Of a stretch of DNA of 64,000 nucleotides, positions 1-64,000 are shown in pieces. Position numbers and translations under genes: made by a program. The stretch covers positions 2,914,001 through 2,978,000 of the forward strand of contig NZ_CP094526.1 in NCBI RefSeq assembly GCF_029910095.1, given 5' to 3'. This DNA is from Bradyrhizobium sp. ISRA464. Its GTDB lineage: Bacteria; Pseudomonadota; Alphaproteobacteria; Rhizobiales; Xanthobacteraceae. The notes under the pieces are model-generated. The model searched no databases and was not told the DNA's origin. It was given only the letters and a program-made list of their open reading frames with translations. The first letter of the stretch is position 1. Each line of letters begins with the position of its first letter.

Positions 1-2235
1 GGCGGTTGCGGCATTTGGGCCACCCATTTTGTCGCCATGCTGGCCTATGATCCCGGCGTTGGCGCCGGCTACAGTATCCCGATCACCCTCATGTCGCTGG
101 TGCTTGCCGTGGCCGTCCTGGCCGTCGGGCTTTCCGTCGCCTCGTTGGACGGGCGTTGGTGGACGGTCGCAGCCGGCGGCGCGATCGTCGGCGCCGGTGT
201 CGCGGCGATGCACTATACCGGCATGTTGGGGCTCGAATTGCCGGCACGCATCGTTTGGTCGCCGAGCATCGTCGTGGCTTCGATCGCCTTCGGAGGCGTG
301 TTTGCAGCGCTTGCGCTGATCGTCGCCGCCCGCGGTGAGAGCTTCGGCCATACCGCCACCGCAACCGGCCTGCTGACGATTGCGATCGTCTCGCATCACT
401 TCACGGCGATGGGCGCGGTCACCGTGATCCCCGATCCGACCGTCGTTGCCGACGGACTGACGATCTCGCCGTCGGTGCTGTCGTTCATGACCGCCGTTGC
501 GGCCTTCGCCATTCTCGGTATTTCGCTGATCGCAGCCATTCTCGACCGTCGCGCCAAGACCGAGCTTCAGAAGCAGAAGCTGGTGCTGGATACCGCGCTC
601 GAGAACATGTCGCAGGGACTGTGCATGTTCGATGCCGACGGCCGCATCATGCTCTTCAACGAGCGCTACGGCGAGATCATGGGCCGCAGTCGCACGCCGT
701 TGCAGGGACGCCTGCTGATCGACGTGTTGCAGGACCTTCGCTCGCTCGGTGAGTGGGATGGCGATCCGGACGAGTTCTGCGCCGGCCTGATCGCCGAGGC
801 GAAGGCGGGCAATACCGCGACGCGGATCATCAGTCGCAACGGACGGGCCATCCGTGTCGTCGACCAGCCGATGAAAGGGGGCGGATGGGTTGCGACCTTC
901 GAGGACATTACCGAGTGGCAGCAGGCCCAGGAGCAGATTTCGCACATGGCGCGGCATGATGCACTGACCAATCTGCCGAACCGGACACTGTTCCGTGAGC
1001 AGCTCGAGAAGGCGCTGCGTCTCGCCAAGCGCTCCGACCAACTCGCGGCGCTCTGCCTCGATCTCGACCATTTCAAGGAGATCAACGACACGCTCGGACA
1101 TCCGATCGGCGACGCGCTGCTTCGGGAAGTGGCGCGCCGGCTCGGCGAATGCGTGACCGAGCATGACACTGTAGCACGGCTTGGCGGCGACGAATTCGCC
1201 ATCGTGCAGTTCTGCAGCAACAGCGAACCATCGGTCGTCTCAGCGCTTGCCAGCCGGATCGTCGAGACGATCTCGGCGCCCTACGAGATCGGTGGGCACC
1301 AGCTCGTGATCGGCGTCAGCATCGGGATCTCGCTCGCGCCGGAGGACGGCAAGGATCCCGACGAGCTCCTGCAAAAGGCCGATCTCGCGCTGTACCGCGC
1401 CAAGGCCGACGGCCGCGGCACCTACCGCTTCTTCGAGACCGGTATGGACGCACGCGCGCAGGCGCGCCGCATGTTAGAGCGCGACCTGCGCCTGGCGCTG
1501 CAACGCAATGAGTTCGAGGTCTACTACCAGCCGATCCGCGACGTCGCGGGCGACCGGATCGTGGCATTCGAGGCGCTGGTGCGCTGGAACCATGCGTTGC
1601 GCGGTTTGATCGCGCCGAACAACTTCATTCCGGTGGCCGAGGAGACCGGCCTGATCGTTCCGCTTGGCGAGATCGTGCTACGCAAGGCCTGCGCGGACGC
1701 CGCGGGCTGGCCTGAGGACGTTGCCGTGGCGGTCAACCTCTCGCCGGTGCAGTTCAAGAATCCGAACCTGGTGGCGTCGGTGAGGGGCGCGCTGCAAGCG
1801 TCCGGACTGGCGGCGGATCGGCTCGAGCTCGAGATCACCGAATCGGTGCTGCTGCAGAACAGCGAGGCGACACTCGCCGTGCTGCACGAGCTGCGCGGGT
1901 TCGGCGTCCGGATCTCGCTCGACGATTTCGGCACCGGCTATTCTTCGCTCAGCTATCTGCGCAGCTTTCCCTTCGACAAGATCAAGATCGATCGCTCCTT
2001 CGTCACCGACCTCGCGACCCGCGACGAGTCGATGGCGATCGTGCGGGCGGTCACTGGTCTCGGCAAGAGCCTCGGCATTGTGACCACGGCCGAGGGCGTC
2101 GAGACCGATACCCAATTCGACCTGCTGCGCCAGGAGGGCTGCACGCAGGCGCAGGGCTATCTGTTCAGCCCGCCGCGGCCAGCGGCCGAGGTGGCGAAGA
2201 TGTTGCGGAGGACGCCGGAGCGTTCCGTGGCCTGA
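1..2235 (+). CDS. MHYT-PAS-GGDEF-EAL cyclic-di-GMP signalling protein (5' partial)
   Basis: The reading frame is open from base 1, so the true start lies before the window; 744 residues are visible. The N-terminal third is a membrane sensor with three MHYT-type repeats (THFVAM at the very start, AMHYTGM, then SHHFTAM). These repeats are proposed to bind copper and sense O2, CO or NO. A PAS-like segment follows at about residues 190-305. The GGDEF domain has an intact GGDEF motif near base 1180, and the EAL domain has FEALVRW near 1567 and DDFGTGYSSL near 1921. Both catalytic signatures look intact, so synthesis and hydrolysis of c-di-GMP are both possible. The residue of the inhibitory RxxD I-site is Thr (TEHD), so product inhibition is probably lost. 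Confident of family; net activity is unknown. Confidence 0.95.
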   Translation, partial: GGCGIWATHFVAMLAYDPGVGAGYSIPITLMSLVLAVAVLAVGLSVASLDGRWWTVAAGGAIVGAGVAAMHYTGMLGLELPARIVWSPSIVVASIAFGGVFAALALIVAARGESFGHTATATGLLTIAIVSHHFTAMGAVTVIPDPTVVADGLTISPSVLSFMTAVAAFAILGISLIAAILDRRAKTELQKQKLVLDTALENMSQGLCMFDADGRIMLFNERYGEIMGRSRTPLQGRLLIDVLQDLRSLGEWDGDPDEFCAGLIAEAKAGNTATRIISRNGRAIRVVDQPMKGGGWVATFEDITEWQQAQEQISHMARHDALTNLPNRTLFREQLEKALRLAKRSDQLAALCLDLDHFKEINDTLGHPIGDALLREVARRLGECVTEHDTVARLGGDEFAIVQFCSNSEPSVVSALASRIVETISAPYEIGGHQLVIGVSIGISLAPEDGKDPDELLQKADLALYRAKADGRGTYRFFETGMDARAQARRMLERDLRLALQRNEFEVYYQPIRDVAGDRIVAFEALVRWNHALRGLIAPNNFIPVAEETGLIVPLGEIVLRKACADAAGWPEDVAVAVNLSPVQFKNPNLVASVRGALQASGLAADRLELEITESVLLQNSEATLAVLHELRGFGVRISLDDFGTGYSSLSYLRSFPFDKIKIDRSFVTDLATRDESMAIVRAVTGLGKSLGIVTTAEGVETDTQFDLLRQEGCTQAQGYLFSPPRPAAEVAKMLRRTPERSVA

Positions 2236-2339
2236 TCGGGAAGCGCATCCGGCGCGTTCTCAAGTGGACGTCGGTTCGCGTGAGGACAGCGCGTCAAAAC
2301 TGGAGCCTCGGTTCTGATCCAGCCGAACCGAACAATGCG

Positions 2340-2774
2340 CTAGGTCTTGCGCAGGGCGAAATAGGCGCCGCAAAACGCCATCACCGCGCCAAGGCACAGC
2401 GCGGCAAGTCCGGCGAGTACGGCGGAAACGGTCGACACGGAACTGGGCGCCGACGCGGCCTGGCCGGCGCCGGCCAGGATCAGCACGCCGACGACGATCA
2501 GGAACTGCCGCATTCGCCGCGGGATCTGGCCTGACGCCGCACTCTGCATCAGGTTGCTGGTGAAGTAGCCGCCCGAGAATCCGACGGTCGCGATCAGCCA
2601 CCACGCGATCGCCGCGCCTGCTGGCATGAATTCATGCGTGTCGGACCGCCACAGCCCGCCAAGGTCGAGTCCGTAGCGCGCGCCGAGCATGTGCACGGCC
2701 AGCGCCAGCAGTACTCCGGATACCATCGCGCCGCCGAGGATCAGGTAGCGCGGAAAATAGATCGTCTCGGCCAT
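2340..2774 (-). CDS. Small four-helix membrane protein, unknown function
   Basis: A 144-residue protein starting MAETIYFPRY. It is mostly hydrophobic, with about four predicted transmembrane segments (roughly residues 10-30, 50-70, 85-105 and 118-138) joined by short loops. The frame is open 39 codons further upstream, but that extension is Arg/Pro/Ser-rich with no hydrophobic pattern and would run across the start of the divergent gene, so the internal ATG at 2774 is preferred. It converges on the preceding signalling gene and diverges from the next membrane protein. No catalytic motif is visible, and I do not recognise the family. Confidence 0.7.
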   Translation of the reverse strand: MAETIYFPRYLILGGAMVSGVLLALAVHMLGARYGLDLGGLWRSDTHEFMPAGAAIAWWLIATVGFSGGYFTSNLMQSAASGQIPRRMRQFLIVVGVLILAGAGQAASAPSSVSTVSAVLAGLAALCLGAVMAFCGAYFALRKT

Positions 2775-2857
2775 GCGTCGCTTGTAGGATAGGCGTGACG
2801 TGCCGCGCAAGCTCGCGCACGCGTCTGAACAGGCGGAATGGCGGATTGCCAACAACG

Positions 2858-3472
2858 TTGCAGGATCGATCGGAGGCGGGCGAGCGCTCACCGGTGCGCT
2901 ATGCCTACAAGGCCTCCCTGATCGGCTCAGCGCATCAGTTCGAACTGACCGATGCGGGGCTGGCCTGGACGATCTCCGGCAGATCGGGTGTGTGGGACTA
3001 TTCGGACCTTTCCGCGGTCAAGCTGTCCTATCGCCCGGTGTCGATGCAGCAGCAGCGGTTTCGTGCCGACATCGACAACGCCAAAGGCGGCCGCATCGCA
3101 ATCCTTTCGACCACCTGGCAAACCGCGACGCTGATCGCGCCGCAAGGGCATCTCTATCGCGACTTCATCGTCGAGCTGCATCGCCGGATGCAGGCGGCCG
3201 GCAGCGAAGCCGTGTTGACCGGAGGCCTCGGGCCGAAGACCTATGCTGCGGCACTGGCATTGCTGGCGGGTCTCGCCATTGCGATGACGGGACTGCTGTT
3301 GCGTGCGCTGACGACGGCCGAATGGACCGGCGCGCTGTTCCTGCTCGGCTTCGCCGCGTTGTTTGCCTGGCAGGTCGGCGGCTTCATCACGCGCAACCGG
3401 CCGCGCCGCTACGACTTCGATCATTTGCCCGAGGCGCTGCTGCCGCCCGCGTCCCGCAACCAAGCGCAATGA
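2858..3472 (+). CDS. Membrane protein with PH-like N-terminal domain, unknown function
   Basis: About 204 residues. The first 110 are a soluble, beta-rich segment (VRYAYKASLIGSAHQFEL onward) that reads like a bacterial PH-type domain. Two hydrophobic helices follow at roughly residues 125-145 and 155-175, then a short basic tail. The start is uncertain. The frame is open from an ATG at 2795, inside the divergent gene's leader, but the residues before the TTG at 2858 look non-coding, so 2858 is chosen. No catalytic residues are visible. The divergent arrangement with the small membrane protein at 2340-2774 suggests the two may be functionally linked, but this is inference only. Confidence 0.6.
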   Translation: MQDRSEAGERSPVRYAYKASLIGSAHQFELTDAGLAWTISGRSGVWDYSDLSAVKLSYRPVSMQQQRFRADIDNAKGGRIAILSTTWQTATLIAPQGHLYRDFIVELHRRMQAAGSEAVLTGGLGPKTYAAALALLAGLAIAMTGLLLRALTTAEWTGALFLLGFAALFAWQVGGFITRNRPRRYDFDHLPEALLPPASRNQAQ

Positions 3473-3542
3473 AATGTGACTTCGTCTGCGCGCCCACGCG
3501 CGGCATCGTCGGCGCGAGATGTCGTGGCCGGGGAGCAGGGGC

Positions 3543-4134
3543 GTGCAGGATCGAAGTCTGCGGATTCCGTCTGATGACGAGATCGCAGCGATCAATGCAC
3601 GACACCTGATCGAGACGCCGCTGCGGTCCGCCGATCTGCTGTTCGTGTTCGGCACGCGTATGGACGTCGCCGAGCGGGTGGAGGCGGCAGTCCGGCTCTG
3701 GCGTGACGGGTTCGTTCGCTGGTCGATCGTGAGCGGCGGCGTGACGCCAGGCGATCATCGTTCCGAATGCGCGATTATCAAGACCGCGATGGTCGAGCGC
3801 GGCATGCCGGCCGAACGTATTCTCGATGAGCACCGCGCGCAGAACACCGGCGAGAACGTGATCTTCTCGCTGCCGGTGATCGACGCCGCACTCGGGCGCA
3901 ACAACATCAAAGGCGTGATCTGCCTCGGCAATAGCTGGATCGCGCGGCGCTATCCGAAGACGCTGCAGCGGCACTGGCCAGAGGTCGAGAAGATGCTGGT
4001 CACGGTCGACACCTTCGCGACGCCGCGCGCTCTGGCACACCGATCCGGAATTCCGCCGCCGCGTCCTGATCGAATGGGACTAGATCGAGCCTTACAAGGC
4101 GAACGGCTTCATCGCGGAGTGGCCGGTCGTTTGA
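3543..4134 (+). pseudogene. YdcF-type (DUF218) protein, frameshifted and interrupted near the C-terminus
   Basis: The first ~160 codons give a clear DUF218/YdcF-like protein: RSADLLFVFGTRMD, then WSIVSGGVTPG, RILDEHRAQNTGENVIFS, and GVICLGNSWIARRYPKTL. After VTVDTFATPRAL the reading shifts. A different frame continues in family style (WHTDPEFRRRVLIEWD) to a TAG at 4081-4083, then further (IEPYKANGFIAEWPVV) to a TGA ending at 4134. So there is one frameshift near 4030-4036 and one in-frame stop where a Lys codon would fit. Translation of the intact 5' frame would run to 4307, into the convergent MocR gene. The GTG start at 3543 is chosen because a GGGGAG Shine-Dalgarno precedes it. A sequencing error could explain the frameshift but not also the stop. 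Confidence 0.7.
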
Positions 4135-4148
4135 GGGAGGCTTTCCCG

Positions 4149-5492
4149 TCACTCCGTCGAGTCGAAATCCTCTTCCGTCGCGCTCAGCATTCCCGCCAGT
4201 GTCCGCAAGCCGACGTCGAGCTGCTCCATCGGCGGTGCCGCAAGGGCGAGCCGTACCGCATTGGGCGCGTGCCCCGGCGTGGCGGCGAAGGTCGTCGACG
4301 GCGTTAGCGCGATGTCGCGGCGCGCTGCGGCTGCGACCAGGGTCTGCGAGCGCCAGTGCTGCGGCAAGGTCAGCCAGAGGTGATAGGACTTGGGGTTGGT
4401 CTGAACTTCGAAACCGGCCAAATGCTTCGCCGCCATCTGCTGACGGCGGCCGGCATCGATCCGCTTCAGCCGGGACAACTCGGCGGCCGTGCCGTCGGCC
4501 ATCAGCCGCTGCCCCGCGGCGAAGGCATAGCCCGACGCCGTCCAGCCGCCCGAGCGCACCGCGGCCATGATGCTCTCGCGCAGCCGCGGCGGGGCGACAA
4601 TGAAGCCGAGCGCCAGCCCCGGCGCCACCTTCTTCGACAGGCTGTCGAGCACGATGCAGCGGTCGGGCGCGAGCGCCGCCAGCGGCATCTCGTCGTCGAG
4701 GAACCCGTAGACGCCATCCTCGACAATGACGAGGCCAAGCTTCTCGACTACGCGCAACAGCTCGGCGCGGCGCTCGGCCGGCATGGTGATGCTGAGCGGG
4801 TTCTGGATCGTCGGCTGGATATAGAGCGCGGACAGATGCGCCTCGCGGTGCGCCTTCTGGACCGCATCGGGGCGGACGCCATGCTCATCCATCGCGAGCG
4901 GCACCAGCGTGATCCCGAGCCGCGCGGCAATGCCCTTGACGAAGGGGTAGGTCAGCGCCTCGACGCCGCAGCGTCCACCTGATGAGACGACGGCGGCGAG
5001 CGCTGCGGCGATGCATTGCCGGCCGTTGGCGGTGAACACGATCTGGTCGGGATTCGGCGTCCAGCTCTTCCGGGTGAGGAATTCGGCGGAAATGGTTCGT
5101 GCCGCCCGTGTGCCGAAGCTGGTTGCCGGACGCAGCGCGCCCTCGAGCACCTCGGGCCGTTCCAGCCCCTCGAGGCTCTTGGCGATCATCGTGGCCTGGT
5201 GCGGCAGCAGTGGATAGTTGAACTCCAAGTCGATGCGGGCGCCGCGCGGCTCTGTGGGCGCTGCGACGCCACGGCGCGCCTCGCCGGACACGAATGTGCC
5301 GCGGCCGACTTCGCCGACCACGAGCCCGCGCCGCAGCAGCTCGGTATAGACCCGGCTCGCGGTCGAGACCGCGATCTTGCGTTCATAGGCGAAATGGCGC
5401 TGCGGCGGCAGGCGGTCGCCGGCCTTGAGCGCGCCGGAGGCAATCTCGGCGGCGACCGCGTCCGCCAGCTTCAGATACTCGAACCTCGACAT
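4149..5492 (-). CDS. MocR/PdxR-type regulator: GntR helix-turn-helix fused to an aminotransferase-like domain
   Basis: 447 residues, full length for the family. Residues 1-75 form a GntR winged helix (KLADAVAAEIASGALKAGDR, then ERKIAVSTASRVYTELLRRG). Residues 110-440 form a fold-type-I PLP domain, with VEDGVYGFLDD giving the Asp that contacts the PLP ring nitrogen and DSLSKKVAPGLALGF giving the Schiff-base Lys. Members use PLP or an aminated ligand as a sensor and usually control a divergent gene. Here the start codon at 5492 abuts inverted repeats at 5495-5530, and a DUF1127 gene starts divergently at 5675. Autorepression and control of that gene are therefore likely. The ligand is unknown. 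Confidence 0.92.
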   Translation of the reverse strand: MSRFEYLKLADAVAAEIASGALKAGDRLPPQRHFAYERKIAVSTASRVYTELLRRGLVVGEVGRGTFVSGEARRGVAAPTEPRGARIDLEFNYPLLPHQATMIAKSLEGLERPEVLEGALRPATSFGTRAARTISAEFLTRKSWTPNPDQIVFTANGRQCIAAALAAVVSSGGRCGVEALTYPFVKGIAARLGITLVPLAMDEHGVRPDAVQKAHREAHLSALYIQPTIQNPLSITMPAERRAELLRVVEKLGLVIVEDGVYGFLDDEMPLAALAPDRCIVLDSLSKKVAPGLALGFIVAPPRLRESIMAAVRSGGWTASGYAFAAGQRLMADGTAAELSRLKRIDAGRRQQMAAKHLAGFEVQTNPKSYHLWLTLPQHWRSQTLVAAAARRDIALTPSTTFAATPGHAPNAVRLALAAPPMEQLDVGLRTLAGMLSATEEDFDSTE

Positions 5493-5494
5493 TA

Positions 5495-5530
5495 TTGCAC
5501 CGAGAGCAATGTTTTACTTGCTCCGAGCAA
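5495..5530. promoter_or_regulatory. Putative MocR operator: two tandem palindromic sites
   Basis: TTGCACCGAGAGCAA (5495-5509) and TTGCTCCGAGCAA (5518-5530) lie 23 bp apart, about two helical turns. The second is a perfect inverted repeat around a central C (TTGCTC/GAGCAA). A third half-match, TTGCACTGAG, lies at 5567-5576. The pair begins 3 bp upstream of the MocR start codon, where it would cover that gene's initiation region. Two sites in the same orientation match how dimeric MocR proteins bind. The functional assignment is inference. Confidence 0.6.
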
Positions 5531-5674
5531 TGTACCGGATCATTTAAGAGGGAACAAGCCCGCTATTGCACTGAGGAGAGCGCAAGCACTCCGAAGTCCC
5601 TGACGGCGCAGACGCAGAATACGCGTTTGCGTCAAGGGCATCGCTTGGCCGTGCGGGCGCCAAAGGAGATGACA

Positions 5675-5911
5675 ATGACCACGATATCTTCAGCTGCGAC
5701 GCTGCCCGCGCGGCCTGGTGTGTTGGGCAGATTGCTCCGATTGCTCCGAGGTTGGAGCGATGCAATTGTCACCTATTGGATGCGCCGCGAAGCGATCAAG
5801 ACGCTGCACGAGCTCGACGACCGGTCCTTGCGCGATATCGGGATCCCACGCTGCCACATCGAGATCGCCGTCGCCGGCAATGTCGACCTGGAGCTCATCC
5901 GTATCCGCTGA
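5675..5911 (+). CDS. DUF1127 (YjiS-like) small basic protein
   Basis: 78 residues. The C-terminal half carries the DUF1127 pattern: WMRREAIKTLHELDDRSLRDIGI, an amphipathic helix followed by the conserved L-x-D-I-G-I turn. Related small proteins in alphaproteobacteria affect RNA metabolism or phosphate and carbon responses and are often stress-induced. An upstream in-frame extension to 5495 is not credible. The ATG at 5675 sits 6 nt after AAAGGAG, better spaced than the ATG at 5669. It is divergent from the MocR gene and lies beyond its likely operators, so it is the obvious target candidate. Confidence 0.85.
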   Translation: MTTISSAATLPARPGVLGRLLRLLRGWSDAIVTYWMRREAIKTLHELDDRSLRDIGIPRCHIEIAVAGNVDLELIRIR

Positions 5912-5940
5912 ACTTGCGGGGCGCGGCACTGGCCGCAAGG

Positions 5941-6062
5941 CTAAAGCGCGATGAGATTGCGTTGAATCGTCAGCGCGCTTTAGCTCCTTGTTTGAGCATG
6001 ATCTCCGCGCAAACGCGTTCCGCGTTTGTCGCGAGGGAAAACCGCTTCACGCTTTTCCGGAT
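5941..6062. repeat. Bradyrhizobium-type interspersed palindromic repeat
   Basis: A compact block between convergent genes. CTAAAGCGCG (5941-5950) pairs with CGCGCTTTAG (5974-5983). Next come TTTGAGCATGATCTC, then a small hairpin AAACGCG-TTC-CGCGTTT near 6011-6027, then GAAAACCGCTTCACGCTTTT ending in CCGGATC. From memory, this GAGCATGATC...AAAACCG...TTTTCCGGATC layout is a common intergenic repeat in Bradyrhizobium and Rhodopseudomonas. It abuts the uspA stop codon and may also serve as an RNA-processing or termination structure. Confidence 0.6.
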
Positions 6063-6488
6063 CTAGTGCCGCACCACCAGCACGGAGCATTTGGCGTAGC
6101 GCACGACGTGTCCGGCATTCGAGCCTAGGAAATAGGTGCGCATCGCCGGGCGGTGCGACGTCATCACGATCAGGTCGGCCTTCATCGCGGCAGCCTCTTC
6201 GAGGATCTCGTGATAGATGCCGCCCTGGCGGACCACCCCCGAGATGCGCGTCGGCTCTATGCCGGATTCGCGCGCCACAATGGCAAGGGCCTCTTCCGAT
6301 GTTTCGCGCTGCTGGGTGTCAAAATCCGCCGGCACATATTCCGCGAGCATCACCGGTGTCATCGGCAGCACATTGAGCAGGCGGATCGAGCCGTTCCACG
6401 TCTTCGCCAGCGTTGCAGCGGTTGCGATCGCCGGCTTCGCCAGATCGGTATCGGCGAGGTCGATCGGCACGAGAATGGACTTGTACAT
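6063..6488 (-). CDS. Universal stress protein, UspA family
   Basis: 141 residues, a single Usp domain of normal size. It begins MYKSILVPIDLADTDLAKP (the family's beta-1 Asp) and ends in YFLGSNAGHVVRYAKCSVLV. The G-2x-G-9x-GS ATP loop is degenerate: the first glycines are Ser/His (TSHRPAMRTYFLGS), so ATP binding is doubtful. The ATG at 6488 follows a strong CAGGAGGC Shine-Dalgarno; the longer upstream frame lacks one. It lies 135 bp downstream of the phosphatase gene on the same strand, with a GC-rich hairpin between them. Confidence 0.92.
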   Translation of the reverse strand: MYKSILVPIDLADTDLAKPAIATAATLAKTWNGSIRLLNVLPMTPVMLAEYVPADFDTQQRETSEEALAIVARESGIEPTRISGVVRQGGIYHEILEEAAAMKADLIVMTSHRPAMRTYFLGSNAGHVVRYAKCSVLVVRH

Positions 6489-6622
6489 CTGCGCCTCCTG
6501 TCCGCGATTGGTCTGGAGCCGTTTCGTCCCTGCGACGCCGTGCCTCTTGTTATCTTGACGCGAACCGGTCCCCTGTCGCGCAGGGGAACTATAGCATGGT
6601 GGGGCTGCGATGTCCGCCAATG

Positions 6623-7165
6623 TCAGCTGCGCGAGGCCTGCTTCAACAGTTTCGGACTGACGAACAGCACGAGCTTGCCGCGGCGGAAGGACACCTCGTT
6701 CCAGTCATTGGTCGCGAAGTCGAAGACGGCCAATCCCGAGGTCGGCAGGTTGTGTCTGAGCGCGCGCTTCGCGTCGTCGTCGCCGCTGCCGGTCAGCGTC
6801 AGCGCGAGCTCATGCATGCCGGGATTGTGTCCGACCAGCATCAGCCGCTTCGGATCGGTGGCCGAGGCCATCCGGATCGTGGTCAGCAAATGTGTCGGAT
6901 CCGCGCCGTAGAGTTCCGGCTGGAATTCGACTTTCGGCTGCGGCGTGTGGCCCTTCATTGCGTCGCGCACGATCTCCCAGGTCTGCGTCGCACGGACCGC
7001 GGGCGACACAAACACCCGGTCGGGGAACGGCGGATGGTGGGCGATCCAGCCGCCGATCTCCGCTGCATCGCGGTGACCGCGATCGTCGAGACGACGGTCG
7101 TGGTCCCGTCCCGACGGCGCGTCGGTTTCGGTCTTGGCGTGACGCAGCAGCAGCAAACGGCGCAT
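6623..7165 (-). CDS. SixA-like histidine phosphatase
   Basis: 180 residues. It carries the phosphohistidine-forming motif LLLLRHAKTE at the N-terminus, a second conserved Arg in SPAVRATQTWE, and the second catalytic His in LMLVGHNPGM. The compact size and LRHAK opening match SixA-type phosphatases, which remove phosphate from histidine phosphotransfer proteins, rather than phosphoglycerate mutases. The start at 7165 (MRRLLLLRHAK) is preferred over an ATG 24 nt upstream because a GGAAG lies just before it. The phosphotransfer target cannot be deduced, since no Hpt gene is in the window. Confidence 0.85.
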   Translation of the reverse strand: MRRLLLLRHAKTETDAPSGRDHDRRLDDRGHRDAAEIGGWIAHHPPFPDRVFVSPAVRATQTWEIVRDAMKGHTPQPKVEFQPELYGADPTHLLTTIRMASATDPKRLMLVGHNPGMHELALTLTGSGDDDAKRALRHNLPTSGLAVFDFATNDWNEVSFRRGKLVLFVSPKLLKQASRS

Positions 7166-7260
7166 GGACTTCCATCTCGATTCGTTCAATCGGAATTAAT
7201 TCTACAGGCTCATGCCCTGGACAAGGTGACAAGCGCCGCAGCGGTTCGTAAGAAAACGCC

Positions 7261-8751
7261 ATGAGCGAGACTTCCACAAGTGCGGCAGACGGCCCGGATG
7301 GGGTGGCCTCGCCGTTCCGCGAGCGCTTGGCGTTCGATCTCGATGTCGACATCTGTGTGGTCGGGGCAGGGCTTGCCGGCCTGACGGTGGCGCGCGAGGC
7401 CGCACGGCTCGGCGCAAGCGTCGCCGTGCTCGAGGGCCGCCAAGTCGGCTGGAACGCCTCCGGCCACCATCTCGGCACGGTGATGCCGGGTTTCGGCCTG
7501 CCGGTCGCGGACCTGATCGAGCGTGTCGGCCTCGAGGATGCGCGCGAGCTCTGGGCGCTGTCGAAGGAGGGCGCCGAATATGTCCGCGCCACCGCCACCG
7601 AAGAATTGATGCCTGGCATCGGCTACAGCGAAGGCGTGCTGGAAGTCTCCAACGTCGATGTCGGCGAGGCGCTGATCGGCCGCCTGCAGATGCTCGCTGA
7701 GGATTTCGCGACCGAGGTCGAAGGCTGGCAGGTCGATCGCGTGCGCAGCATGCTCCGGACCGGCCGCTACTTCCACGGCATCCATTATCCGAAGGCGTTC
7801 CAGATCGACGGCCGGAAATACGTTCACGGCCTCGCGGATCTGGCGACACGGGCGGGTGCGCGGATCTTCGAGGACACGCCGGTCGTCAGCATCGACTTCT
7901 CAGGCATCCGCAAGCGCATCGTGACGCCGTCGGCGCGGCTGCGCGCCGGGCACATCGTGCTCGCGGGCAATGTCCATCTTGGTGCGCCGCTCAAGCGATT
8001 GTCGGACACGCTGCTCCCCGTGTGGCGCTACGCCGCGCTGACCGAGCCGCTCGGCGAGCGGCTGGCGGAGACGATCGCCTTTTCGGGCTCGGTGACCGAC
8101 AGCGACGGCATCGACCATTTCCGTATCGTGGGCGGTGATCGCCTGTTATGGGCCAGTCCGGAAACCACCTGGGACGCGCGGCCGCAGCGCTTCGGCGCCG
8201 CAGTGCAACGGCGGATCGCCACGATGTTTCCGCAGCTCGGCAAGGTGCCGATTGTGGAGGTGTTCGGCGGCGCAGTCGGCGTCACCGTGCATGGCATGCC
8301 GCAGATCGGCCAGTTGCGCAGAGGCCTGTGGGTGGCGAGCGGCTTCGGCCGGCAGGGGCTCAACACCTCGGCGGCCGCCGGACAGTTGATTGCGCGCAGC
8401 ATCCTCTGGGGCGACGACCGGTGGCGGCTGTTTTCGCCGTTCGAGCTGGTCTGGGCGGGCGGCGCCACCGGCCGCGTCGCCGGCCATTTTGTCAGCCTGT
8501 GGACGAGGGGGGCCTCGTCGGCTGCGGGCGTCCTGGCGCGCTACCGCGAGGGCGCGCGGGCAAGGGAGCGGTCCCGCGAGGCGCGGCTGGCCGAAGCCAA
8601 TCTCAAAGCGGGAACCAGGGGGCCAATCGGTCGGCCGCCGCCGGGTGCCGTGCGTCTTGCACCACCACGGGCGCCTGCGCCGGTGCCGGACGACGAGCCG
8701 TATCCGCACGCCTCGCGAGAAAGTGAGAGGATCCCCGGCGGGCCGGTGTAA
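7261..8751 (+). CDS. FAD-dependent oxidoreductase, DAO family
   Basis: 496 residues. A Rossmann FAD-binding motif is near residues 31-50 (DICVVGAGLAGLTVAREAAR) with the ribose-binding Glu in VAVLEGRQVGWNASG. The C-terminal FAD contact (RRGLWVASGFGRQGLNTSAA) is near residue 360. The organisation matches the DAO superfamily (glycine/sarcosine oxidase-type amine oxidases). The last ~75 residues are an Arg/Glu helix followed by a Pro-rich tail, not part of the catalytic fold. Its 5' end is about 95 bp from the divergent sixA-type gene. Substrate unknown. Confidence 0.88.
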   Translation: MSETSTSAADGPDGVASPFRERLAFDLDVDICVVGAGLAGLTVAREAARLGASVAVLEGRQVGWNASGHHLGTVMPGFGLPVADLIERVGLEDARELWALSKEGAEYVRATATEELMPGIGYSEGVLEVSNVDVGEALIGRLQMLAEDFATEVEGWQVDRVRSMLRTGRYFHGIHYPKAFQIDGRKYVHGLADLATRAGARIFEDTPVVSIDFSGIRKRIVTPSARLRAGHIVLAGNVHLGAPLKRLSDTLLPVWRYAALTEPLGERLAETIAFSGSVTDSDGIDHFRIVGGDRLLWASPETTWDARPQRFGAAVQRRIATMFPQLGKVPIVEVFGGAVGVTVHGMPQIGQLRRGLWVASGFGRQGLNTSAAAGQLIARSILWGDDRWRLFSPFELVWAGGATGRVAGHFVSLWTRGASSAAGVLARYREGARARERSREARLAEANLKAGTRGPIGRPPPGAVRLAPPRAPAPVPDDEPYPHASRESERIPGGPV

Positions 8752-8813
8752 CGTTGTGCGGCTGCCTTCGTATTTGATGGCGAATAATGGGCCGTCCGCA
8801 TCGGAGAACATTG

Positions 8814-9314
8814 ATGATCGATCGCCGTATCCTGCTCGCTTCCGTCGCCAGCCTGCTCAGCATCGCCTCTCTCCGCTGGCTGCGCGCCTCGCCGGCGAAG
8901 GCCGCCGAGAAGTTCGAGGTCGAGAAGACCGACGCCGAGTGGCGTGCGCAACTCACGCCGCAGCAATATGAGATCCTGCGCAATCAGGGCACCGAGCGGC
9001 CGGGATCGAGCCCGCTGCTCAACGAGCATCGCAAGGGCATCTTCGCCTGTGCCGGCTGCGACCTGCCGCTGTTTTCGTCCGACACCAAGTTTGAGAGCGG
9101 CACCGGCTGGCCGAGCTTCTATCAGCCGCTGGAGAATGCGGTCGGCACCACCTCCGACCGCACCTTTGGCATGGTGCGCACCGAAGTGCATTGCCGCCGC
9201 TGCGGCGGCCATCTCGGCCACGTCTTCGACGATGGCCCGAAGCCGACCGGATTGCGCTACTGCATGGATGGCTTTGCGCTGGTGTTTCACCCGGCCACGC
9301 CCTCAGCCACCTGA
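8814..9314 (+). CDS. msrB: Exported peptide-methionine (R)-S-oxide reductase
   Basis: 166 residues. The N-terminal ~35 residues form an export signal with an RR pair and hydrophobic core (MIDRRILLASVASLLSIASL, ending near AKAA), possibly Tat-type, so the enzyme probably repairs oxidised methionine in the periplasm. The MsrB domain keeps both zinc CxxC pairs (FACAGCDLPLF and CRRCGGHLGH) and the catalytic Cys in GLRYCMDGF. In FESGTGWPSF the position often occupied by a recycling Cys is Thr, so regeneration must use another thiol. The ATG at 8814, after TCGGAG, is preferred to the upstream ATG at 8787. Confidence 0.92.
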   Translation: MIDRRILLASVASLLSIASLRWLRASPAKAAEKFEVEKTDAEWRAQLTPQQYEILRNQGTERPGSSPLLNEHRKGIFACAGCDLPLFSSDTKFESGTGWPSFYQPLENAVGTTSDRTFGMVRTEVHCRRCGGHLGHVFDDGPKPTGLRYCMDGFALVFHPATPSAT

Positions 9315-9354
9315 GGCGTCCTTCCCCGGCAATTGTTGCCGGCCCGGCAATTGT

Positions 9355-9384
9355 GCCCCGGTCCAACGATCGGGGCTTTTTTTT
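9355..9384 (+). terminator. Rho-independent terminator after msrB
   Basis: The stem GCCCCG/CGGGGC encloses a 10-nt loop and is followed by eight T residues (9377-9384). It lies 40 bp past the msrB stop. A second perfect hairpin, CCGGCAA-TTG-TTGCCGG, precedes it. Together they insulate msrB from the flagellar operon. Confidence 0.85.
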
Positions 9385-9415
9385 CAAGCGCATGATTTTG
9401 TTACATTTTGTTTCC

Positions 9416-9430
9416 TGGCACGAGGCTTGC
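9416..9430 (+). promoter_or_regulatory. RpoN (sigma-54) promoter of the flgE-flgK-flgL operon
   Basis: TGGCACGAGGCTTGC is an exact match to the -24/-12 consensus TGGCACG-N4-TTGC. The predicted transcription start is near 9442, leaving a leader of about 58 nt before the flgE ATG. In Caulobacter-type systems such hook-gene promoters are activated by FlbD and governed by FliX. FliX is encoded at 27484. Confidence 0.88.
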
Positions 9431-9499
9431 GACATGCTCCGCCGATGCGGCTGATCCTTCAATGACGAGTCGCCGGAATTTGAATTTGGAGAATATGTC

Positions 9500-11308
9500 A
9501 TGGGTATCTTCGGCGCTCTCACCACCGCGGTCGGCGGCCTGCGCGCAGGGTCGTATGCGCTCGAAAACATCTCAGGCAACATCGCCAACTCGCAGACCAC
9601 GGCGTTCAAACGCATCGACACCTCCTTTCTCGATCTCGTCCCGCAGACCGCGCTGACCGCGCAGCTCGCGGGCAGCGTCACCGCGCAGTCCCGCTCCACC
9701 AACACGGTGCAGGGCGACGTGCAGTCGGCGTCGGTCGCGACCTTCATGGCGATCAACGGCAACGGCTTCTTTGCAGTGCAGAAGCCCGGCAGCTTCACTG
9801 ACGGCTCGCCGGTGTTCGACGGCGTCGACCGCTACACCCGCCGCGGCGACTTCCAGCTCAACAAGGACGGCTATCTGGTCAACGGCGCCGGCTATTATCT
9901 GGAGGGCGTGCCGATCGATCCGACCACCGGCAATCCCTCGGGCTCGTCGCCGCAGGTGCTACGGTTCAAGAACGATTTCCTGCCGGCGCAGCAGACCACC
10001 AAGATCGACTACCGCGCCAACCTCGCGTCCTACCCGCTGACGACCAAGCACGACACTTCGGTTCCAGGTTCCGAACTGATCCGGCCGGGCTCGTTCAGCT
10101 CCGGATACAACCCGCTGGTGCTGGGCACGCCCGCGGCGCCCTATACCGATGCCTCGACCACGGGCACGGTCCAGAACAACAAGGCGACGCCCTCAGTGCC
10201 GAACACCGGCAATACCGCGCTGTCGGGCACCGCCGGCACTGATTCGATCAACGCCAACTTCGTTGCCGGTGACACCATCACGGTTGACGGCACGGTCATC
10301 ACCTTCGTCGCGTCAGGCGCCACCGGCAATCAGCTCAACGTCACCGACAACATCTCGACCCTGTTGCAAAAGATCGATTCGATCACCGGCACGGGCACCG
10401 CATCGTCGATCTCGGGCGGCTCGATCACCTTGCATTCGGGTACCTCGGCCGATCTCTCGATCACGAGCTCGAACTCCACCGCCTTCGCCGCGCTCGGCTT
10501 TGCCGGCGGCCAGGCGACCGCAACCCGTGGCGGCGGCGGCACCGTCGGCACCGGCCAGGTCATCGGCAACGACAACTCGACCTTCCTCGACCAAAGCGTC
10601 TCGGGCGGCGCGGTGACGGCCTACGACGTGTCGGGCGCGCCGGTGAATCTGCAGTTCCGCTGGGCCAAGACCGACAGTTCTTCGCTTGGCGCCGGGCATA
10701 CCGATACCTGGAACCTGTTCTACCAGGTCAATCCCAATGCGACGGGCACCCAGGTCGCCTGGCAGAACGTCAACATCAACTTCACCTTCGGGTCGAACGG
10801 TCAGATGTCGCCGCCGATCGCGTCGGTGACGCTCAACAATGCCGTCGTCAACGGCGTGTCGCTCGGCAGCCCGGTGATCAACTTCGGCAGCGGCGGCGTC
10901 ACCCAGTTCGCCGACGCCAACGGCAACGTCCAGGTCAACCAGATCCAGCAGGACGGCTTCCCCGCCGGCCAGCTGCAATCGGTCAGCGTCTCCACCAACG
11001 GCCGCATCGTCGGCAACTACACCAACGGCCGCAACATCGATCTCGCCGAGATCTCGGTTGCGACCTTCAACGGCACCAACTTCCTGAAGCGTATCGACGG
11101 CGGCGCGTTCGAGGCGACCGACGAGTCGGGCGCCGCGCTGTTCGGCAAGGCCGGCACCATCGTCGGTTCCTCGCTCGAAAGCTCGAACACCGACATCGCC
11201 GACGAGTTCACCAAGCTGATCGTCACGCAGCAGGCCTATTCGGCGAACACCAAGGTCATCACCACCACCAACTCGATGGTGCAGGATCTCCTCAACGTGA
11301 TGCGCTGA
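9500..11308 (+). CDS. flgE: Flagellar hook protein FlgE
   Basis: 602 residues. The N-terminus (GIFGALTTAVGGLRAGSYAL, then ISGNIANSQTTAFKR) and the C-terminus (FTKLIVTQQAYSANTKVITT) are the conserved D0 helices of hook and rod proteins. It polymerises into the hook after export by the flagellar type III apparatus. It is longer than the roughly 400-residue enterobacterial protein, partly because residues ~221-337 hold an inserted module (VQNNKATPS through ALGFAGG) also present in FlgL and flagellin of this cluster. The ATG follows GGAGAAT. First gene of an RpoN-driven operon, 44 bp ahead of flgK. Confidence 0.96.
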   Translation: MGIFGALTTAVGGLRAGSYALENISGNIANSQTTAFKRIDTSFLDLVPQTALTAQLAGSVTAQSRSTNTVQGDVQSASVATFMAINGNGFFAVQKPGSFTDGSPVFDGVDRYTRRGDFQLNKDGYLVNGAGYYLEGVPIDPTTGNPSGSSPQVLRFKNDFLPAQQTTKIDYRANLASYPLTTKHDTSVPGSELIRPGSFSSGYNPLVLGTPAAPYTDASTTGTVQNNKATPSVPNTGNTALSGTAGTDSINANFVAGDTITVDGTVITFVASGATGNQLNVTDNISTLLQKIDSITGTGTASSISGGSITLHSGTSADLSITSSNSTAFAALGFAGGQATATRGGGGTVGTGQVIGNDNSTFLDQSVSGGAVTAYDVSGAPVNLQFRWAKTDSSSLGAGHTDTWNLFYQVNPNATGTQVAWQNVNINFTFGSNGQMSPPIASVTLNNAVVNGVSLGSPVINFGSGGVTQFADANGNVQVNQIQQDGFPAGQLQSVSVSTNGRIVGNYTNGRNIDLAEISVATFNGTNFLKRIDGGAFEATDESGAALFGKAGTIVGSSLESSNTDIADEFTKLIVTQQAYSANTKVITTTNSMVQDLLNVMR

Positions 11309-11352
11309 TCGCGGCGATGACGGGCGGCACGAGTAAAGGCGAGTAACAGATC

Positions 11353-13230
11353 ATGGGTTTGAGCCAAGCCCTTTCCACCGCTATGTCGGGCCTGCGCGCC
11401 ACGCAGGCTTCGCTCTCGCTGGTGTCGTCGAACGTCGCCAATTCGGAGACGCCCGGCTATACCAAGAAGACGCTGAACCAGGTCGCCGGCACCACCGGTG
11501 ACTACGGATCGAGCGTTCTGATCAGCGGCGTCAACCGTCAGCTCGACGAGTTTCTGCAGACCCAGCTTCGTACCGAGACATCGGGGGCGTCCTACGCCGA
11601 CATTCGCTCGACCTACCTCGCTAACCTGCAGAGCGTGTACGGCAACCCCGACTCTACCGGCACGATCGAGGATACCTTCAACAAGCTCCTGACCGCGATC
11701 CAGGGCCTGTCGACCAGCCCGGACTCGCAATCGGCGCGGATCGGCGTCGTCAATGCCGCGCAGGCCATGGCGCAGCAGCTCAATGCGACCTCGCAGGGGA
11801 TCCAGACGCTGCGCGCCAACGCCGAAGCCGGCATCAACGACTCGGTCAATACGGCCAACAACGCCCTGACGCAGATCGCCCGTATCAACGTTCAGCTGCA
11901 GGCCGGCGGCCAGACCGACGCATCGACCGCGGCACTGCTCGATCAGCGCGACCAGTACATCACGCAGCTCTCGCAGCTGATGGACATCCGCACGGTCACC
12001 AACAGCCAGAACCAGGTGACCGTGTTCACCAATTCCGGCGTGCAGCTGGTCGGTACCGAGGCGGCGCAGCTCAGCTTCAACGCGCAGGGCACGATGACGC
12101 CCAACGCGCTGTACAATTCCGATCCGACCAAGAGCACGGTCGGCACCATCAGCATCACGTTCCCGCATGGCGGCAGCTACGACCTGGTGTCGACCAACTC
12201 GATCCGCTCCGGCAAGATTGCCGCCTATCTCGAGTTGCGCGACAACACGCTGGTGAAAGCGCAGGCGCAGATCGACCAGTTCGCGGCCTCGATGGCGAGC
12301 GCGCTGTCGGACAAGACGACCGCGGGCACCGCGGCGTCGGCGGGGGCGCAGTCCGGCTACGACCTCGATCTCTCGGGGCTGCAGAGCGGCAACGTCATCC
12401 ACGTCTCCTACAAGGACAACACCACCGGCGCCACGCACAACCTCTCGATCGTCCGCGTCGACGATCCGAGCGTGCTGCCGCTGAGCAACACCGCGACCGT
12501 CGATCCAAACGACGAGGTGCTTGGGATCGATTTCTCCGGCGGCATGAGCTCGGTGCTGTCGCAGCTCAACGGGGCGCTCGGCGCGACTGCGGGGCTGCAG
12601 TTTTCCAATCCATCCGGATCGACCCTGCGCGTGCTCGACGACGGCGCCGCCAACCGTTCGGATGTGACGGCGGCATCCGTCACCACGACGGTGACCTCGC
12701 TCACATCGGGCGATCCGCAGCTTCCGCTGTTCACCGACAATGGCGCGCCCTATACCGGCGCGATCACCGGGAGCGGCTCGCAGATGACCGGTCTTGCCGC
12801 CCGCATCAGCGTCAACAGCTCTCTCGTCGGGGATCCCTCGCGCACCGTCGTGTTCTCGACCAATCCGCCGACCGCGGCCGGCGACACCACGCGCGCCAAC
12901 TTGCTGCTGTCGCAGTTGTCGATGGCGTCCTACAGCTATTCGCCGCAGACCGGCCTCGGCACCAATAGTGCGCCGCTCACCGGCACGCTGGTGAGCTTCG
13001 CGAGGCAGTTCATCAGCCAGCAGGGCGAGGCGGCGACGGCTGCCAAGCAGCTATCGGACGGGCAGGACGTGGTGCTCAATACGTTGCAGAGCAAGATGAA
13101 CGCGACATCGGGCGTCAACATCGACGACGAGATGGCGCACCTGCTGGCGCTGCAAAATGCCTATTCCGCCAACGCGCGCGTGATGTCGTCCATCAAGCAG
13201 ATGTACGACACGCTGATGCAGGCCATGTGA
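11353..13230 (+). CDS. flgK: Hook-associated protein 1, FlgK
   Basis: 625 residues. It begins GLSQALSTAMSGLRATQASL with SSNVANSETPGYTKK, the FlgK version of the axial-protein N-terminus. It ends MAHLLALQNAYSANARVMSS, a typical coiled C-terminus. It forms the first hook-filament junction ring. Unlike FlgE and FlgL it lacks the shared insert. It lies 44 bp after flgE and 7 bp before flgL, so the three are one transcription unit. Confidence 0.96.
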   Translation: MGLSQALSTAMSGLRATQASLSLVSSNVANSETPGYTKKTLNQVAGTTGDYGSSVLISGVNRQLDEFLQTQLRTETSGASYADIRSTYLANLQSVYGNPDSTGTIEDTFNKLLTAIQGLSTSPDSQSARIGVVNAAQAMAQQLNATSQGIQTLRANAEAGINDSVNTANNALTQIARINVQLQAGGQTDASTAALLDQRDQYITQLSQLMDIRTVTNSQNQVTVFTNSGVQLVGTEAAQLSFNAQGTMTPNALYNSDPTKSTVGTISITFPHGGSYDLVSTNSIRSGKIAAYLELRDNTLVKAQAQIDQFAASMASALSDKTTAGTAASAGAQSGYDLDLSGLQSGNVIHVSYKDNTTGATHNLSIVRVDDPSVLPLSNTATVDPNDEVLGIDFSGGMSSVLSQLNGALGATAGLQFSNPSGSTLRVLDDGAANRSDVTAASVTTTVTSLTSGDPQLPLFTDNGAPYTGAITGSGSQMTGLAARISVNSSLVGDPSRTVVFSTNPPTAAGDTTRANLLLSQLSMASYSYSPQTGLGTNSAPLTGTLVSFARQFISQQGEAATAAKQLSDGQDVVLNTLQSKMNATSGVNIDDEMAHLLALQNAYSANARVMSSIKQMYDTLMQAM

Positions 13231-13237
13231 GGACTCG

Positions 13238-15118
13238 ATGTCGATCGACGGCGTTAGCGGCAGGACCTCCTATATCGGGGCGACCATCCTCAATCTGCGC
13301 AGCCAGCTCAACGATCTGACGACGCAGCTCGCGACCGGCAGGGTCTCGACGACCTATGCAGGGCAGGGGCCGGACCGCGGCTTCGCGCTGAGCCTGCGGG
13401 CGCAGATCAGCAGCATCAGCGCATTCTCCGACACCGCGTCCAACCTCAATACGCGCCTGGGCGTCGCCAATCTCGCCTTGCAGGGGCTGAGCGACATCGG
13501 CACCCAGGTGAAGAGCGCATCGACGACGGCGACGCTGACCCTTAACGACAAGGGTCAGACATCGGGCCAGATCACGGCGCAGGCCGCTTTCTCCAATGCG
13601 GTCGCGATGCTGAACAGCCAGTCGGGTGACCGCTATCTGTTTTCCGGCCGCGCCATGGATACGCCGGCTACCGTGCCTGCCGACACCATGCTGAACGGCA
13701 CCGCGACGCAGGCCGGCCTCACGCAGCTGATCAACGAGCGCAAGCAGGCCGATCAGGGCACCAACAATATGGGCCGCCTGACCGTGTCGTCGCCGCCGGC
13801 GACCACGACCGTGACCAGCGTCGCCGAGGACGGCTCGGCCTTCGGTCTGAAGCTGCTGTCGGTGCAGTCGTCGCTGACCGGCGCCAACGTGACGCAGCCG
13901 ACCGGTGCGCCGCGCGCGGCCTCGGTCGATCTCGGCGCGGTCAATCCGAATGAAGGCGATACAATCAAGTTCAACTTCACGCTGCCCGACGGCACGACCG
14001 AAGCGATCGAATTGACGGCGACCAAGACGAACCCGCCGCCGTCAGGCTCGTTCCTGATCGGCGCCGATACCGCGGCGACGACGGCCAATCTGCAGTCGAC
14101 GCTGACGTCGTCCATCAAGACGTTAAGCGACACGTCGCTGGTCGCCGCGTCGGCCATTGCGGCGTCGAACAATTTCTTCAATCCAGTGGCGACGGTGTCC
14201 GGCAGCGCGGTCAACAACCAGGCCACGCCGCCTGCGCCGATCACCGGGGCGACGGCCCTGTCGGGCGCGGCAGGCACGGACTCGCTGGCCCCGAGCTTCG
14301 CGGCCGGCGACACCATCACGGTGAACGGCACGCCGATCACCTTCGTGGCCTCGGGCGCGACCGGCAATCAGGTCAATATCACCGACAGTGTCCAGACGCT
14401 GATGGCGAAGATCGACCAGATCACCGGCACCAAGAACCCGTCGACCATCAGCAATGGTGCGATCACGCTGCACGGCGCCGACGGTGCGAACCTGTCGATT
14501 TCGAGCTCCAATCCGGCGGCGTTCGGCGCACTCGGCATCGCCAACAACACGACCGCTGCTCCGGCGCCGCTGCGGGTCGGCGGCCCGCCCTTCAACACCG
14601 CGACCGGCCTGGTGGCGGGAACGCCTGCAAACACCGTGTATTGGTACACCGGCGAGAGCGGAACGGATTCGGCGCGCGGCACCGCGGTCGCGCAGGTCGA
14701 CCAATCGATCACGGTGCAGTACGGCGCGCGCGCCAACGAGCAGGCGTTCCGCTATCTGCTGCAGAACGTCGCGGTGTATGCGGCGGTCACGACCAACGCC
14801 AGCAATCCGAATGCAAGCGCGCAGGTGACGGCGCTGGCGCAACGCGTGACGGCGAACCTCGCTCCGCAGAACGGGCAGCAGCAGATCCAGGACGTTCAGG
14901 CCGAGTTCGCTGGCGCGCAGTCGGCGACCAAGGCAGCGACGGATCGCCAGACCCAGCTCAAGGGAATGGCGCAGACGATGCTCGACTCGATCGAGGGCGT
15001 GAACCAGGACGAGGTCGCGACCAAGATCCTGGCCCTTCAGACCAGTCTACAGGCGTCGTACCAGACCACGTCGATGCTGTATCAGACGACGCTGCTGAAA
15101 TATCTGCCGATTGGCTGA
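13238..15118 (+). CDS. flgL: Hook-associated protein 3, FlgL (enlarged)
   Basis: 626 residues, about twice the enterobacterial FlgL. The N-terminus (IGATILNLRSQLNDLTTQLA) and C-terminus (NQDEVATKILALQTSLQASY) are flagellin-like coiled segments that form the junction with the filament. Residues ~321-437 (SAVNNQATPPAP to ALGIANN) are the module shared with FlgE and flagellin; the FlgE and FlgL copies are strikingly similar even in DNA. Last gene of the operon, followed at 28 bp by an inverted repeat and a hairpin. Confidence 0.93.
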   Translation: MSIDGVSGRTSYIGATILNLRSQLNDLTTQLATGRVSTTYAGQGPDRGFALSLRAQISSISAFSDTASNLNTRLGVANLALQGLSDIGTQVKSASTTATLTLNDKGQTSGQITAQAAFSNAVAMLNSQSGDRYLFSGRAMDTPATVPADTMLNGTATQAGLTQLINERKQADQGTNNMGRLTVSSPPATTTVTSVAEDGSAFGLKLLSVQSSLTGANVTQPTGAPRAASVDLGAVNPNEGDTIKFNFTLPDGTTEAIELTATKTNPPPSGSFLIGADTAATTANLQSTLTSSIKTLSDTSLVAASAIAASNNFFNPVATVSGSAVNNQATPPAPITGATALSGAAGTDSLAPSFAAGDTITVNGTPITFVASGATGNQVNITDSVQTLMAKIDQITGTKNPSTISNGAITLHGADGANLSISSSNPAAFGALGIANNTTAAPAPLRVGGPPFNTATGLVAGTPANTVYWYTGESGTDSARGTAVAQVDQSITVQYGARANEQAFRYLLQNVAVYAAVTTNASNPNASAQVTALAQRVTANLAPQNGQQQIQDVQAEFAGAQSATKAATDRQTQLKGMAQTMLDSIEGVNQDEVATKILALQTSLQASYQTTSMLYQTTLLKYLPIG

Positions 15119-15145
15119 CCGCGCGGCTTCAATTTTGCAACCATG

Positions 15146-15189
15146 AAAAAAGGCCTCCTCGCGGACCAGCCCCTAGCTTAAATGTGGAA
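15146..15189. repeat. Left 44-bp inverted repeat bounding the 6-kb island
   Basis: A 44-bp block starting AAAAAAGGCCTCC and ending TTAAATGTGGAA. Its reverse complement recurs at 21221-21264 with 40 of 44 positions identical (hand alignment; differences at block positions 14, 17, 28 and 37). It begins 28 bp after the flgL stop. It can be read as a terminator for minus-strand transcription (hairpin then T-run) or as a terminal repeat of a mobile segment. Confidence 0.75.
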
Positions 15190-15219
15190 TCGCCAAAATG
15201 GCGATTCCACATGGCTTTT
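15182..15219 (+). terminator. Strong hairpin with T-run after flgL
   Basis: ATGTGGAATCGCC (15182-15194) and GGCGATTCCACAT (15200-15212) form a perfect 13-bp stem with a 5-nt loop (AAAAT). GGCTTTTTGA follows, a short T-run on the plus strand. It fits termination of flgEKL transcription. The stem overlaps the right end of the 44-bp repeat, so it may have arisen with the island. The rest of 15220-15536 shows no gene. Confidence 0.65.
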
Positions 15220-15536
15220 TGAACAACCCGACAAACGCCTCGTCGACGCTCAGTCGCATTAAAATCGGTATCGGGAAGGCGTGAATTGCGCCCTTGGCCG
15301 TCAGTCGTACCGGCCAACCGACAACGCCCCGTGGCCATGGCCTCAGAATTTACGTCCGCTTTTGGGGGCATAAAGGACTTGACCGGCTTCGGTGCTGTCG
15401 CGACCCGGTCGCGAATGACCCCAAACTGACATAGCTTGGCAGTTCGGCGCCTCGTCGACAGATGTGCCTTCGCAGGCTTCTTCAATGTGCTATTCTCCAA
15501 AGCGCGGTTCTGATCGCATATGCCATAAGGTATACC

Positions 15537-18500
15537 ATGACAGGTATTGCAGAGTGGCTAGCATCGATCGGTTTGGGTGAATACGCCCAGCGTTTCGCCG
15601 AGAACGCCATCGACCTCTCGGTCCTCAGAGACCTCACCGAACAGGACCTCAAGGACCTTGGCGTCCTGCTTGGGCACCGGCGCAAGATACTGCGCGCGAT
15701 CGCAGAACTTAAGGGTGATGTCCTTGCGTCAGCTCAAACCGGGGCGAAACCAGCGCCACGGGACAGCGCCGAGCGGCGCCAACTCACGGTCATGTTTTGC
15801 GATCTGGTGGGCTCGTCGGCGCTTTCGGCCCGACTGGATCCGGAGGAGTTGCGCTCGGTAATCGGCGCCTATCACGCCTGCATCGCGGAGGTCATTGTTC
15901 GGAATGAGGGCGTCATCGCGCGGTACATGGGGGATGGCGTTCTTGCCTATTTCGGCTATCCGCAGGCGCACGAGGACGATGCCGAGCAGGCGACACGCGC
16001 GGGGCTGGCACTGGTCGATGCCGTAGCCAACCTCCAGACAGATGTTGGCACCAAGCTACAGGTCCGCGTTGGCATCGCCACCGGCTTGGTAGTCGTGGGC
16101 GATCTGACCGGCGAAGGCGCCGCCAAGGAGCAGGCGGTCATTGGTGAGACGCCGAACCTGGCTGCTCGCCTGCAGCAGTTCGCCGAGCCCGGTATGGTGC
16201 TGATCTCCGAGAGTACGCACCAGCTCACCGATGGATATTTCGAATTCCGCTATCTCGGCTCTTTCGCGCTCAAAGGATGGGCGGAGCCAATACCTGCCTG
16301 GCACGTGCTCGGAATAAGCGGAGTGCAAAGCCGCTTCGAGGCGCAGCACAAGACTCGATTGACACCGCTAATCGGGCGTGACGAGGAGATCGAGTTGCTG
16401 TCGCGGCGCTGGCAGCATGCCGCGTCAGGGGATGGCTGTGTAGTGGTTCTAAATGGAGAGCCGGGCATCGGTAAGTCGCACATCGCGCTGGCGCTTCAAG
16501 AGCGGCTCAAAGCCGAACCATATATTGCGGTACGCCATTTTTGCTCGGCGCACCACACCAACAGTGCGCTGTATCCATTCATCGCCAACCTCGAACATGC
16601 TGCCCGGTTCGAACGAGGCGAGACGCCGACGGAGAAGTTTGCCAAGCTTGAGGCTCTGCTGTTGCGGTCAGGCGCTGACGCAGACGCTGTGGTGCCGGCT
16701 CTGGCCAACCTTCTATCGCTGCCGGTCAGCGACCGCTACCGCCTGCCCGAGCTGAGTCCGCAGAAGCGCAAGGAGATGACGCTGGCGGCGTTCTTGGCTC
16801 AGCTCGGCGCATTGGCGGCGCGGCAGCCAGTGTTGATCATCTTTGAGGATGCCCATTGGGCGGATCCGACTTCGCTGGAGCTGCTCACGGTTACACTGGA
16901 AAAGGTGCCGCGACTTCCGGTGCTGTTGCTCATCACCGCGAGACCGGAGTTCACGCCGCCCTGGCCTGGTCATGCACATGTGACGACGGTCTCGCTCACA
17001 CGGCTGAACCGGCGCAACGGTGCGGCATTGGTCGAGCGCGTCACGGCCGGCAAGACGCTCCCGGAGGAGGTAATGGACCAAATCCTCGCCCGTACCGATG
17101 GCGTGCCCTTGTTCGTGGAGGAACTGACGAAGGCCGTGCTCGAAACCGGGCTGTTGCAGGAGCGGGACGACCATTACATGCTCAGCCGTCCGCTACCCTC
17201 GATGGCGATTCCAACGACATTGAGCGCATCGCTGATGGCCAGACTCGATCGTTTGGCTCCGGTGAAGGAAGTGGCTCAGATCGGCGCCGTTCTGGGGCGG
17301 GAGTTCTCCTACGAAACGCTGAGCGCCGTTGCCGAGATGCCAAGGCAGAGGCTTGAGGAGGCGCTTGCCCAGTTGGTTCGAGCGGAGTTGATATTCTGCC
17401 GGGGCGAGATACCCCGAGCGGTCTATACCTTCAAGCATGCGCTCGTGCGGGACGCTGCCGAATCGGGACTTCTGAAGAGCCGACGCACAGCGCTGCATGC
17501 CACCATCGCAGACGTCTTCGAGCAACGGTTCCCGGAAATTGTGGAGGCTCAACCCGAGACTGTGGCGCTCCACCTTACGGAGGCGGGACTGTTCGAAAAG
17601 GCAGCGGAATATTGGCTCCAGGCAGGCAAGAAGGCGGCCATGCGCTCCGCCAATCTCGAGGCGATCGCACACTTGTGGAAAGGCATCGAGGCCTCGGCCC
17701 ATTTGGCCGACGGCGCACTGAAGGACAGGCTGGAGCTTGATTTCCAATTCGCGCTGGGACCATGCCTGATCGCTACCCAGGGGCCGGCCTCGCCCCGAGC
17801 GGTAGCGACCTTCGCTCGTGCGCGCGAGCTGTGCCAGCGCCTTGGAGATCCCCCCGAGCAACTACAGATCATGTTTTGGTTGACCACCGCGAGCGTCGTT
17901 CGTGGTGAGTTGCCGGTCGCCGAGGAAATGATCTCGGCGCTGCTCGATCTCGCGGAGACGCGCGGCGATCGACCAGCGTTGCTCAACGCGATGCGTGGGC
18001 AAGGGATGATTCGCCTTTTCATGGGACATCTCAAAGGCGCCCACGAAGTGGTCGAACGGGCCTTCGAAGCGTTCGAGGCGAGCAGCGAGCAGGACAGATT
18101 GGCGGCGCGTGCCGCCGGCCAGGATGCGGGCGTGGCCGATCTTGCCCTGATGTCATGGGCGCTCTGGCTGCTGGGCCGCGCCGATACGGCAATCGCTCGT
18201 CTGGATGCCGCCATTCAGCGTGCCGACGCCATCAGTCATCCGCATTCGCAGGCCTATGGATGCTATTATGCGTCCATTCTCCACGCTCTTCGGGGCGAGT
18301 TCCCGACTGCACACCGCTATGCGGAACGCTGTCTCACCTTGTCGGAAGAGCACGGATTCCGGCAATGGCGAGGATTGGCGCGCGCCGTCCGGGGGATAAG
18401 TGCCACCGTTCTTGATCCTTCGTCCGCAGCGCTCGCGGAAATCCAGGCTGCGCTGAACGAATATCGCGGCGCGGGCTATCAGCTCGGCATCACAGCACTG

Positions 18501-18896
18501 TACGTGCTTCTGACTCCGGCCTTGTTGTCGAGCCATCAATGCGAAGCTACGCTGGAGCTGATCGAGCAGGGTCTCGCCGCAACCAGCCGCAATAGCGAAC
18601 GGATATTTGAGGCCGAACTGTATCGACTGAAAGCGCGCCTGTTGCTCGTCCGCGGCTTACCGGAAGCCAGCACCGAGGTGCAATCACTGCTCGATCACGC
18701 ATTGACAACCGCAAGAGGCCAACACGCCAAGGCCCTCGAACTTCGAGTTGCAATGGACCTTGCCGCCTTGTGGATCGATCAGGGCAGGTGCGCTGAAGCG
18801 CTCGACCTGCTCGCGCCCATTTGCGCCTGGTTCACCGAGGGCCTTGAAACGCAGGATCTAAAGCAAGCAAGGGCGTTGCTCGACCAGGCGCAGTAG
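15537..18896 (+). CDS. SAM-class III nucleotidyl cyclase-ATPase-TPR signalling protein
   Basis: 1119 residues. Residues 1-60 form a SAM-like domain (WLASIGLGEYAQRFAENAID). Residues ~80-250 are a class III cyclase with metal-binding Asp residues in VMFCDLVGSS and YMGDGVLAYFGYP and the purine-pocket segment VIGETPNLAARLQ. Near residue 305 an STAND/AAA-type P-loop (LNGEPGIGKSHI) begins a large ATPase module with a Walker B-like LIIFEDAHWAD. The last ~400 residues are TPR-like helices. This architecture is abundant in Bradyrhizobium and is usually annotated as adenylate cyclase; product and trigger are unknown. The ATG at 15537 follows AAGG; the frame extends upstream to 15462 without support. 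It sits in the inverted-repeat-bounded island and converges on the patatin gene 67 bp away. Confidence 0.9.
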   Translation: MTGIAEWLASIGLGEYAQRFAENAIDLSVLRDLTEQDLKDLGVLLGHRRKILRAIAELKGDVLASAQTGAKPAPRDSAERRQLTVMFCDLVGSSALSARLDPEELRSVIGAYHACIAEVIVRNEGVIARYMGDGVLAYFGYPQAHEDDAEQATRAGLALVDAVANLQTDVGTKLQVRVGIATGLVVVGDLTGEGAAKEQAVIGETPNLAARLQQFAEPGMVLISESTHQLTDGYFEFRYLGSFALKGWAEPIPAWHVLGISGVQSRFEAQHKTRLTPLIGRDEEIELLSRRWQHAASGDGCVVVLNGEPGIGKSHIALALQERLKAEPYIAVRHFCSAHHTNSALYPFIANLEHAARFERGETPTEKFAKLEALLLRSGADADAVVPALANLLSLPVSDRYRLPELSPQKRKEMTLAAFLAQLGALAARQPVLIIFEDAHWADPTSLELLTVTLEKVPRLPVLLLITARPEFTPPWPGHAHVTTVSLTRLNRRNGAALVERVTAGKTLPEEVMDQILARTDGVPLFVEELTKAVLETGLLQERDDHYMLSRPLPSMAIPTTLSASLMARLDRLAPVKEVAQIGAVLGREFSYETLSAVAEMPRQRLEEALAQLVRAELIFCRGEIPRAVYTFKHALVRDAAESGLLKSRRTALHATIADVFEQRFPEIVEAQPETVALHLTEAGLFEKAAEYWLQAGKKAAMRSANLEAIAHLWKGIEASAHLADGALKDRLELDFQFALGPCLIATQGPASPRAVATFARARELCQRLGDPPEQLQIMFWLTTASVVRGELPVAEEMISALLDLAETRGDRPALLNAMRGQGMIRLFMGHLKGAHEVVERAFEAFEASSEQDRLAARAAGQDAGVADLALMSWALWLLGRADTAIARLDAAIQRADAISHPHSQAYGCYYASILHALRGEFPTAHRYAERCLTLSEEHGFRQWRGLARAVRGISATVLDPSSAALAEIQAALNEYRGAGYQLGITALYVLLTPALLSSHQCEATLELIEQGLAATSRNSERIFEAELYRLKARLLLVRGLPEASTEVQSLLDHALTTARGQHAKALELRVAMDLAALWIDQGRCAEALDLLAPICAWFTEGLETQDLKQARALLDQAQ

Positions 18897-18963
18897 TTCT
18901 GCCTGGACTACAGAAACTGGGGCCCTGACTCGGCAACCGGTCGCTAGCCACTTTACTGTGGCA

Positions 18964-20259
18964 CTACGCGTCCGCTCGCTTTCGACATTCCTGATACGTA
19001 TCTTGCAGCTCTTGCCATCCCTCCGGGTCGTCTTTCGCCGGATTCTCATTTATGAAATGTGGCCCACCATGCGGTGGACGCTTTCCATGTTCGTTGTATG
19101 CCTTGATTGCGTGTTCCGCAGCGGCTTTCCCCAACCTTCGCCCCATATCCAAGTTGCTGTGATTCCATTTGAAACTGATGTGCCCCGGCACCCGAATCTC
19201 GACGATCGTGCCTTCCCACCGAACCTCGCCGGATTTTGGTTTGTCGTAACGCACATGGTATTTGAAGAGCCTGACGTCATCTTCGCCAACGGTCGCTGCG
19301 AACAATTGGCAGAGATTTGCCAGCGCATCATGAAGGTTCTCCGGTTTGCGGACTTGCTTCGCATCGACGATCCTGCTCACCCATATTTCGTCCAGCTTGT
19401 CGTCTGGCCGATGGTGCTCCTGGAGCAGGCTCTCGAAGTTGACCGTGTCGACCAGCGCTCCTTCGCAGTATGTAACTCCGTCGATCTTCACCGTTTCTTC
19501 GATGAAGGGAAGTGCCGAACACGCACATAGGCTGGATGCGCTGATAGGCCCCTTGTATTCTTTCTCGTCGGCCTTCTGGGTCATTGGACGGTTGGAAAAC
19601 AACGCGAGCTTATGCTCGTCAAGATTCCAAGCGTTGTGAAATATGAATGGCTTATCGGGCTTCTTCAGCCTCTCGAAATTTATGCTCTTCATGAACTGGC
19701 TGTGCGGATAGTTGATCCTGGAGAGGCCAGTGACATGGGACAGATACATCATGGACGTGAAATAACGAACGAAAGGATTAGGTGCCAGCACCTGATTAAG
19801 AATCCATCCGTTGATGTCTCCCTTGTCCAGGTTCGTGAACTTCTTCTCGCCGTCTGTGTCAGGGTGTTGAGCAAACCAGAGCGACATGGAATCCCTGAAG
19901 GCATTCACCATCGCGAGTGGGTCCCATAAGTCCTTATAGGTCTTGGAATCTGTGACGAAGTTGGTCAGAGCCTTGCCGATGCTTTCCCAATCCGGGCCGA
20001 ACACGGTGTTGATGGGAAAGCGCTTATAGCTTTCGTCGTCCCGAAACACGCCATTCTTGAAGAATTGATAGGTCTTTTCCGCCCTATCTTCATTTTCAAC
20101 TTTATCAAACTGATTATAGACGATCCCAACCCAAGCACCGATGCAGGACAATGCCCACACATCAAAAGTGATGCCTGCCTTGGCAAGAGCTTCCAGAACC
20201 CCAATGTGCAGTCCTGCGGCCGGACCGCCACCGCCGAGCGCAATTGCTCTCTTCACCAT
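18964..20259 (-). CDS. Patatin-like protein with Cys/Glu in place of the Ser/Asp dyad
   Basis: 431 residues. The oxyanion-hole loop GGGGPAAGLHIG is intact at residues 9-20. The nucleophile elbow, usually GTSAG, reads LSCIG, putting Cys39 where Ser should be and Leu for the first Gly. The dyad segment, usually DGG/DGA, reads CEGALVD, with Glu266 for Asp. The fold therefore looks conserved while the catalytic pair is altered; it may be a diverged lipase, a Cys-nucleophile enzyme, or a binding protein. Codon use is visibly more AT-rich than in neighbours, suggesting transfer. The start at 20259 follows TTGGAGGA. It converges on the cyclase gene within the same island. Confidence 0.8.
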   Translation of the reverse strand: MVKRAIALGGGGPAAGLHIGVLEALAKAGITFDVWALSCIGAWVGIVYNQFDKVENEDRAEKTYQFFKNGVFRDDESYKRFPINTVFGPDWESIGKALTNFVTDSKTYKDLWDPLAMVNAFRDSMSLWFAQHPDTDGEKKFTNLDKGDINGWILNQVLAPNPFVRYFTSMMYLSHVTGLSRINYPHSQFMKSINFERLKKPDKPFIFHNAWNLDEHKLALFSNRPMTQKADEKEYKGPISASSLCACSALPFIEETVKIDGVTYCEGALVDTVNFESLLQEHHRPDDKLDEIWVSRIVDAKQVRKPENLHDALANLCQLFAATVGEDDVRLFKYHVRYDKPKSGEVRWEGTIVEIRVPGHISFKWNHSNLDMGRRLGKAAAEHAIKAYNEHGKRPPHGGPHFINENPAKDDPEGWQELQDTYQECRKRADA

Positions 20260-20689
20260 TGGTTCCTCCAATCTAATTTATTGCGTGGCTATTCTCCGAT
20301 CAATTCTAGATTGCGTGATGAAGAGATTAGTCGTTCCTGGGATCGTTGAAAAGCGTCCGTAGGGCCTCGGAAGACACCATTGAACCAAACCAGACAGCTC
20401 ACAGATCCAGCATCGCGAAACGCGATGCGTGCGACGGAGCAGTAGACGTCGATGTTCGACGCTTTCGCGAACCTGCCGATCGCGTTGGCGCACGTCGGCC
20501 ATTAGCCCGGGCTAGCGTATGCCGCGGTCACGTTTGGCTCTTCTCGTCCATTTGTGAACCAGTTCCCGTTAGATATCTATCGCTGACGATTACGCAGTAA
20601 TCCAATCGTGACGTCCGTTATTGGCCGTGCGCCCCGAAGGCGCGAACCATCAGTAGAGGAGGATTCTACCCGGAAAGTTGTCGATTGGT
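20260..20689. other. Gene-poor stretch upstream of the patatin gene
   Basis: Relatively AT-rich, no credible gene on either strand. It must contain the patatin promoter (minus strand), but I could not pick -35/-10 boxes with confidence. It precedes the transposase remnant. Confidence 0.4.
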
Positions 20690-20990
20690 CCGGTAGCTAG
20701 CGAGCAGCTTGGTCGGGTATGCCCAGTCCGGATGGAGAACGTCCTTCGGCACGCTTTGCAGCGATACCGTGCAGCACCGCTCGCGCTGGTGCCGTGCCGG
20801 AAGTAGGATTTTGGGTGCGAATCAACCAGTTTGGTGTGATTCTCGCGGGCGTCGTTGAGGCAACGATGTCCGCGGGGACGCGACAGCGCCTTCAGGTGCC
20901 GGTCGAACTCCTCCCAGACCGCCTTGTTGCTCTTGACGACGGTGTGGATGTTGCAGACGGAACAGCGGATTGACGCTTCGCCACGAGCTC
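20690..20990 (-). pseudogene. Remnant of a zinc-ribbon transposase
   Basis: Read on the minus strand from 20973, the frame gives SIRCSVCNIHTVVKSNKAVW, then RGHRCLNDARENHTKL, then GAARYRCKACRRTFS, which is a Cys-rich zinc-ribbon pattern (CxxC...C...CxxC). I recognise this as the N-terminal DNA-binding part of an insertion-element transposase. It lacks a start, is shifted relative to a possible upstream segment (LSQELVAKR), and loses homology before ~20690. No complete element or terminal repeats are visible around it. It supports a mobile origin for the island. Confidence 0.6.
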
Positions 20991-21220
20991 CTGTGACAAC
21001 GTACGGCGATCGATAGTTCGATCCACGCGACCTGCGCCGACGATCTATCCCGATTTCGGCTGGAACGCCGAAATTTTGGCAGAGCGGGTTTTTGCATGAC
21101 GTTCACCCCCTCGAACGGGGGAGGGAGACGAAGCTGCGCACCTTCCGAAGATATCTCCGGCATGACCGACACCCCGAATTCCTTACGAAATAAGGGATGC
21201 CGATGAAAGGCGAGTTAAAA

Positions 21221-21264
21221 TTCCACACTTAAGCTAAGGGCTGGTCCTCGCGGAGGCCTTTTTT
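21221..21264. repeat. Right 44-bp inverted repeat bounding the 6-kb island
   Basis: Begins TTCCACACTTAAGC and ends CGGAGGCCTTTTTT, the inverted counterpart of 15146-15189 (40 of 44 identical). The inner part, CCTC-GCG-GAGG followed after CC by six T residues, can terminate plus-strand transcription heading toward flbT. It ends 22 bp before the flbT stop codon. No target-site duplication is evident outside the two repeats. Confidence 0.75.
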
Positions 21265-21286
21265 GTCGTTGGGACGAGGGGAGGGC

Positions 21287-21718
21287 TCAGGCGCTCTTGC
21301 GGGTGTCGTCCTGGGCGGACGCCTGCAGGTTTCGTGCGTTTTCGAGCAGCTTCTCTTCGTGCGCGATCAGCTTCTTGGACTCCTTCAGCGCGTGATAGAG
21401 GTCGCCGTTGAGGATGAAATTGTTGATGCCCTCGATGAACGGCCATGCGCTCGGCATGGCGGTGATGATGTCGCGCACCAGGCTGAAATAGGTCGGGTGG
21501 TGCGCCATCGGATCCGGCGACAGATACATCAACTGCACTGCGAGGTAGATCAGCTTGGCCGGCGTATCCGCGGTCTCGGGCGTCAGGATGTCCTTCTCGC
21601 GCAGGATCGGGATGCGGTCGCCGTCGATCAGGAGGCGGGCGCGCTGGTCGGTGTTGGTGATCACGCAATTGCCGACGATGATGCGCTCGTTCGGCTTGAG
21701 TTCGACCTTCAGGGCCAT
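21287..21718 (-). CDS. flbT: Flagellin synthesis regulator FlbT
   Basis: 143 residues, normal length. It begins MALKVELKPNERIIVGNCVI and contains LIYLAVQLMYLSPDPMAHHP, both typical of FlbT. In Caulobacter FlbT binds the flagellin mRNA leader and limits its translation until the hook is complete, and FlaF acts oppositely. The ATG at 21718 follows AAAGGAGAA. It diverges from the flagellin gene whose message it probably controls. The C-terminal tail (ASAQDDTRKSA) is poorly conserved. Confidence 0.95.
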   Translation of the reverse strand: MALKVELKPNERIIVGNCVITNTDQRARLLIDGDRIPILREKDILTPETADTPAKLIYLAVQLMYLSPDPMAHHPTYFSLVRDIITAMPSAWPFIEGINNFILNGDLYHALKESKKLIAHEEKLLENARNLQASAQDDTRKSA

Positions 21719-22087
21719 GCCCGTTCTCCTTTGTCGGCAGTCGCGGGGGACGTCGTTGCTGCAGATCGAAATTGAGTTCGGCACTGCTTAGCTGCCGCTG
21801 TCGCAGCTTCTGGCCGATGCGACGGCGATCCTTTCCCATGATGGTTAACGATTGGTATACGCCGGCCAGGGCCGGGTCGACGTGCTGCGGAAATTCTCTG
21901 TCGTCTCAGTAGCTTTCCGGACGAACTTCATTCGGCCGCGATCATTTTACTCTCTTTCATTTGGCTTAAATGCCGGCGGGGAGATTTGGTTTTCTTTCGC
22001 GGCTTGTTTCGCACGATCGGCCATCCGCCCGATCAGAAAAGATCGGCGCGGTTTCTTCCCTCGGTTTCACACCAGAAAGGTATGAAA

Positions 22088-23686
22088 ATGTCCGATCTTG
22101 TTCTCTCCGCTTCGGTTCGTCAGAACCTTCTCTCCCTCCAGTCGACCGCCGATCTGCTCGCCACCACGCAGAACCGCCTTGCCACCGGCAAGAAGGTCAA
22201 CACTGCGCTCGACAATCCGACCAACTTCTTCACGGCGCAGTCGCTCGACAACCGCGCCAGCGACATCAACAACCTGCTCGACGGCATCAGCAACGGCGTG
22301 CAGGTGCTGCAGGCCGCCAACACCGGCATCACCTCGCTGCAGAAGCTGGTCGACAGCGCCAAGTCGGTCGCCAACCAGGCGCTGCAGGCCGCCGTCGGCT
22401 ATTCCCAGAAGTCTTCGGTGTCGACCGCCGCGATCACCGGCGCGACTGCTGACAACCTCCTCGGCACAACCACCTACAGCAACGCCCAGCTTACCGGCTC
22501 CGTCGTCAACAACAACTTGTCGACGCCCGCTGCGATCACGTCGGCCACCAAGCTCGTCAGCGCGGCCAACTCCGACACCTTGGCGGCGACGCCGACCGGC
22601 GTCCTCACCGTGAACGGCAAGACGATCACGTTCTCGACGGCGCAGACCACCTCGACCACCGACGCGTCCGGCAACGTCACCCTCGGCACCGGTGCGGGCA
22701 GCACGCTGACCGTCGGCGACCTGCTCACGGCGATCGACGGCATCACGGGTGCGGCCACCGCCTCCTCCGTGTCGGGCGGCAAGCTCCAGATCAGCACCGG
22801 CACCGCCCAGGATCTCGTGATCTCCGGCACCGGCACCTCGCTGACCGCCTTCGGCCTGACCGCCGGCACCACCGCGCGCACCGCGAGCACCCCGCTGGGT
22901 GGCCTGATCCTGACGATCGGCGCGACCGGCAACGGCACCGCCACCAACATCACCTTCGGCACCGGCGCGGGCCAGGTGAAGTCCCTCAACGACCTGAACA
23001 CCGCGCTTGCGGCCAACAACCTGCAGGCCTCGCTCAGCTCGGCCGGTGCGCTCACCATCAGCACCACCAACGATGCCGCCTCCGCGACCATCGGCACGAT
23101 CGGCGGCACGGCAGCCGGCGCCGGCAAGCTGTTCAACGGCCTGGCGGGCAGCGCCCCGGTGCAGGATCCGACCGCGCTGGCCAACCGTGCCAACCTGGTC
23201 GACCAGTACAACAACATCCTGGACCAGATTACCACGACGGCCCAGGACGCGTCGTACAACGGCATCAACCTGCTCAACGGCGATCAGCTCAAGTTGACCT
23301 TCAACGAGACGGGCTCCTCGACGCTGAAGATCCAGGGCGTGACCTTCAATGCCACAGGTCTCAACCTCACCAAGCTGACAGCCGGAACCGACTTCCTGGA
23401 CAACGCTTCGGCCAACGCCACGCTGAAGACGCTCAACACCGCGAGCGGCCAGCTGCGGACCCAGGCGTCGACCCTCGGCTCGAACCTGTCGATCGTGCAG
23501 ATCCGTCAGGACTTCTCGAAGAACCTGATCAACGTGCTGCAGACCGGCTCGTCCAACCTGACGCTGGCCGACACCAACGAGGAAGCGGCGAACAGCCAGG
23601 CGCTGTCGACCCGCCAGTCGATCGCGGTGTCCGCGCTGGCGCTGGCCAACCAGTCGCAGCAGAGCGTTCTGCAGCTGCTCCGCTAA
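22088..23686 (+). CDS. fliC: Flagellin
   Basis: 532 residues. The N-terminal D0/D1 helices (LVLSASVRQNLLSLQSTADL, then NRLATGKKVNTALDNPTNFF) and C-terminal helices (IVQIRQDFSKNLINVLQTGS, then SALALANQSQQSVLQLLR) are unmistakable. The centre is Thr/Ser/Gly-rich and repetitive. Residues ~136-262 are the module shared with FlgE and FlgL (SVVNNNLSTPA to AFGLTAG). The size suits the thick subpolar rather than the thin lateral filament of Bradyrhizobium (inference). The ATG at 22088 lies 8 nt after AGAAAGG; an ATG at 22082 is too close. A leader of over 100 nt is available for FlbT/FlaF action. Confidence 0.95.
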   Translation: MSDLVLSASVRQNLLSLQSTADLLATTQNRLATGKKVNTALDNPTNFFTAQSLDNRASDINNLLDGISNGVQVLQAANTGITSLQKLVDSAKSVANQALQAAVGYSQKSSVSTAAITGATADNLLGTTTYSNAQLTGSVVNNNLSTPAAITSATKLVSAANSDTLAATPTGVLTVNGKTITFSTAQTTSTTDASGNVTLGTGAGSTLTVGDLLTAIDGITGAATASSVSGGKLQISTGTAQDLVISGTGTSLTAFGLTAGTTARTASTPLGGLILTIGATGNGTATNITFGTGAGQVKSLNDLNTALAANNLQASLSSAGALTISTTNDAASATIGTIGGTAAGAGKLFNGLAGSAPVQDPTALANRANLVDQYNNILDQITTTAQDASYNGINLLNGDQLKLTFNETGSSTLKIQGVTFNATGLNLTKLTAGTDFLDNASANATLKTLNTASGQLRTQASTLGSNLSIVQIRQDFSKNLINVLQTGSSNLTLADTNEEAANSQALSTRQSIAVSALALANQSQQSVLQLLR

Positions 23687-23716
23687 GCGCTGCCGCGACA
23701 GGCATCGATATGAAGG

Positions 23717-23745
23717 CGGCGGAGAAAACTCCGCCGTTTCTCTTT
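23717..23745 (+). terminator. Terminator after flagellin
   Basis: CGGCGGAG-AAAA-CTCCGCCG is a perfect 8-bp stem with a tetraloop, followed by TTTCTCTTT. It lies 31 bp past the flagellin stop and separates it from flaF. Confidence 0.85.
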
Positions 23746-23898
23746 GTTTGCAGGTATTTCAATATCCGTCAGTGCCGCGAGAAAGGCGCATTTGGTAACG
23801 CTTGCTAACCATATTTAAAGGCGTTTTCTGGCATAGAAAATGAGCAGTCTCTTGCAGTCTCTGCGGTCCAAGAAATCCGCATCCATCGAGGTCATTGA

Positions 23899-24264
23899 AT
23901 GTCGAATGCAGCCCAGGCCTACGCGCGCACGTCCGCAACGACTGCGTCTCCACGTGAAATCGAAGCGCAGGCGCTCTTGAAGGCCGCTCGGCAGCTGCAG
24001 GAAGTTCAGACCAACTGGACCGGACCCGGCAAGGAGATGGAGCAGGCGCTGCTGTTCAACCGTCGCCTGTGGTCGATCTTCATGAGCGCGGCGGAGGGCA
24101 ATGACAATCCGCAGCCGCTCGAGATCCGGCAGAACATCGCCAATATCGGCGTGTTCGTGATGAAGCAGACCGTCGACATGCAGATGAATCCCGATCCGGC
24201 GAAGCTGAAGTCGCTGATCGACATCAATTGCCATCTCGCCGCCGGCCTGTCCGGCCGCGGCTGA
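23899..24264 (+). CDS. flaF: Flagellin synthesis regulator FlaF
   Basis: 121 residues. MSNAAQAYARTSATTASPRE, then NRRLWSIFMSAAEGNDNPQP and LRQ-like repeats ending LKSLIDINCHLAAGLSG are typical of FlaF. It is needed for flagellin synthesis and works against FlbT, possibly also assisting flagellin secretion. It is placed just after the flagellin gene, as in other alphaproteobacteria. A GAGGTC lies before the ATG. Confidence 0.94.
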   Translation: MSNAAQAYARTSATTASPREIEAQALLKAARQLQEVQTNWTGPGKEMEQALLFNRRLWSIFMSAAEGNDNPQPLEIRQNIANIGVFVMKQTVDMQMNPDPAKLKSLIDINCHLAAGLSGRG

Positions 24265-24291
24265 TCGGCCGGACTTCGACGGAGCCCCGGC

Positions 24292-24657
24292 ATGGCCGAT
24301 CTGATGAGCATCCTGTCGGCCAACTACAAGGCGGTCGGGCTGACCGTTCCGTCGAACACGCCCTATGTCGCGGTCGACCCGAAGCTCTATCAAGGCAACT
24401 GGAGCGGGAAGTACGCCAACAACAAGTCGTTCAACATCACGATCTCGAACGTCTCGGGCTTCCGCGCCAAGGTTCACTATCAGAGTGACGGCACCAGCAA
24501 GTATCAGGACGTGCTGATCAAGGACGGCGGGTTCCGTATCGGCGATACCAAGTTCACGCTGGTCCAGTCGGGCACGGCGTTGATCAAGAACGTCGTCACC
24601 GATCCGGCGACCGGATCGACCTATCTCGACCAGGCCTACGCCACGCAGGCGACCTGA
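24292..24657 (+). CDS. Small conserved flagellar-cluster protein, unknown function
   Basis: 121 residues, 27 bp after flaF on the same strand, so probably co-transcribed. It begins MADLMSILSANYKAVGL. A soluble beta-rich segment (YQGNWSGKYANNKSFNITIS, GFRAKVHYQSDG, GGFRIGDTKFTLV) follows, with no signal peptide or membrane helix. I do not recognise the family. The GNWSGKY...F..TI.NVSG..A.V.Y pattern suggests a small beta-sandwich or carbohydrate/protein-binding fold. Filament-related function is inferred from position only. Confidence 0.75.
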   Translation: MADLMSILSANYKAVGLTVPSNTPYVAVDPKLYQGNWSGKYANNKSFNITISNVSGFRAKVHYQSDGTSKYQDVLIKDGGFRIGDTKFTLVQSGTALIKNVVTDPATGSTYLDQAYATQAT

Positions 24658-24675
24658 CGGTCCGGTTCTCTCCGC

Positions 24676-25062
24676 CTAGACCTGACGATCGGTCGAACGC
24701 GCGCGGGTTGGTGCATTCTTGCCGAGATCGAGGGTGCGGAAATAGGCGCGTCGGCGCAGCACCGCTTCTTCCGGATACTGCCTCACCACCAGGTTGGTGC
24801 GATTGTCAACCACCTGATAGACCACGGCGGCGGCATCGCGGTCGATGGTGACCTGGTTCGTGAACGTGGCTGTCTGAGTGGAGGCCTGCGCATTGGCGGC
24901 ATTCGCGTCGATCGTGACGCGCACGGTCGGTTCCGGGGCCGCGACGCTCTGGCTCGGCGGCAATTCGGTTGCAACGGCTTTCTGCGCCGTCTCGCTTGCG
25001 GGAGATGCGATCGGCGCCGCAACCGGTGCTCCCACCGGCTTGATGTTGAAATCCGTACTCAT
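24676..25062 (-). CDS. FlaG-like flagellar protein
   Basis: 128 residues. The N-terminal half is Ala/Pro/Thr-rich and disordered. The C-terminal half contains AAVVYQVVDNRTNLVVRQYP followed by EEAVLRRRAYFRTLDL. This matches the FlaG layout, in which a V.Q..D..TG.VIRQIP core follows a low-complexity linker. FlaG proteins affect filament length or number. It converges on the small gene at 24292. The ATG at 25062 follows AAGAGG. Assignment to FlaG rests on this core only. Confidence 0.6.
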   Translation of the reverse strand: MSTDFNIKPVGAPVAAPIASPASETAQKAVATELPPSQSVAAPEPTVRVTIDANAANAQASTQTATFTNQVTIDRDAAAVVYQVVDNRTNLVVRQYPEEAVLRRRAYFRTLDLGKNAPTRARSTDRQV

Positions 25063-25219
25063 GGCAGCCTCTTAGTGCGCAGGCACTAGTTTGCTTGAGT
25101 CAAATCCCAATCCGCAACTATGCGGCGGGATCCCTCAACAGGCTGTTAGAGAACACGCTGAACGCGGCGCTGACCTGTGTGGATCGAATTGAGGAAAATT
25201 GTAGGGAGCGCCGCGCGCG

Positions 25220-25717
25220 TCAGAGCGAGCGGCTGACGGCGATCGGCGTCATGTTGCGCGGGCCGGGCGCTGCGCGCCGTCCGGCCGCGGTGTAGGTGTT
25301 GGGGATGTTGCGCCGCTGCACCTCGGCGTTGACGCCGCGCACGATCCCTTCGGACACCGCATGTGCAGTCGCAAGCACTGTCAGGTTCACCTGGAGCATG
25401 GCGCGGAACGTCTCATGATGCCGCCGCAACGTCGCCAGCAGCTCGGGCTCGGTCTGCGACAGCATCTTCTGCATGGATTTCAGATGCTCGACCGCCATCA
25501 TGTAACGCCGCGACAATTCCGATTTCTGCGCCTCGAGCCGCATGCCCTCGCGCACCTTGCCGGCGCGGACGAACTCGGTCTCCTGCTCGACGACGCCAAG
25601 CAGCGCGCTCATCACGTCCGTCAGCTCCTTGGCGAGCCTTGCGACATCGGGAGGCGTCGCCGTCGCGGGCCCTGCGGCGGGGGCGGTCGCGGGCCGCTGC
25701 TGTGGACGCTGGTTCAT
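25220..25717 (-). CDS. FlgN-like flagellar export chaperone (probable)
   Basis: 165 residues. A Pro/Ala-rich N-terminus is followed by long amphipathic helices (LAKELTDVMSALLGVVEQET, then KSELSRRYMMAVEHLKS, and LRRHHETFRAMLQVNLTVLA). This matches FlgN, the cytoplasmic chaperone for FlgK and FlgL. The C-terminus (VQRRNIPNTYTAAGRR) is typical of the alphaproteobacterial form. It lies 21 bp downstream of flgJ on the same strand, and AAGGAG precedes the ATG. Confidence 0.7.
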   Translation of the reverse strand: MNQRPQQRPATAPAAGPATATPPDVARLAKELTDVMSALLGVVEQETEFVRAGKVREGMRLEAQKSELSRRYMMAVEHLKSMQKMLSQTEPELLATLRRHHETFRAMLQVNLTVLATAHAVSEGIVRGVNAEVQRRNIPNTYTAAGRRAAPGPRNMTPIAVSRSL

Positions 25718-25738
25718 CGCGGTTCTCCTTGAGGCGAA

Positions 25739-26095
25739 TTAGCTGTGGTTGGCTTGCTGCAGGATTAGCGAGCGATACACCTCGCTGGAGATGCCGACGC
25801 CGCCGGACTTGGCGAAGTTCTTGGCATATTGATCGGTCAGCATCGATCGCCACACGCCGGTGCCGACCGTATCGCCGAACGGGCCGTCGCCCTTCAGGCC
25901 GCTCGTCATCTGCGAGAACATCGAGCTCAGGAACATCGACTCGAAATCGGTCGCGGTGGCTTTCGCCTTGGCCTGTGCCTGCGGCGACACCTTGGTGAGT
26001 GCTTCCTGCAGCACCGGATCGGGGCGCCCCTTGTACAGCGGCATCGTCGTCTGCGTCGGCTTGCCGCCGGTGGCGCCGTTGATGAGACTGCCCAT
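25739..26095 (-). CDS. flgJ: Flagellar rod-binding protein, FlgJ N-terminal type
   Basis: 118 residues, equivalent to the rod-binding domain of FlgJ without the C-terminal peptidoglycan hydrolase. This short form is normal in alphaproteobacteria, where the lytic enzyme is separate. Key segments are KATATDFESMFLSSMFSQM and FGDTVGTGVWRSMLTDQYAK. It acts in the periplasm as rod cap or scaffold. The ATG at 26095 shares one base with the flgI stop (TGATG), so translation is coupled; a GTG one codon upstream is also possible. Confidence 0.9.
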   Translation of the reverse strand: MGSLINGATGGKPTQTTMPLYKGRPDPVLQEALTKVSPQAQAKAKATATDFESMFLSSMFSQMTSGLKGDGPFGDTVGTGVWRSMLTDQYAKNFAKSGGVGISSEVYRSLILQQANHS

Positions 26096-27219
26096 CACAT
26101 CACCTCGATGTCGGCTTCGATCGCGCCGGCGGCCTTGATCGCCTGCAGGATGCTGATCAGGTCGCGCGGTCCGATGCCGAGGCCGTTGAGGCCGTCGACG
26201 AGCTGTTGCAGCGAGACGCCGTTCTTCACGACGGCGAACTTCTTGCCGTCCTCGGTGACCTGGACATTGGTGCGCGGCGTCACAACGGTTCGTCCGCGCG
26301 ACAGCGGATTGGGCTGGCTGACCTGCGGACTCTCCGAGATCGTGACGGTGAGATTGCCTTGCGCGACCGCGACGGTGGCGACGCGGACGTCGCGGCCCAT
26401 GACGATGATGCCGGAGCGTTCGTCGATCACGATCTTGGCCGCAAGGTCCGGTTCGACCTGCAACTGCTCGATCTCGGTCAGGAAGGCGACGACGTTGCCC
26501 TTGAACTCCGGCGGGATCGAGAGCTGCACCGTGGACGGATCGAGCGGTTCGGCGGTCTTGACGCCGAGATAATCGTTGACCGCGGCGGCGATCCGCTTGG
26601 CGGTGGTGAAGTCGGCGTTGCGCAGCGCCAGGCGCACATTGGGCAGCCGGTTGAGCGCGAACTCGATCTCGCGCTCGATGATGGCGCCGTTGGCGATGCG
26701 GCCGACGGTCGGCACGCCGCGCACGATCTTGGCGGCCTCGCCCTCGGCCTGGAAGCCGGAGATCGCCAGCGTGCCCTGCGCGACCGCGTAGACATTGCCG
26801 TCGGCGCCGAGCAGGGGGGTGACGAGCAGGGTGCCACCCCGCAGATCCTTCGCATCGCCGAGCGCGGAGACGGTGACGTCCATGCGCGTGCCCTGGGTGC
26901 CGAACGGCGGCAGATTGCCGGTCACCATCACAGCCGCGACGTTGCCGGTGCGGATGGTGGCGCCGCGGATATTGACGCCCATGCGTTCGAGCATCGCCTG
27001 CAGCGACTGCTTGGTGAAGGGGATGTTGTTGAGGGTGTCGCCGGTGCCGTTGAGGCCGACCACGAGGCCATAGCCGATCAGCTGGTTCTGGCGCACGCCT
27101 TCGATATTGGCGAGGTCCTTGATCCGCGATGTCGCGGCGGCGGGCATGACCGAGCCCGCCAGCGCCAGCAACGCGGCGCAGGCCAACCCAAATAATCTTA
27201 CGTTGCGGATGCCAGGCAT
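26095..27219 (-). CDS. flgI: Flagellar P-ring protein FlgI
   Basis: 374 residues. A signal peptide (ACAALLALAGSVMPAAA) is followed by TSRIKDLANIEGVRQNQLIG, the classical FlgI start, then GYGLVVGLNGTGD and a C-terminus LQQLVDGLNGLGIGPRDLIS. It forms the P ring around the rod in the peptidoglycan layer. The ATG at 27219 is chosen because GGGGAG lies 8 nt before it; an upstream TTG/ATG frame adds five residues only. It heads the flgI-flgJ-flgN operon and diverges from fliX, the Caulobacter arrangement. Confidence 0.96.
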   Translation of the reverse strand: MPGIRNVRLFGLACAALLALAGSVMPAAATSRIKDLANIEGVRQNQLIGYGLVVGLNGTGDTLNNIPFTKQSLQAMLERMGVNIRGATIRTGNVAAVMVTGNLPPFGTQGTRMDVTVSALGDAKDLRGGTLLVTPLLGADGNVYAVAQGTLAISGFQAEGEAAKIVRGVPTVGRIANGAIIEREIEFALNRLPNVRLALRNADFTTAKRIAAAVNDYLGVKTAEPLDPSTVQLSIPPEFKGNVVAFLTEIEQLQVEPDLAAKIVIDERSGIIVMGRDVRVATVAVAQGNLTVTISESPQVSQPNPLSRGRTVVTPRTNVQVTEDGKKFAVVKNGVSLQQLVDGLNGLGIGPRDLISILQAIKAAGAIEADIEVM

Positions 27220-27420
27220 CCCGGTGCTCCCCACAAGCTTACTGGCGGATCACGCGACACTCCCATGACGGCGATCCGCCATTACCCATGCCAGCTCCAT
27301 GCCATGTCGTTTCATCGATGCAATCTATTGATATGCTTATCGAAATTATCGGCGCGCGGTTCTTCCCAGGTTTGGCAGCCCGCGCGAAATTGCCGCGCGG
27401 CGGCAGAAATTGCCGGGTCG

Positions 27421-27437
27421 TTTACGCGCCGTTAACC
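27421..27437. promoter_or_regulatory. CtrA-type box between flgI and fliX
   Basis: TTTA-CGCGCCG-TTAACC matches TTAA-N7-TTAAC at seven of eight core positions. It lies about 50 bp upstream of the fliX start. In Caulobacter fliX is an early (class II) gene under CtrA and is divergent from flgI, so position and content agree. Confidence 0.6.
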
Positions 27438-27483
27438 ATAAGGCGGTGATGCTTGCGGCATTCAGGCCTGCGGGATCATCACG

Positions 27484-27897
27484 ATGCGTATCTACGGACC
27501 GAACGGCACCACGCTTGGCACGTCCTCCAGCTCTACGCGCCGGATCTCGTCGAGCGGCTTCGCACTGCCGGACACGACGTCGGTTCCGGACGAGGTCCGC
27601 TCCACCGTCGCGCCGAAGGCGGCGACCAGCCTCGACGCGCTGCTGGCGCTGCAAGGCGTGGAAGACCCGACCGAACGCCGCAAGCGCTCGGTCGCCCGCG
27701 GCAGGGGCGCGCTTGACGTGCTCGACGACCTCAAGCTCGGGCTGCTCTCCGGCAGCTTCGATTCCTCCACGGTAAGCCGGCTGCGCAATGCGGCGGCCAG
27801 CCTGAAGGAATCCTCGGGCGATCCCGGCCTCGACGCCGTGCTGGGCGAGATCGAGCTGCGCGTCGAAGTCGAACTCGCCAAGGCCGGTCACTACTAG
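27484..27897 (+). CDS. fliX: Flagellar assembly regulator FliX
   Basis: 137 residues, normal size. The N-terminus (MRIYGPNGTTLGTSSSSTRR) and C-terminus (LDAVLGEIELRVEVELAKAG) match FliX, with a central QGVEDPTERRKRSVARGR. FliX couples completion of early flagellar structures to activation of the RpoN activator FlbD. FlbD is not in the window, but the RpoN promoter at 9416 is a plausible downstream target. It lies behind a CtrA-like box. Confidence 0.94.
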   Translation: MRIYGPNGTTLGTSSSSTRRISSSGFALPDTTSVPDEVRSTVAPKAATSLDALLALQGVEDPTERRKRSVARGRGALDVLDDLKLGLLSGSFDSSTVSRLRNAAASLKESSGDPGLDAVLGEIELRVEVELAKAGHY

Positions 27898-27922
27898 CCC
27901 CTCCGCCATCGGCCAACGCGTC

Positions 27923-28309
27923 TCACGCCGCCAGCGCCTTGCGCTGCGCGTCGTAGCGGCGCTGCGCCGCCAGCACCTCCTTCAAATTCTGCTCGGCCCA
28001 GTCGCGCAACGGATCGACCGCACCGGCCAGCGTCAGCCCGAGTGGCGTGATCGAATATTCCACCGTGACCGGAACGGTTGCGATCGCGCGGCGCCGCAGC
28101 AGCCCGTCGCGCTCCAGGCTCTTCAGCACCTGCGACAGCATCTTCTGCGAAATGCCTTCGATCGCGCGGCGGAGCTGGTTGAACCGCATCGGCTCGTCGC
28201 GCAGCAGCAGCAGGATCAGCACCGCCCATTTGTCGCCGATCCGGTCGAGGATCTGGCGAGTCGGGCAATTGGCGGAATAGGCGTCCGGTTTCAGGCTGGC
28301 GGCTTTCAT
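27923..28309 (-). CDS. HxlR-family transcriptional regulator
   Basis: 128 residues. CPTRQILDRIGDKWAVLILL, then RFNQLRRAIEGISQKMLSQV and VEYSITPLGLTL, form the HxlR winged helix with a conserved N-terminal Cys (residue ~15) that in several members senses aldehydes, quinones or disulphide stress. The ATG at 28309 is preceded at 9 nt by GGAG. It is divergent from the reductase at 28415, the usual target arrangement; the 105-bp gap should hold the operator. Confidence 0.9.
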   Translation of the reverse strand: MKAASLKPDAYSANCPTRQILDRIGDKWAVLILLLLRDEPMRFNQLRRAIEGISQKMLSQVLKSLERDGLLRRRAIATVPVTVEYSITPLGLTLAGAVDPLRDWAEQNLKEVLAAQRRYDAQRKALAA

Positions 28310-28414
28310 CGCGGTTACTCCGGCGTAATCAGGTGACACATAAGTGCGTTCTTCACAGCTACATGCATTTGGCTATCTAGTCACCATTGGAAACCACATG
28401 ATCGGAGACCTCTG

Positions 28415-29026
28415 ATGAAGATCGCCATTGCCGGCGCATCCGGCCGGGCTGGCTCGCGCATCACCGCGGAACTGGCCTGCCGCGGCCACAGCATCACCGC
28501 AATCGCCCGCAATCCCGAGAAGATCACCGAGCTGCCCAACGTCACGGCCAGGAAGGGCGACGTTCATGACCAGGCCGGGCTGGCCTCGCTCTGGGCCGGC
28601 CACGATGCCGCGATCAGCGCGGTGCATTTCCTGGCGAGCGACCCGGCCAAGCTGATCGGGGCGGCCAAGGAGTCTAGGGTCGGCCGCTATCTGGTGGTTG
28701 GTGGGGCCGGCAGCCTCGAAGTGGCGCCCGGCGTCCGGCTGGTGACGACCCCGAACTTCCCGGCCCAGTACAAGGCGGAGGCGCAAAAGGGTGCTGAGTT
28801 CCTCGACTTGCTGCGGCAGGAGAAGGAACTCAACTGGACCTTCCTGTCGCCCTCGGCGCTGTTCGTGGACGGCGAGCGGACCGGCAAGTTCCGTCTCGGG
28901 ACCGACCAGCTTCTGACCGCCGCCGACGGCAAAAGCTGGATCTCGTTCGAGGATTTCGCAGTTGCACTCGCCGACGAAATCGAGCGCCCGGCGCATGTCC
29001 GGAGCCGTTTCACGGTCGGCTATTGA
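28415..29026 (+). CDS. NAD(P)-dependent epimerase/reductase (NmrA-like)
   Basis: 203 residues. An N-terminal dinucleotide fold (MKIAIAGASGRAGSRI, GxxGxxG type) is followed by ITAIARNPEKITELPNV. The pattern matches NAD(P)H-binding proteins of the atypical SDR/NmrA type, which often accompany HxlR regulators and act on quinones or as flavin/NADPH reductases. There is no Tyr-x3-Lys motif, consistent with atypical SDRs. GGAGA precedes the ATG. Probably induced when the HxlR Cys is modified. Confidence 0.85.
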   Translation: MKIAIAGASGRAGSRITAELACRGHSITAIARNPEKITELPNVTARKGDVHDQAGLASLWAGHDAAISAVHFLASDPAKLIGAAKESRVGRYLVVGGAGSLEVAPGVRLVTTPNFPAQYKAEAQKGAEFLDLLRQEKELNWTFLSPSALFVDGERTGKFRLGTDQLLTAADGKSWISFEDFAVALADEIERPAHVRSRFTVGY

Positions 29027-29191
29027 GGGGGCACGGCGGCCCCCGACCGTGCCGGATAAGTTTGCCTGTGCAAGGCCTTGGGGGCGGCCCCGCTTTGGCG
29101 GTGGCAGATATTGTCTGTCACATGTCGTGGCTATATAAGGCGCCGCGCGGAGGGGAGATGTTCCCTCCGCCTGACAGGGACATGGCTGCCT

Positions 29192-29602
29192 TTGGAAAAG
29201 CTGAAGAACTACCGGCCGACTGAAAAAGAGCCTTTCATGAATGAGCGGCAGCGCGAATATTTCCGCGCCAAGCTGCTGGCCTGGAAGGACGAGATCCTCC
29301 GCGAATCGAAGATCACGCTGCAAACGCTCCAGGAAGAGAACGTCAATCATCCCGACCTGGCCGACCGCGCGTCCTCGGAAACCGACCGTGCGATCGAGCT
29401 CCGTGCCCGCGACCGTCAGCGCAAGCTGATCTCCAAGATCGACGCGGCGCTCCAGCGCATCGAAGACAACACCTACGGCTATTGCGAAGAGACCGGCGAG
29501 CCGATCTCGCTCAAGCGGCTCGAAGCCCGCCCGATCGCAACGCTGTCGGTGGAGGCGCAGGAACGCCACGAGAAGCGCGAGAAGGTCTATCGCGACGAGT
29601 AG
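29192..29602 (+). CDS. dksA: DksA-type RNA polymerase-binding regulator lacking the zinc site
   Basis: About 136 residues. KLKNYRPTEKEPFMNERQRE leads into the coiled coil (AKLLAWKDEILRESKITLQT; ADRASSETDRAIELRARDRQ), whose tip Asp and Ala residues contact the RNA polymerase secondary channel with ppGpp. The C-terminal globule reads YGYCEETGEPISLKRLEARP then IATLSVEAQERHEKR, so only one of the four zinc Cys remains. It is therefore a zinc-independent DksA, common in alphaproteobacteria. Start is uncertain: TTG at 29192 keeps the conserved N-terminus, while an ATG at 29237 gives 121 residues. Confidence 0.88.
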   Translation: MEKLKNYRPTEKEPFMNERQREYFRAKLLAWKDEILRESKITLQTLQEENVNHPDLADRASSETDRAIELRARDRQRKLISKIDAALQRIEDNTYGYCEETGEPISLKRLEARPIATLSVEAQERHEKREKVYRDE

Positions 29603-29843
29603 CGGCGGCGAACCGCCACGCATTGCTTCCGGCGCGCATATATGCCGACACACTTGGACCGGGGCGATTACGGTTTAAGAGTGGGGCGGTAGGCGCATGG
29701 CTCTTTTTACGACCGGGCGTTGCCGCTCGGCGAGATTTATTTTCTGTTTGGCGGCCGATTCCACGAAATTATTCTCTCGCTGGTCTAGCGCCTGAGCAGG
29801 GCTAGTCGATTGAGCGCATCGAAGGCTGGCGGAGATCGATCCT

Positions 29844-30272
29844 TCAGTACCAGTTGCCTTGGAGTTCGACCTTCCGCAGTTCCTTGATCAAGGGGACCAA
29901 GGCTTCGGTCGGCACCCGTCCGTCCGTCAGGTTGTCCAGTAGCTCATGAACTTGAAGCACACGCGGCATCCCCGCTTCGTCGTATAGCGGTTCGTCGATC
30001 TGCCACGCGAATTCGACGAATGGTGACACAACTCGCCATTCGATCGATTTGGCCCAAGACACGTCGAAGTTCGTGCCCTTGGGTTCCTTCGCGACCCGCT
30101 CCGCAAGCGAGCCCGCCTGGTCGACCTTCTCGAGAATGAACTTCTTTCTCTTGTCGAAGACGCTCGGTTTTCCCACTTCGAAGTCGAGCGGGTAGGAGAA
30201 GCATTCGATCAAAACGAGCCGATCGCCTATCCGGACGTCGTGGTGGATGCGCCCCTCCCAATCCGGCGGCAA
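29844..30272 (-). pseudogene. C-terminal remnant of an unrecognised, possibly nuclease-like protein
   Basis: 142 codons from a TTG; in-frame TAG just upstream. The sequence looks genuinely coding (HHDVRIGDRLVLIECFSYPL, RVAKEPKGTNFDVSWAKSIE, then EWRVVSPFVEFAWQI) and ends cleanly. The opening DVRIGDRLVLIEC resembles the beta-strand Asp...Glu-x-Cys/Lys core of PD-(D/E)xK nucleases, but the family is not recognised. It probably lost its N-terminus in the rearrangement that joined it, near 30270, to the Uma2 fragment on the opposite strand. Confidence 0.5.
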
Positions 30273-30364
30273 TGACGGCCTCCAAACCTATGATTATCGT
30301 AGAGGTCTACTCGCCCGGCTCTCCCGTCTTCGACTATGGCGCCAAAATACGCGAATACCAGGTC
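30272..30364 (+). pseudogene. Uma2-family nuclease-like gene, 5' fragment cut by an IS element
   Basis: The frame gives KPMIIVEVYSPGSPVFDYGA then KIREYQV, the Uma2 (DUF820) core with Glu, Asp and Lys spaced like the PD-(D/E)xK catalytic set. The frame stops making sense at 30365, where the insertion element begins. It resumes at 33083 as VESVDTVIQIESEIALVEVH, so joining across the 7-bp duplication restores one continuous Uma2 frame. The N-terminal half of the gene is missing. It was already a fragment or has since been trimmed. Confidence 0.65.
30358..30364. repeat. Left target-site duplication of the IS21-family element
   Basis: CCAGGTC, repeated exactly at 33076-33082. Removing one copy plus the element restores the Uma2 frame (EYQV-VESV). 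IS21-family elements usually duplicate 4-8 bp, so 7 bp fits. Confidence 0.8.
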
Positions 30365-30440
30365 CCCGCGGGTCACTTCAAATTCCTCCGGGTGTGGTCA
30401 GTCAAATTCCTCCACCCGCGAGGCAGGACAGAAGGGATTG

Positions 30441-31208
30441 TTATTTTGACTTTGTTTCACGGGCAAGAGCTTCAGCGGCCTCTTTGAGCCGATAGCTGCG
30501 TCCGTCGAACTCAAGCAGATGGCAGTGGTGCATCAGGCGATCGAGGATGGTGGTGCTCATGGTGTTGTCCCCCAGATATGTCCCCCAATCCTGCACGACG
30601 CGATTGGAGGTGACGATGACGCTGCGGTGCAGTTTGTAGCGCTGATGGATCAGGGTCTGCAGCAATGCGCCGGCGTCGTCAGGGATGGCGCGTGCGAGGA
30701 ACAGATCGTCCAGCACGAGGAGATCGCAGTCGATGATGGTTCGCAGCCGGACCTCGCGTTGCGCCGGGGAGTTCAGGGCGTAGCGGTGGAAGAAGTCGTC
30801 GGTCTCAAGATACTGGACCTTGTGGCTTTGCAGGATCGCCTGATAGGCAATCGCCTTGGCGATGTGGGACTTCCCGGTGCCAGGTTTGCCGACAAGCAGG
30901 GCGTTCTCGCCAGCGGCTATGAACGCCAGGGTGTGGAGCTGGAAGCAGGTTTGGCGCGGCAATTTGGGATTAAAGGACCAGTCGAACTCGGCGAGCGTCA
31001 GCTTTTCGTCGAGCCCGGATTGCCGGTATCGTCGCTCGATAAGGCGGGACTGACGACGGTCCAGTTCGTCCTGCAGGATCAGAGAGAAGGTCTCGAGGAA
31101 GGGCTGGTTGGCGCCCTGCGCCTGCAGCACGCGCGTCTGCAGCGTGTCGCGGACGCCCGACAGGCGCAGCTGTCGCAGGCAACGCTCAATTTCCGGCATG
31201 GTCATCAT
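30441..31208 (-). CDS. istB: IstB-type ATPase helper of transposition
   Basis: 255 residues. It contains a Walker A motif (LLVGKPGTGKSHIAKAI), Walker B (CDLLVLDDLFLA), and the IstB N-terminus RCLRQLRLSGVRDTLQTRV. IstB is a DnaC/DnaA-like AAA+ ATPase that assembles on target DNA and stimulates IstA. The start at 31208 overlaps the istA end by 23 bp, the normal IS21 arrangement; downstream ATGs at 31205 and 31199 are alternatives. It appears intact. Confidence 0.92.
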   Translation of the reverse strand: MMTMPEIERCLRQLRLSGVRDTLQTRVLQAQGANQPFLETFSLILQDELDRRQSRLIERRYRQSGLDEKLTLAEFDWSFNPKLPRQTCFQLHTLAFIAAGENALLVGKPGTGKSHIAKAIAYQAILQSHKVQYLETDDFFHRYALNSPAQREVRLRTIIDCDLLVLDDLFLARAIPDDAGALLQTLIHQRYKLHRSVIVTSNRVVQDWGTYLGDNTMSTTILDRLMHHCHLLEFDGRSYRLKEAAEALARETKSK

Positions 31209-32932
31209 GTGGCTGGGTCTCCAGTTTGAGGTGAGAAGGCGCAGCGGGAGCGCTCGTGGCGCCGGAGCTGGCCGGGGTTGCGCAGGCGCCACGAGCGCGG
31301 ATTGCAGGGGCGCGGTCGTCGTGAGCCTCGGCCTGCCGGCCATTGTCGTCGGCGTCGCGCCGCACAGCGCGGCTGAAGAGGTCGCCGTATTCCTCGGAGG
31401 TGCGGATCAACGGATGATCCTGGATGAGCTGCGATGTCGGTGGTGGCGTCGTTTCAATCTGCGCGAATGCCTGTTCAAGCAGCCGCTCGACGGTCGCACG
31501 CACGTGCTTGTAACGGTAGATGCGGTTGCTGATGGCGTGCGCACAAGCCTGTTCGACCAGCCGTGCCGGATACTTCCGGCTCAGCCCGACAATGCCCCAC
31601 ATCGCGCGTTGTCCAACGCGCCCTTCGGTGTCAAACATCTGCTGGCACAGCGCCTTGGTCTGCGGGCCGATGCGGCCGGCGCTCGACAGCAGCAAGGCTG
31701 TTTGCCGCGACGGATTGAATGGCCGCTCGTTGGTCGGCAGGACGACAGAACCGGGATGCGCCATCCGGGGATGAACGCGCAGCAGCGCATGGGTGTGGCG
31801 ATCGCGGATCTCGATCGTCGCGGCGTAGATCCGCACCACGACCTGGCTGCCGAGGGGCGCAGGCCGCGCGGCGTAATAGCTGCTATCAACACGCACGGTG
31901 GTATCGTCGCAGACGGTCCGAACGACCTCGGTGAAGATGCGGAAGGCCGCCACTGGCAACGGCCGCAGGTGTGGCTTCTCCTCCTGGAACATCGCCTCGA
32001 CCTGACGACGCGTGCTGCCGTGGATGCGCTTGGAGGCCCAATTCTCCTCCCAGTGCCTCAAGAACTCGTTCTGGGCTTCCAGCGTCGCGAAGCGCCGTCC
32101 GGCCAGCGTGGTGCCCTGGGTATGTTGAATCGCACTCTCGACGCATCCTTTCCGATTGGGATCGGCCACGCGCGCGGGATCGGCGACCACGGCGTAATGA
32201 GCCAGCATCGCGCTGTAAATCGGGTTGAGCTGGGGCTCGTACAAATCCGGCTTGAGAACGCCTTCCTTCAGGTTGTCGAGCACGACATAGCTGGGGACCC
32301 CGCCAAAATACCGGAACGCCTCTTCGTGAAGCTGCGCCCAGACTTGTTGGCTGGACTGCCAGACTACCCGCCGGAAGCTGCGCCGCGAGTAGCGCAGCGT
32401 CATCACGAACAGGCGGGGACGACGGTACCGCCCGCTCTTCGGATCAACCGTCGGCGCGCCCTCGCCGTAGTCGACCTGAGCTTCCTCGCCGGGGAGGAAC
32501 TCAAGGCGATCAAACTGCTCGGGGTCGGTGCCGCAACCGGCGCACAAACCGCTTGACGCTCTGGTAGCTGGACGGAAAGCCAAATTGATCGACCAGGTCC
32601 TGGTAAATCGCCTGCGCATTCCGCTTCAGGCGGACCTGTTCTTCGATCCACGTCCGATGCGCTTCGCAAGCCGAACGGGCCAGGCTGCTGGTGACCGTCG
32701 CTTCCGATGCCCCAAAAGCCGGTGGTCGGGGTGGAGGAATTTGGCCGTCCACGCTCACCGGGCCGGTGGTCACTTCCCCGGGGGAATTTGCCTCCGCACC
32801 AGCCCGCAGCGCCCGGTAACGCCGGATCGTCTTTCGATCGACCCCCGTCAGCCGGTGGATCTCGCGCTGGCTGGTGTTGCGATCGAGTAGCGTAAATACC
32901 GTGCTTTGCAGGTGTGGCTTCAAGACGTTCAA
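31186..32932 (-). pseudogene. istA: IstA transposase, split by a frameshift
   Basis: The 5' part (32932 to ~32540) gives a helix-turn-helix (SQREIHRLTGVDRKTIRRYR) and SVKRFVRRLR. The 3' part (~32535 to 31186) gives DPEQFDRLEFLPGEEAQVDY, VPSYVVLDNLKEGV and a long C-terminus, including the first two DDE acidic residues in VDYGEG and VLDNL. The two pieces lie in different frames that overlap at FVRRLR/GTDPEQF, so one base was gained or lost near 32535. IS21 IstA is normally one frame, so this copy is probably inactive unless the shift is a sequencing error. Confidence 0.85.
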
Positions 32933-33075
32933 CTCCCCGGTCCCTTGCTGGCTAAAGGGACCGAAAATAAACGTCCTGCCTGACCGGCTACCGCTGTTCA
33001 GCGGCGCTGACGGCGATCATCAGGTGGGGGAGTTTCAAGTGACCATACCCGGGGGATTTTGACCGACCCACGGGG

Positions 33076-33082
33076 CCAGGTC
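33076..33082. repeat. Right target-site duplication of the IS21-family element
   Basis: CCAGGTC, identical to 30358-30364, directly followed by the continuing Uma2 frame. Confidence 0.8.
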
Positions 33083-33268
33083 GTAGAAAGCGTCGATACG
33101 GTTATTCAGATCGAATCGGAGATTGCCCTCGTTGAGGTTCATAGACGGCAAAAGGATGGAACTTGGACCGAGGAAACTATCCAAGAGTTTGGTATCGCTA
33201 TCCCCCTCCCGTCCTTGGCGACGTCCATCACGTTGAACGAGATAAAAAATGACCGCTCCCGGTTCTGA
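33083..33268 (+). pseudogene. Uma2-family nuclease-like gene, 3' fragment
   Basis: Reads VESVDTVIQIESEIALVEVH then RRQKDGTWTEETIQEFGIAI and ends LPSLATSITLNEIKNDRSRF. This is the usual Uma2 C-terminus (strand with VEV..R....W, then a Leu-Pro-Ser and a final L.EIY-like segment). It continues the 5' fragment at 30272-30364 once the element is removed. It has no start of its own. The 244 bp after it contain no gene. Confidence 0.65.
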
Positions 33269-33512
33269 TCTCATCACTCGGGTCAATTTCTGATCACGAA
33301 ATACAAAGTCGTGATGGCGTAGCGGCGCGACGCCGCGGCCACCTCTTCGAGGAGGCCGCCGGGGCTTAAGCGCATTCTCCCCGCAGATCGTTGAGTCGTC
33401 GTCCCTCCGCGTCAGTATGCCGGCGCCGCCGAAAAGGAAAGGTCTGCCGTCCCCGCGGCGACATGTCCTTTCGGCGATCTCTCTCAATAAACGGGACTGA
33501 CCTTTTGATACT

Positions 33513-34253
33513 TCATGTCTGTGGGCTCGCTAGTTGGTAGGTGCGCGGTTTTCCCGCTGCACCAGTGGGCTGTCCCGGCTCATCGGCCTCCTCGTCGACA
33601 TCCTCGTCGTCTTCTCCGCGAAGCATCGGCAAGGAGCCGGCGATCTCGTCGAGCAATGAGCGATTCACATTCAGCAGCAGGTTATTTAACCGTCCTGTTG
33701 AGCCCAGATGAAATCGCCTCGGATAGGCCCCTGATCTCGGCCTGCCAGCCGTCCGCACTATCAAGGAACCGAAGAACGTCGCCAGGCGAAAATCGTCCCT
33801 CTGGCCCCAGCGCTTGGCCAACGCGAGCGCCTGACGCCGTATTCCATCGCCCTCGGCCGAGCGCAACGCGGCCAAGGCCTCATCGCACCGCCGAGTAAGG
33901 ATTGTTTCGGCATAGGCAGCAAAGTCATCGTGAAGCGCCGCGCTACCGCGACTGGACGGATCAATAAGGAAACGCCGGTCCAACAACTGAAACCGTCCCG
34001 AACTTCCGGTTCGAAGGATGCCGAAGACGTTGCGCGCGAGGTCGTGGCGTTCTTTCTCCCTGGTGCGGACGTTGCCATCGTCTTACACGCCTTCTTTGCT
34101 GAACGCAGCCCCGAGGTATTCCTTCAGGAGCTCAGTTGGGGAAAACATCGCCCAACTGTCGGGCCTCACGAAGCGCGCGCGATCGTAGGCGGTGACCAAT
34201 CCCGTCTCACGTTCGGTCAGGGCGTCCGCCGTTCTCTTCTGCGCCAGCCGCTC
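33513..34253 (-). pseudogene. Unrecognised gene remnant with an in-frame stop
   Basis: Same-frame coding-like sequence interrupted once by TAA at 34083-34085. The 5' part reads AYDRARFVRPDSWAMFSPTE then LLKEYLGAAFSKEGV; the 3' part reads RHDLARNVFGILRTGSSGRF, SSRGSAALHDDFAAYAETIL, and an acidic tail (RGEDDEDVDEEADEPGQ). The mixture suggests the middle of a large ATPase or helicase-like protein, but I cannot name it. Its 5' end is fused in frame to the truncated histidine kinase at about 34253, so both were joined by a deletion or recombination. Confidence 0.45.
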
Positions 34254-34769
34254 CATTGCGACCTGCATATATTGCGGCGGCTCTTCCGCTCTCGTTGCCG
34301 CCACGCGAACGACCAAGCTTAAGAACGGCTTGCCAGACTGTGATACGATATCGCGTGTTTCGCTGCCGGAGCTCCCGATGGCCGCAAGCTCGCCCTTGGT
34401 CGGGGGCGGCAGCTCAGCCGCCGTTCCGGATGTCTCGGTCAAGGTGTGGCCGTTGCTATCGAGAACGCGCAGATAGATTTCGGGCTGATGCGCCGGCGCC
34501 CAGGATGGCCGTTACTCCTTGGGAGAGGGTACTGTCGTAGGCGACGACTGGAGCAGCAGCCGAGCATTGTTCAGGTTGTCGGCGAGATCACGATAGTCTT
34601 CCCGATAGAGGGCGTCCACCAGCACCCAATAGAGCAATCCGGTTGCGACAGCGACCAGAGCGAAACTGGAAAGCGCGTACCAGAGCGTCATTCGCGAAGC
34701 GATCGACAGCGGGCGATACCGCCGCGGCGTCGATCTTACCGAAATTTCAGGCTCGCTGTTCGAGGACAT
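34254..34769 (-). pseudogene. Sensor histidine kinase, N-terminal fragment (metal-response type)
   Basis: Begins [20 protein letters not shown], then a transmembrane helix (MTLWYALSSFALVAVATGLL) and the start of a periplasmic domain (YREDYRDLADNLNNARLLLQ). An in-frame TAA lies at 34512-34514, after which the same frame continues in kinase style (HQPEIYLRVLDSNGHTLTET, then FLSLVVRVAATRAEEPPQYM) until ~34254, where a foreign sequence takes over. HAMP, HisKA and ATPase domains are absent. It overlaps the response regulator's end, the usual CusR/CusS-like order. Non-functional. Confidence 0.75.
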
Positions 34770-35420
34770 ACCCAACACCTCGGACAGTATGGATGAGCTT
34801 GCAATCAAAGGGATCGTCGACCTTGGCGCGAAGCCGGCGCATATGGACCTCCACCACATTCGAGCCGCTGTCGAAGTTGATGTCCCAAAACCTGCTCGGC
34901 AATCAGCGTCCGTGATACCACCTCGCCGGTGCGACGCGGCAGCAGAGACAACAGCTGGAATTCCTTCGGGGTCAGCTCGAGCGCGCGTCCAGCACGCATC
35001 ACGCGATGCCGGTGCAGGTCCAACTCGAGATCGGCGAGTCTCAAAACCGATGATTGTCGCGAGGGACCGCGACGCAAGATCGTCCTGACGCGCGCAAGCA
35101 GTTCGGCGAAAGCGAAAGGCTTTACCAGATAATCATCAGCCCCAAGCTCCAGCCCTTTGACGCGATCGGCCACTGCATCGCGCGCCGTCAGGAACAGAAC
35201 CGGCGTGCTAATCCTTTGCCCGCAGCTCGGTTATAATGCTCCAACCGTTCCGTACCGGCAACATCACGTCGAGAATGATCAAATCATACGACCCACTCTG
35301 CGCCAGGTGGGCGCCGTCCTCGCCACTATCGGCGAGATCGGCAACAAAGCCGTTCTCCTCCGGCCCGCGCTTGAGATAGGCGGCCGTCTTCGCTTCGTCC
35401 TCGACAATTAAGACCTTCAT
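34747..35420 (-). pseudogene. OmpR/CusR-type response regulator with two frameshifts
   Basis: Frame one: [19 protein letters not shown] with the phospho-acceptor Asp in LIILDVMLP, broken after ITELRAKD near 35208. Frame two: [40 protein letters not shown] and the start of the DNA-binding domain ([16 protein letters not shown]). This breaks near 34888. Frame three: [20 protein letters not shown] to [10 protein letters not shown], with a stop at 34747. Each piece matches heavy-metal response regulators, so the intact gene would be a CusR/CopR homologue of ~224 residues. Two independent frameshifts make sequencing error unlikely. Confidence 0.82.
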
Positions 35421-35733
35421 GGAACCGCGTTCGGACAACTAATTGTCGGCTCTCATCAGATTTTGCATCGCCTCGCGGCGCGGAAATGATCTCACCTCGT
35501 CTAGGCTTTGGCCACTTTGGTGATTAGTCCTGAGAGTAGCTAACGTAAAGTGCGGACCGCAACAAAAGGGCTCCTGCGTCTGGAGCGGCCCGGTATCCGG
35601 GCTTTATGGTTCCATGCCGGCGGCCGAAATTGCGAGGCAATTTTTGGTCGGCGGCCGACACTCGAATATGCACAACCGCCACAATTTGTGGTAAAGCATG
35701 CGGCGCCGAAAAGAATTACATCGGGAGGACGAT

Positions 35734-36627
35734 ATGCGGGTTAACTGCTCGAAAGTCCTTAACCTGCTGGCGGGAGCGGCGTTTTTCGTGTCCGCTGGCG
35801 CAATGGCAGCGGAGCCTCCTCCCAAGGAGATGAAGCTCTACGTGTTCTCCTCGGGAGCACTGACCCTCGACAAATCGATCATCCAGAACGGCGCCAGCGG
35901 AAAGGTCACGATTCCTGTTGCCTTCTTTCTGATCCGGCATCCCAAGGGCGACGTGCTGTTCGATACCGGCAACAACGACAAGATCATCACCGATCCCGAT
36001 TATTGGGGGCCTTTTGTCAAGGCGCTTGATCCGGGTCGCTCGCCCGACATCGCCATCGACGCCCAGCTGAGCAAGATCGGCGTCAAGCCCTCCGATATCA
36101 AATATGTCGTGCTCGGTCATTTCCATGTCGACCATGCCGGCAATGTCGGCAAGTTCCTGAACTCGACATTCGTATTCCAGCGCGACGAGATCAAGAATGC
36201 ATTCTGGCCGGCGCCGGGCTATGCCACGTTCTTCATCACCGCCGATTTTGCCATGTTGCGGAACGATGTGGGCGGCGGCTTGCCCAACAAGTACAAGACC
36301 ATCGCACTTGAAGGCGACCTCGACCTGTTCGGCGACAACAGCATCTACATTCATCGAACCGTGTCGCACACGCCGGGAAGCCAGATCATGGTCGTACGGC
36401 TGCCCAAGACCGGCACGGTGGTGCTCACCAGCGACGCCGTTTACCTCCAGGAGAATCTCGACAAGAACATCTTGCCGAGTGTCGGCAGCGTCTATAATCC
36501 CGCCGGCATGCTCGACGCCTATGCGTGGGTGCGGCGCATCCGCGACCTGGAAGGAGCCGACATCATCTACGCGCACGACCCTGACGTGTTCAAGGCGCAC
36601 AAACATTCGCCCGAATATTACGAGTGA
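35734..36627 (+). CDS. Exported metallo-beta-lactamase-fold hydrolase (AHL lactonase-like)
   Basis: 297 residues. A cleavable signal peptide (VLNLLAGAAFFVSAGAMA, cut before AEPPP) leads to an MBL fold. Zinc ligands are in VVLGHFHVDHAGNVG (HxHxDH), SHTPGSQ, TSDAVY and a last His in IIYAHDPD. The pattern and FLIRHPKGDVLFDTGNNDK resemble N-acyl-homoserine lactone lactonases of the AttM/AiiA branch, although these are usually cytoplasmic. The ATG at 35734 follows GGGAGGA; the longer frame from 35698 has no signal and no RBS. It is separated by 113 bp from the ABC operon, so may be independent. The substrate is inferred only from similarity. Confidence 0.82.
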   Translation: MRVNCSKVLNLLAGAAFFVSAGAMAAEPPPKEMKLYVFSSGALTLDKSIIQNGASGKVTIPVAFFLIRHPKGDVLFDTGNNDKIITDPDYWGPFVKALDPGRSPDIAIDAQLSKIGVKPSDIKYVVLGHFHVDHAGNVGKFLNSTFVFQRDEIKNAFWPAPGYATFFITADFAMLRNDVGGGLPNKYKTIALEGDLDLFGDNSIYIHRTVSHTPGSQIMVVRLPKTGTVVLTSDAVYLQENLDKNILPSVGSVYNPAGMLDAYAWVRRIRDLEGADIIYAHDPDVFKAHKHSPEYYE

Positions 36628-36740
36628 TCGAAGGGCCGGTGCGAGACTGTGAGCAGGTTGCAATCCCGGGCGCCGTGCCCGCGATGGAGTGAGGCAGCAG
36701 CGTCGGGCCAAGCGTCCGGCCGTAGGTTCCGTGAGTACTT

Positions 36741-37688
36741 ATGTCTCCCGCTGTGCTGGCGCAGCATGTAACCAAGTGGTACGGGCCGCGCTGCGCCGTA
36801 AGTGACGTTTCCTTTGCCATCGAACCCGGCGAGGTCGTCGGCCTGCTCGGCCCCAACGGCTCGGGTAAGAGCACGATCTTTCGCATGCTGACCGGCTATC
36901 TTGTGCCGACGTCGGGGCGCATCGAGGTCGCCGGCAATGACGTGGTTGCCGACTCCCTCGCCGTCCGCCGTGCGATCAGCTACGTGCCTGAGGATGCGCC
37001 GCTCTACGACCAGATGCGGGTCGGCGAATTTTTGCACTTCATGGCCAGCATCAAGGGTTTGCGCGGCGCTGCAGCGCGAAGCGCCGTGGACGCCGCCGCC
37101 GAGCGGCTCGATCTCACGCGCGTGATGAAGCTCCTGAACGGCAAGCTGTCGCGCGGCTACCGCCAGCGCGTCTCGTTCGCGCAAGCCCTGCTGGGCGACC
37201 CCGCAGTCCTGGTGCTGGACGAGCCGACCAGCGGGCTCGACCCGCATCAGGTGATCGCCGTTCGCAGTCTGGTTCAATCGCTTTCCGGACGCCACACCGT
37301 ATTGATCGCCTCGCACGTCCTGCCCGAGATCGAAAGGATCGCTTCGCGGGTGATGATCCTGCTCGACGGCAAGCTCTTGACCGCCGACGCGCTGAAGGAG
37401 CCGGCGGGAGGTCTGGTGCTGCGGCTTTCGACGGAGGCCTCCGAGGATACTGTTCGCGGCGTCGTCGCAGCCGTCAAAGGCGTGCATGGCATCGCCGTTG
37501 ATCCCGACGGCGGCGCGCCCTCGCGGCATTACCTGATAGAGGCGGACCAGCGTCCGTCGCTTGCCGCCGACATCGTGGCGGCGCTGGTGGCGGCCGGGAT
37601 CCAGGTTTCAGGACTGACCGAGCGTCGCCCGGGTCTCGAGCGCGTGTTCCTCGACCTGACGCGGAAACCGGCGAGGGTGGCTGCATGA
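36741..37688 (+). CDS. ABC transporter ATPase, GldA/NosF type
   Basis: 315 residues. It has Walker A (GLLGPNGSGKSTIF), signature (LSRGYRQRV) and Walker B (VLVLDEPTSGLDP). The C-terminal ~90 residues form a small accessory domain. LPEIERIASRVMIL and the short-form signature are typical of the GldA/CcmA-type exporters partnered by GldF-like permeases. First gene of a five-gene operon; its stop overlaps the permease ATG by 4 bp. Substrate unknown. Confidence 0.92.
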   Translation: MSPAVLAQHVTKWYGPRCAVSDVSFAIEPGEVVGLLGPNGSGKSTIFRMLTGYLVPTSGRIEVAGNDVVADSLAVRRAISYVPEDAPLYDQMRVGEFLHFMASIKGLRGAAARSAVDAAAERLDLTRVMKLLNGKLSRGYRQRVSFAQALLGDPAVLVLDEPTSGLDPHQVIAVRSLVQSLSGRHTVLIASHVLPEIERIASRVMILLDGKLLTADALKEPAGGLVLRLSTEASEDTVRGVVAAVKGVHGIAVDPDGGAPSRHYLIEADQRPSLAADIVAALVAAGIQVSGLTERRPGLERVFLDLTRKPARVAA

Positions 37689-38386
37689 GAAGCTTCGCGG
37701 TTTTGCTGCTCAAGGAGGAGAGGGCGCTGTTTTCCTCTCCCGTTGCCTATGTGGTGATGACCGTCTTCCTGCTGATCATGAGCTACAGCTTCACGCTGAC
37801 CCTGTTCCTCAGCCATCAGCCCAGCATGGTGCATCTCTTCTTCCAGATGTTCGTGCTGTTCATGCTGACCGCGCCGCTGATCACCATGCGGCTGTTGGCC
37901 GAGGAGCGAAAGCTGCGCACGCTGGAGGTGTTGCTCACGTCGCCGGTCTCCGAGGTTTCGATCGTGCTTGCGAAATTCGTCGCCAGCATGAGCCTGATTG
38001 TCGTCATGCTGCTGCTATCGGGCTCCTATGCAGCTACGCTCGCGTTTTTCGGCGACCCCGATTTTGGCCCGATCTATAGCGGCTATGTCGGCCTGCTGCT
38101 GTTCGGCTCGACGCTGGTCGGCACGGGGCTCTTGGCGTCGGCGCTCTCCACCAATCAGGTGATCGCCGCGTTGATCTCGCTCAGCGTGTTCCTGCTGCTG
38201 TGGATCATCGACAATTTCGGCTGGCTGTTGCCGAGCCCGGCCGACGCGCTGGTGGTGAATCTTTCGCTGTCGGTGCATTTTCGGCCATTTGCGGTCGGCT
38301 CGATCTACCTGTCCGACGTCGGCTTCTTCGTCAGCGCCGCGTTGCTGACGCTGCTTTTGACCGTGCGAGCGCTCGCGCGACGGTGA
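37685..38386 (+). CDS. ABC transporter permease, GldF type
   Basis: 233 residues with six hydrophobic helices. The opening LKEERALFSSPVAYVVMTVF, and MRLLAEERKLRTLEVLLTSP after the second helix, are hallmarks of GldF/ABC-2 permeases. It pairs with the preceding ATPase (ATGA overlap) and the GldG-like protein 12 bp downstream. In Flavobacterium the GldA-GldF-GldG set supports gliding and type IX secretion, but this organism group does not glide, so another cargo or role must be assumed. Confidence 0.9.
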   Translation: MRSFAVLLLKEERALFSSPVAYVVMTVFLLIMSYSFTLTLFLSHQPSMVHLFFQMFVLFMLTAPLITMRLLAEERKLRTLEVLLTSPVSEVSIVLAKFVASMSLIVVMLLLSGSYAATLAFFGDPDFGPIYSGYVGLLLFGSTLVGTGLLASALSTNQVIAALISLSVFLLLWIIDNFGWLLPSPADALVVNLSLSVHFRPFAVGSIYLSDVGFFVSAALLTLLLTVRALARR

Positions 38387-38398
38387 GGGGAGGAAGGG

Positions 38399-40012
38399 AT
38401 GTCCCGCTTCGCCCGACCTGATGTCGTTATCGCCGCGATCGTCGCTGCCGCGGTCGTTATCGGCATCATCGGTTTCGCCGGCTTTAGCGATGAGATCTCG
38501 AACAGTCTTTTGTTCGTGGCCTGGTCGCTCACGCTGCTGGCGCTGTTCATGTTGGCGATCCGCCTGCCGCTGCGCGGTGGTGGATCGCGTGTGTCGGCCT
38601 GGGCGACAAACGCGCTTGTCGCTTCCGCCGCGATCGCCGTCGTGGTTGCCGCCAATGTGGCGCTATATCGCCACGACGTGCATTTCGACGTGACCCGCGA
38701 GGGACGGAACACGCCTCCGCGGCAGCTCACGGACGTCATCGATCGGCTACGCGTGCCGCTCTCTCTGACTTACTTCTATAATGCGGGCGACCCGAATGCC
38801 CTCGTCGTCAGGGATCTGGTCGCCGTCGCGGCGCGGAACCATCCGCTCTTTTCATTCCGCGCCATCGATCTCGACAAGGAGCCGGGGCTTGCGCGCGATG
38901 CCGGCGTGCATTCCTACAACTCGGCGGTGCTGCAGGCGGGCGACCGCAGGGTGATCGTCGAAAACGCCATCGATGCCGCCCGCCTGGGTTATGCTGCACT
39001 GCGCGTGCTTCGGGAGCGCGCCGAGACAATCTGTTTCGTGACCGGGCACGGCGAAACATTTCGCCCGACGCAGGCGCATTTTCACTACAGTCACGTCGAA
39101 ACGTTGAGGGGCCACGATATACCTGGCGCCGGCGATGTGCTCGTTGCCAAGCCGGAGCAGCTTGATCGTCTCCAGCTCGCGCTGAATGAGATTGGCTTGG
39201 ACATGCGCGCCATAGTCACGGTGGAAACGGCCTCGATTCCCTCCGATTGCGCCGTTGTCGCCGAGATTGGCCCACGCACGGCGTTCACGCCGGGGGAAGC
39301 AGAGCTGCTGGCGAATTCTCTGAAGGGCGGCGGTCGATTGCTGTTGTTGATCGATCCGCTGTTTCCCGTGGATTCCAATTTGCAGAGCCGCCTGCTCGGC
39401 CAGGTCGGACTCTCGACGGAGCCGGCGATCGTCATCGATCCCTTAAATCATTTCCGCACCGATCCTGACAAGATCGCGGTTCCCTATTATCCGCCGCACC
39501 CGATCACCGAACATCTCGCGCTCACGGTCTTTCCGCAGGCAAGGCCGATCCACCTCGTCAAGCCACCGGCCGCGGTGACTGCCAGAGTGCTTGCCGCCAG
39601 CAGCCAGGACAGCTACCTGCGACCGCCCTCGGCGGCCGGCGGGATGGTGACCGCAGCGGCCGGACAAGCTCCATCCGGTGTCGGCCGCGGCGCGCAGGCG
39701 CTTGCTGTTGCGCTCGAAGGAGTCTGGCCGGGAGCCCCGCCCGACAAGCGCTTTCGCCTGGTCGTCGCCGGCACCAGCAAATTCGCGACCAACGAATATT
39801 TTCCGTATGTCTCCAACGGCGGGCTGTCGGTCGCGATGGTGCGCTGGCTTGCCGATGACGATGCGGGGCCGAACATCGCGCCGCAGACCTATACCCTGCC
39901 GGAAATCGTGCTCACCAGCCGACAAATGCGCGATACCTTCATCGCGCTGGAGGTGCTGCTGCCGCTGACCACGCTCTTCTGCGGAGTCTTTATGTGGTGG
40001 AGGCGCCGTTGA
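38399..40012 (+). CDS. GldG-like ABC transporter auxiliary protein
   Basis: 537 residues. Three N-terminal hydrophobic segments are followed by a large extracytoplasmic domain and a C-terminal membrane helix ending MWWRRR. FDVTREGRNTPPRQLTDVID, then LRVPLSLTYFYNAGDPN and the KGGGRLLLLIDPLF segment, match the ABC_transp_aux (GldG/intraflagellar transport IFT52-like) domain. GGGGAGGAAGGG precedes the ATG. The stop overlaps the next start (TTGA). Confidence 0.85.
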   Translation: MSRFARPDVVIAAIVAAAVVIGIIGFAGFSDEISNSLLFVAWSLTLLALFMLAIRLPLRGGGSRVSAWATNALVASAAIAVVVAANVALYRHDVHFDVTREGRNTPPRQLTDVIDRLRVPLSLTYFYNAGDPNALVVRDLVAVAARNHPLFSFRAIDLDKEPGLARDAGVHSYNSAVLQAGDRRVIVENAIDAARLGYAALRVLRERAETICFVTGHGETFRPTQAHFHYSHVETLRGHDIPGAGDVLVAKPEQLDRLQLALNEIGLDMRAIVTVETASIPSDCAVVAEIGPRTAFTPGEAELLANSLKGGGRLLLLIDPLFPVDSNLQSRLLGQVGLSTEPAIVIDPLNHFRTDPDKIAVPYYPPHPITEHLALTVFPQARPIHLVKPPAAVTARVLAASSQDSYLRPPSAAGGMVTAAAGQAPSGVGRGAQALAVALEGVWPGAPPDKRFRLVVAGTSKFATNEYFPYVSNGGLSVAMVRWLADDDAGPNIAPQTYTLPEIVLTSRQMRDTFIALEVLLPLTTLFCGVFMWWRRR

Positions 40013-41073
40013 CGAGGCTGGCCGCCAGGCGCGATGCTGCGCGATGGCAGATACTGCTCGCGAGCGCACTTGCAGTGGCGCTTCTCGCCGCGCTCGTGGC
40101 CACCGGGCGCTGGCCCGAGCTGCGCGGTAAAGTGTCGTTCGCGCCCAAGGGCCTCGTTAGCATTGCGCCCGCCGAAATCGGCCGGGTCGAAATCCGCGCA
40201 GGCAGTGACAGCGTCGCGTTTCATCGCCAGTCAGGCCGGTGGTCGCTCGCGGGACGGGAGGGTGCTGTTCCGGCCGAGCTTGCGTCGCATCTCGACACGG
40301 CGCTCAGATTCGCGAATGTCAGCGAACCGGTGCGGGAGATCCCGGCGGCCGAGCTTACGGCCGAGAGCTTTGCTGAATTCGGGCTCGATCCTCCAGCCAG
40401 TGTCGCGGTGCTCGAGACCCAGGCTGGCGGCGTCGCGGCGACGGTGAACTTCGGCAGCCTCAATCCGGCCGGCACGTCGCACTATGTCAGGCTGGGCGGT
40501 GCTCCAACTGTGTATCTGATGTCCCGCCATGTGGGAGCCGAATGGCGGGTGGTGTTCGACATGGCGCACCGGCTGCAGGAGCAGGCCGGAGCTTCCGCGG
40601 CAGGCCGCGGACCGAGCCTGCTGCTTCCGGTTTCGCTGGCGCAGGTGTGGGCCATCGAGATCGCGTTTGCGGGAAAGCTCACCCGTTTCGAACGCGACGC
40701 TGCTGGGAATTGGTTCAGGCATGTCGGCCAGCACACTCACACCGGCGGCAGCAATGTTCACGTCGCCGATCCCGCACAGGCGCGGCTCATCGATACTGCG
40801 TTCCGCGCCTTCGATGCTGCCGCGATCGAAAGGCGTATCGGGCCCGGCGATGCTGGGCGCCTGGCTCAATATGGCCTCGCCTTGCCGAGCCTGATCGTGT
40901 TGCTCTACGCGCGCGACAACTCGACAGCGTTGGCACGGCTTGAAATCGGCGCGGCGGCCGACAGCCTTGATCGCTATGCCCGGCTCGCGCCGGATGGTGC
41001 GGTCGTAACGGTTGCGGAGTTCGAGATCAGGCGCCTAACCGAGCTCCTCAAGGCTGTGGGAGCAGGGTCATGA
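40009..41073 (+). CDS. DUF4340 protein
   Basis: 354 residues from a TTG at 40009 that overlaps the gldG-like stop (TTGA) and lies 6 nt after GGAGG; GTG codons at 39994 and 39997 are possible alternatives. A single N-terminal helix (ILLASALAVALLAALVATG) anchors a beta-rich exported domain (ISIAP-type repeats, FAPKGLVSIAPAEIGRVEIR; later LVQY-like ARLAQYGLALPSLIVLLYAR). DUF4340 proteins regularly follow GldG-like proteins, and presumably form part of the same envelope complex. Confidence 0.82.
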   Translation: MTRLAARRDAARWQILLASALAVALLAALVATGRWPELRGKVSFAPKGLVSIAPAEIGRVEIRAGSDSVAFHRQSGRWSLAGREGAVPAELASHLDTALRFANVSEPVREIPAAELTAESFAEFGLDPPASVAVLETQAGGVAATVNFGSLNPAGTSHYVRLGGAPTVYLMSRHVGAEWRVVFDMAHRLQEQAGASAAGRGPSLLLPVSLAQVWAIEIAFAGKLTRFERDAAGNWFRHVGQHTHTGGSNVHVADPAQARLIDTAFRAFDAAAIERRIGPGDAGRLAQYGLALPSLIVLLYARDNSTALARLEIGAAADSLDRYARLAPDGAVVTVAEFEIRRLTELLKAVGAGS

Positions 41074-42161
41074 GGTTTGCCCGCGCGGTTCTGCTCGCCG
41101 GGTTCATGCTCGGCAGCGCTGCGTCCGCGCAGGCTCATCAGGTCAATTTGTCGACGGCGCGCGTCAAGATCGGCGGAGACCGTAGCGTCGCTGTCGAGGT
41201 GGCTCTCAAGGGCAGTGACGCCGACCGCCTTGCAGGCACAAGCATTTTCGATGAAAAGCGCAACACGGTCGACCCGGTCCTGGTCGCGGCATCAGCGGCA
41301 CCGATTATCGCCTATATAAACGCACACATTGCCGTGACCGGTCTCGACGGCACGCCATGCGTTGCGGGCGCCGCTGTGCTCGCGCCCGACGGCGACGGCG
41401 TGGTTTTCCGCGACACCTTCTCCTGCCGCAACGTCAAAGGCGACATCGTTTACCGGTCCACGGTTCTGACTGCGACAGACGCCGGCGCCCGCCAAGTCGT
41501 GTTGATCGGCGAGGGAGCCAACGCGCCGCAAGCGCTGCTCGACGCCGGCAACACGACCGTGACACTGTTTGCGCCCCCGCCGTCGCTGCTCTCGACAATG
41601 CGGCGCTATCTCGTCACCGGCATCGAGCACATCTTCTTGGGTTACGACCACATCGCTTTCCTGGTCGGCGTCGTGTTGTGGGCGCGACGGCTCATTCCGG
41701 TGATCAAGATCGTGACCGCGTTCACGATTGCCCATTCGATCACGCTCTCGCTCGCCGCGCTGAATATCGTTGTCGTTCCTACCATCATCGTCGAGCCGGC
41801 GATTGCCGCCTCGATTGTGTTCGTTGCGATGGAAAACTTCTTCTCGCGGGATATCGATCGCCGCTGGCGAATTACCTTCGCGTTCGGACTGGTTCACGGC
41901 TTCGGCTTCGCCGGCGCCCTTCGCGACGTCGGCTTGCCGCAGAACGCCGTGGTTCCCGCGCTTGCCGCCTTCAATATCGGGGTGGAGATCGGGCAGGTGG
42001 CCATCGTCTCGATCGTGATTCCGGTGCTGATCGCCCTCGACCGGCTCACGGCAGTTGACCCCGCCAAACCCTTGCGAGCCACGCCGCTGGTCTACACGAT
42101 TTCCGCCCTCATCAGCCTGCTCGGCAGCTATTGGCTCCTCACACGTATTCTCAATGCGTAG
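41070..42161 (+). CDS. HupE/UreJ-type membrane protein with exported N-terminal domain
   Basis: 363 residues. A signal peptide (AVLLAGFMLGSAASAQA, cut before HQVN) is followed by a ~150-residue extracytoplasmic domain and six membrane helices. The membrane half is HupE/UreJ-like with His-rich motifs GIEHIFLGYDHIAFL, AHS in FTIAHSITLS, and FGLVHGFGFAGAL. HupE and UreJ are linked to nickel or metal handling, but this longer HupE_UreJ_2 form has no assigned substrate. Its ATG overlaps the DUF4340 stop by 4 bp, so it is an integral part of the Gld-type operon. Confidence 0.85.
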   Translation: MRFARAVLLAGFMLGSAASAQAHQVNLSTARVKIGGDRSVAVEVALKGSDADRLAGTSIFDEKRNTVDPVLVAASAAPIIAYINAHIAVTGLDGTPCVAGAAVLAPDGDGVVFRDTFSCRNVKGDIVYRSTVLTATDAGARQVVLIGEGANAPQALLDAGNTTVTLFAPPPSLLSTMRRYLVTGIEHIFLGYDHIAFLVGVVLWARRLIPVIKIVTAFTIAHSITLSLAALNIVVVPTIIVEPAIAASIVFVAMENFFSRDIDRRWRITFAFGLVHGFGFAGALRDVGLPQNAVVPALAAFNIGVEIGQVAIVSIVIPVLIALDRLTAVDPAKPLRATPLVYTISALISLLGSYWLLTRILNA

Positions 42162-42225
42162 CGGGACGGAAGCTTGCGCGGAATTCGGCGGAGAAGGAAA
42201 CGCCCAAAAACTGAGCGAGGCAGTG

Positions 42226-42945
42226 ATGACGAGGCGAATCTTGTGCTTTGGCGATTCCCTCACCTGGGGATGGATCGCCGTTCCGGAGGGAGCGCCAACG
42301 ACGCGGTTTTCCTTATCCCGAGCGTGGACGGGAGTCATGGCCTTAAAACTTGGGCCCGACTACGAAATCGTCGAGGAAGCCCTGAACGCGCGCACGACAT
42401 CGATCGATGATCCGGTCGATCCGCGCCTGAACGGATCGGCCTATTTGCCTGTCGCGCTGGCAAGTCACTTTCCGTTGGACCTCGTCATTATCATGCTGGG
42501 GACGAACGATACCAAGAGTTACTACCGTCGCACGTCCTATGAAATCGCCGTTGGCATGTCGAAACTGGTCTGCCAGGTCCTCACGTCGGCCGGCGGTCTG
42601 GGCACAGTCTATCCCGCACCCAGGGTGCTCGTCGTGGCGCCGCCTCCACTTGGTCCTCTGACCGATCCCTGGCTTCAGGAAATGTTTGACTGCGCGCGCG
42701 AAAAGATGTTGGAGCTCGCAAAGCAGTACAGGGCGCTTGCCGGTTTCATGAAGGGCCGGACCCGGAAGTGGCAGGCCGCAACAATCTGTCCACTTTTTCT
42801 CCCGGGGCCAATGCAAGCTCAGTGTAGACCAACACGGGACAGTAGTCGGGGTGACGCCAGCCGACGTAGACGCGGACCTGGCAATTGGCAGTTCGGGGCC
42901 AAAGCCTGGCATCCGCTAGAGCGGACGCCGTCAAGGCTTATCTAA
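42226..42945 (+). pseudogene. SGNH-hydrolase (esterase) truncated and fused to foreign sequence
   Basis: Block I (RRILCFGDSLTWGW) with the catalytic Ser and block III (IIMLGTNDTKSYY) are intact, and homology runs to about 42750 (MLELAKQYRALAGFMK). The final block with the catalytic Asp-x-x-His is missing. Instead the frame enters basic, low-complexity sequence that, on the opposite strand, reads like another gene fragment (NCQVRVYVGWRHPDYCPVLV). So the 3' end was lost by rearrangement and the enzyme is probably inactive. The ATG at 42226 follows GAGG. It lies 64 bp after the Gld-type operon. Confidence 0.75.
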
Positions 42946-43351
42946 ACAGATGCGCTACGATACGCTGCATCGCCGAACCCACAGAAACACACGCTTCAGT
43001 ATGGGCCGCCGCTTTTTGGGCCATCATGGTCTCCCAGGGACATGACTACTGAGGACCGTTCGTGACTGGCCCATTTGCGGAGCACTTCTGGTACACGTTG
43101 AGAGTCCTGAACTCAGAACCGATGGAAATACGATTCAAATCTTCTGAGCGAAGGATCAAATTCGAAGATGTGGGTTGGGTCTGTCCTTGCCCGACGCACC
43201 GCAAACGAGCAGAATAAGTTGGTCTTTTTGTGCCGGGCGTTTCGCTCACATTTATAACGCTGCATGAAGTCTGCGAGCTTGTGTAGGATTTGCCTGACAG
43301 AGTGGTGATCGATTGATCTGCCGCGTGGGCACAGGCATCGGCGTTTAGCGC
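42946..43351. other. Gene-poor stretch after the truncated esterase
   Basis: More AT-rich than the surroundings; short frames on both strands lack ribosome sites, conserved motifs or coding bias. Looks like rearrangement debris. No repeat or RNA gene was recognised. Confidence 0.35.
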
Positions 43352-43489
43352 CTATGCGCCCCAGAAAGACTTCGGAATCTCCGCGAGCCGTTTCACATCG
43401 GCGATAGCCGGGCGTGATCTGATCAACATCGTGGCGGACACATCGACAATAAGCGCGATGATTATGCCGGTGGCGTATTTCATGCGCAT
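43352..43489 (-). CDS. 45-residue putative membrane peptide
   Basis: Starts MRMKYATGIIIALIVDVSAT with a single hydrophobic N-terminal helix, followed by RSRPAIADVKRLAEIPKSFW. This looks like a signal anchor plus a short amphipathic tail, ending GA. AAGGGGCGAG lies 5 nt before the ATG at 43489, a strong Shine-Dalgarno. A FixK-type box lies 109 bp upstream. Between them is another possible 25-codon frame (MARRMHLRAESENAIFVNNV onward), which may be a leader peptide or non-coding. Not a family I recognise; coding status rests on the RBS and hydrophobic pattern. Confidence 0.45.
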   Translation of the reverse strand: MRMKYATGIIIALIVDVSATMLIRSRPAIADVKRLAEIPKSFWGA

Positions 43490-43597
43490 GGCAACTCGCC
43501 CCTTGCTATCCTAGTTATTCGTCGCGGTCACGTTGTTCACGAAAATCGCGTTTTCCGACTCCGCCCGCAAGTGCATCCGGCGCGCCATCTGCAAGCA

Positions 43598-43611
43598 TTG
43601 ACCTAGGTCAA
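43598..43611. promoter_or_regulatory. FixK/FNR-type box
   Basis: TTGACCTAGGTCAA is a perfect 14-bp palindrome. It matches the FixK2 consensus TTG(A/C)-N6-(T/G)CAA. Being symmetric it could serve either strand; the only candidate gene nearby is the small membrane peptide on the minus strand. It suggests low-oxygen control. Confidence 0.6.
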
Positions 43612-43799
43612 ACGCGCCAAACGGTCGCAGGCCTCTCGTGCCTGCGCGGCAATCGCGCGGCGCGGCGCATTCTGCTCTAGATCTTGGGAGCTCTAACAGC
43701 CCCCAAATCCATGGCACTCGCGCGCAGAACCATCTCTCGCGATAACGGAAAATCGAAGGCGCGCTTTGCGCCGCCCTTGGGCTTCGGAATGTGTGAACT

Positions 43800-44615
43800 T
43801 TACTTCCCGCGGTAATTTGGCGGTCGCTTCTCAAAGAAGGCGTTCATCCCCTCCTTTTGGTCCGATGTGGTGAAGGCATGCCGGATGGCTTGCCGCTCGA
43901 ATTCCAGTCCGGCATCGAGCGTAGTTTGGTAGGATGCAAGCACGGCCGCCTTGGCGAGTTCGGCGGAGCGCGGCGGCTTGCGCGCGATGATTTCGGCGAT
44001 TTCCAGCGCCCGGGCCAGCGCTTTGCCGCCGTCAGTGACTTCGGCCACAAGGCCTGCCTGCTGGGCGGCGCGTGCGGAGATGGGTTCTCCAGTTAGGATC
44101 ATCAGCATCGCAAGGGATTTACCGGCAACCCGCGTCAAACGCTGGGTTGCTCCGTCGCCCGGCAATATCCCGATGTTGATCTCAGGTTGGCCGAACACAG
44201 CGGTTTCGCCGGCGATCACGATATCGGCCAGCAACGCGAGTTCGTGACCGCCTCCGAAGCAAACTCCCTCGACGGCCGCGACTAGCGGTTTGGGGAAATT
44301 GGCGATATCTCGCCAGGCCGAGCGTCGGGCGGGATTGTCGATGGCCCCAAAACCACGCTGCTGCATCTCCTTGATATCAGCGCCGGCGGAAAAGAATGCT
44401 TCGCTTCCGCAAATCACGACACAGCGGATATCATCATCCAACGCGGCATTACGACACGCGGCTGCAAGCTTTGCGATCAGATCATTGTTCAATGCGTTAC
44501 GTTTGGAAGCCCTGTTCAATGTCAGCAAAAGCACGTGTGGGCGGGGAGATGTCGAAAGAATGAGATCCGGCTTCGTGTTCAATGCTGACGCTCCAGAGAT
44601 CGTCGAGGCAGCCAT
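43800..44615 (-). CDS. Enoyl-CoA hydratase/isomerase (crotonase) family protein
   Basis: 271 residues. The crotonase core is clear: LNRASKRNALNNDLIAKL, the oxyanion-hole AFFSAGADIKEM and GVCFGGGHELALLADI, and FGQPEINIGILPGDGATQRL. Both catalytic Glu positions are kept (GGHELAL and QPEINIGI), so hydratase activity is likely. It ends FFEKRPPNYRGK, typical for PaaF-like enzymes. A LacI-type operator lies 5 bp upstream of the start, with no evident Shine-Dalgarno, so the message may be leaderless. It lies downstream of the lacI-type gene and is separately controlled. Confidence 0.92.
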   Translation of the reverse strand: MAASTISGASALNTKPDLILSTSPRPHVLLLTLNRASKRNALNNDLIAKLAAACRNAALDDDIRCVVICGSEAFFSAGADIKEMQQRGFGAIDNPARRSAWRDIANFPKPLVAAVEGVCFGGGHELALLADIVIAGETAVFGQPEINIGILPGDGATQRLTRVAGKSLAMLMILTGEPISARAAQQAGLVAEVTDGGKALARALEIAEIIARKPPRSAELAKAAVLASYQTTLDAGLEFERQAIRHAFTTSDQKEGMNAFFEKRPPNYRGK

Positions 44616-44620
44616 TTACA

Positions 44621-44636
44621 CTGAAATCGTTTTCCG
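44621..44636. promoter_or_regulatory. LacI-family operator O2 (crotonase)
   Basis: CTGAAATCGTTTTCCG. Its reverse complement contains GAAAACGATTTCAG, the 14-mer shared with the operators at 45973 and 55671. It lies just upstream of the crotonase start, inside its promoter or initiation region. Confidence 0.75.
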
Positions 44637-44665
44637 AAACAACCATCCCGCTTGAGGGAGTTTGC

Positions 44666-45754
44666 TTATCGGATCTTCGTTCGCGTCCGCTTCGCGGACC
44701 GTTCATTTACCCGCGGCGCGGCCGTCGATGACCGCATCACCAGTCGATACGGCAACAGGACGCTCTTGGGAACAGGTCTGCCCGCGATGGCATTGATGAG
44801 ATAATCGGCGGCGCCACGGCCGATTTCTGCAGCGGGAATGCTGATCGTGGTGAGCGGAGGGTCCACTTGCGCCGACAGCTCCACGTCATCAAATCCCGTG
44901 ACGGAAAGGTCCCGCGGCACGTTTAAGCCCATTTTTCTCGCTTCGGCCATGGCGCCGATGGCGAGCGTATCGGTTGTGCAAATCACAGCGGTCGTTTCCG
45001 GATGGTCGGTAAGCAACTGACGAAGCGCGCCGCGCCCTTGAGCGAGGGAGTGATCGGCCCTGATGATCTGAGTCGGCCTAAGCTGGATGCCGACTTTGGA
45101 CAGGGCTCGTTGAATTCCGTCAAGCCGTGCACGCGAACGATCGTTTGAGGGAGGAATGTTGGCGATTGCTCCGAATCGAATATGGCCGAGCCCGATAAGA
45201 TACTCGGTCATTTCGTGGGTCGCGCGCTCGTTGTCGACGCCGATCGCTGGAATGCCGCCGTTGGCCTTGGAAACATAGGTGGTAACGACCGGAACGCCGG
45301 CCTGTGCTACCAGTTCTCTCAACTCCCGTCCGTGAGAACCTCCGACCAGTACAATGCCGTCAATGCCGCGTTGAATCAGGCTCTGCACCTCCTGCAGTTC
45401 TCGACGCTGATCGTATTGCGAGTTGGCGATAAAAAGCGTGTACCCGCTTTCGCTCAAACGATTCTGCAGCGCTTCCACGCCTTCCGCAAAGATGCCTAGG
45501 CCAAGGGTGGGAACGATCGCGCCGATCGTGCGCATACGTCCTGATTTCAATGCGCGGGCTGCACTGTCAGGCGTATAGGAAAGATCGGTGATGTATCGCA
45601 TCACCTTGTCGCGCAGTTCCGGCCTCACAATTTCAGGATGGTTCAGAACGCGTGAAACGGTCGCCGGCGAGACGTTTGCCTTCCTGGCAACATCCTCGAT
45701 CTTCACCCTGGCGTGCGGTCGGACTTTGGGGTCGGTAAATGATTTCTTTTCCAT
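44666..45754 (-). CDS. LacI-family transcriptional repressor
   Basis: 362 residues. The N-terminal helix-turn-helix and hinge (VKIEDVARKANVSPATVSRV, then RALKSGRMRTIGAIVP) lead to a periplasmic-binding-protein-type ligand domain (DGIVLVGGSHGRELRELVAQ, VTGFDDVELSAQVDPPLTTI). Its three putative operators have the central CG typical of the family. The ligand should be a sugar or derivative imported or released by the neighbouring genes. It is divergent from the CoA-transferase operon, with a 285-bp control region. Confidence 0.93.
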   Translation of the reverse strand: MEKKSFTDPKVRPHARVKIEDVARKANVSPATVSRVLNHPEIVRPELRDKVMRYITDLSYTPDSAARALKSGRMRTIGAIVPTLGLGIFAEGVEALQNRLSESGYTLFIANSQYDQRRELQEVQSLIQRGIDGIVLVGGSHGRELRELVAQAGVPVVTTYVSKANGGIPAIGVDNERATHEMTEYLIGLGHIRFGAIANIPPSNDRSRARLDGIQRALSKVGIQLRPTQIIRADHSLAQGRGALRQLLTDHPETTAVICTTDTLAIGAMAEARKMGLNVPRDLSVTGFDDVELSAQVDPPLTTISIPAAEIGRGAADYLINAIAGRPVPKSVLLPYRLVMRSSTAAPRVNERSAKRTRTKIR

Positions 45755-45946
45755 CGCATGTGCTCGAACGCCCGAAGCGGGCCGCGTCGATATCCAGAGG
45801 AGGTTAGATCACTTGCAGCGCAGGTATCGCAAGCCAAGCGCGCACGAGACGGGTGCTGCGTTAACGCACTGTGTGCGCGATCCCAATCTATATCAAGCGG
45901 AGTGCCTGATACGCTGGCTCTTTCGCCCGGCCGCGGCTTGACGCGC

Positions 45947-45974
45947 TTGACTTCGTCGATCGCCGGTCTATCCT
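45947..45974 (+). promoter_or_regulatory. Sigma-70-like promoter of the CoA-transferase/ABC operon
   Basis: TTGACT (45947-45952), 16 bp, then TATCCT (45969-45974). The operator at 45973-45988 overlaps the end of the -10 box, so bound repressor would block RNA polymerase. The rest of 45755-45946 shows no further obvious sites. Confidence 0.6.
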
Positions 45975-45988
45975 GAAAACGATTTCAG
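45973..45988. promoter_or_regulatory. LacI-family operator O1
   Basis: CTGAAAACGATTTCAG, a near-perfect palindrome (CTGAAA/TTTCAG arms, CG-containing centre). It lies between the divergent lacI-type gene and the CoA-transferase operon. Exact 14-mer matches occur at 44621-44636 and 55671-55686. Confidence 0.85.
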
Positions 45989-46039
45989 TAAGCGGATGTC
46001 GCCGCTTGGCCGCGGAAATAGAAAAGGCAAGCAAAGCGT

Positions 46040-47275
46040 ATGGTCGATCTTCTCAAGGGCATCCGGATCCTAAGCTTCAACCACTTCCTGATGGGTCCCG
46101 TTGGCGTGCAGTTTCTCGCCGATCTCGGCGCAGACGTTATTGCCGTGGAGCCGCCCGATGGCGCGTTTCAGCGGAAATGGGGAGGGGCAGACAAGCAGGT
46201 CGATGGCCAGACCATGTTGCTTCTGACAGGCAATCGCAACAAGCGCGGCCTGACGCTTGACCTCAAAAAGAGCGAGGCAGTTGCCGTAGCCAGGAAGCTG
46301 ATCGCAACATCGGACGTGATCGCCGAGAACTTCCGGCCTGGTGTTTTGGACAGGCTTCGGCTTGGCTATCAAGATGCCAGGAAGATCAAGCCCGATATCA
46401 TTTATGCTGCAGCGTCCGGATACGGTTCAGACGGGCCGTACGTCAATCGCCCCGGTCAGGATCTGTTGATGCAGGCGTTGTCCGGGCTCGCCATGATCAC
46501 CGGAAGCCGCGAGCACGGGCCGCGCGCCGTGGGCGTTTCGGCGATCGATCACCATGGGGCGGCGCTGTTCGCGGCCGGCATCCTTGCGGCATTGGTGAGA
46601 AAAGGGCGCACGGGCCAGGGATGCCGGGTCGACGTCAGCCTGCTGTCTGCTGCCCTCGACCTCCAGATGGAATCCTTTACCTGCTACCTCAATGGCCGGA
46701 GGCCCGACGACGTGCGTCAGCCGGGACCTATCGCTGGATGGTACTACGGCGCGCCTTACGGCATCTATGCCACTCGGGACGGACATATCGCGCTCTCTCT
46801 CGGATCGCTCGACGTGTTGGCCGATGCACTGGAACTCCCTGCCGATCAGCGTGTTCCGGACAGAGAGGCCTATCGCAGACGCGAAGAAGCAACGGCGGCA
46901 ATCGCGGCCAATCTCGCCAAGCGTACGACGTCGGAATGCCTTGCGCTGTTTGAGGTGCGCGGAATATGGCACGCGCCCGTCAACGACTATGCGGACGTCG
47001 TGGCCGACCCGCAGGTTATTCACAACAAGAGCTTCCAGGTCGTAAAGGGCGCAACCGGGTCGCCGATCACGCTCGTCAGCCATCCTGTCCGTTACGACGG
47101 CGAGGTTCCGGAAGTGCGTTTGCCGCCACAGGCATTGGGAGCGCAGACGCGTGAGATCTTGAAGGAGATCGGGTACGGTGAGGCCGATATCGACGCTCTC
47201 GCGGCGAATGGAGTCGTCGGCTTACCGCAGCCGGAAGACCGCGGACGAACGGTCAACAGTGGTGGCAGCCGTTAG
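46040..47275 (+). CDS. Family III CoA-transferase (CaiB/BaiF)
   Basis: 411 residues. It opens LLKGIRILSFNHFLMGPVGV with LADLGADVIAVEPPDG, the typical family III start, and contains RNKRGLTLDLKKSEA and AENFRPGVLDRLRLGY. The catalytic Asp lies in the segment YVNRPGQDLLMQALSGLAMI (GQD motif). Such enzymes move CoA between acids such as carnitine, succinate, mesaconate or aromatic acids. First gene behind operator O1; 33 bp before the sugar-binding protein. Pairing of a CoA-transferase with a sugar transporter is unusual and suggests an acid released from a glycoside. Confidence 0.92.
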   Translation: MVDLLKGIRILSFNHFLMGPVGVQFLADLGADVIAVEPPDGAFQRKWGGADKQVDGQTMLLLTGNRNKRGLTLDLKKSEAVAVARKLIATSDVIAENFRPGVLDRLRLGYQDARKIKPDIIYAAASGYGSDGPYVNRPGQDLLMQALSGLAMITGSREHGPRAVGVSAIDHHGAALFAAGILAALVRKGRTGQGCRVDVSLLSAALDLQMESFTCYLNGRRPDDVRQPGPIAGWYYGAPYGIYATRDGHIALSLGSLDVLADALELPADQRVPDREAYRRREEATAAIAANLAKRTTSECLALFEVRGIWHAPVNDYADVVADPQVIHNKSFQVVKGATGSPITLVSHPVRYDGEVPEVRLPPQALGAQTREILKEIGYGEADIDALAANGVVGLPQPEDRGRTVNSGGSR

Positions 47276-47308
47276 GGGGCCGGTTACGCTGTACAAACGG
47301 AGGAAGCA

Positions 47309-48604
47309 ATGCCGAAGAGGAAAGGTCTGGTGCGATTGCTGATGAGTGCTGCACTGGCGGTCGGGGCATCGTCGTGGGGCGCCGCCGCGCGAGCGGAGGA
47401 AACGCTCAACATCTGTCATGGCGGCCATCCGATCATGGTCGCGAGCCAGAAGATTCTCGACAAATGGGCGAAGAAGGAGGGCGTCAAATTGACGACGACG
47501 CTTATCGCCTACGATGTCTACGTGCCCAAGGTCACGCAGATGCTGACGACCGGAAGCGCTCAGTGCGATATCATCTGGCACAACGACGATTGGGGTCAGC
47601 TCTGGAAGCAGTATCTGGTCACAACGGACGATGTCGCCGGCATCAGCAATGTGGAGAAACAACCGCTCGACGCTTTCTGGAACGATCAACACAAGCTCAC
47701 GGTCGTTCCCATGGCCCATACCATCGGCACCTTCTTCTACCGCAAGGACCTTATTTCCGATGCCGAGGTGCCAAAGACTTTTGCCGATATGGTCCGAGTT
47801 GGCCAGAAGCTGCAAAAGGAAGGCAAGGTCAAATGGGGATATGTCGGCGGCATGTCCTTCAACAATACATGGTTCACACTGTGGTGGACTATGTGGAACA
47901 ACGGCTGCGATATCTTCAAGCCAATCTACGAGCGGGACAACAAGGTGCTCGCCGCCAACGGCTGGACCTCGATCATCGACCAACCCTGCCATCAGCAGAT
48001 CGTCGATTTCTGGTGGGACGCGCTGCACAAGGACAAGATCGCACCTGAGGCAAACACGACCTATGGACGCAACGAGGCGAACGCCATCTTCATGGCAGGC
48101 GATGCGGCGATGACGGTCGCCGATTCGACCTTCTGGGGCGATTACAATGACAAGAATAAATCGCGAGTGGCCGGAAACATCGGCATGGCTCCGTACCCGG
48201 CCGGCCCCGGCCGTGGCAAACCTATTACGTGGCTCGACATCTGGGGCTGGGCGATTCCGAAATCCGTGTCGCCCGCGCATCAGGCCCTTGCCAAGAAACT
48301 GCTGGGCGAGATGCTCACCGACGAAGATGGCCAGGTGCAGATGTGGAAAGAAACCGGCGGGCCTCCGCCCGACGTCAAGGTCTGGGACCACCTGGCAGCC
48401 AGCGATCCGGTATTTCGCAAGCTGAAGGAGGTCGACTTCGACCAGGATCACGCGCATTCAGCCTACTACTTCGCCAACTGGCCGAAGGTGCACAAGGCTT
48501 ACTCGGACGTAGTGATCAAGGCGCTGACCGGAAAGCGCGAGGACATTCCTGCCGTCCTCAAAGAAGGCGCCAAGTCGGTGCACGACGCAGCCGTCGCGCA
48601 GTAG
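47309..48604 (+). CDS. ABC transporter substrate-binding protein, carbohydrate (family 1)
   Basis: 431 residues. A signal peptide (MSAALAVGASSWGAAARA, cut before EETLN) precedes a type-1 binding protein: CHGGHPIMVASQKILDKWAK, GSAQCDIIWHNDDWGQLWKQ, and a C-terminal PKSVSPAHQALAKKLLGEML. Rich in Trp and Tyr in the binding cleft, as for sugar-binding members. GGAGGAAG precedes the ATG. Forms a transporter with the two permeases and ATPase downstream. Confidence 0.92.
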   Translation: MPKRKGLVRLLMSAALAVGASSWGAAARAEETLNICHGGHPIMVASQKILDKWAKKEGVKLTTTLIAYDVYVPKVTQMLTTGSAQCDIIWHNDDWGQLWKQYLVTTDDVAGISNVEKQPLDAFWNDQHKLTVVPMAHTIGTFFYRKDLISDAEVPKTFADMVRVGQKLQKEGKVKWGYVGGMSFNNTWFTLWWTMWNNGCDIFKPIYERDNKVLAANGWTSIIDQPCHQQIVDFWWDALHKDKIAPEANTTYGRNEANAIFMAGDAAMTVADSTFWGDYNDKNKSRVAGNIGMAPYPAGPGRGKPITWLDIWGWAIPKSVSPAHQALAKKLLGEMLTDEDGQVQMWKETGGPPPDVKVWDHLAASDPVFRKLKEVDFDQDHAHSAYYFANWPKVHKAYSDVVIKALTGKREDIPAVLKEGAKSVHDAAVAQ

Positions 48605-48622
48605 CGCACGGCGCGACGTCCG

Positions 48623-49579
48623 ATGACGAAGACGCATCCTTCCTCTGCCACCGACGGTCTGGCGCCCGGCACGGTGCCAGGCCGGCCGAGTGCGGGGCCG
48701 TGGCTCGGCGAGAAGGAGCGTTTCATGCTTCTTCTCATTGCGCCCGCCGGCATCGTGCTTGTGCTGTTTCAGATCGTGCCGATCATTATCGGCGCGAATG
48801 CAAGTTTTCGCGACTGGCAACTCTTCAATCCGGCCCAGACCTGGGTCGGTCTCCAGCATTATCTCTACATACTCAATGATCCGACATTCCTGACCGTTGT
48901 CTTGCCCAATACCTTTCTGCTGATGTTCTTTTCGGTGACGCTGTCGCTCATCGGCGGACTGGCGCTGGCGCATTACCTCCACCGGAATTTCGCGGGTCAG
49001 TGGCTCATGCAGACCGTCATTCTGCTGCCGCAAATGATCGCCCCGGTCATCAGCGCCATGATGATGCGCTGGATATTCAACGACCAGTTCGGCGTGGTGG
49101 CGGCGTTCCTCGATTGGATCGGATTGGGGCCGATCTCATGGCTTGCGCAGCGTTGGCCGAGCTTTTTTATCGTCATCTTAACTGATGTGTGGATCTGGAC
49201 GCCTTGGTTCGCGCTGATCCTGCTCGCCGGGCTGCGGAGCCTGCCACGTGAGCCGTTCGAGGCGGCCGAGATCGATGCGGCGAGCGCCTGGCGGACGTTC
49301 ACTCACCTGACGCTGCCGATGCTGCGGCCGGTGATCGCCGTCTGCGTTCTCATCCGCTCGATCGACGCCTTCCGCACGTTCGATGTGGTCTGGATTCTCA
49401 CCGGCGGCGGTCCGGCGCGCTCCACCGAAGTTTTCAGCATCTACACGTATATGGAGACCTTCGTGAACCTCGATTTCGGGCGCGGCTCGGCGGCCGCGAT
49501 CATCGGGGCGCTCATCATTTTGGTGGTCGCCGGCGCCATGTACAAGGTGGCCGGCCGAGTCACGGATGTGTCGCGATGA
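48623..49579 (+). CDS. ABC sugar permease, MalF/UgpA type
   Basis: 318 residues with a ~25-residue cytoplasmic N-terminus and six helices. The EAA loop reads LPREPFEAAEIDAASAWRTF followed by THLTLPMLRPVIAV, typical of carbohydrate permeases. Stop overlaps the next permease start by 4 bp. Confidence 0.93.
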   Translation: MTKTHPSSATDGLAPGTVPGRPSAGPWLGEKERFMLLLIAPAGIVLVLFQIVPIIIGANASFRDWQLFNPAQTWVGLQHYLYILNDPTFLTVVLPNTFLLMFFSVTLSLIGGLALAHYLHRNFAGQWLMQTVILLPQMIAPVISAMMMRWIFNDQFGVVAAFLDWIGLGPISWLAQRWPSFFIVILTDVWIWTPWFALILLAGLRSLPREPFEAAEIDAASAWRTFTHLTLPMLRPVIAVCVLIRSIDAFRTFDVVWILTGGGPARSTEVFSIYTYMETFVNLDFGRGSAAAIIGALIILVVAGAMYKVAGRVTDVSR

Positions 49580-50430
49580 CGATATTGCACACGAAAGAGT
49601 TCGACCGTCGCTACCGCTGGACCGATGCTTTGGCTCCGGGCGGCCGCCGCGCCTTTCTTTCGCTGGCGACGATCGCGATCGTTCTTCTGTTCCTCGGGCC
49701 GATCGTCATCCTGGTGGTCACTTCGCTTCGTCCGGGCTGGGCGGTCTTCTATGTCTACCGCGGTACCGATTTCACCCTGCAAAATTACCGCGACGTGCTG
49801 GCGACCGAGGCGGTTATGCACGCCTTCGTCAACAGCTTCCTGGTGGCAACGCTGGCCACCATCGTCTCCATCGGCGTCACGGTGTCGAGCGGCTATATGC
49901 TCTCGCGCTTTCGTGGACCGATCCCGCGAGCCTGGTTCGGCACGATCTACGTGTTCCGTACCGTGCCCTACATCTCTTGGGTATTGCCGCTGTATCTCGT
50001 CTGCTACTACCTTGGCATCTACGACACCTATGCAGGCATCCTGCTGCCGCACATTGCCGTTCACATCTGCTTCTTCTCGTGGATCATGAAGGGATTCTTC
50101 GACGGCATCGATCCGTCGATGGAATATGCGGCGCTGATCGACGGCTGCACGCGCTGGGGAGCCTTTCTGCGCGTCGCCTTGCCTTCGGCGATCCCGGCCA
50201 TCGCCGCGCTCGGCATCCTCTCCTGGCTCTACACCTGGAATGAGTTTCTGTTCGCGTTGATCCTCACTGGTCACAACACCGCGCTGATCACAGTGACGAT
50301 GGCCCAGTTTGTCACTGAGCTCGGTACCGCCTGGAATCTGATGAGCGCGATGGCAGTCATGGCCATGGGGCCGGCCATCATCATCACCATGTTCGCGCAG
50401 AAATATGTGATCCGCGGCCTGCGGATCTGA
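49576..50430 (+). CDS. ABC sugar permease, MalG/UgpE type
   Basis: 284 residues, six helices. Its EAA loop reads IDPSMEYAALIDGCTRWGAF then LRVALPSAIPAIAALGILSW, and the C-terminus ends FAQKYVIRGLRI, typical of MalG-like subunits. Translationally coupled to the preceding permease; 14 bp before the ATPase. Confidence 0.93.
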   Translation: MTILHTKEFDRRYRWTDALAPGGRRAFLSLATIAIVLLFLGPIVILVVTSLRPGWAVFYVYRGTDFTLQNYRDVLATEAVMHAFVNSFLVATLATIVSIGVTVSSGYMLSRFRGPIPRAWFGTIYVFRTVPYISWVLPLYLVCYYLGIYDTYAGILLPHIAVHICFFSWIMKGFFDGIDPSMEYAALIDGCTRWGAFLRVALPSAIPAIAALGILSWLYTWNEFLFALILTGHNTALITVTMAQFVTELGTAWNLMSAMAVMAMGPAIIITMFAQKYVIRGLRI

Positions 50431-50444
50431 GATGGATCGTCATC

Positions 50445-51542
50445 ATGGCCCAGGTCGTTCTCGAAGAGGTCAACAAGGAATACGGCAGCGTGCGCGCCGT
50501 CGTCGACGTGAATTTGACGGTGGCCGACGAGGAGTTTGTCGTGCTGGTCGGACCCTCAGGCTGCGGCAAGTCGACCACCTTGCGAATGGTCGCTGGGCTC
50601 GAGGAGATCACCCGCGGCGTCATCCGCATTGGCGAGCGGGTGGTCAACCGGCTGCCGCCGAGGGATAGGGACATCGCCATGGTGTTCCAGAACTATGCGC
50701 TCTACCAGCACATGACGGCCTACGACAATCTCGCCTTCGGACTGCGGAACCGGAAGGTGCCGGAAGCCGATATCACGAAGGAGGTTATGCGCGCCGCCGC
50801 GGTCCTCGGCATCGAGCAACTGCTGAGCCGCAAGCCGCGCGAGCTATCCGGCGGACAGCAGCAGCGGGTCGCGCTCGGCCGCTGTATGGTCCGGCATCCG
50901 CAGGTGTTCTTGTTCGATGAGCCGTTGTCCAATCTCGATGCCAAGCTGCGGGCGCAAATGCGCATCGAGCTGAAGCGACTGCGCGAGCGCGTGGCGACCA
51001 CTTCGATCTTCGTCACCCACGACCAGGTCGAGGCGATGACGCTCGGCGATCGCGTCGTCGTCATGCTCGATGGCCGCATCCAGCAGGCCGCAACACCGCT
51101 CGAAATCTATAACCGGCCGTGCAATCGCTTCGTCGCCGGGTTCATCGGCGCGCCGGCAATGAACTTCCTGTCTGTCGAGCTGCAGAACATCGATGATCGC
51201 TTGCACGCCGTAGCCGAGAACTTCCGCATTCGCGTGCCGCAAGATCGGGTCGGCGAACTCGCGCGCAGGCGTGCGCCTGACGTCGTGTTGGGCGTGCGGC
51301 CGGAGCACGTGCTCATGGGCGAGCCGCGGCCGGAACATGGCACCGGCTTCGACGCCTGTGTCGAAGTGACGGAGCAGCTCGGTGCCGAGCTTCTGGTCGC
51401 AGTGCGTGCGGCCGGGGCCACGGTGCTGGCTTCGCGCATCGACGCCGAGACGATGCTGGCGCTGCACCAGCCATTGCGTCTGTCGCTGGATCCGCGCGGT
51501 TTGCATTTCTTCGACCGCGAAAGCGGCGAGGCGATCAGGTGA
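50445..51542 (+). CDS. ABC sugar transporter ATPase, MalK/UgpC type
   Basis: 365 residues. Walker A (VGPSGCGKSTTLRM), signature (ELSGGQQQRVALGR), Walker B (VFLFDEPLSNLDAK) and a switch His in FVTHDQVEAMTLGD. The C-terminal ~120 residues form the OB/TOBE regulatory domain (GFIGAPAMNFLSVEL; VVLGVRPEHVLMG). Energises the preceding permeases. The frame of the following MaoC gene opens at the stop, but its true start is 96 nt later. Confidence 0.94.
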   Translation: MAQVVLEEVNKEYGSVRAVVDVNLTVADEEFVVLVGPSGCGKSTTLRMVAGLEEITRGVIRIGERVVNRLPPRDRDIAMVFQNYALYQHMTAYDNLAFGLRNRKVPEADITKEVMRAAAVLGIEQLLSRKPRELSGGQQQRVALGRCMVRHPQVFLFDEPLSNLDAKLRAQMRIELKRLRERVATTSIFVTHDQVEAMTLGDRVVVMLDGRIQQAATPLEIYNRPCNRFVAGFIGAPAMNFLSVELQNIDDRLHAVAENFRIRVPQDRVGELARRRAPDVVLGVRPEHVLMGEPRPEHGTGFDACVEVTEQLGAELLVAVRAAGATVLASRIDAETMLALHQPLRLSLDPRGLHFFDRESGEAIR

Positions 51543-51637
51543 GAGCAGCTGGCGAGGGGAGGAGAGGTCGCGCTGTCGGGGATCTGGATTGGATGAGCGC
51601 GACGCGCCCAAAGAACCGAATGTGGAAAGGCAAGACA

Positions 51638-52105
51638 ATGAGTGCAATCGGAGCGAAGGTGGGGGACACCGTCAGATTCTCGAAAACGGTCGGCGAGTCC
51701 GACATTTATCTCTTTGCGGGGTTGACCGGAGACCTCTCGCAAAATCACGTCGATGACGAGTTCATGAGCCATTCGATCTACGGCAAGCGCATTGCGCATG
51801 GTGCGCTGATGGTCGGCTTCATGTCCACCGCTTCGACCCGGATGATCGAAGAAAGCCTGCGCAAGGGTATCGATTCGACGCCGGTGTCGCTCGGCTACGA
51901 CGGGGTGCGGTTTCTCAGGCCCGTCTATATTAACGACACTGTGACGGTGACCTACACGATCACCGAAGTCGACGAAGAGCGGCGCCGGACGCTTGCAAGT
52001 GTCGACGTTACCAATCAGCGGGATGAGCTGGTTGCCGTCGGCAAGCATCACCTCAAATGGACGCGCAATGCGACGGAGCGGCCCGGATCGGGATCGGCCG
52101 CTTGA
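51638..52105 (+). CDS. MaoC-type (R)-specific enoyl-CoA hydratase
   Basis: 155 residues, single hot-dog domain of PhaJ type. The catalytic Asp and His are in LFAGLTGDLSQNHVDDEF (hydratase 2 motif), with GKRIAHGALMVGFMSTAS downstream. Hydrates trans-2-enoyl-CoA to the (R)-3-hydroxy form. It complements the CoA-transferase and the crotonase, suggesting a CoA-thioester branch in the pathway. GGAAAGG precedes the ATG at 51638; an earlier start in the same frame is not supported. Confidence 0.9.
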   Translation: MSAIGAKVGDTVRFSKTVGESDIYLFAGLTGDLSQNHVDDEFMSHSIYGKRIAHGALMVGFMSTASTRMIEESLRKGIDSTPVSLGYDGVRFLRPVYINDTVTVTYTITEVDEERRRTLASVDVTNQRDELVAVGKHHLKWTRNATERPGSGSAA

Positions 52106-52145
52106 GGGGCGGATCTCGCGATCCCCGAAAGAAAAGGCGGTCGCA

Positions 52146-53342
52146 GTGACGGCCGAAAAAACGACAATCCGGGAGAAGATCGTGAACTCGAGCAAGTGGC
52201 GCTGGGCACAGGCCATCGACCGCATGCGGGAGCGGATCGATCAGACGCTAGGCGTTCTGCAATCGGAATTCCCGCACTGGGCCGATGCTGCAACGGGCAA
52301 ATGGACCACGACGGTCGACGGGGATTGGACCGGCGGCGCCTGGCCCGGTATGATGTGGCTGCTGGCACGACGTACCGGTGATGCAAAATACCTCGATGCG
52401 GCCCGCCTGTGGAGCAGCCGGCTCAGGCCGCGCGCGCACTTGCAAACCGCATTCAAGGGCTTTGGATTCTATTACGGCGTTGCGCTCGGCGATCTCCTGT
52501 GCGGAGACAAGGATGCCGCAGCGCTGGCGCTGGATGCCGCCCAATCCTTGAGGAGCCAGTATGATCCGAGGCTCGAACTCATCCCGCTGGGTGGCGACGC
52601 CGAGGAATCGGAGGGCGTCGGCAACTCATTTAGCAGCATCGATTCGCTGCAGGCCGTGCCGCTCCTGTTGTGGGCGGCGGATAAGACAGGTGACCCGTCA
52701 TTCGCCGATGTCGCGGCACGACACACCACGCGGGTCCTTGACATTCATATGCGGCCTGAGGGCTCGATCATCCAGTCGAGCGAGCTGAATCCAGCGAACG
52801 GCGATGTCGTTCGCCATTTCACTCACAAGGGGTTTAGCGACAACAGCGTCTGGGGGCGGGCGCAGGCTTGGGGACTTGTCTATGCCGCGATGGCGTTCGC
52901 TCATCGCCCGCAGGAGAAGCGCTGGATGGAGCAGTTGCTTGCCGGCGCCGACTGGTGGCTCTCGCACGTGCCTGCCAGCCTGGTTGCGTTCTGGGATTTT
53001 GATGATCCGGGGATTCCCAACACCGAAACCGATACGGCGGCCACCACCATCGCCTGTTCGGCCCTGCTCAAGCTCGGGCGGCTCGCACCGTCAGCGGAGC
53101 TGCGCGCGAAATATCACGACGCAGGCGAACGCACGGCGATCGCACTTATCGACGGCTACCTGACACCTGTCGGCAATAAGGACCCCCGGCCGCAGGGCAT
53201 GCTGGTCGGCGCTTGTTTCAACAAGCGTCGCGATGCGCGCGTGCGGGATTTTGCAACCAATGCCGAGACGATCTTCGGATCTTACTATTTGTTCGAGTCG
53301 CTGAATGTCCTGGATGGACTGATCGAGGCTGAAAAGATCTAG
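52146..53342 (+). CDS. GH88/GH105-like hydrolase lacking one catalytic Asp
   Basis: 398 residues from GTG at 52146 (AAAAGGCGG upstream). An (alpha/alpha)6-barrel of the unsaturated uronyl hydrolase type: GDWTGGAWPGMMWLLARRTG, SSIDSLQAVPLLLWAADKTG, and the C-terminal YYLFESLNVLDGLIEAEK. Asp166 (SSIDSL) matches Asp149 of Bacillus UGL. Where the second catalytic Asp (THD-x-GF) should be, the sequence reads FKGFGF, with Gly105. The paralogue at 53629-54852 keeps both. So it is a diverged, possibly inactive or mechanistically altered member. Last complete gene of the O1 operon. Confidence 0.82.
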   Translation: MTAEKTTIREKIVNSSKWRWAQAIDRMRERIDQTLGVLQSEFPHWADAATGKWTTTVDGDWTGGAWPGMMWLLARRTGDAKYLDAARLWSSRLRPRAHLQTAFKGFGFYYGVALGDLLCGDKDAAALALDAAQSLRSQYDPRLELIPLGGDAEESEGVGNSFSSIDSLQAVPLLLWAADKTGDPSFADVAARHTTRVLDIHMRPEGSIIQSSELNPANGDVVRHFTHKGFSDNSVWGRAQAWGLVYAAMAFAHRPQEKRWMEQLLAGADWWLSHVPASLVAFWDFDDPGIPNTETDTAATTIACSALLKLGRLAPSAELRAKYHDAGERTAIALIDGYLTPVGNKDPRPQGMLVGACFNKRRDARVRDFATNAETIFGSYYLFESLNVLDGLIEAEKI

Positions 53343-53386
53343 CTTTACGGATTGAATAGTTGCGCATTTATCGTGGAACTTCGTTG

Positions 53387-53634
53387 ATGACGAAATCAGA
53401 AATTCCGGTTTATAGCCGGCTGTTTCCGGTCGCGCCGACGCCGTTCACCGAATCCAGTGAACTCGACCTTGAAGGCCTGCGTCGCGTCTTGGACTGCATG
53501 ATCGACCACGGCATCGACGGCATCTGCATTCTGGCCAACTATTCCGAGCAGTTCCTGTTGTCGGATCAGGAACGCAACGCACTGGTCGATCTCTGCCTGT
53601 CGCATGTGGCCGGCCGCCGACCAATCGCTCATGC
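53387..53634 (+). pseudogene. DapA-family aldolase/dehydratase, N-terminal fragment
   Basis: MTKSEIPVYSRLFPVAPTPF, then LDLEGLRRVLDCMIDHGIDG and SEQFLLSDQERNALVDLCLS, are the first ~80 residues of a DHDPS-like protein. Members act on 2-keto-3-deoxy sugar acids or related keto acids. Similarity ends at about 53634 (GRRPIAH), exactly where the convergent GH88 gene ends; the rest of the TIM barrel with the Schiff-base Lys is gone. So the gene was cut by the rearrangement that placed the GH88 gene here. Confidence 0.8.
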
Positions 53635-54852
53635 GAAAACCGGCACCTCCGCCAGCGCTCGGAATTTGCCGGGCAGCATGACCCGGCACAGGGCCTCGTT
53701 AAAAAAGAAGTCGCCAAACATGGTAGCGCTGCGCACGCCTTCATTGTGGGGCTTCGAATAGCAGGAATTCTTCAAGAGCCCACGATGCGAAGATTCTCGT
53801 GCGAACTCGTCGCGGCACAGTGCTTCCAGCATGGCCAGGCCCCGTTCGGTCCATGCTGAAGCAGCGGCGGCGCCCGGATGCAGCCGGCCCATCTCCAGCA
53901 GGGCTGATGAAACCACGGCCGCTGCTGCCGTATCCTTGATGTCGGCGTCAGTTCCCGTTGCATCGAAATCCCAGGGGGGCACCTGCCGTCCGGCAAGGCG
54001 CTTCACATAATAGTTTGCAAGCTGCTCCGCCAGCAGAAGATATTTGCGTTGGCCGGTCTCCCGCGCGGAATTGACATAGCCGTAGATGGCCCAGCCCTGA
54101 CCGCGGCTCCAGGCGGATTCGTCGCTCGCCCCCTGGTAGGTATAGCCGCGCTTTCGTTCGCCGCTCACAACGTCGTATTCCACTGCATGGTAGGTCGAAT
54201 GATCGGAACGGATGAAGGCTTTTGCCGTCATGTCCGCATGCGCCTCGGCTGCCAGCCGATAGCTACAATCGCCGCTGTAATTTGTTGCCCAGTACAAAAG
54301 CGACAGGTTGGCCATCGTATCGATGGCCGAACTGCATCGCCCACGCAGATCGTTCAGCGGACCCCATGCGGCGAGATAGGCACCGCTGCGTGTGGTCATG
54401 ATCCGCGCCCGCAGCTTGTCGGCTGCGGTCATCGCGATATCCGCATACCAGTTGTCCCCGGTGATCGTGTAACCCGGAATCGCGCTGCTGTCGAAGATGA
54501 AGCCGATGTCATGGGTGTTGGGATCTTCGGCGCGCTGTGCAACGAGCCGCATGCGCTCGCGCGCCCAGGTCAGGTATTTTTTCTCGCTGGTGTGGAGATA
54601 GCATGCAAGCAGCAGACCTACCCAGAAGCCGCACAGCCAATTGCCGTGGCTCCAAGCCTCACCGGTGTAGCCGGCCGACAGCGACGCGGGCAGCTTGATC
54701 CATGAACCGTCAGGCGCCGTCACATGCGGAAACTCGACGCCGAGCGTCGGTTCGTCCTCGGCCACTTTCCGCGCCATGATGTCCAGCACCTCGGTGAAGA
54801 GCCGACGCCGGGCAGCGGTGATCTTGATCGGGCTGATTGAGGTGTCCGGCAT
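53629..54852 (-). CDS. Unsaturated glucuronyl/rhamnogalacturonyl hydrolase, GH88/GH105 type
   Basis: 407 residues. It has the (alpha/alpha)6-barrel motifs GYTGEAWSHGNWLCGFWVGL, PNTHDIGFIFDSSA with Asp115, SAIDTMANLSLLYWATNYSG with Asp178, and a C-terminal ATMFGDFFFNEALCRVM. The two Asp correspond to the catalytic pair of Bacillus UGL with near-identical spacing. These enzymes hydrate the 4,5-unsaturated uronate left by polysaccharide lyases and release the aglycone sugar. No signal peptide, so cytoplasmic. It converges on the truncated DapA gene. Regulation not evident. Confidence 0.88.
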   Translation of the reverse strand: MPDTSISPIKITAARRRLFTEVLDIMARKVAEDEPTLGVEFPHVTAPDGSWIKLPASLSAGYTGEAWSHGNWLCGFWVGLLLACYLHTSEKKYLTWARERMRLVAQRAEDPNTHDIGFIFDSSAIPGYTITGDNWYADIAMTAADKLRARIMTTRSGAYLAAWGPLNDLRGRCSSAIDTMANLSLLYWATNYSGDCSYRLAAEAHADMTAKAFIRSDHSTYHAVEYDVVSGERKRGYTYQGASDESAWSRGQGWAIYGYVNSARETGQRKYLLLAEQLANYYVKRLAGRQVPPWDFDATGTDADIKDTAAAAVVSSALLEMGRLHPGAAAASAWTERGLAMLEALCRDEFARESSHRGLLKNSCYSKPHNEGVRSATMFGDFFFNEALCRVMLPGKFRALAEVPVFA

Positions 54853-55327
54853 GCCTGTTTCCCGATAAGTAGAGTTGGGAGTGGGGCTCGCGCGCTTGGT
54901 GAGTTAGGGTGAGAGCGAAGCGGGAGTCGAGCGACTTGATTTCAGAGCCGTAATCGTGGTTCGCGACCGGCAACGAGCAACACGAAGCTGCCAGGTCTGT
55001 GGAGCAAAAGGCGAAGGATCGATCCTACCGGTTGTCGGTTGGACCCCACGGGCATTGCTTTTCTTACCTCGTCCATCGGCATGCGGGGTGGGCGCTGAAA
55101 ACAACGTCCTCCATATCGTCGAATGAGATAACAGGCGAGCCCATTTTTGGCAGGTCGTCCCGCGCCGAATTTGTGCTGCGATGCAACGAAAAAGGGCGGA
55201 CTATTTATCTGCGAAGGTGCTTGGGCGTCGACAGTCCGCGGAGGACGGCCTCGCCGGTGTGCCCCGCTTCAAGCATCAAGCCCGCGCTCCGAAATCGGCA
55301 TTCGTCGCTTTTCGCGGTGTCGACATC
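54853..55327. other. Gene-free stretch between the GH88 gene and the acyl-CoA dehydrogenase remnant
   Basis: Short frames only, with no ribosome sites or recognisable motifs on either strand. It must hold the promoter of the minus-strand GH88 gene near 54870-54950. No copy of the LacI operator is present. Confidence 0.35.
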
Positions 55328-55600
55328 TCATTGCGCCGGGAGTTCGCGTGAGATGATCATGCGCTGGATCTCCGATGTGCCTTCCACGATCTCCAGCACC
55401 TTGGCATCGCCAAAGGCCCGCGAGACCGCGAACTCGCTCATGATGCCGTACCCGCCGTGGATCTGCAGCGCCTGGTGTGCTGCTTCCACGCGCGCTCGGT
55501 TGCGAGCAGCTTTGCCATCGCTGCCTGCTGATGAGGTCGGCCCCGGTTAGTGCGAACCGCCCTTGGCGATCCACAAGGCTTGAGAACCTCGGCCAGCGCT
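55328..55600 (-). pseudogene. Acyl-CoA dehydrogenase, C-terminal remnant with a frameshift
   Basis: On the minus strand the frames give QQAAMAKLLATERA, then after a shift VEAAHQALQIHGGYGIMSEF, AVSRAFGDAKVLEIVEGTSE and IQRMIISRELPAQ, ending at 55328. This is the conserved end of acyl-CoA dehydrogenases, including the EIVEGTSEIQR flavin/substrate motif. Upstream parts are absent. A relic of a further CoA-dependent step in this region. Confidence 0.82.
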
Positions 55601-55670
55601 CTGGAAGTGTACCACCTATGCTGCTGCACGACCTAGCCTTTAGCATCGAACGCGGATCGGGTGCCTTTCG

Positions 55671-55686
55671 TAGAAAACGATTTCAG
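55671..55686. promoter_or_regulatory. LacI-family operator O3 (branched-chain-type ABC operon)
   Basis: TAGAAAACGATTTCAG contains the exact 14-mer GAAAACGATTTCAG of O1 and O2. It lies 180 bp upstream of the first gene of the liv-type operon. Links that transporter to the LacI regulator 10 kb away. Confidence 0.75.
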
Positions 55687-55865
55687 GATATGGTTTTTCA
55701 GGAACTTTCCGGAGACCGATTTCTTGGATTTTTTCGTGGCTGCCATGCGCGCAATGCGCGGCTGCCTAGGTGGGTCGAAAAGCCTGATCCACCTACACCT
55801 GCCTCCGCAACGATGCCTGAAACCCGCGACGACAAGCGGTTCAAACTACAACCAGGGAGAAGCTC

Positions 55866-57119
55866 ATGAAGATCAGCAAGGACAATAACAAGGGGTTCGG
55901 CATGACCCGCCGGACACTGCTGGCGGGGGCGGCCATCGGCGCAACCCAAATCGCGGCGCCCTTTGTCATCACGGCGCGGGCCGCGGAAGCAATCAAGATC
56001 GGCATTCTTCTGCCGAAATCCGGACCCTACGCGATCCAGGGCGAGACGGGTCACAACGGCGCCCTGGTCGCCGTCGACGATTTCGGCGGGCATGTGCTGG
56101 ACCGGCCGATCGAGATCGTCTGGCTCGACGAATCGAGCCCGCAATCGACCCAGCAGAACATGCGAAAGTTGATCGAGGAGGAGAAGGTCGCCGCGATCCA
56201 GGGCGGAGTATCGAGCGGCGATGTGCTTGCGATCATGCCGGTCGCCGAACAGGCGAAGATGCTGCTGATGGCGACTGGGCCGAACGCGACCGAAATCACC
56301 GGCAAGAACTGCAACAAATATACCTTCCGCGTCGATCTTCCGAACAAGGTCACCGTGCACAGCGTCTATCCGCAGCTGAAACAGCGCGGGAAGAAGTGGT
56401 ATTTTATCGTCGCCTCCTACGCTTGGGGCATCGACGCCTACAATCAAATGAAGGACGTTCTCGTCAAGGACGGCGGAACGGTGCTGGGATACGATCAGGC
56501 CCCGCTCGGAACGACCGACTTCAGCTCCTACATTCTGAAATTGCGCCAGGCCAAGCCGGATGTCCTTTATGTCGGATTGGGCGGAACCGATCTCACCAAC
56601 ATGCTGAAGCAAATGCATGAGATCGGGCTGACGCGGCAAATGGGGCTGTCGTCTCCGATTGTGAACGACAGCGACTTGTGGGCAGCCGGCCCAGAGGCGG
56701 CGTTCGGGACTTATCCGAAACTGTGGAACTATACCGGTCCGCACCTCACCAAGCGCAGCGCCGAGTTCGTCGACGCCTACAAGAAGAAATTCGGCGCGCC
56801 GCCGGAAGTCGAAGGCTGGCAGGACTGGTTCGGCATGACAGCGATCTTGACGGCAATCAAGGAAACCAAATCGACGGATTCGGCGAAGCTGATCGCCTTC
56901 CTCGAAGAACACAAATTCGACGGCTACAAGGACGCGCCGATCGGCTTCCGCAATTTCGACCATCAACTCGTGCAGCCGCTGCTGGTCGCGACGGTGAAGG
57001 AAAAGATAACCGACAAGTACGACTACTTTGATATCGGCAGCGAATATCCCAACGATCCCTCCCAGCTCGACGCCGCCTACGGCACCAAGGCCGAAATCGG
57101 CTGTGTCTTCAAGAGCTGA
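55866..57119 (+). CDS. Branched-chain-type ABC substrate-binding protein
   Basis: 417 residues. A Tat-like signal (MTRRTLLAGAAIGATQIAAP, ending ITARA) precedes a Peripla_BP_6 domain: IKIGILLPKSGPYAIQGETG, then LIEEEKVAAIQGGVSSGDVL and VEGWQDWFGMTAILTAIKET. In rhizobia such proteins bind amino acids but also aromatic or short acids. AGGGAGAAG precedes the ATG. First gene of the O3 operon. Ligand unknown; context favours an organic acid from the CoA pathway. Confidence 0.92.
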   Translation: MKISKDNNKGFGMTRRTLLAGAAIGATQIAAPFVITARAAEAIKIGILLPKSGPYAIQGETGHNGALVAVDDFGGHVLDRPIEIVWLDESSPQSTQQNMRKLIEEEKVAAIQGGVSSGDVLAIMPVAEQAKMLLMATGPNATEITGKNCNKYTFRVDLPNKVTVHSVYPQLKQRGKKWYFIVASYAWGIDAYNQMKDVLVKDGGTVLGYDQAPLGTTDFSSYILKLRQAKPDVLYVGLGGTDLTNMLKQMHEIGLTRQMGLSSPIVNDSDLWAAGPEAAFGTYPKLWNYTGPHLTKRSAEFVDAYKKKFGAPPEVEGWQDWFGMTAILTAIKETKSTDSAKLIAFLEEHKFDGYKDAPIGFRNFDHQLVQPLLVATVKEKITDKYDYFDIGSEYPNDPSQLDAAYGTKAEIGCVFKS

Positions 57120-57199
57120 CCGGGCGTTTTCGCTGTCGAGCCGGCGTGGCGGCAAAGGCCGCCTTGCCGATTTTTGACCCAAGGCGAGACGGAAATGGC

Positions 57200-58069
57200 A
57201 TGACCGATCTCATCATCTCGCAGGTCGTCAACGGGCTCGTGCTCGGTTTCCTGTACGTGCTGATTGCGATCGGCCTCTCGATCATTTTCGGGATGCTTGG
57301 CGTGGTGAACTTCGCCCATGGCGTCTATTTCGCGCTGGGCGCATATTTCGCGCTCTCCTTGCTCGACAGCCTGGGCCCCTGGGCGATCATGCTTGCGCCG
57401 CTCGGGGTCGCGATCATCGGCATGGTTATCGAAACGACGCTGATGCGCCCCCTCTACGGCAAGGAACCGCTGCTCGGCCTGTTCATGACCTTCGGCATCG
57501 CGCTGTTTATCGAAGAACTGATCCGCACCATTTGGGGTGCGGCCGGACGGCCGTTCAATCCGCCGGCCTTTCTCTCGGGCTTCATCGTCTGGGGGCCGGT
57601 GCTCGTCACAAAGTATCGCCTGTTCGTGCTTCTGGTGACCATTCTCATCCTGGTGGCGCTCTGGCTGTTTCTGCACAGCACGCGATATGGCCGCATCATT
57701 CGCGCCGGGAGCCGCGATCCCGAGATGGTGAGCATGCTCGGCATCAACCTCAAGCGGGTCTTTACCGCGGTATTCGGCCTCGGAACTGCGGTTGCCGGCA
57801 TCGCCGGCGTGCTCGCCGCGCCGCTTTGGAGCGTGGTCCCTTCGATGTCGGAAGCCGCCATCATGCCGGCCTTCGTCGTCGTCACGATCGGCGGATTGGG
57901 CAGTTTCGGAGGCGCCATGATCAGCGGACTTCTGGTCGGAATATCGGTTGCGCTGTCGATCCAGTTCTGGCCGGCGGCATCCGCAGCGGTGATGTACGCG
58001 CTCATGATCGTCGTGCTCTTGATCCGGCCGCGCGGCCTGCTCGGCGAGAGCTGGGAGCGATTTGAATGA
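57200..58069 (+). CDS. Branched-chain-type ABC permease, LivH
   Basis: 289 residues, about eight helices. It starts MTDLIISQVVNGLVLGFLYV and contains GMLGVVNFAHGVYFALGAYF, GGLGSFGGAMISGLLVG and the C-terminal LIRPRGLLGE, all typical of LivH. The ATG at 57200 follows GAGACGGAA. The stop overlaps the next start by 4 bp. Confidence 0.94.
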   Translation: MTDLIISQVVNGLVLGFLYVLIAIGLSIIFGMLGVVNFAHGVYFALGAYFALSLLDSLGPWAIMLAPLGVAIIGMVIETTLMRPLYGKEPLLGLFMTFGIALFIEELIRTIWGAAGRPFNPPAFLSGFIVWGPVLVTKYRLFVLLVTILILVALWLFLHSTRYGRIIRAGSRDPEMVSMLGINLKRVFTAVFGLGTAVAGIAGVLAAPLWSVVPSMSEAAIMPAFVVVTIGGLGSFGGAMISGLLVGISVALSIQFWPAASAAVMYALMIVVLLIRPRGLLGESWERFE

Positions 58070-60567
58070 AGCGTGCTCGGAAATGGCTCCGGCATCCCAT
58101 TCTGATTGCCGGCATTGTGTTCGCGGTGCTGCCGTTCATCCTGCCGAGAATCGGCTCGACCACAAGCCTTGCGACGGAGATCGCGATCTACGCGCTCTAC
58201 GGCCTCGGCTTTAACCTGCTGCTCGGATACACCGGGCTGGTCTCGTTCGGTGCATCTGCATTTTTTGGCGCGGCAAGCTATGCCGCGGGCATCGCCGTGC
58301 TTCACCTGTTCGACAACATGTACCTGTCGATCGTCTTCGGCACTTTGACCGCTGGCGTGCTCGGCCTCGTGATCGGGCTGCTCATCTTGCGGCGACGCGG
58401 CATTTATTTCTCGCTGCTGACGCTGGCATTCACCCAATTATTTTACGAGATCGCGTTCAAGTGGACCGACGTGACCGGCGGCGAGAACGGTCTCCAGGGC
58501 ATTTCGCGATCCAGTTTGGTCTCGCCGCTGGCCTATCACTATTTCGTGGTCTCAATCGTGCTCTGCGGCATGTACGCGATCTGGCGCATCGTCCACTCGC
58601 CGTTTGGACGCGTGCTGCAGGCGCTGCGGGACAATGAGCAGCGCGTGCGCTGCCTCGGCTACGACACCAAGCGCGCCAAGCTTGTGGCATTTGTCGTCTC
58701 CGCAACCGTGATCGGGCTCGGCGGAAGCCTGCTGACCTTCCTGATCCAGAGCGTCTATGCCGACAACCTGAACTGGCAGCATGCCGGCGACCCGGTGATG
58801 ATGACCATTCTGGGCGGCATCCATCACTTCCTCGGTCCAACCTGGGGAGCGGTGATCTTTACCGTGCTAAGCGACCAGTTGAGCTCGATCACGGAGCACT
58901 GGTGGCTGTTCTTCGGAGCGATCCTGATCGCCTTCATCCTGCTCTCGCCCGAGGGCGTTTCCGGAATCTGGTTCCGGCTGACAGGACGAAGACACTGGAG
59001 CTTGACCGCGGAAGAGATTCCACCAAGACCGCGGGGGCTCAGGAGCCTGCTTGACAGCGAACCCGCGGCATCTGCTGCCGGAGACGATCTGGTCCTCGAG
59101 GTCCGTGGCTTGTCGAAGCGGTTCGGCTCGCTGGTCGTCGCCGACGAGGTCCATCTCACCGTCAAGGCGCGTACGCTGCACAGCCTGATCGGTCCAAATG
59201 GCGCCGGCAAGACGACATTCTTCAACATTTTGACCGGGCTGTTGCCGAACGACGGCGGCACGCTGCGATTCCGCGGCCGCGACATCACGGATATGCCAGC
59301 GCACAAGCGCATCGACGCCGGGCTGGCGCGATCCTTCCAGATCGTCAGCGTTTTCACCAATCTTACGGTTTTCGAGACCGTGCGGGTCGCAGCGCAAGCG
59401 CATTCGCGATATCGCGGCTCGCTCTGGCGTGACGCCTATCGCTTGCCTGGCGTCTGCGAGAAGGCATGGACGCTGCTTGCCACCGTGGGGCTCGCCGCGC
59501 GAGCGCACGAACTGTGCGCCAACCTTGCCCATGGCGAGCAGCGTCTGCTCGAAATCGCGGTGGCGCTCGCGACCGACCCCGAACTGCTGCTGCTGGACGA
59601 GCCGCTGGCGGGGCTGGGCGACGCCGACCGGGAGCGGATCGGCAGCCTGGTCCGCGAACTTTCCCGCAGCCATACCGTGCTGCTGATCGAACACGACATC
59701 GATCGTGTTCTGTCGCTCTCCGACCGCATCACGGTCCTTCATCAGGGCCACGTCATTGCGGAAGGCGAGCCGTCCGCAATCGCCAACGATGCGGCGGTGC
59801 TCGAGGCCTATCTCGGACGTCACGGCACTCGCCGCGCGCAACAGCCGTCGGGCAAATTGGCAGCGGCCGTGCGTCCGCCGCTGCTGACCTTGAGGGGCGT
59901 CGACGCCGGCTACAAGGCGAGCCGTATTCTGCACGGCATCGACCTCGAGGTGCGGGAAGGCGAGGTGGTCGCGCTGCTTGGGCGCAATGGCGTCGGCAAG
60001 ACGACGACACTGCAAACCATCATGGGCGTACTCAGGCCGACCGGGGGCACTATCACATTTGCCGGCGCGGACATCACCTCGCTGTCGCCGGATCGTGTCA
60101 ACCGTCACGGCATCGCCATCGTGCCGGAGGGGCGCCGGATATTTCCGAACCTCACCGTCGCGGAGAACCTTGCGCTGGCGCAGCGCGAGGGAGGCTGGCC
60201 GCTCGACGACATTTATCGACTGTTCCCCAAACTGCGCACGCGCCAGGATGCGCGCGGCGAGAACCTCAGCGGCGGCGAACGACAGATGCTGGCGATCGGG
60301 CGCGCCCTGTGCGCGCCGCAGCGGCTGATCCTGCTGGACGAGCCGTTCGAGGGTCTAGCGCCCTCGGTGGTTGCGGAGGTGCTCGCTGCGATCGAACAAC
60401 TTCGCAACAGGACCAGCATCCTGCTCGTCGAACACAAGGTCGACTTGGTGCTCAATTTCGCCGACAGAGCCTACATCATGGTCAACGGTCAGATGTCCTA
60501 TGTCGGCGACAGCGCGGCCCTGCAAAATGACGCCGAGACTCAAACTCGGCTGCTCGGCGTCGGATGA
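58066..60567 (+). CDS. LivM-LivG-LivF fusion: permease plus two ABC ATPases in one chain
   Basis: 833 residues. Residues 1-~320 are a LivM permease (YALYGLGFNLLLGYTGLVSF; GGENGLQGISRSSL; LGGIHHFLGPTWGAV; SPEGVSGIWFRLTGRR). After a short linker, residues ~345-590 are a LivG ATPase, with Walker A GPNGAGKTTF at ~376 and signature LAHGEQRLLEIAVAL at ~486. Then residues ~615-833 are a LivF ATPase, with Walker A GRNGVGKTTT at ~638 and signature LSGGERQMLAIGRAL at ~733. There are no stops or internal ribosome sites at the junctions. LivM-LivG fusions are known; joining all three means the complete transporter needs only this chain, LivH and the binding protein, with fixed 1:1 ATPase stoichiometry. 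Confidence 0.93.
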   Translation: MKRARKWLRHPILIAGIVFAVLPFILPRIGSTTSLATEIAIYALYGLGFNLLLGYTGLVSFGASAFFGAASYAAGIAVLHLFDNMYLSIVFGTLTAGVLGLVIGLLILRRRGIYFSLLTLAFTQLFYEIAFKWTDVTGGENGLQGISRSSLVSPLAYHYFVVSIVLCGMYAIWRIVHSPFGRVLQALRDNEQRVRCLGYDTKRAKLVAFVVSATVIGLGGSLLTFLIQSVYADNLNWQHAGDPVMMTILGGIHHFLGPTWGAVIFTVLSDQLSSITEHWWLFFGAILIAFILLSPEGVSGIWFRLTGRRHWSLTAEEIPPRPRGLRSLLDSEPAASAAGDDLVLEVRGLSKRFGSLVVADEVHLTVKARTLHSLIGPNGAGKTTFFNILTGLLPNDGGTLRFRGRDITDMPAHKRIDAGLARSFQIVSVFTNLTVFETVRVAAQAHSRYRGSLWRDAYRLPGVCEKAWTLLATVGLAARAHELCANLAHGEQRLLEIAVALATDPELLLLDEPLAGLGDADRERIGSLVRELSRSHTVLLIEHDIDRVLSLSDRITVLHQGHVIAEGEPSAIANDAAVLEAYLGRHGTRRAQQPSGKLAAAVRPPLLTLRGVDAGYKASRILHGIDLEVREGEVVALLGRNGVGKTTTLQTIMGVLRPTGGTITFAGADITSLSPDRVNRHGIAIVPEGRRIFPNLTVAENLALAQREGGWPLDDIYRLFPKLRTRQDARGENLSGGERQMLAIGRALCAPQRLILLDEPFEGLAPSVVAEVLAAIEQLRNRTSILLVEHKVDLVLNFADRAYIMVNGQMSYVGDSAALQNDAETQTRLLGVG

Positions 60568-60634
60568 CGGAGAGCGGGCGGGAACGGATGGTTTGCGCCG
60601 GTCCAACCCGATTCCGGGTAGAACTCTAACCTCG

Positions 60635-61063
60635 ATGGGGCTCGCCAATAGCGAACGATCGGGCGGGACCGCCGCAACGCTGGCGCGCTGCGCTCTGGCC
60701 ATGGTTGCATTCGGATTGTTCCTGATCGCAGGACCCGTCGCTGCGGTCGGACTGACGCCGCCGCAGGCGGCCTCTATACCACCGTATCGATCTTCCCGCC
60801 GTCGGCGGACTCAATGACCGTGTGCTACGGTTTCGTCTGCCGGCGCCGCGAAATCCTGAACTTCACGCCAGCGGACGGCCCTCAACAAGATTCTCGCCGC
60901 GGGACACAGCTCGGCTGCCGCCGAGCGGGCTGCCGTGCAGAGGGCCGTGATCTGGTTCGACCGCCGCATGGGGCCGATCATCGGCACCGACAAGCGCGTC
61001 GCGAAGGCTCCGCGCGCTCGAACCCCCGACGCCTCGGATGCATCGATCTGCCAACGCTGAAGC
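60635..61063 (+). pseudogene. Decayed gene for a small secreted protein
   Basis: Pieces in three frames join into one protein: a signal peptide (MVAFGLFLIAGPVAAVGLTP), then GLYTTVSIFPPSADSMTVCY and GFVCRRREILNFTPAD, then ALNKILAAGHSSAAAERAAV and QRAVIWFDRRMGPIIGTDKR. Frameshifts lie near 60770 and 60882, and the end is degenerate. I recall a widespread Bradyrhizobium hypothetical protein of this type but know no function. Starting at 60635 is a guess based on MGLANSERSG. Non-functional. Confidence 0.6.
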
Positions 61064-61131
61064 GCGCCTCTGGTTGGATTTTCTGCTGCAAGCCATTGAT
61101 CTCCAATGCTCGGATTTTGACTCAGGAGATG

Positions 61132-61548
61132 CCACCGGCCATCATTCAAGCCGACAACTGGAACGCCCCGAGTTCCTCGGCGGCCACGGTCGCCGAACCG
61201 ACAGAAGACCGCCGCGGCCTCACCGGCTCCGCCCGACTCATCGCCGACATCTATTCAGCTCGATCAGTACGCGTTTGACACGAATAAACGCAAGCTCGCC
61301 ATCTCGAAAACTCTCTCCCTCGCACAGACGGCGCCGGGTGAGTTTCAGAACCTGCGCGAAACCGGCATCATGCGGTTCACCACCCCGATGGAGATGTTCG
61401 ACCGCGATTCCCCGGGCCACTACTTGCGCCTCATTCGCCGCGTACGCACCTCGGTGAATGCCCTTGTTCCGACGACCGAAGGCATTCGCGCAACGTTCTC
61501 GAACACGGGTATCTCCCGTGTCATCATTGGCGGAGATTCATTTCAGGC
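61132..61548 (+). pseudogene. Tc-toxin TcA subunit, C-terminal remnant
   Basis: Frame A reads [20 protein letters not shown] then [15 protein letters not shown] and shifts near 61255. Frame B continues [40 protein letters not shown], and [20 protein letters not shown]. The order L..A(Y/F)..NKR.L...KT.SLA...P..F..LRETG...F..P...FDRD.PGHY.R.I..V is the TcB-binding end of insecticidal Tc toxin TcA. The >1500-residue N-terminal body is missing. The remnant runs in frame into a multicopper oxidase fragment. Confidence 0.7.
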
Positions 61549-62119
61549 GGCGACCGTGCCGGTCGGCGCCATCAGGGCCGTTGACGTGGTCGCCGACAAT
61601 CCGGGTGACTGGGCATTCAATTGCCACAAGGCGCATCACACCATGAACGCGATGGGACACGACGTGCGCAACCTCATTGGTGTGTCGAAAAAGGATCTGG
61701 CGCGCGCGGTCGGAAAGCTCGCGCCAGATGCCAAGGTTATGGGCTCAACCGGCATGGCAATGGGCAACATGGAAATGCCTGCACCCGATAATACGTTGCC
61801 GATGATGACCGGTAATGGCCAGTTCTGGCCGATCGAGATGGGCGGAATGTTCACCGTGATGAAGGTCCGCGAGGATCTTGCGCGCGACGATTACCGCGAT
61901 CCGGGTCCCTACAAACACCCGCAAGGAACGGTTGCCTACCAAGTGGAAGCGCCTCCATCTGAACCCGCCCGGCAGGGTTCGCCAGGCGCGGCCAAGCCAG
62001 CGGCAAAGGACAGGGGCGGCAAGCCGATGCAGATGAAGAACAGAAGATGTAGCGCGGCGATTAAAGGCAAATTCGGAACACGTGAAGAAGGAGAATGCCA
62101 TGAACAGGATCATCAATAA
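61549..62119 (+). pseudogene. Multicopper oxidase (CopA-type) C-terminal domain, fused in frame to the TcA remnant
   Basis: Reads [55 protein letters not shown] and [20 protein letters not shown], then a hydrophilic tail. This is the last cupredoxin domain of CopA-like copper oxidases. The type 1/3 copper motif, normally HCH.xHHTM, has Asn for the first His (NCHKAHHTM). The upstream oxidase domains are missing; the open frame starts in the TcA remnant (ATG 61370). With cusF following directly, it marks a former copper-resistance operon. Confidence 0.72.
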
Positions 62120-62402
62120 TGCACGCGCACTGCTACTCGCTGTGGCGTTTCTTGCCACGTCGGCGGCCGCGCAGGACGCAAGCATCAATGGGGAAGTCAA
62201 GAAGATTGACCAAGGCGCCGGCAAGATCACGCTGAAACACGGCCCGGCGCCGAGTCTTGGCATGGACGAAGGGATGACCATGGCCTACCGCGTCAAGGAC
62301 CCCGCAATGCTCAAGCAGGTCAAGGTCGGAGACAAGGTAAAGTTCGAGGCCGACAACGGGGATAGCGGCTACACCGTCACAAAGTTGCAGAAGTCGAAAT
62401 AG
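62100..62402 (+). CDS. cusF: CusF-like periplasmic copper-binding protein
   Basis: 100 residues. A signal peptide ([16 protein letters not shown]) precedes a CusF-type small barrel: [34 protein letters not shown] and [14 protein letters not shown]. The conserved His (TLKHGP) and the two Met (MTM) of the Cu(I)/Ag(I) site are present; the Trp of E. coli CusF is not at the expected place. It delivers copper to efflux systems or oxidases. The ATG at 62100 follows AAGGAGA and overlaps the tail of the oxidase remnant. Probably intact though its operon is broken. Confidence 0.88.
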
Positions 62403-63067
62403 ATGTTCGTGCGCATGGTAGCGCAACCGACACAGGACGGCTTTTGCTTGTGCTCGGCGTCCAACGACGTCGAGCGCAAGCGGAACTGGCCCATGAACCG
62501 ACGCTAAATTCGCTATTCCGAGCTTGTTCAGGCGTTCGGCCCCATGATCTCGATCCCGATGGAAATTTGCTGGTCATTTCCGATCCGGTTCGGGGGCTTT
62601 ATGGAGGATAGTCATGAGCAGGAACAAGTTTCGAAAAATTCGAACAGTGTGGATGGTAAGCTCGGCCCCTCCAAAAGCCGACCCCCTATGAATCATTGAA
62701 AAATCGATTCGGGAATCCTGATAGCTCACCAAACCGACGAATCTGCCAAAGTAGTGCTAAGACGACCCCCCGACTTCGGCGATTCGAAAGTAGGGACTGT
62801 CTTGGCTCCCCACTCGGGATTTCTGTCTAGTGCATCGCCGTTGGTCGTGAGCCCAATTCGAGCTACGAGTCTCCGTGGCACGTAACATCAATTATCAAAC
62901 GGGATATGTAAGACATATTGTGAGTCGGCTTGAAGTTCGTTTTGAGTCCCAAGCATAGATCTCGACCGAAATCCGAGTTTCCTCGCAGGATCGATTCGGC
63001 GACCGCGCGTTGTCTGAACGGCCATGCACCGCGCTTCGTTCTCGGCAGCGATAGCTTTTGGTGCTTT
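62403..63067. other. Gene-poor stretch between cusF and vapC
   Basis: No frame here has a ribosome site, conserved motif or coding bias; several short frames overlap one another. No repeat, RNA gene or promoter could be identified. It may contain a terminator for vapBC, but no clear hairpin with a T-run was seen. Confidence 0.4.
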
Positions 63068-63469
63068 TCAATCAAGCCAGTTGGTGACTTTTAAGCCACG
63101 GGCTCGTTTGAACTCGTCGGTATTGGCGGTCACGATAGTCATGCTCAATGCGGAGGCGTGCGCAGCGATCAGGAGATCGTTGCTACCAATCGGCTTTCCG
63201 GCAGCTTCCAGTTCTGAGCGGACAACCCCGTATTCTGCGTCGGCGGGAACATCGAAGGGCAGCACGGGGATCTCGCCAAGAATCTCCTCGACGGCTTTGG
63301 TGAGCCGTGGCGATCCGGCCTTCGCACAGCCGTAGCGCAGTTCGGACGCGACAATGATGCTTGTGCAGACATTGGCCTCGCCAACCTTTGCGATCCGCTT
63401 CGCCACCTTGCCTTGCGGATTTCTGACGAGGTCGGAAATGATGTTGGTGTCGAGCAGGTAGCGCGTCAC
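63068..63469 (-). CDS. vapC: VapC-type PIN-domain toxin
   Basis: 133 residues. Opens MTRYLLDTNIISDLVRNPQG with the first catalytic Asp, then IVASELRYGCAK with the conserved Glu, and GSNDLLIAAHASALSMTIVT with the third acidic residue, then TANTDEFKRARGLKVTNWLD. An Mg-dependent RNase, in many cases cleaving initiator tRNA. Its ATG overlaps the vapB stop by 4 bp, the normal coupled order. Confidence 0.94.
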   Translation of the reverse strand: MTRYLLDTNIISDLVRNPQGKVAKRIAKVGEANVCTSIIVASELRYGCAKAGSPRLTKAVEEILGEIPVLPFDVPADAEYGVVRSELEAAGKPIGSNDLLIAAHASALSMTIVTANTDEFKRARGLKVTNWLD

Positions 63470-63702
63470 AGCACACGTTCCGGCTTCGGCGCAGGATCGT
63501 CGATCTCCGGGAAATGCTCGGCAACGGGCGTCATCGTTTTGAGAAGGGCAAGAAGCCCGCGCTTACGCAGCGGCTCGATCACGAGCCTGTCGCCGTCGCG
63601 AAACATGGTCGCTTCATCGCCCGGCATTTCGAATTCCACGGGGATGCGGACCGCCTGGTTGCGGCCATTCCGGAACAACCTAACGTGTCTCCGCTGGGTC
63701 AT
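63466..63702 (-). CDS. vapB: VapB-type antitoxin (AbrB/SpoVT fold)
   Basis: 78 residues. HVRLFRNGRNQAVRIPVEFE is the swapped-hairpin AbrB/MazE-type DNA-binding domain of VapB, with a C-terminal toxin-binding tail (VAEHFPEIDDPAPKPERVL). Binds VapC and represses its own promoter, which should lie at about 63705-63760. The ATG at 63702 follows GAGATAAC; an upstream ATG at 63759 gives an unlikely N-terminus. The remainder to 64000 shows no gene. Confidence 0.9.
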   Translation of the reverse strand: MTQRRHVRLFRNGRNQAVRIPVEFEMPGDEATMFRDGDRLVIEPLRKRGLLALLKTMTPVAEHFPEIDDPAPKPERVL

Positions 63703-64000
63703 CTTGTTATCTCTCAAGTGCCTTATCTCCGGCTGGCATATGCCAGCAACATATGCCAATCAAGCACCCATCACAAGCCCCCGGTTCTGTCAGACCAGTT
63801 CGCGTCGCGGGCAGAGTATGGACGCTGCTCAGAGGACGCCTAATTCTCTGGAGAATCGGGCACGGGCAGCCGCGGTCAGCCCTCCTCTGCGGCGATCGGG
63901 CCGCAGGCCAGTCCAACCATTCGCAAGAACCGATTGCGATGAGAAGCAACCGCTCATGGTGCGGCCTTAGATTCTGTTCTGATAGACTCGCTATTGGCTT

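Follow-up and report, generated by a model that had tools for sequence, protein, structure and literature searches.

The window analysed here, a 64,000-nucleotide stretch of the genome of Bradyrhizobium sp. ISRA464, contains a LacI-family repressor gene accompanied by genes for CoA enzymes, two ABC importers and two GH88-like proteins, together with three copies of a short motif, the candidate operators O1 to O3. In order along the window these features are:

43800..44582, minus strand: crotonase/enoyl-CoA hydratase (PF00378, 219.5 bits), in a reading frame that opens at 44615
44621..44636: candidate operator O2, CTGAAATCGTTTTCCG on the plus strand, between the -35-like and -10-like elements of the crotonase gene
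44666..45754, minus strand: LacI-family repressor, helix-turn-helix and periplasmic-binding-protein-like sensor domain (PF00356, 57.9 bits; PF13377, 120.1 bits)
45947..45974, plus strand: predicted promoter of the CoA-transferase operon, TTGACT-16-TATCCT, the one found by the promoter scan
45973..45988: candidate operator O1, CTGAAAACGATTTCAG, between lacI and the CoA-transferase gene, where the -10 of the CoA-transferase promoter ends
46040..47275, plus strand: class III CoA-transferase, CaiB type (PF02515, 323.1 bits)
47309..51542, plus strand: sugar-type ABC importer, comprising binding protein, two permeases and ATPase (PF01547, PF00528 twice, PF00005)
51539..52105, plus strand: MaoC-like hydratase/dehydratase (PF01575, 66.4 bits)
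51993..53342, plus strand: GH88-like protein GHa (without a Pfam match; 2ahf_A, 1.2e-41)
53360..53761, plus strand: truncated DHDPS-type gene (PF00701 over residues 19-98 only)
53629..54852, minus strand: GHb, similar to GH88 unsaturated glucuronyl hydrolases, with HDIGF and IDTMAN motifs (1vd5_A, 7.1e-47)
55671..55686: candidate operator O3, TAGAAAACGATTTCAG, 179 bases ahead of the gene for the liv binding protein
55866..60567, plus strand: liv-type ABC importer, comprising binding protein, permease and fused permease-ATPase-ATPase (PF13458, PF02653, PF00005 twice)

The LacI-type repressor that the initial annotation placed amid the sites is indeed there: PF00356 covers its residues 19-63 and PF13377/PF00532 span residues 76-344, all above cut-off. 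Over its full length it is matched best by regulators of the CcpA/GntR type, both in solved structures (3h5o, GntR; 1rzr, CcpA) and in NCBIfam models, but its scores against the latter fall far under the cut-offs (244.4 versus 400 and 206.5 versus 442.35). All 18 listed models of named LacI equivalogs, GntR, CcpA and CytR included, score below their cut-offs. CcpA sites resemble TGAAAnCGnTTTCA. A further difference from this type is that the putative targets here are few and close to the repressor gene rather than a global set.

Among these targets, the crotonase probably starts at the TTG at 44582 (codon 12), 38 bases from O2, and not at the ATG at 44615, judging from an ATG or TTG at or adjoining the corresponding codon in the 16 relatives listed. 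The CoA-transferase finds its best solved match in a succinate-hydroxymethylglutarate CoA-transferase (9br6_A, 1e-55), and the ATPase of the sugar importer passes the UgpC cut-off (468.5 versus 432). GHa probably begins later in its reading frame than 51993, the DHDPS-type gene is full-length (309 residues) in the relative L061, and GHb scores 22.1 bits against the Pfam GH88 model PF07470, under its cut-off of 26.6. The three target units originally listed stand, but the list needs amending in that there are two GH88-like proteins, of which GHb is oppositely oriented and has no good operator of its own in the window, though it adjoins one in relatives.

Read from the sequence, O1 pairs at seven of eight positions around a central CG, and CTGAAAACGATTTCAG is thus the almost perfect even palindrome with central CG, typical of LacI-family operators, that had been described at 45973; its overlap with a predicted -10 box also holds, by two bases of TATCCT. 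Since shuffled versions of this region gave a mean of 0.6 promoter matches, the CoA-transferase promoter call is weak when taken alone; the TTGAC block is present, by eye, in 34 of 35 aligned intergenic rows. O2 is flanked by TTGTTT (44642-44637, -35-like) and TGTAAA (44620-44615, -10-like), and O3, which has two mismatches to the full palindrome, lies between TTTCGT (55666-55671) and TATGGT (55689-55694); both pairs were recognized by eye, and the consensus promoter scan listed none of these elements. Nor did it list a promoter for lacI, whose start is 218 bases from O1; many, but not all, local LacI-family regulons include control of the repressor's own gene.

Exact copies of the 14-mer GAAAACGATTTCAG occur three times in the window (44621-44634, minus strand; 45975-45988 and 55673-55686, plus strand), each upstream of a target as the initial annotation had claimed, and nowhere else in the 8,462,457-base genome. 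Of the starting positions originally given, 44621 is accurate, whereas 45973 and 55671 begin the 16-bp frame and the exact 14-mers start at 45975 and 55673. The genome-wide search for random copies, set beforehand as a refuting test, did not refute the proposal: it turned up only the window's own three, all within 11 kb, compared with 0.015 expected genome-wide from base composition, in line with the original judgement that three chance copies would be very unlikely. Allowing up to two mismatches, the window yields four matches, one of which is the palindrome at 45973 read in reverse; none of 100 shuffles reached four (mean 0.32). A scoring matrix built from relatives' sites only, window sites excluded, gave the three sites 28.3, 24.4 and 23.5, and the next-best place in the 64 kb 10.9. 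The flanks of the three copies, compared by eye, are unlike one another, which speaks against a dispersed repeat. With whole-genome counts and conservation in relatives both opposing it, and nothing found in its favour, an origin by chance coincidence or as a repeat was rejected, and its probability is negligible.

In the genome as a whole the 14-mer has 59 matches at up to two mismatches, versus 13 for a reversed control pattern, made up of the three exact copies, three one-mismatch places and further two-mismatch places. A 16-mer scan of both strands at up to three mismatches gave 275 matches versus 231 for the reversed control, about the first 100 of these places being listed; there is thus no bulk excess in the organism's own genome, and a wider regulon was rejected. 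The best other place among the matches listed, at 3983115, is intergenic, about 90 bases ahead of CTP synthase; the second one-mismatch place is about 80 bases before a gene with a DPBB_1 domain and the third within the opening codons of a further liv-type binding protein. These may be chance matches or sites of other factors, and were left outside the regulon by judgement. All three of them fall at 5' regions as well.

Conservation was followed in 149 genomes, in which the palindrome CTGAAAWCGWTTTCAK, a pattern picked when named relatives from this group had already been seen, is present in all 22 with a close LacI orthologue (at least 78% identity) versus one of the 127 others, G110 being a genome that carries the pattern without the orthologue. 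The Fisher p value of 2e-25 has to be read with the linkage of sites and genes in mind: because they are inherited together, the 22 of 22 are not 22 independent events. Orthologous loci of the repressor were found in Bradyrhizobium in 31 of 34 cases, and all but one of the 34 keep the site upstream of lacI with at most one mismatch. O1 is the most conserved 16-column stretch in 35 aligned intergenic regions (0.90, versus a median of 0.475), and the first codons of the CoA-transferase are nearly as conserved (0.88) in the same alignment. At 28 crotonase loci, 22 upstream sites are within two mismatches, five have three and one has four; as a control, 3000 stretches were drawn at random from these loci, real sites included, and 45 of them were within two. 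All seven liv loci carry, some 104-190 bases ahead of the gene, a site with two or three mismatches. Liv orthologues reaching 1e-150 (two of 149 genomes) are too few for a presence/absence control.

Through rearrangements the sites stay with the crotonase gene, a GH88 gene and the liv operon. One relative (G015) has them at its CoA-transferase unit, its GHb/crotonase unit and its liv unit. Four genomes have a further exact site where a regulator-GHb unit begins, either on a different contig from lacI or 12-19 kb away from it. Some observations count against the regulon: L094 keeps its site though it has no CoA-transferase match, L066 retains only an N-terminal piece of that enzyme, and of six further matches to the pattern that lie at a distance from lacI in relatives, two (G072, G079) adjoin genes with no visible link. 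The sites are conserved at orthologous promoters and tied to the presence of the regulator, and since many relatives preserve this arrangement, the regulon looks real.

Could the palindrome instead be the operator of a different factor, either another LacI paralogue or the AraC-type regulator beside GHb, with this LacI merely sharing the locus? These genomes often carry other LacI-family genes, of 33-50% identity, and a regulator gene stands at one site in four relatives, being of AraC type in L158, the one scanned. Against this, none of the 46 genomes that have only more distant LacI proteins (E 1e-60) carries the pattern, and no AraC gene appears among the window proteins scanned. Moreover, a LacI protein of 50% identity from an organism in another family has nearly the same operator: its gene closes a run of MaoC, sugar-importer and lacI genes headed by CTGAAAGCGATTTCAG, with a second palindrome before an aldose-epimerase gene. 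A different factor is accordingly quite improbable. Somewhat less so, but still unlikely, is that only the lacI/CoA-transferase site works, the copies at the crotonase and liv units being left over from earlier arrangements. In favour of this, the locus has been rearranged and includes truncated genes, and of 20 relatives that now have another gene behind lacI, 13 retain a relic-like site there, eight of the 13 lacking the CG core. Against it, all three window copies keep the CG core and are identical over 14 bases, and the crotonase and liv sites lie at similar distances in relatives, in the case of O2 roughly 35-45 bases before the crotonase start.

The best reading, and a highly probable one, is that the repressor at 44666-45754 is a local regulator of a catabolic gene set and controls three promoters, as originally proposed; presence and absence across genomes and phylogenetic footprinting both argue for it. 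We infer from the sequences that this protein binds the sites, acts as a repressor and responds to a sugar-like ligand. The ligand-free LacI-type dimer would bind the 16-bp palindrome CTGAAAnCGnTTTCAG at all three units and there block RNA polymerase: in the CoA-transferase/sugar-importer/MaoC/GH88 operon it would sit at the start, in the crotonase promoter between -35 and -10, and ahead of the liv-type importer between the -35- and -10-like elements. A sugar-type ligand, imported by one of the importers or made from an imported compound, would release the repressor and the three units would be switched on together. The proposed tie of the CoA enzymes and both importers, sugar-type and acid-type, to one inducer would hold provided that one repressor binds all three sites.

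As regulation this is ordinary, the locus being a local LacI-family regulon of a well-known type. As a rule, LacI motifs are even palindromes with CG at the centre (1173 of 1303 factors; PMC4052901), and the local sugar regulons reconstructed in that study resemble this one in their operator, in its position in a promoter region beside the repressor gene, and in having few targets that include a sugar importer. They differ in that the targets here include a class III CoA-transferase, a MaoC protein, a crotonase and a liv-type importer, and the words 'Bradyrhizobium', 'glucuronyl' and 'CoA' are absent from that study's main text.

The nature of the substrate is approached through the GH88-like proteins, whose structural counterparts 1vd5 and 2ahf are GH88 unsaturated glucuronyl hydrolases from Bacillus, with D88 and D149 as the catalytic residues of 1vd5. 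GHb aligns with 1vd5 over about 320 residues, HDIGF and IDTMAN included, so resembling it in both acidic motifs, and the two catalytic Asp are present in GHb and in all 12 relatives that have those stretches (one match without them was set aside). GHa differs: its first Asp is replaced by Gly (FKGFGF), at the Asp position changed in 2ahf, both in the window and in all 24 relatives with that stretch (two matches without it set aside), and only the second is kept, so that GHa lacks the Asp pair of a GH88 unsaturated glucuronyl hydrolase and is predicted to be weakly active or to work in another way. The scanned proteins yielded no polysaccharide lyase, and solved-structure, Pfam and NCBIfam matches suggested no convincing substrate chemistry. 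The pairing of GH88 with CoA enzymes recurs in four relatives, where a second, paralogous cluster of CoA-transferase (46% identity), MaoC-like and crotonase-like genes lies beside GHb at the same operator. An 878-residue protein of relatives passes the CehA/McbA metallohydrolase cut-off (NF038032), with no PDB match. Tentatively, the regulon might encode an undescribed catabolic pathway for an unsaturated glucuronide, possibly acylated, which would be imported and cleaved by GH88-type enzymes, a portion then being degraded as CoA thioesters by the CoA-transferase, MaoC and crotonase proteins, all under one sugar-responsive repressor, although this is somewhat less probable than the contrary. 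The link between GH88 and CoA enzymes is the part without an explanation, and no description of a pathway joining the two was found in the literature searched, mostly non-subscription papers. A repressor without an assigned name gains a clean candidate operator and a target list, and its regulon points to a pathway joining glucuronide hydrolases with CoA-thioester enzymes.

Three exact copies of the 14-mer GAAAACGATTTCAG lie at the crotonase, CoA-transferase and liv-type promoters, as held by the initial annotation, which had proposed a LacI regulon on this basis:

43800-44615, reverse strand: crotonase ORF, downstream of lacI
44621-44634, reverse strand: 14-mer, in the gap between lacI and crotonase
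44666-45754, reverse strand: LacI-family gene (lacI)
45975-45988, forward strand: 14-mer, between lacI and the divergent CoA-transferase gene
46040-53342, divergent from lacI: class III CoA-transferase, sugar-type ABC importer, MaoC protein and the GH88-like protein GHa (51993-53342)
53629-54852, reverse strand: GHb, a second GH88-like protein
55673-55686, forward strand: 14-mer, in the putative operator starting at 55671, upstream of the liv-type importer
55866-60567: liv-type ABC importer (liv)

The copy beside the CoA-transferase gene forms part of a palindrome at 45973-45988, CTGAAAACGATTTCAG, with seven of eight positions paired and a central CG. In PMC4052901, even palindromes are recorded for 1251 of 1303 LacI-type factors, a central CG in 1173, and autoregulation for 72% of the factors. 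The interval from GHa to liv contains a truncated DHDPS-type gene, GHb, and a short acyl-CoA-dehydrogenase-like remnant. The first of these (53360-53761) is cut off against the GHb end and is full length (309 aa) in relative L061, while the C-terminal remnant (55330-55560, reverse strand) was named by eye from its translation.

Across the whole genome, a single contig of 8,462,457 bases for which base composition predicts 0.015 exact copies, the 14-mer occurs exactly at these three places only. The window takes up positions 2914001-2978000 of this contig. Three other places differ by one mismatch: one approximately 90 bases upstream of CTP synthase, one approximately 80 bases upstream of a DPBB_1-domain gene, and one within the opening codons of a further liv-type binding protein. 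None of these genes showed up as a regulon target in the relatives examined. The sequence before CTP synthase, CTGAAATCGCTTTCAA (residing some 90 bases upstream at 2616-2631 of L166, an own-genome stretch; genome position 3983115), could be a chance match or could serve a different LacI-type factor.

Conservation was followed in 34 orthologous loci (L061-L094, 71-89% identity; 31 from Bradyrhizobium and three from other MAGs) out of 66 returned, the 32 at 27-35% identity being excluded. The site upstream of lacI is exact in 25 of the 34 and carries one mismatch in eight; L083 has lost it. On the far side of the site, 32 loci show a CoA-transferase match, limited to the N-terminal part in L066 and L087; the match is missing from L083 and L094, of which the latter still has the site. 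When the intergenic regions of these loci and the window were aligned (35 in all), the most conserved 16-column stretch was the site itself (0.90, against a median of 0.475), followed by the first codons of the CoA-transferase (0.88). Crotonase was found in 28 loci, and the best site in the 110 bases upstream of its start has one mismatch in one locus, two in 21, three in five and four in one; among 3000 random stretches of the same 28 loci, 45 had two mismatches or fewer, real sites included. Liv sites in seven loci (six of the 34, and L165, a stretch of genome G015) show two mismatches in five cases and three in two.

The sites also accompany their targets through rearrangement. In G015 a single stretch reads CoA-transferase-site-lacI and GHb-site-crotonase-site-liv, one site is common to GHb and crotonase in L085, and a site separates GHb from liv in L084, L086, L088, L090 and L092. 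Pattern matches far from lacI occur in six genomes. In four (G019, G050, G052 and G038; stretches L157-L160) the far site heads a regulator-GHb unit, the regulator being AraC-type in L158, the sole one scanned, and the unit adjoins a second CoA-transferase (46%) as well as MaoC- and crotonase-like genes, the last only partial in G019. The other two, G072 (L161:5849) and G079 (L162:5423), hold an operator-like palindrome with no visible target. In 20 of the 34 orthologous loci a CehA/McbA-type hydrolase gene (e.g., the metallohydrolase at L067:11254-13890) lies between lacI and crotonase; in L067, the locus scanned for it, an MFS gene adjoins the hydrolase gene. A site with at most two mismatches persists after lacI in 13 of these 20, eight of the 13 being without the CG core, which the crotonase-side sites retain; the after-lacI sites are read as probable decaying relics.

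The search for LacI covered 149 genomes, this one among them: 22 hold an orthologue (78-100% identity), and in 46 the sole match is to more distant LacI proteins (E 1e-60). The pattern CTGAAAWCGWTTTCAK, selected after named relatives had been seen, occurs in 23 genomes, namely all 22 with the orthologue and G110, where there is no LacI match at that level. The association (Fisher p = 2e-25) is to be read with the kinship of the genomes and the linkage of sites to gene in mind, so that the 22 are not independent events.

A scan of the lacI region returned a lone promoter-like sequence, TTGACT-16-TATCCT at 45947-45974 (shuffled mean 0.6), the end of which overlaps the operator by two bases, in line with the annotated overlap. 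By eye, the crotonase operator occupies the 16 bases separating TTGTTT from TGTAAA, so that the ATG of the crotonase ORF would fall in the -10 element. All 16 relatives displayed have an ATG or TTG at, or adjoining, the codon that corresponds to residue 12; the window has TTG there, at 44582, which is 38 bases away from the operator. TTTCGT and TATGGT flank the liv operator and passed no consensus test.

An alignment of GHb to unsaturated glucuronyl hydrolase shows both acidic motifs retained. In GHa the first acidic motif carries Gly instead (at the Asp position changed in 2ahf), as it does in all 24 relatives with that stretch, which marks a GH88-like subfamily whose active site is altered. 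The CoA-transferase is closest to succinate-hydroxymethylglutarate CoA-transferase. No single pathway is derivable from these proteins, and neighbouring DHDPS and aldehyde-dehydrogenase genes of relatives matched uronate-pathway models below cut-off.

A distant case comes from G132, a genome of another family with a 50% identical LacI (48% in the alignment). Its lacI is last in a same-strand run of MaoC (64%), binding protein, ATPase, permease and lacI, headed by CTGAAAGCGATTTCAG. Another palindrome, ATGAAAGCGTTTTCAT, follows after 210 bases and precedes an aldose-epimerase gene. The importer is closest to the galactofuranose type, below cut-off, and the case as a whole supports a sugar-like LacI ligand. 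Literature searches for the motif letters and for the gene combination returned nothing, and further searches showed nothing on the subject in titles or abstract openings. The three sites are confirmed and, with corrections, their interpretation is supported: judged from sequence, the gene set is a putative local LacI-family regulon of familiar type.
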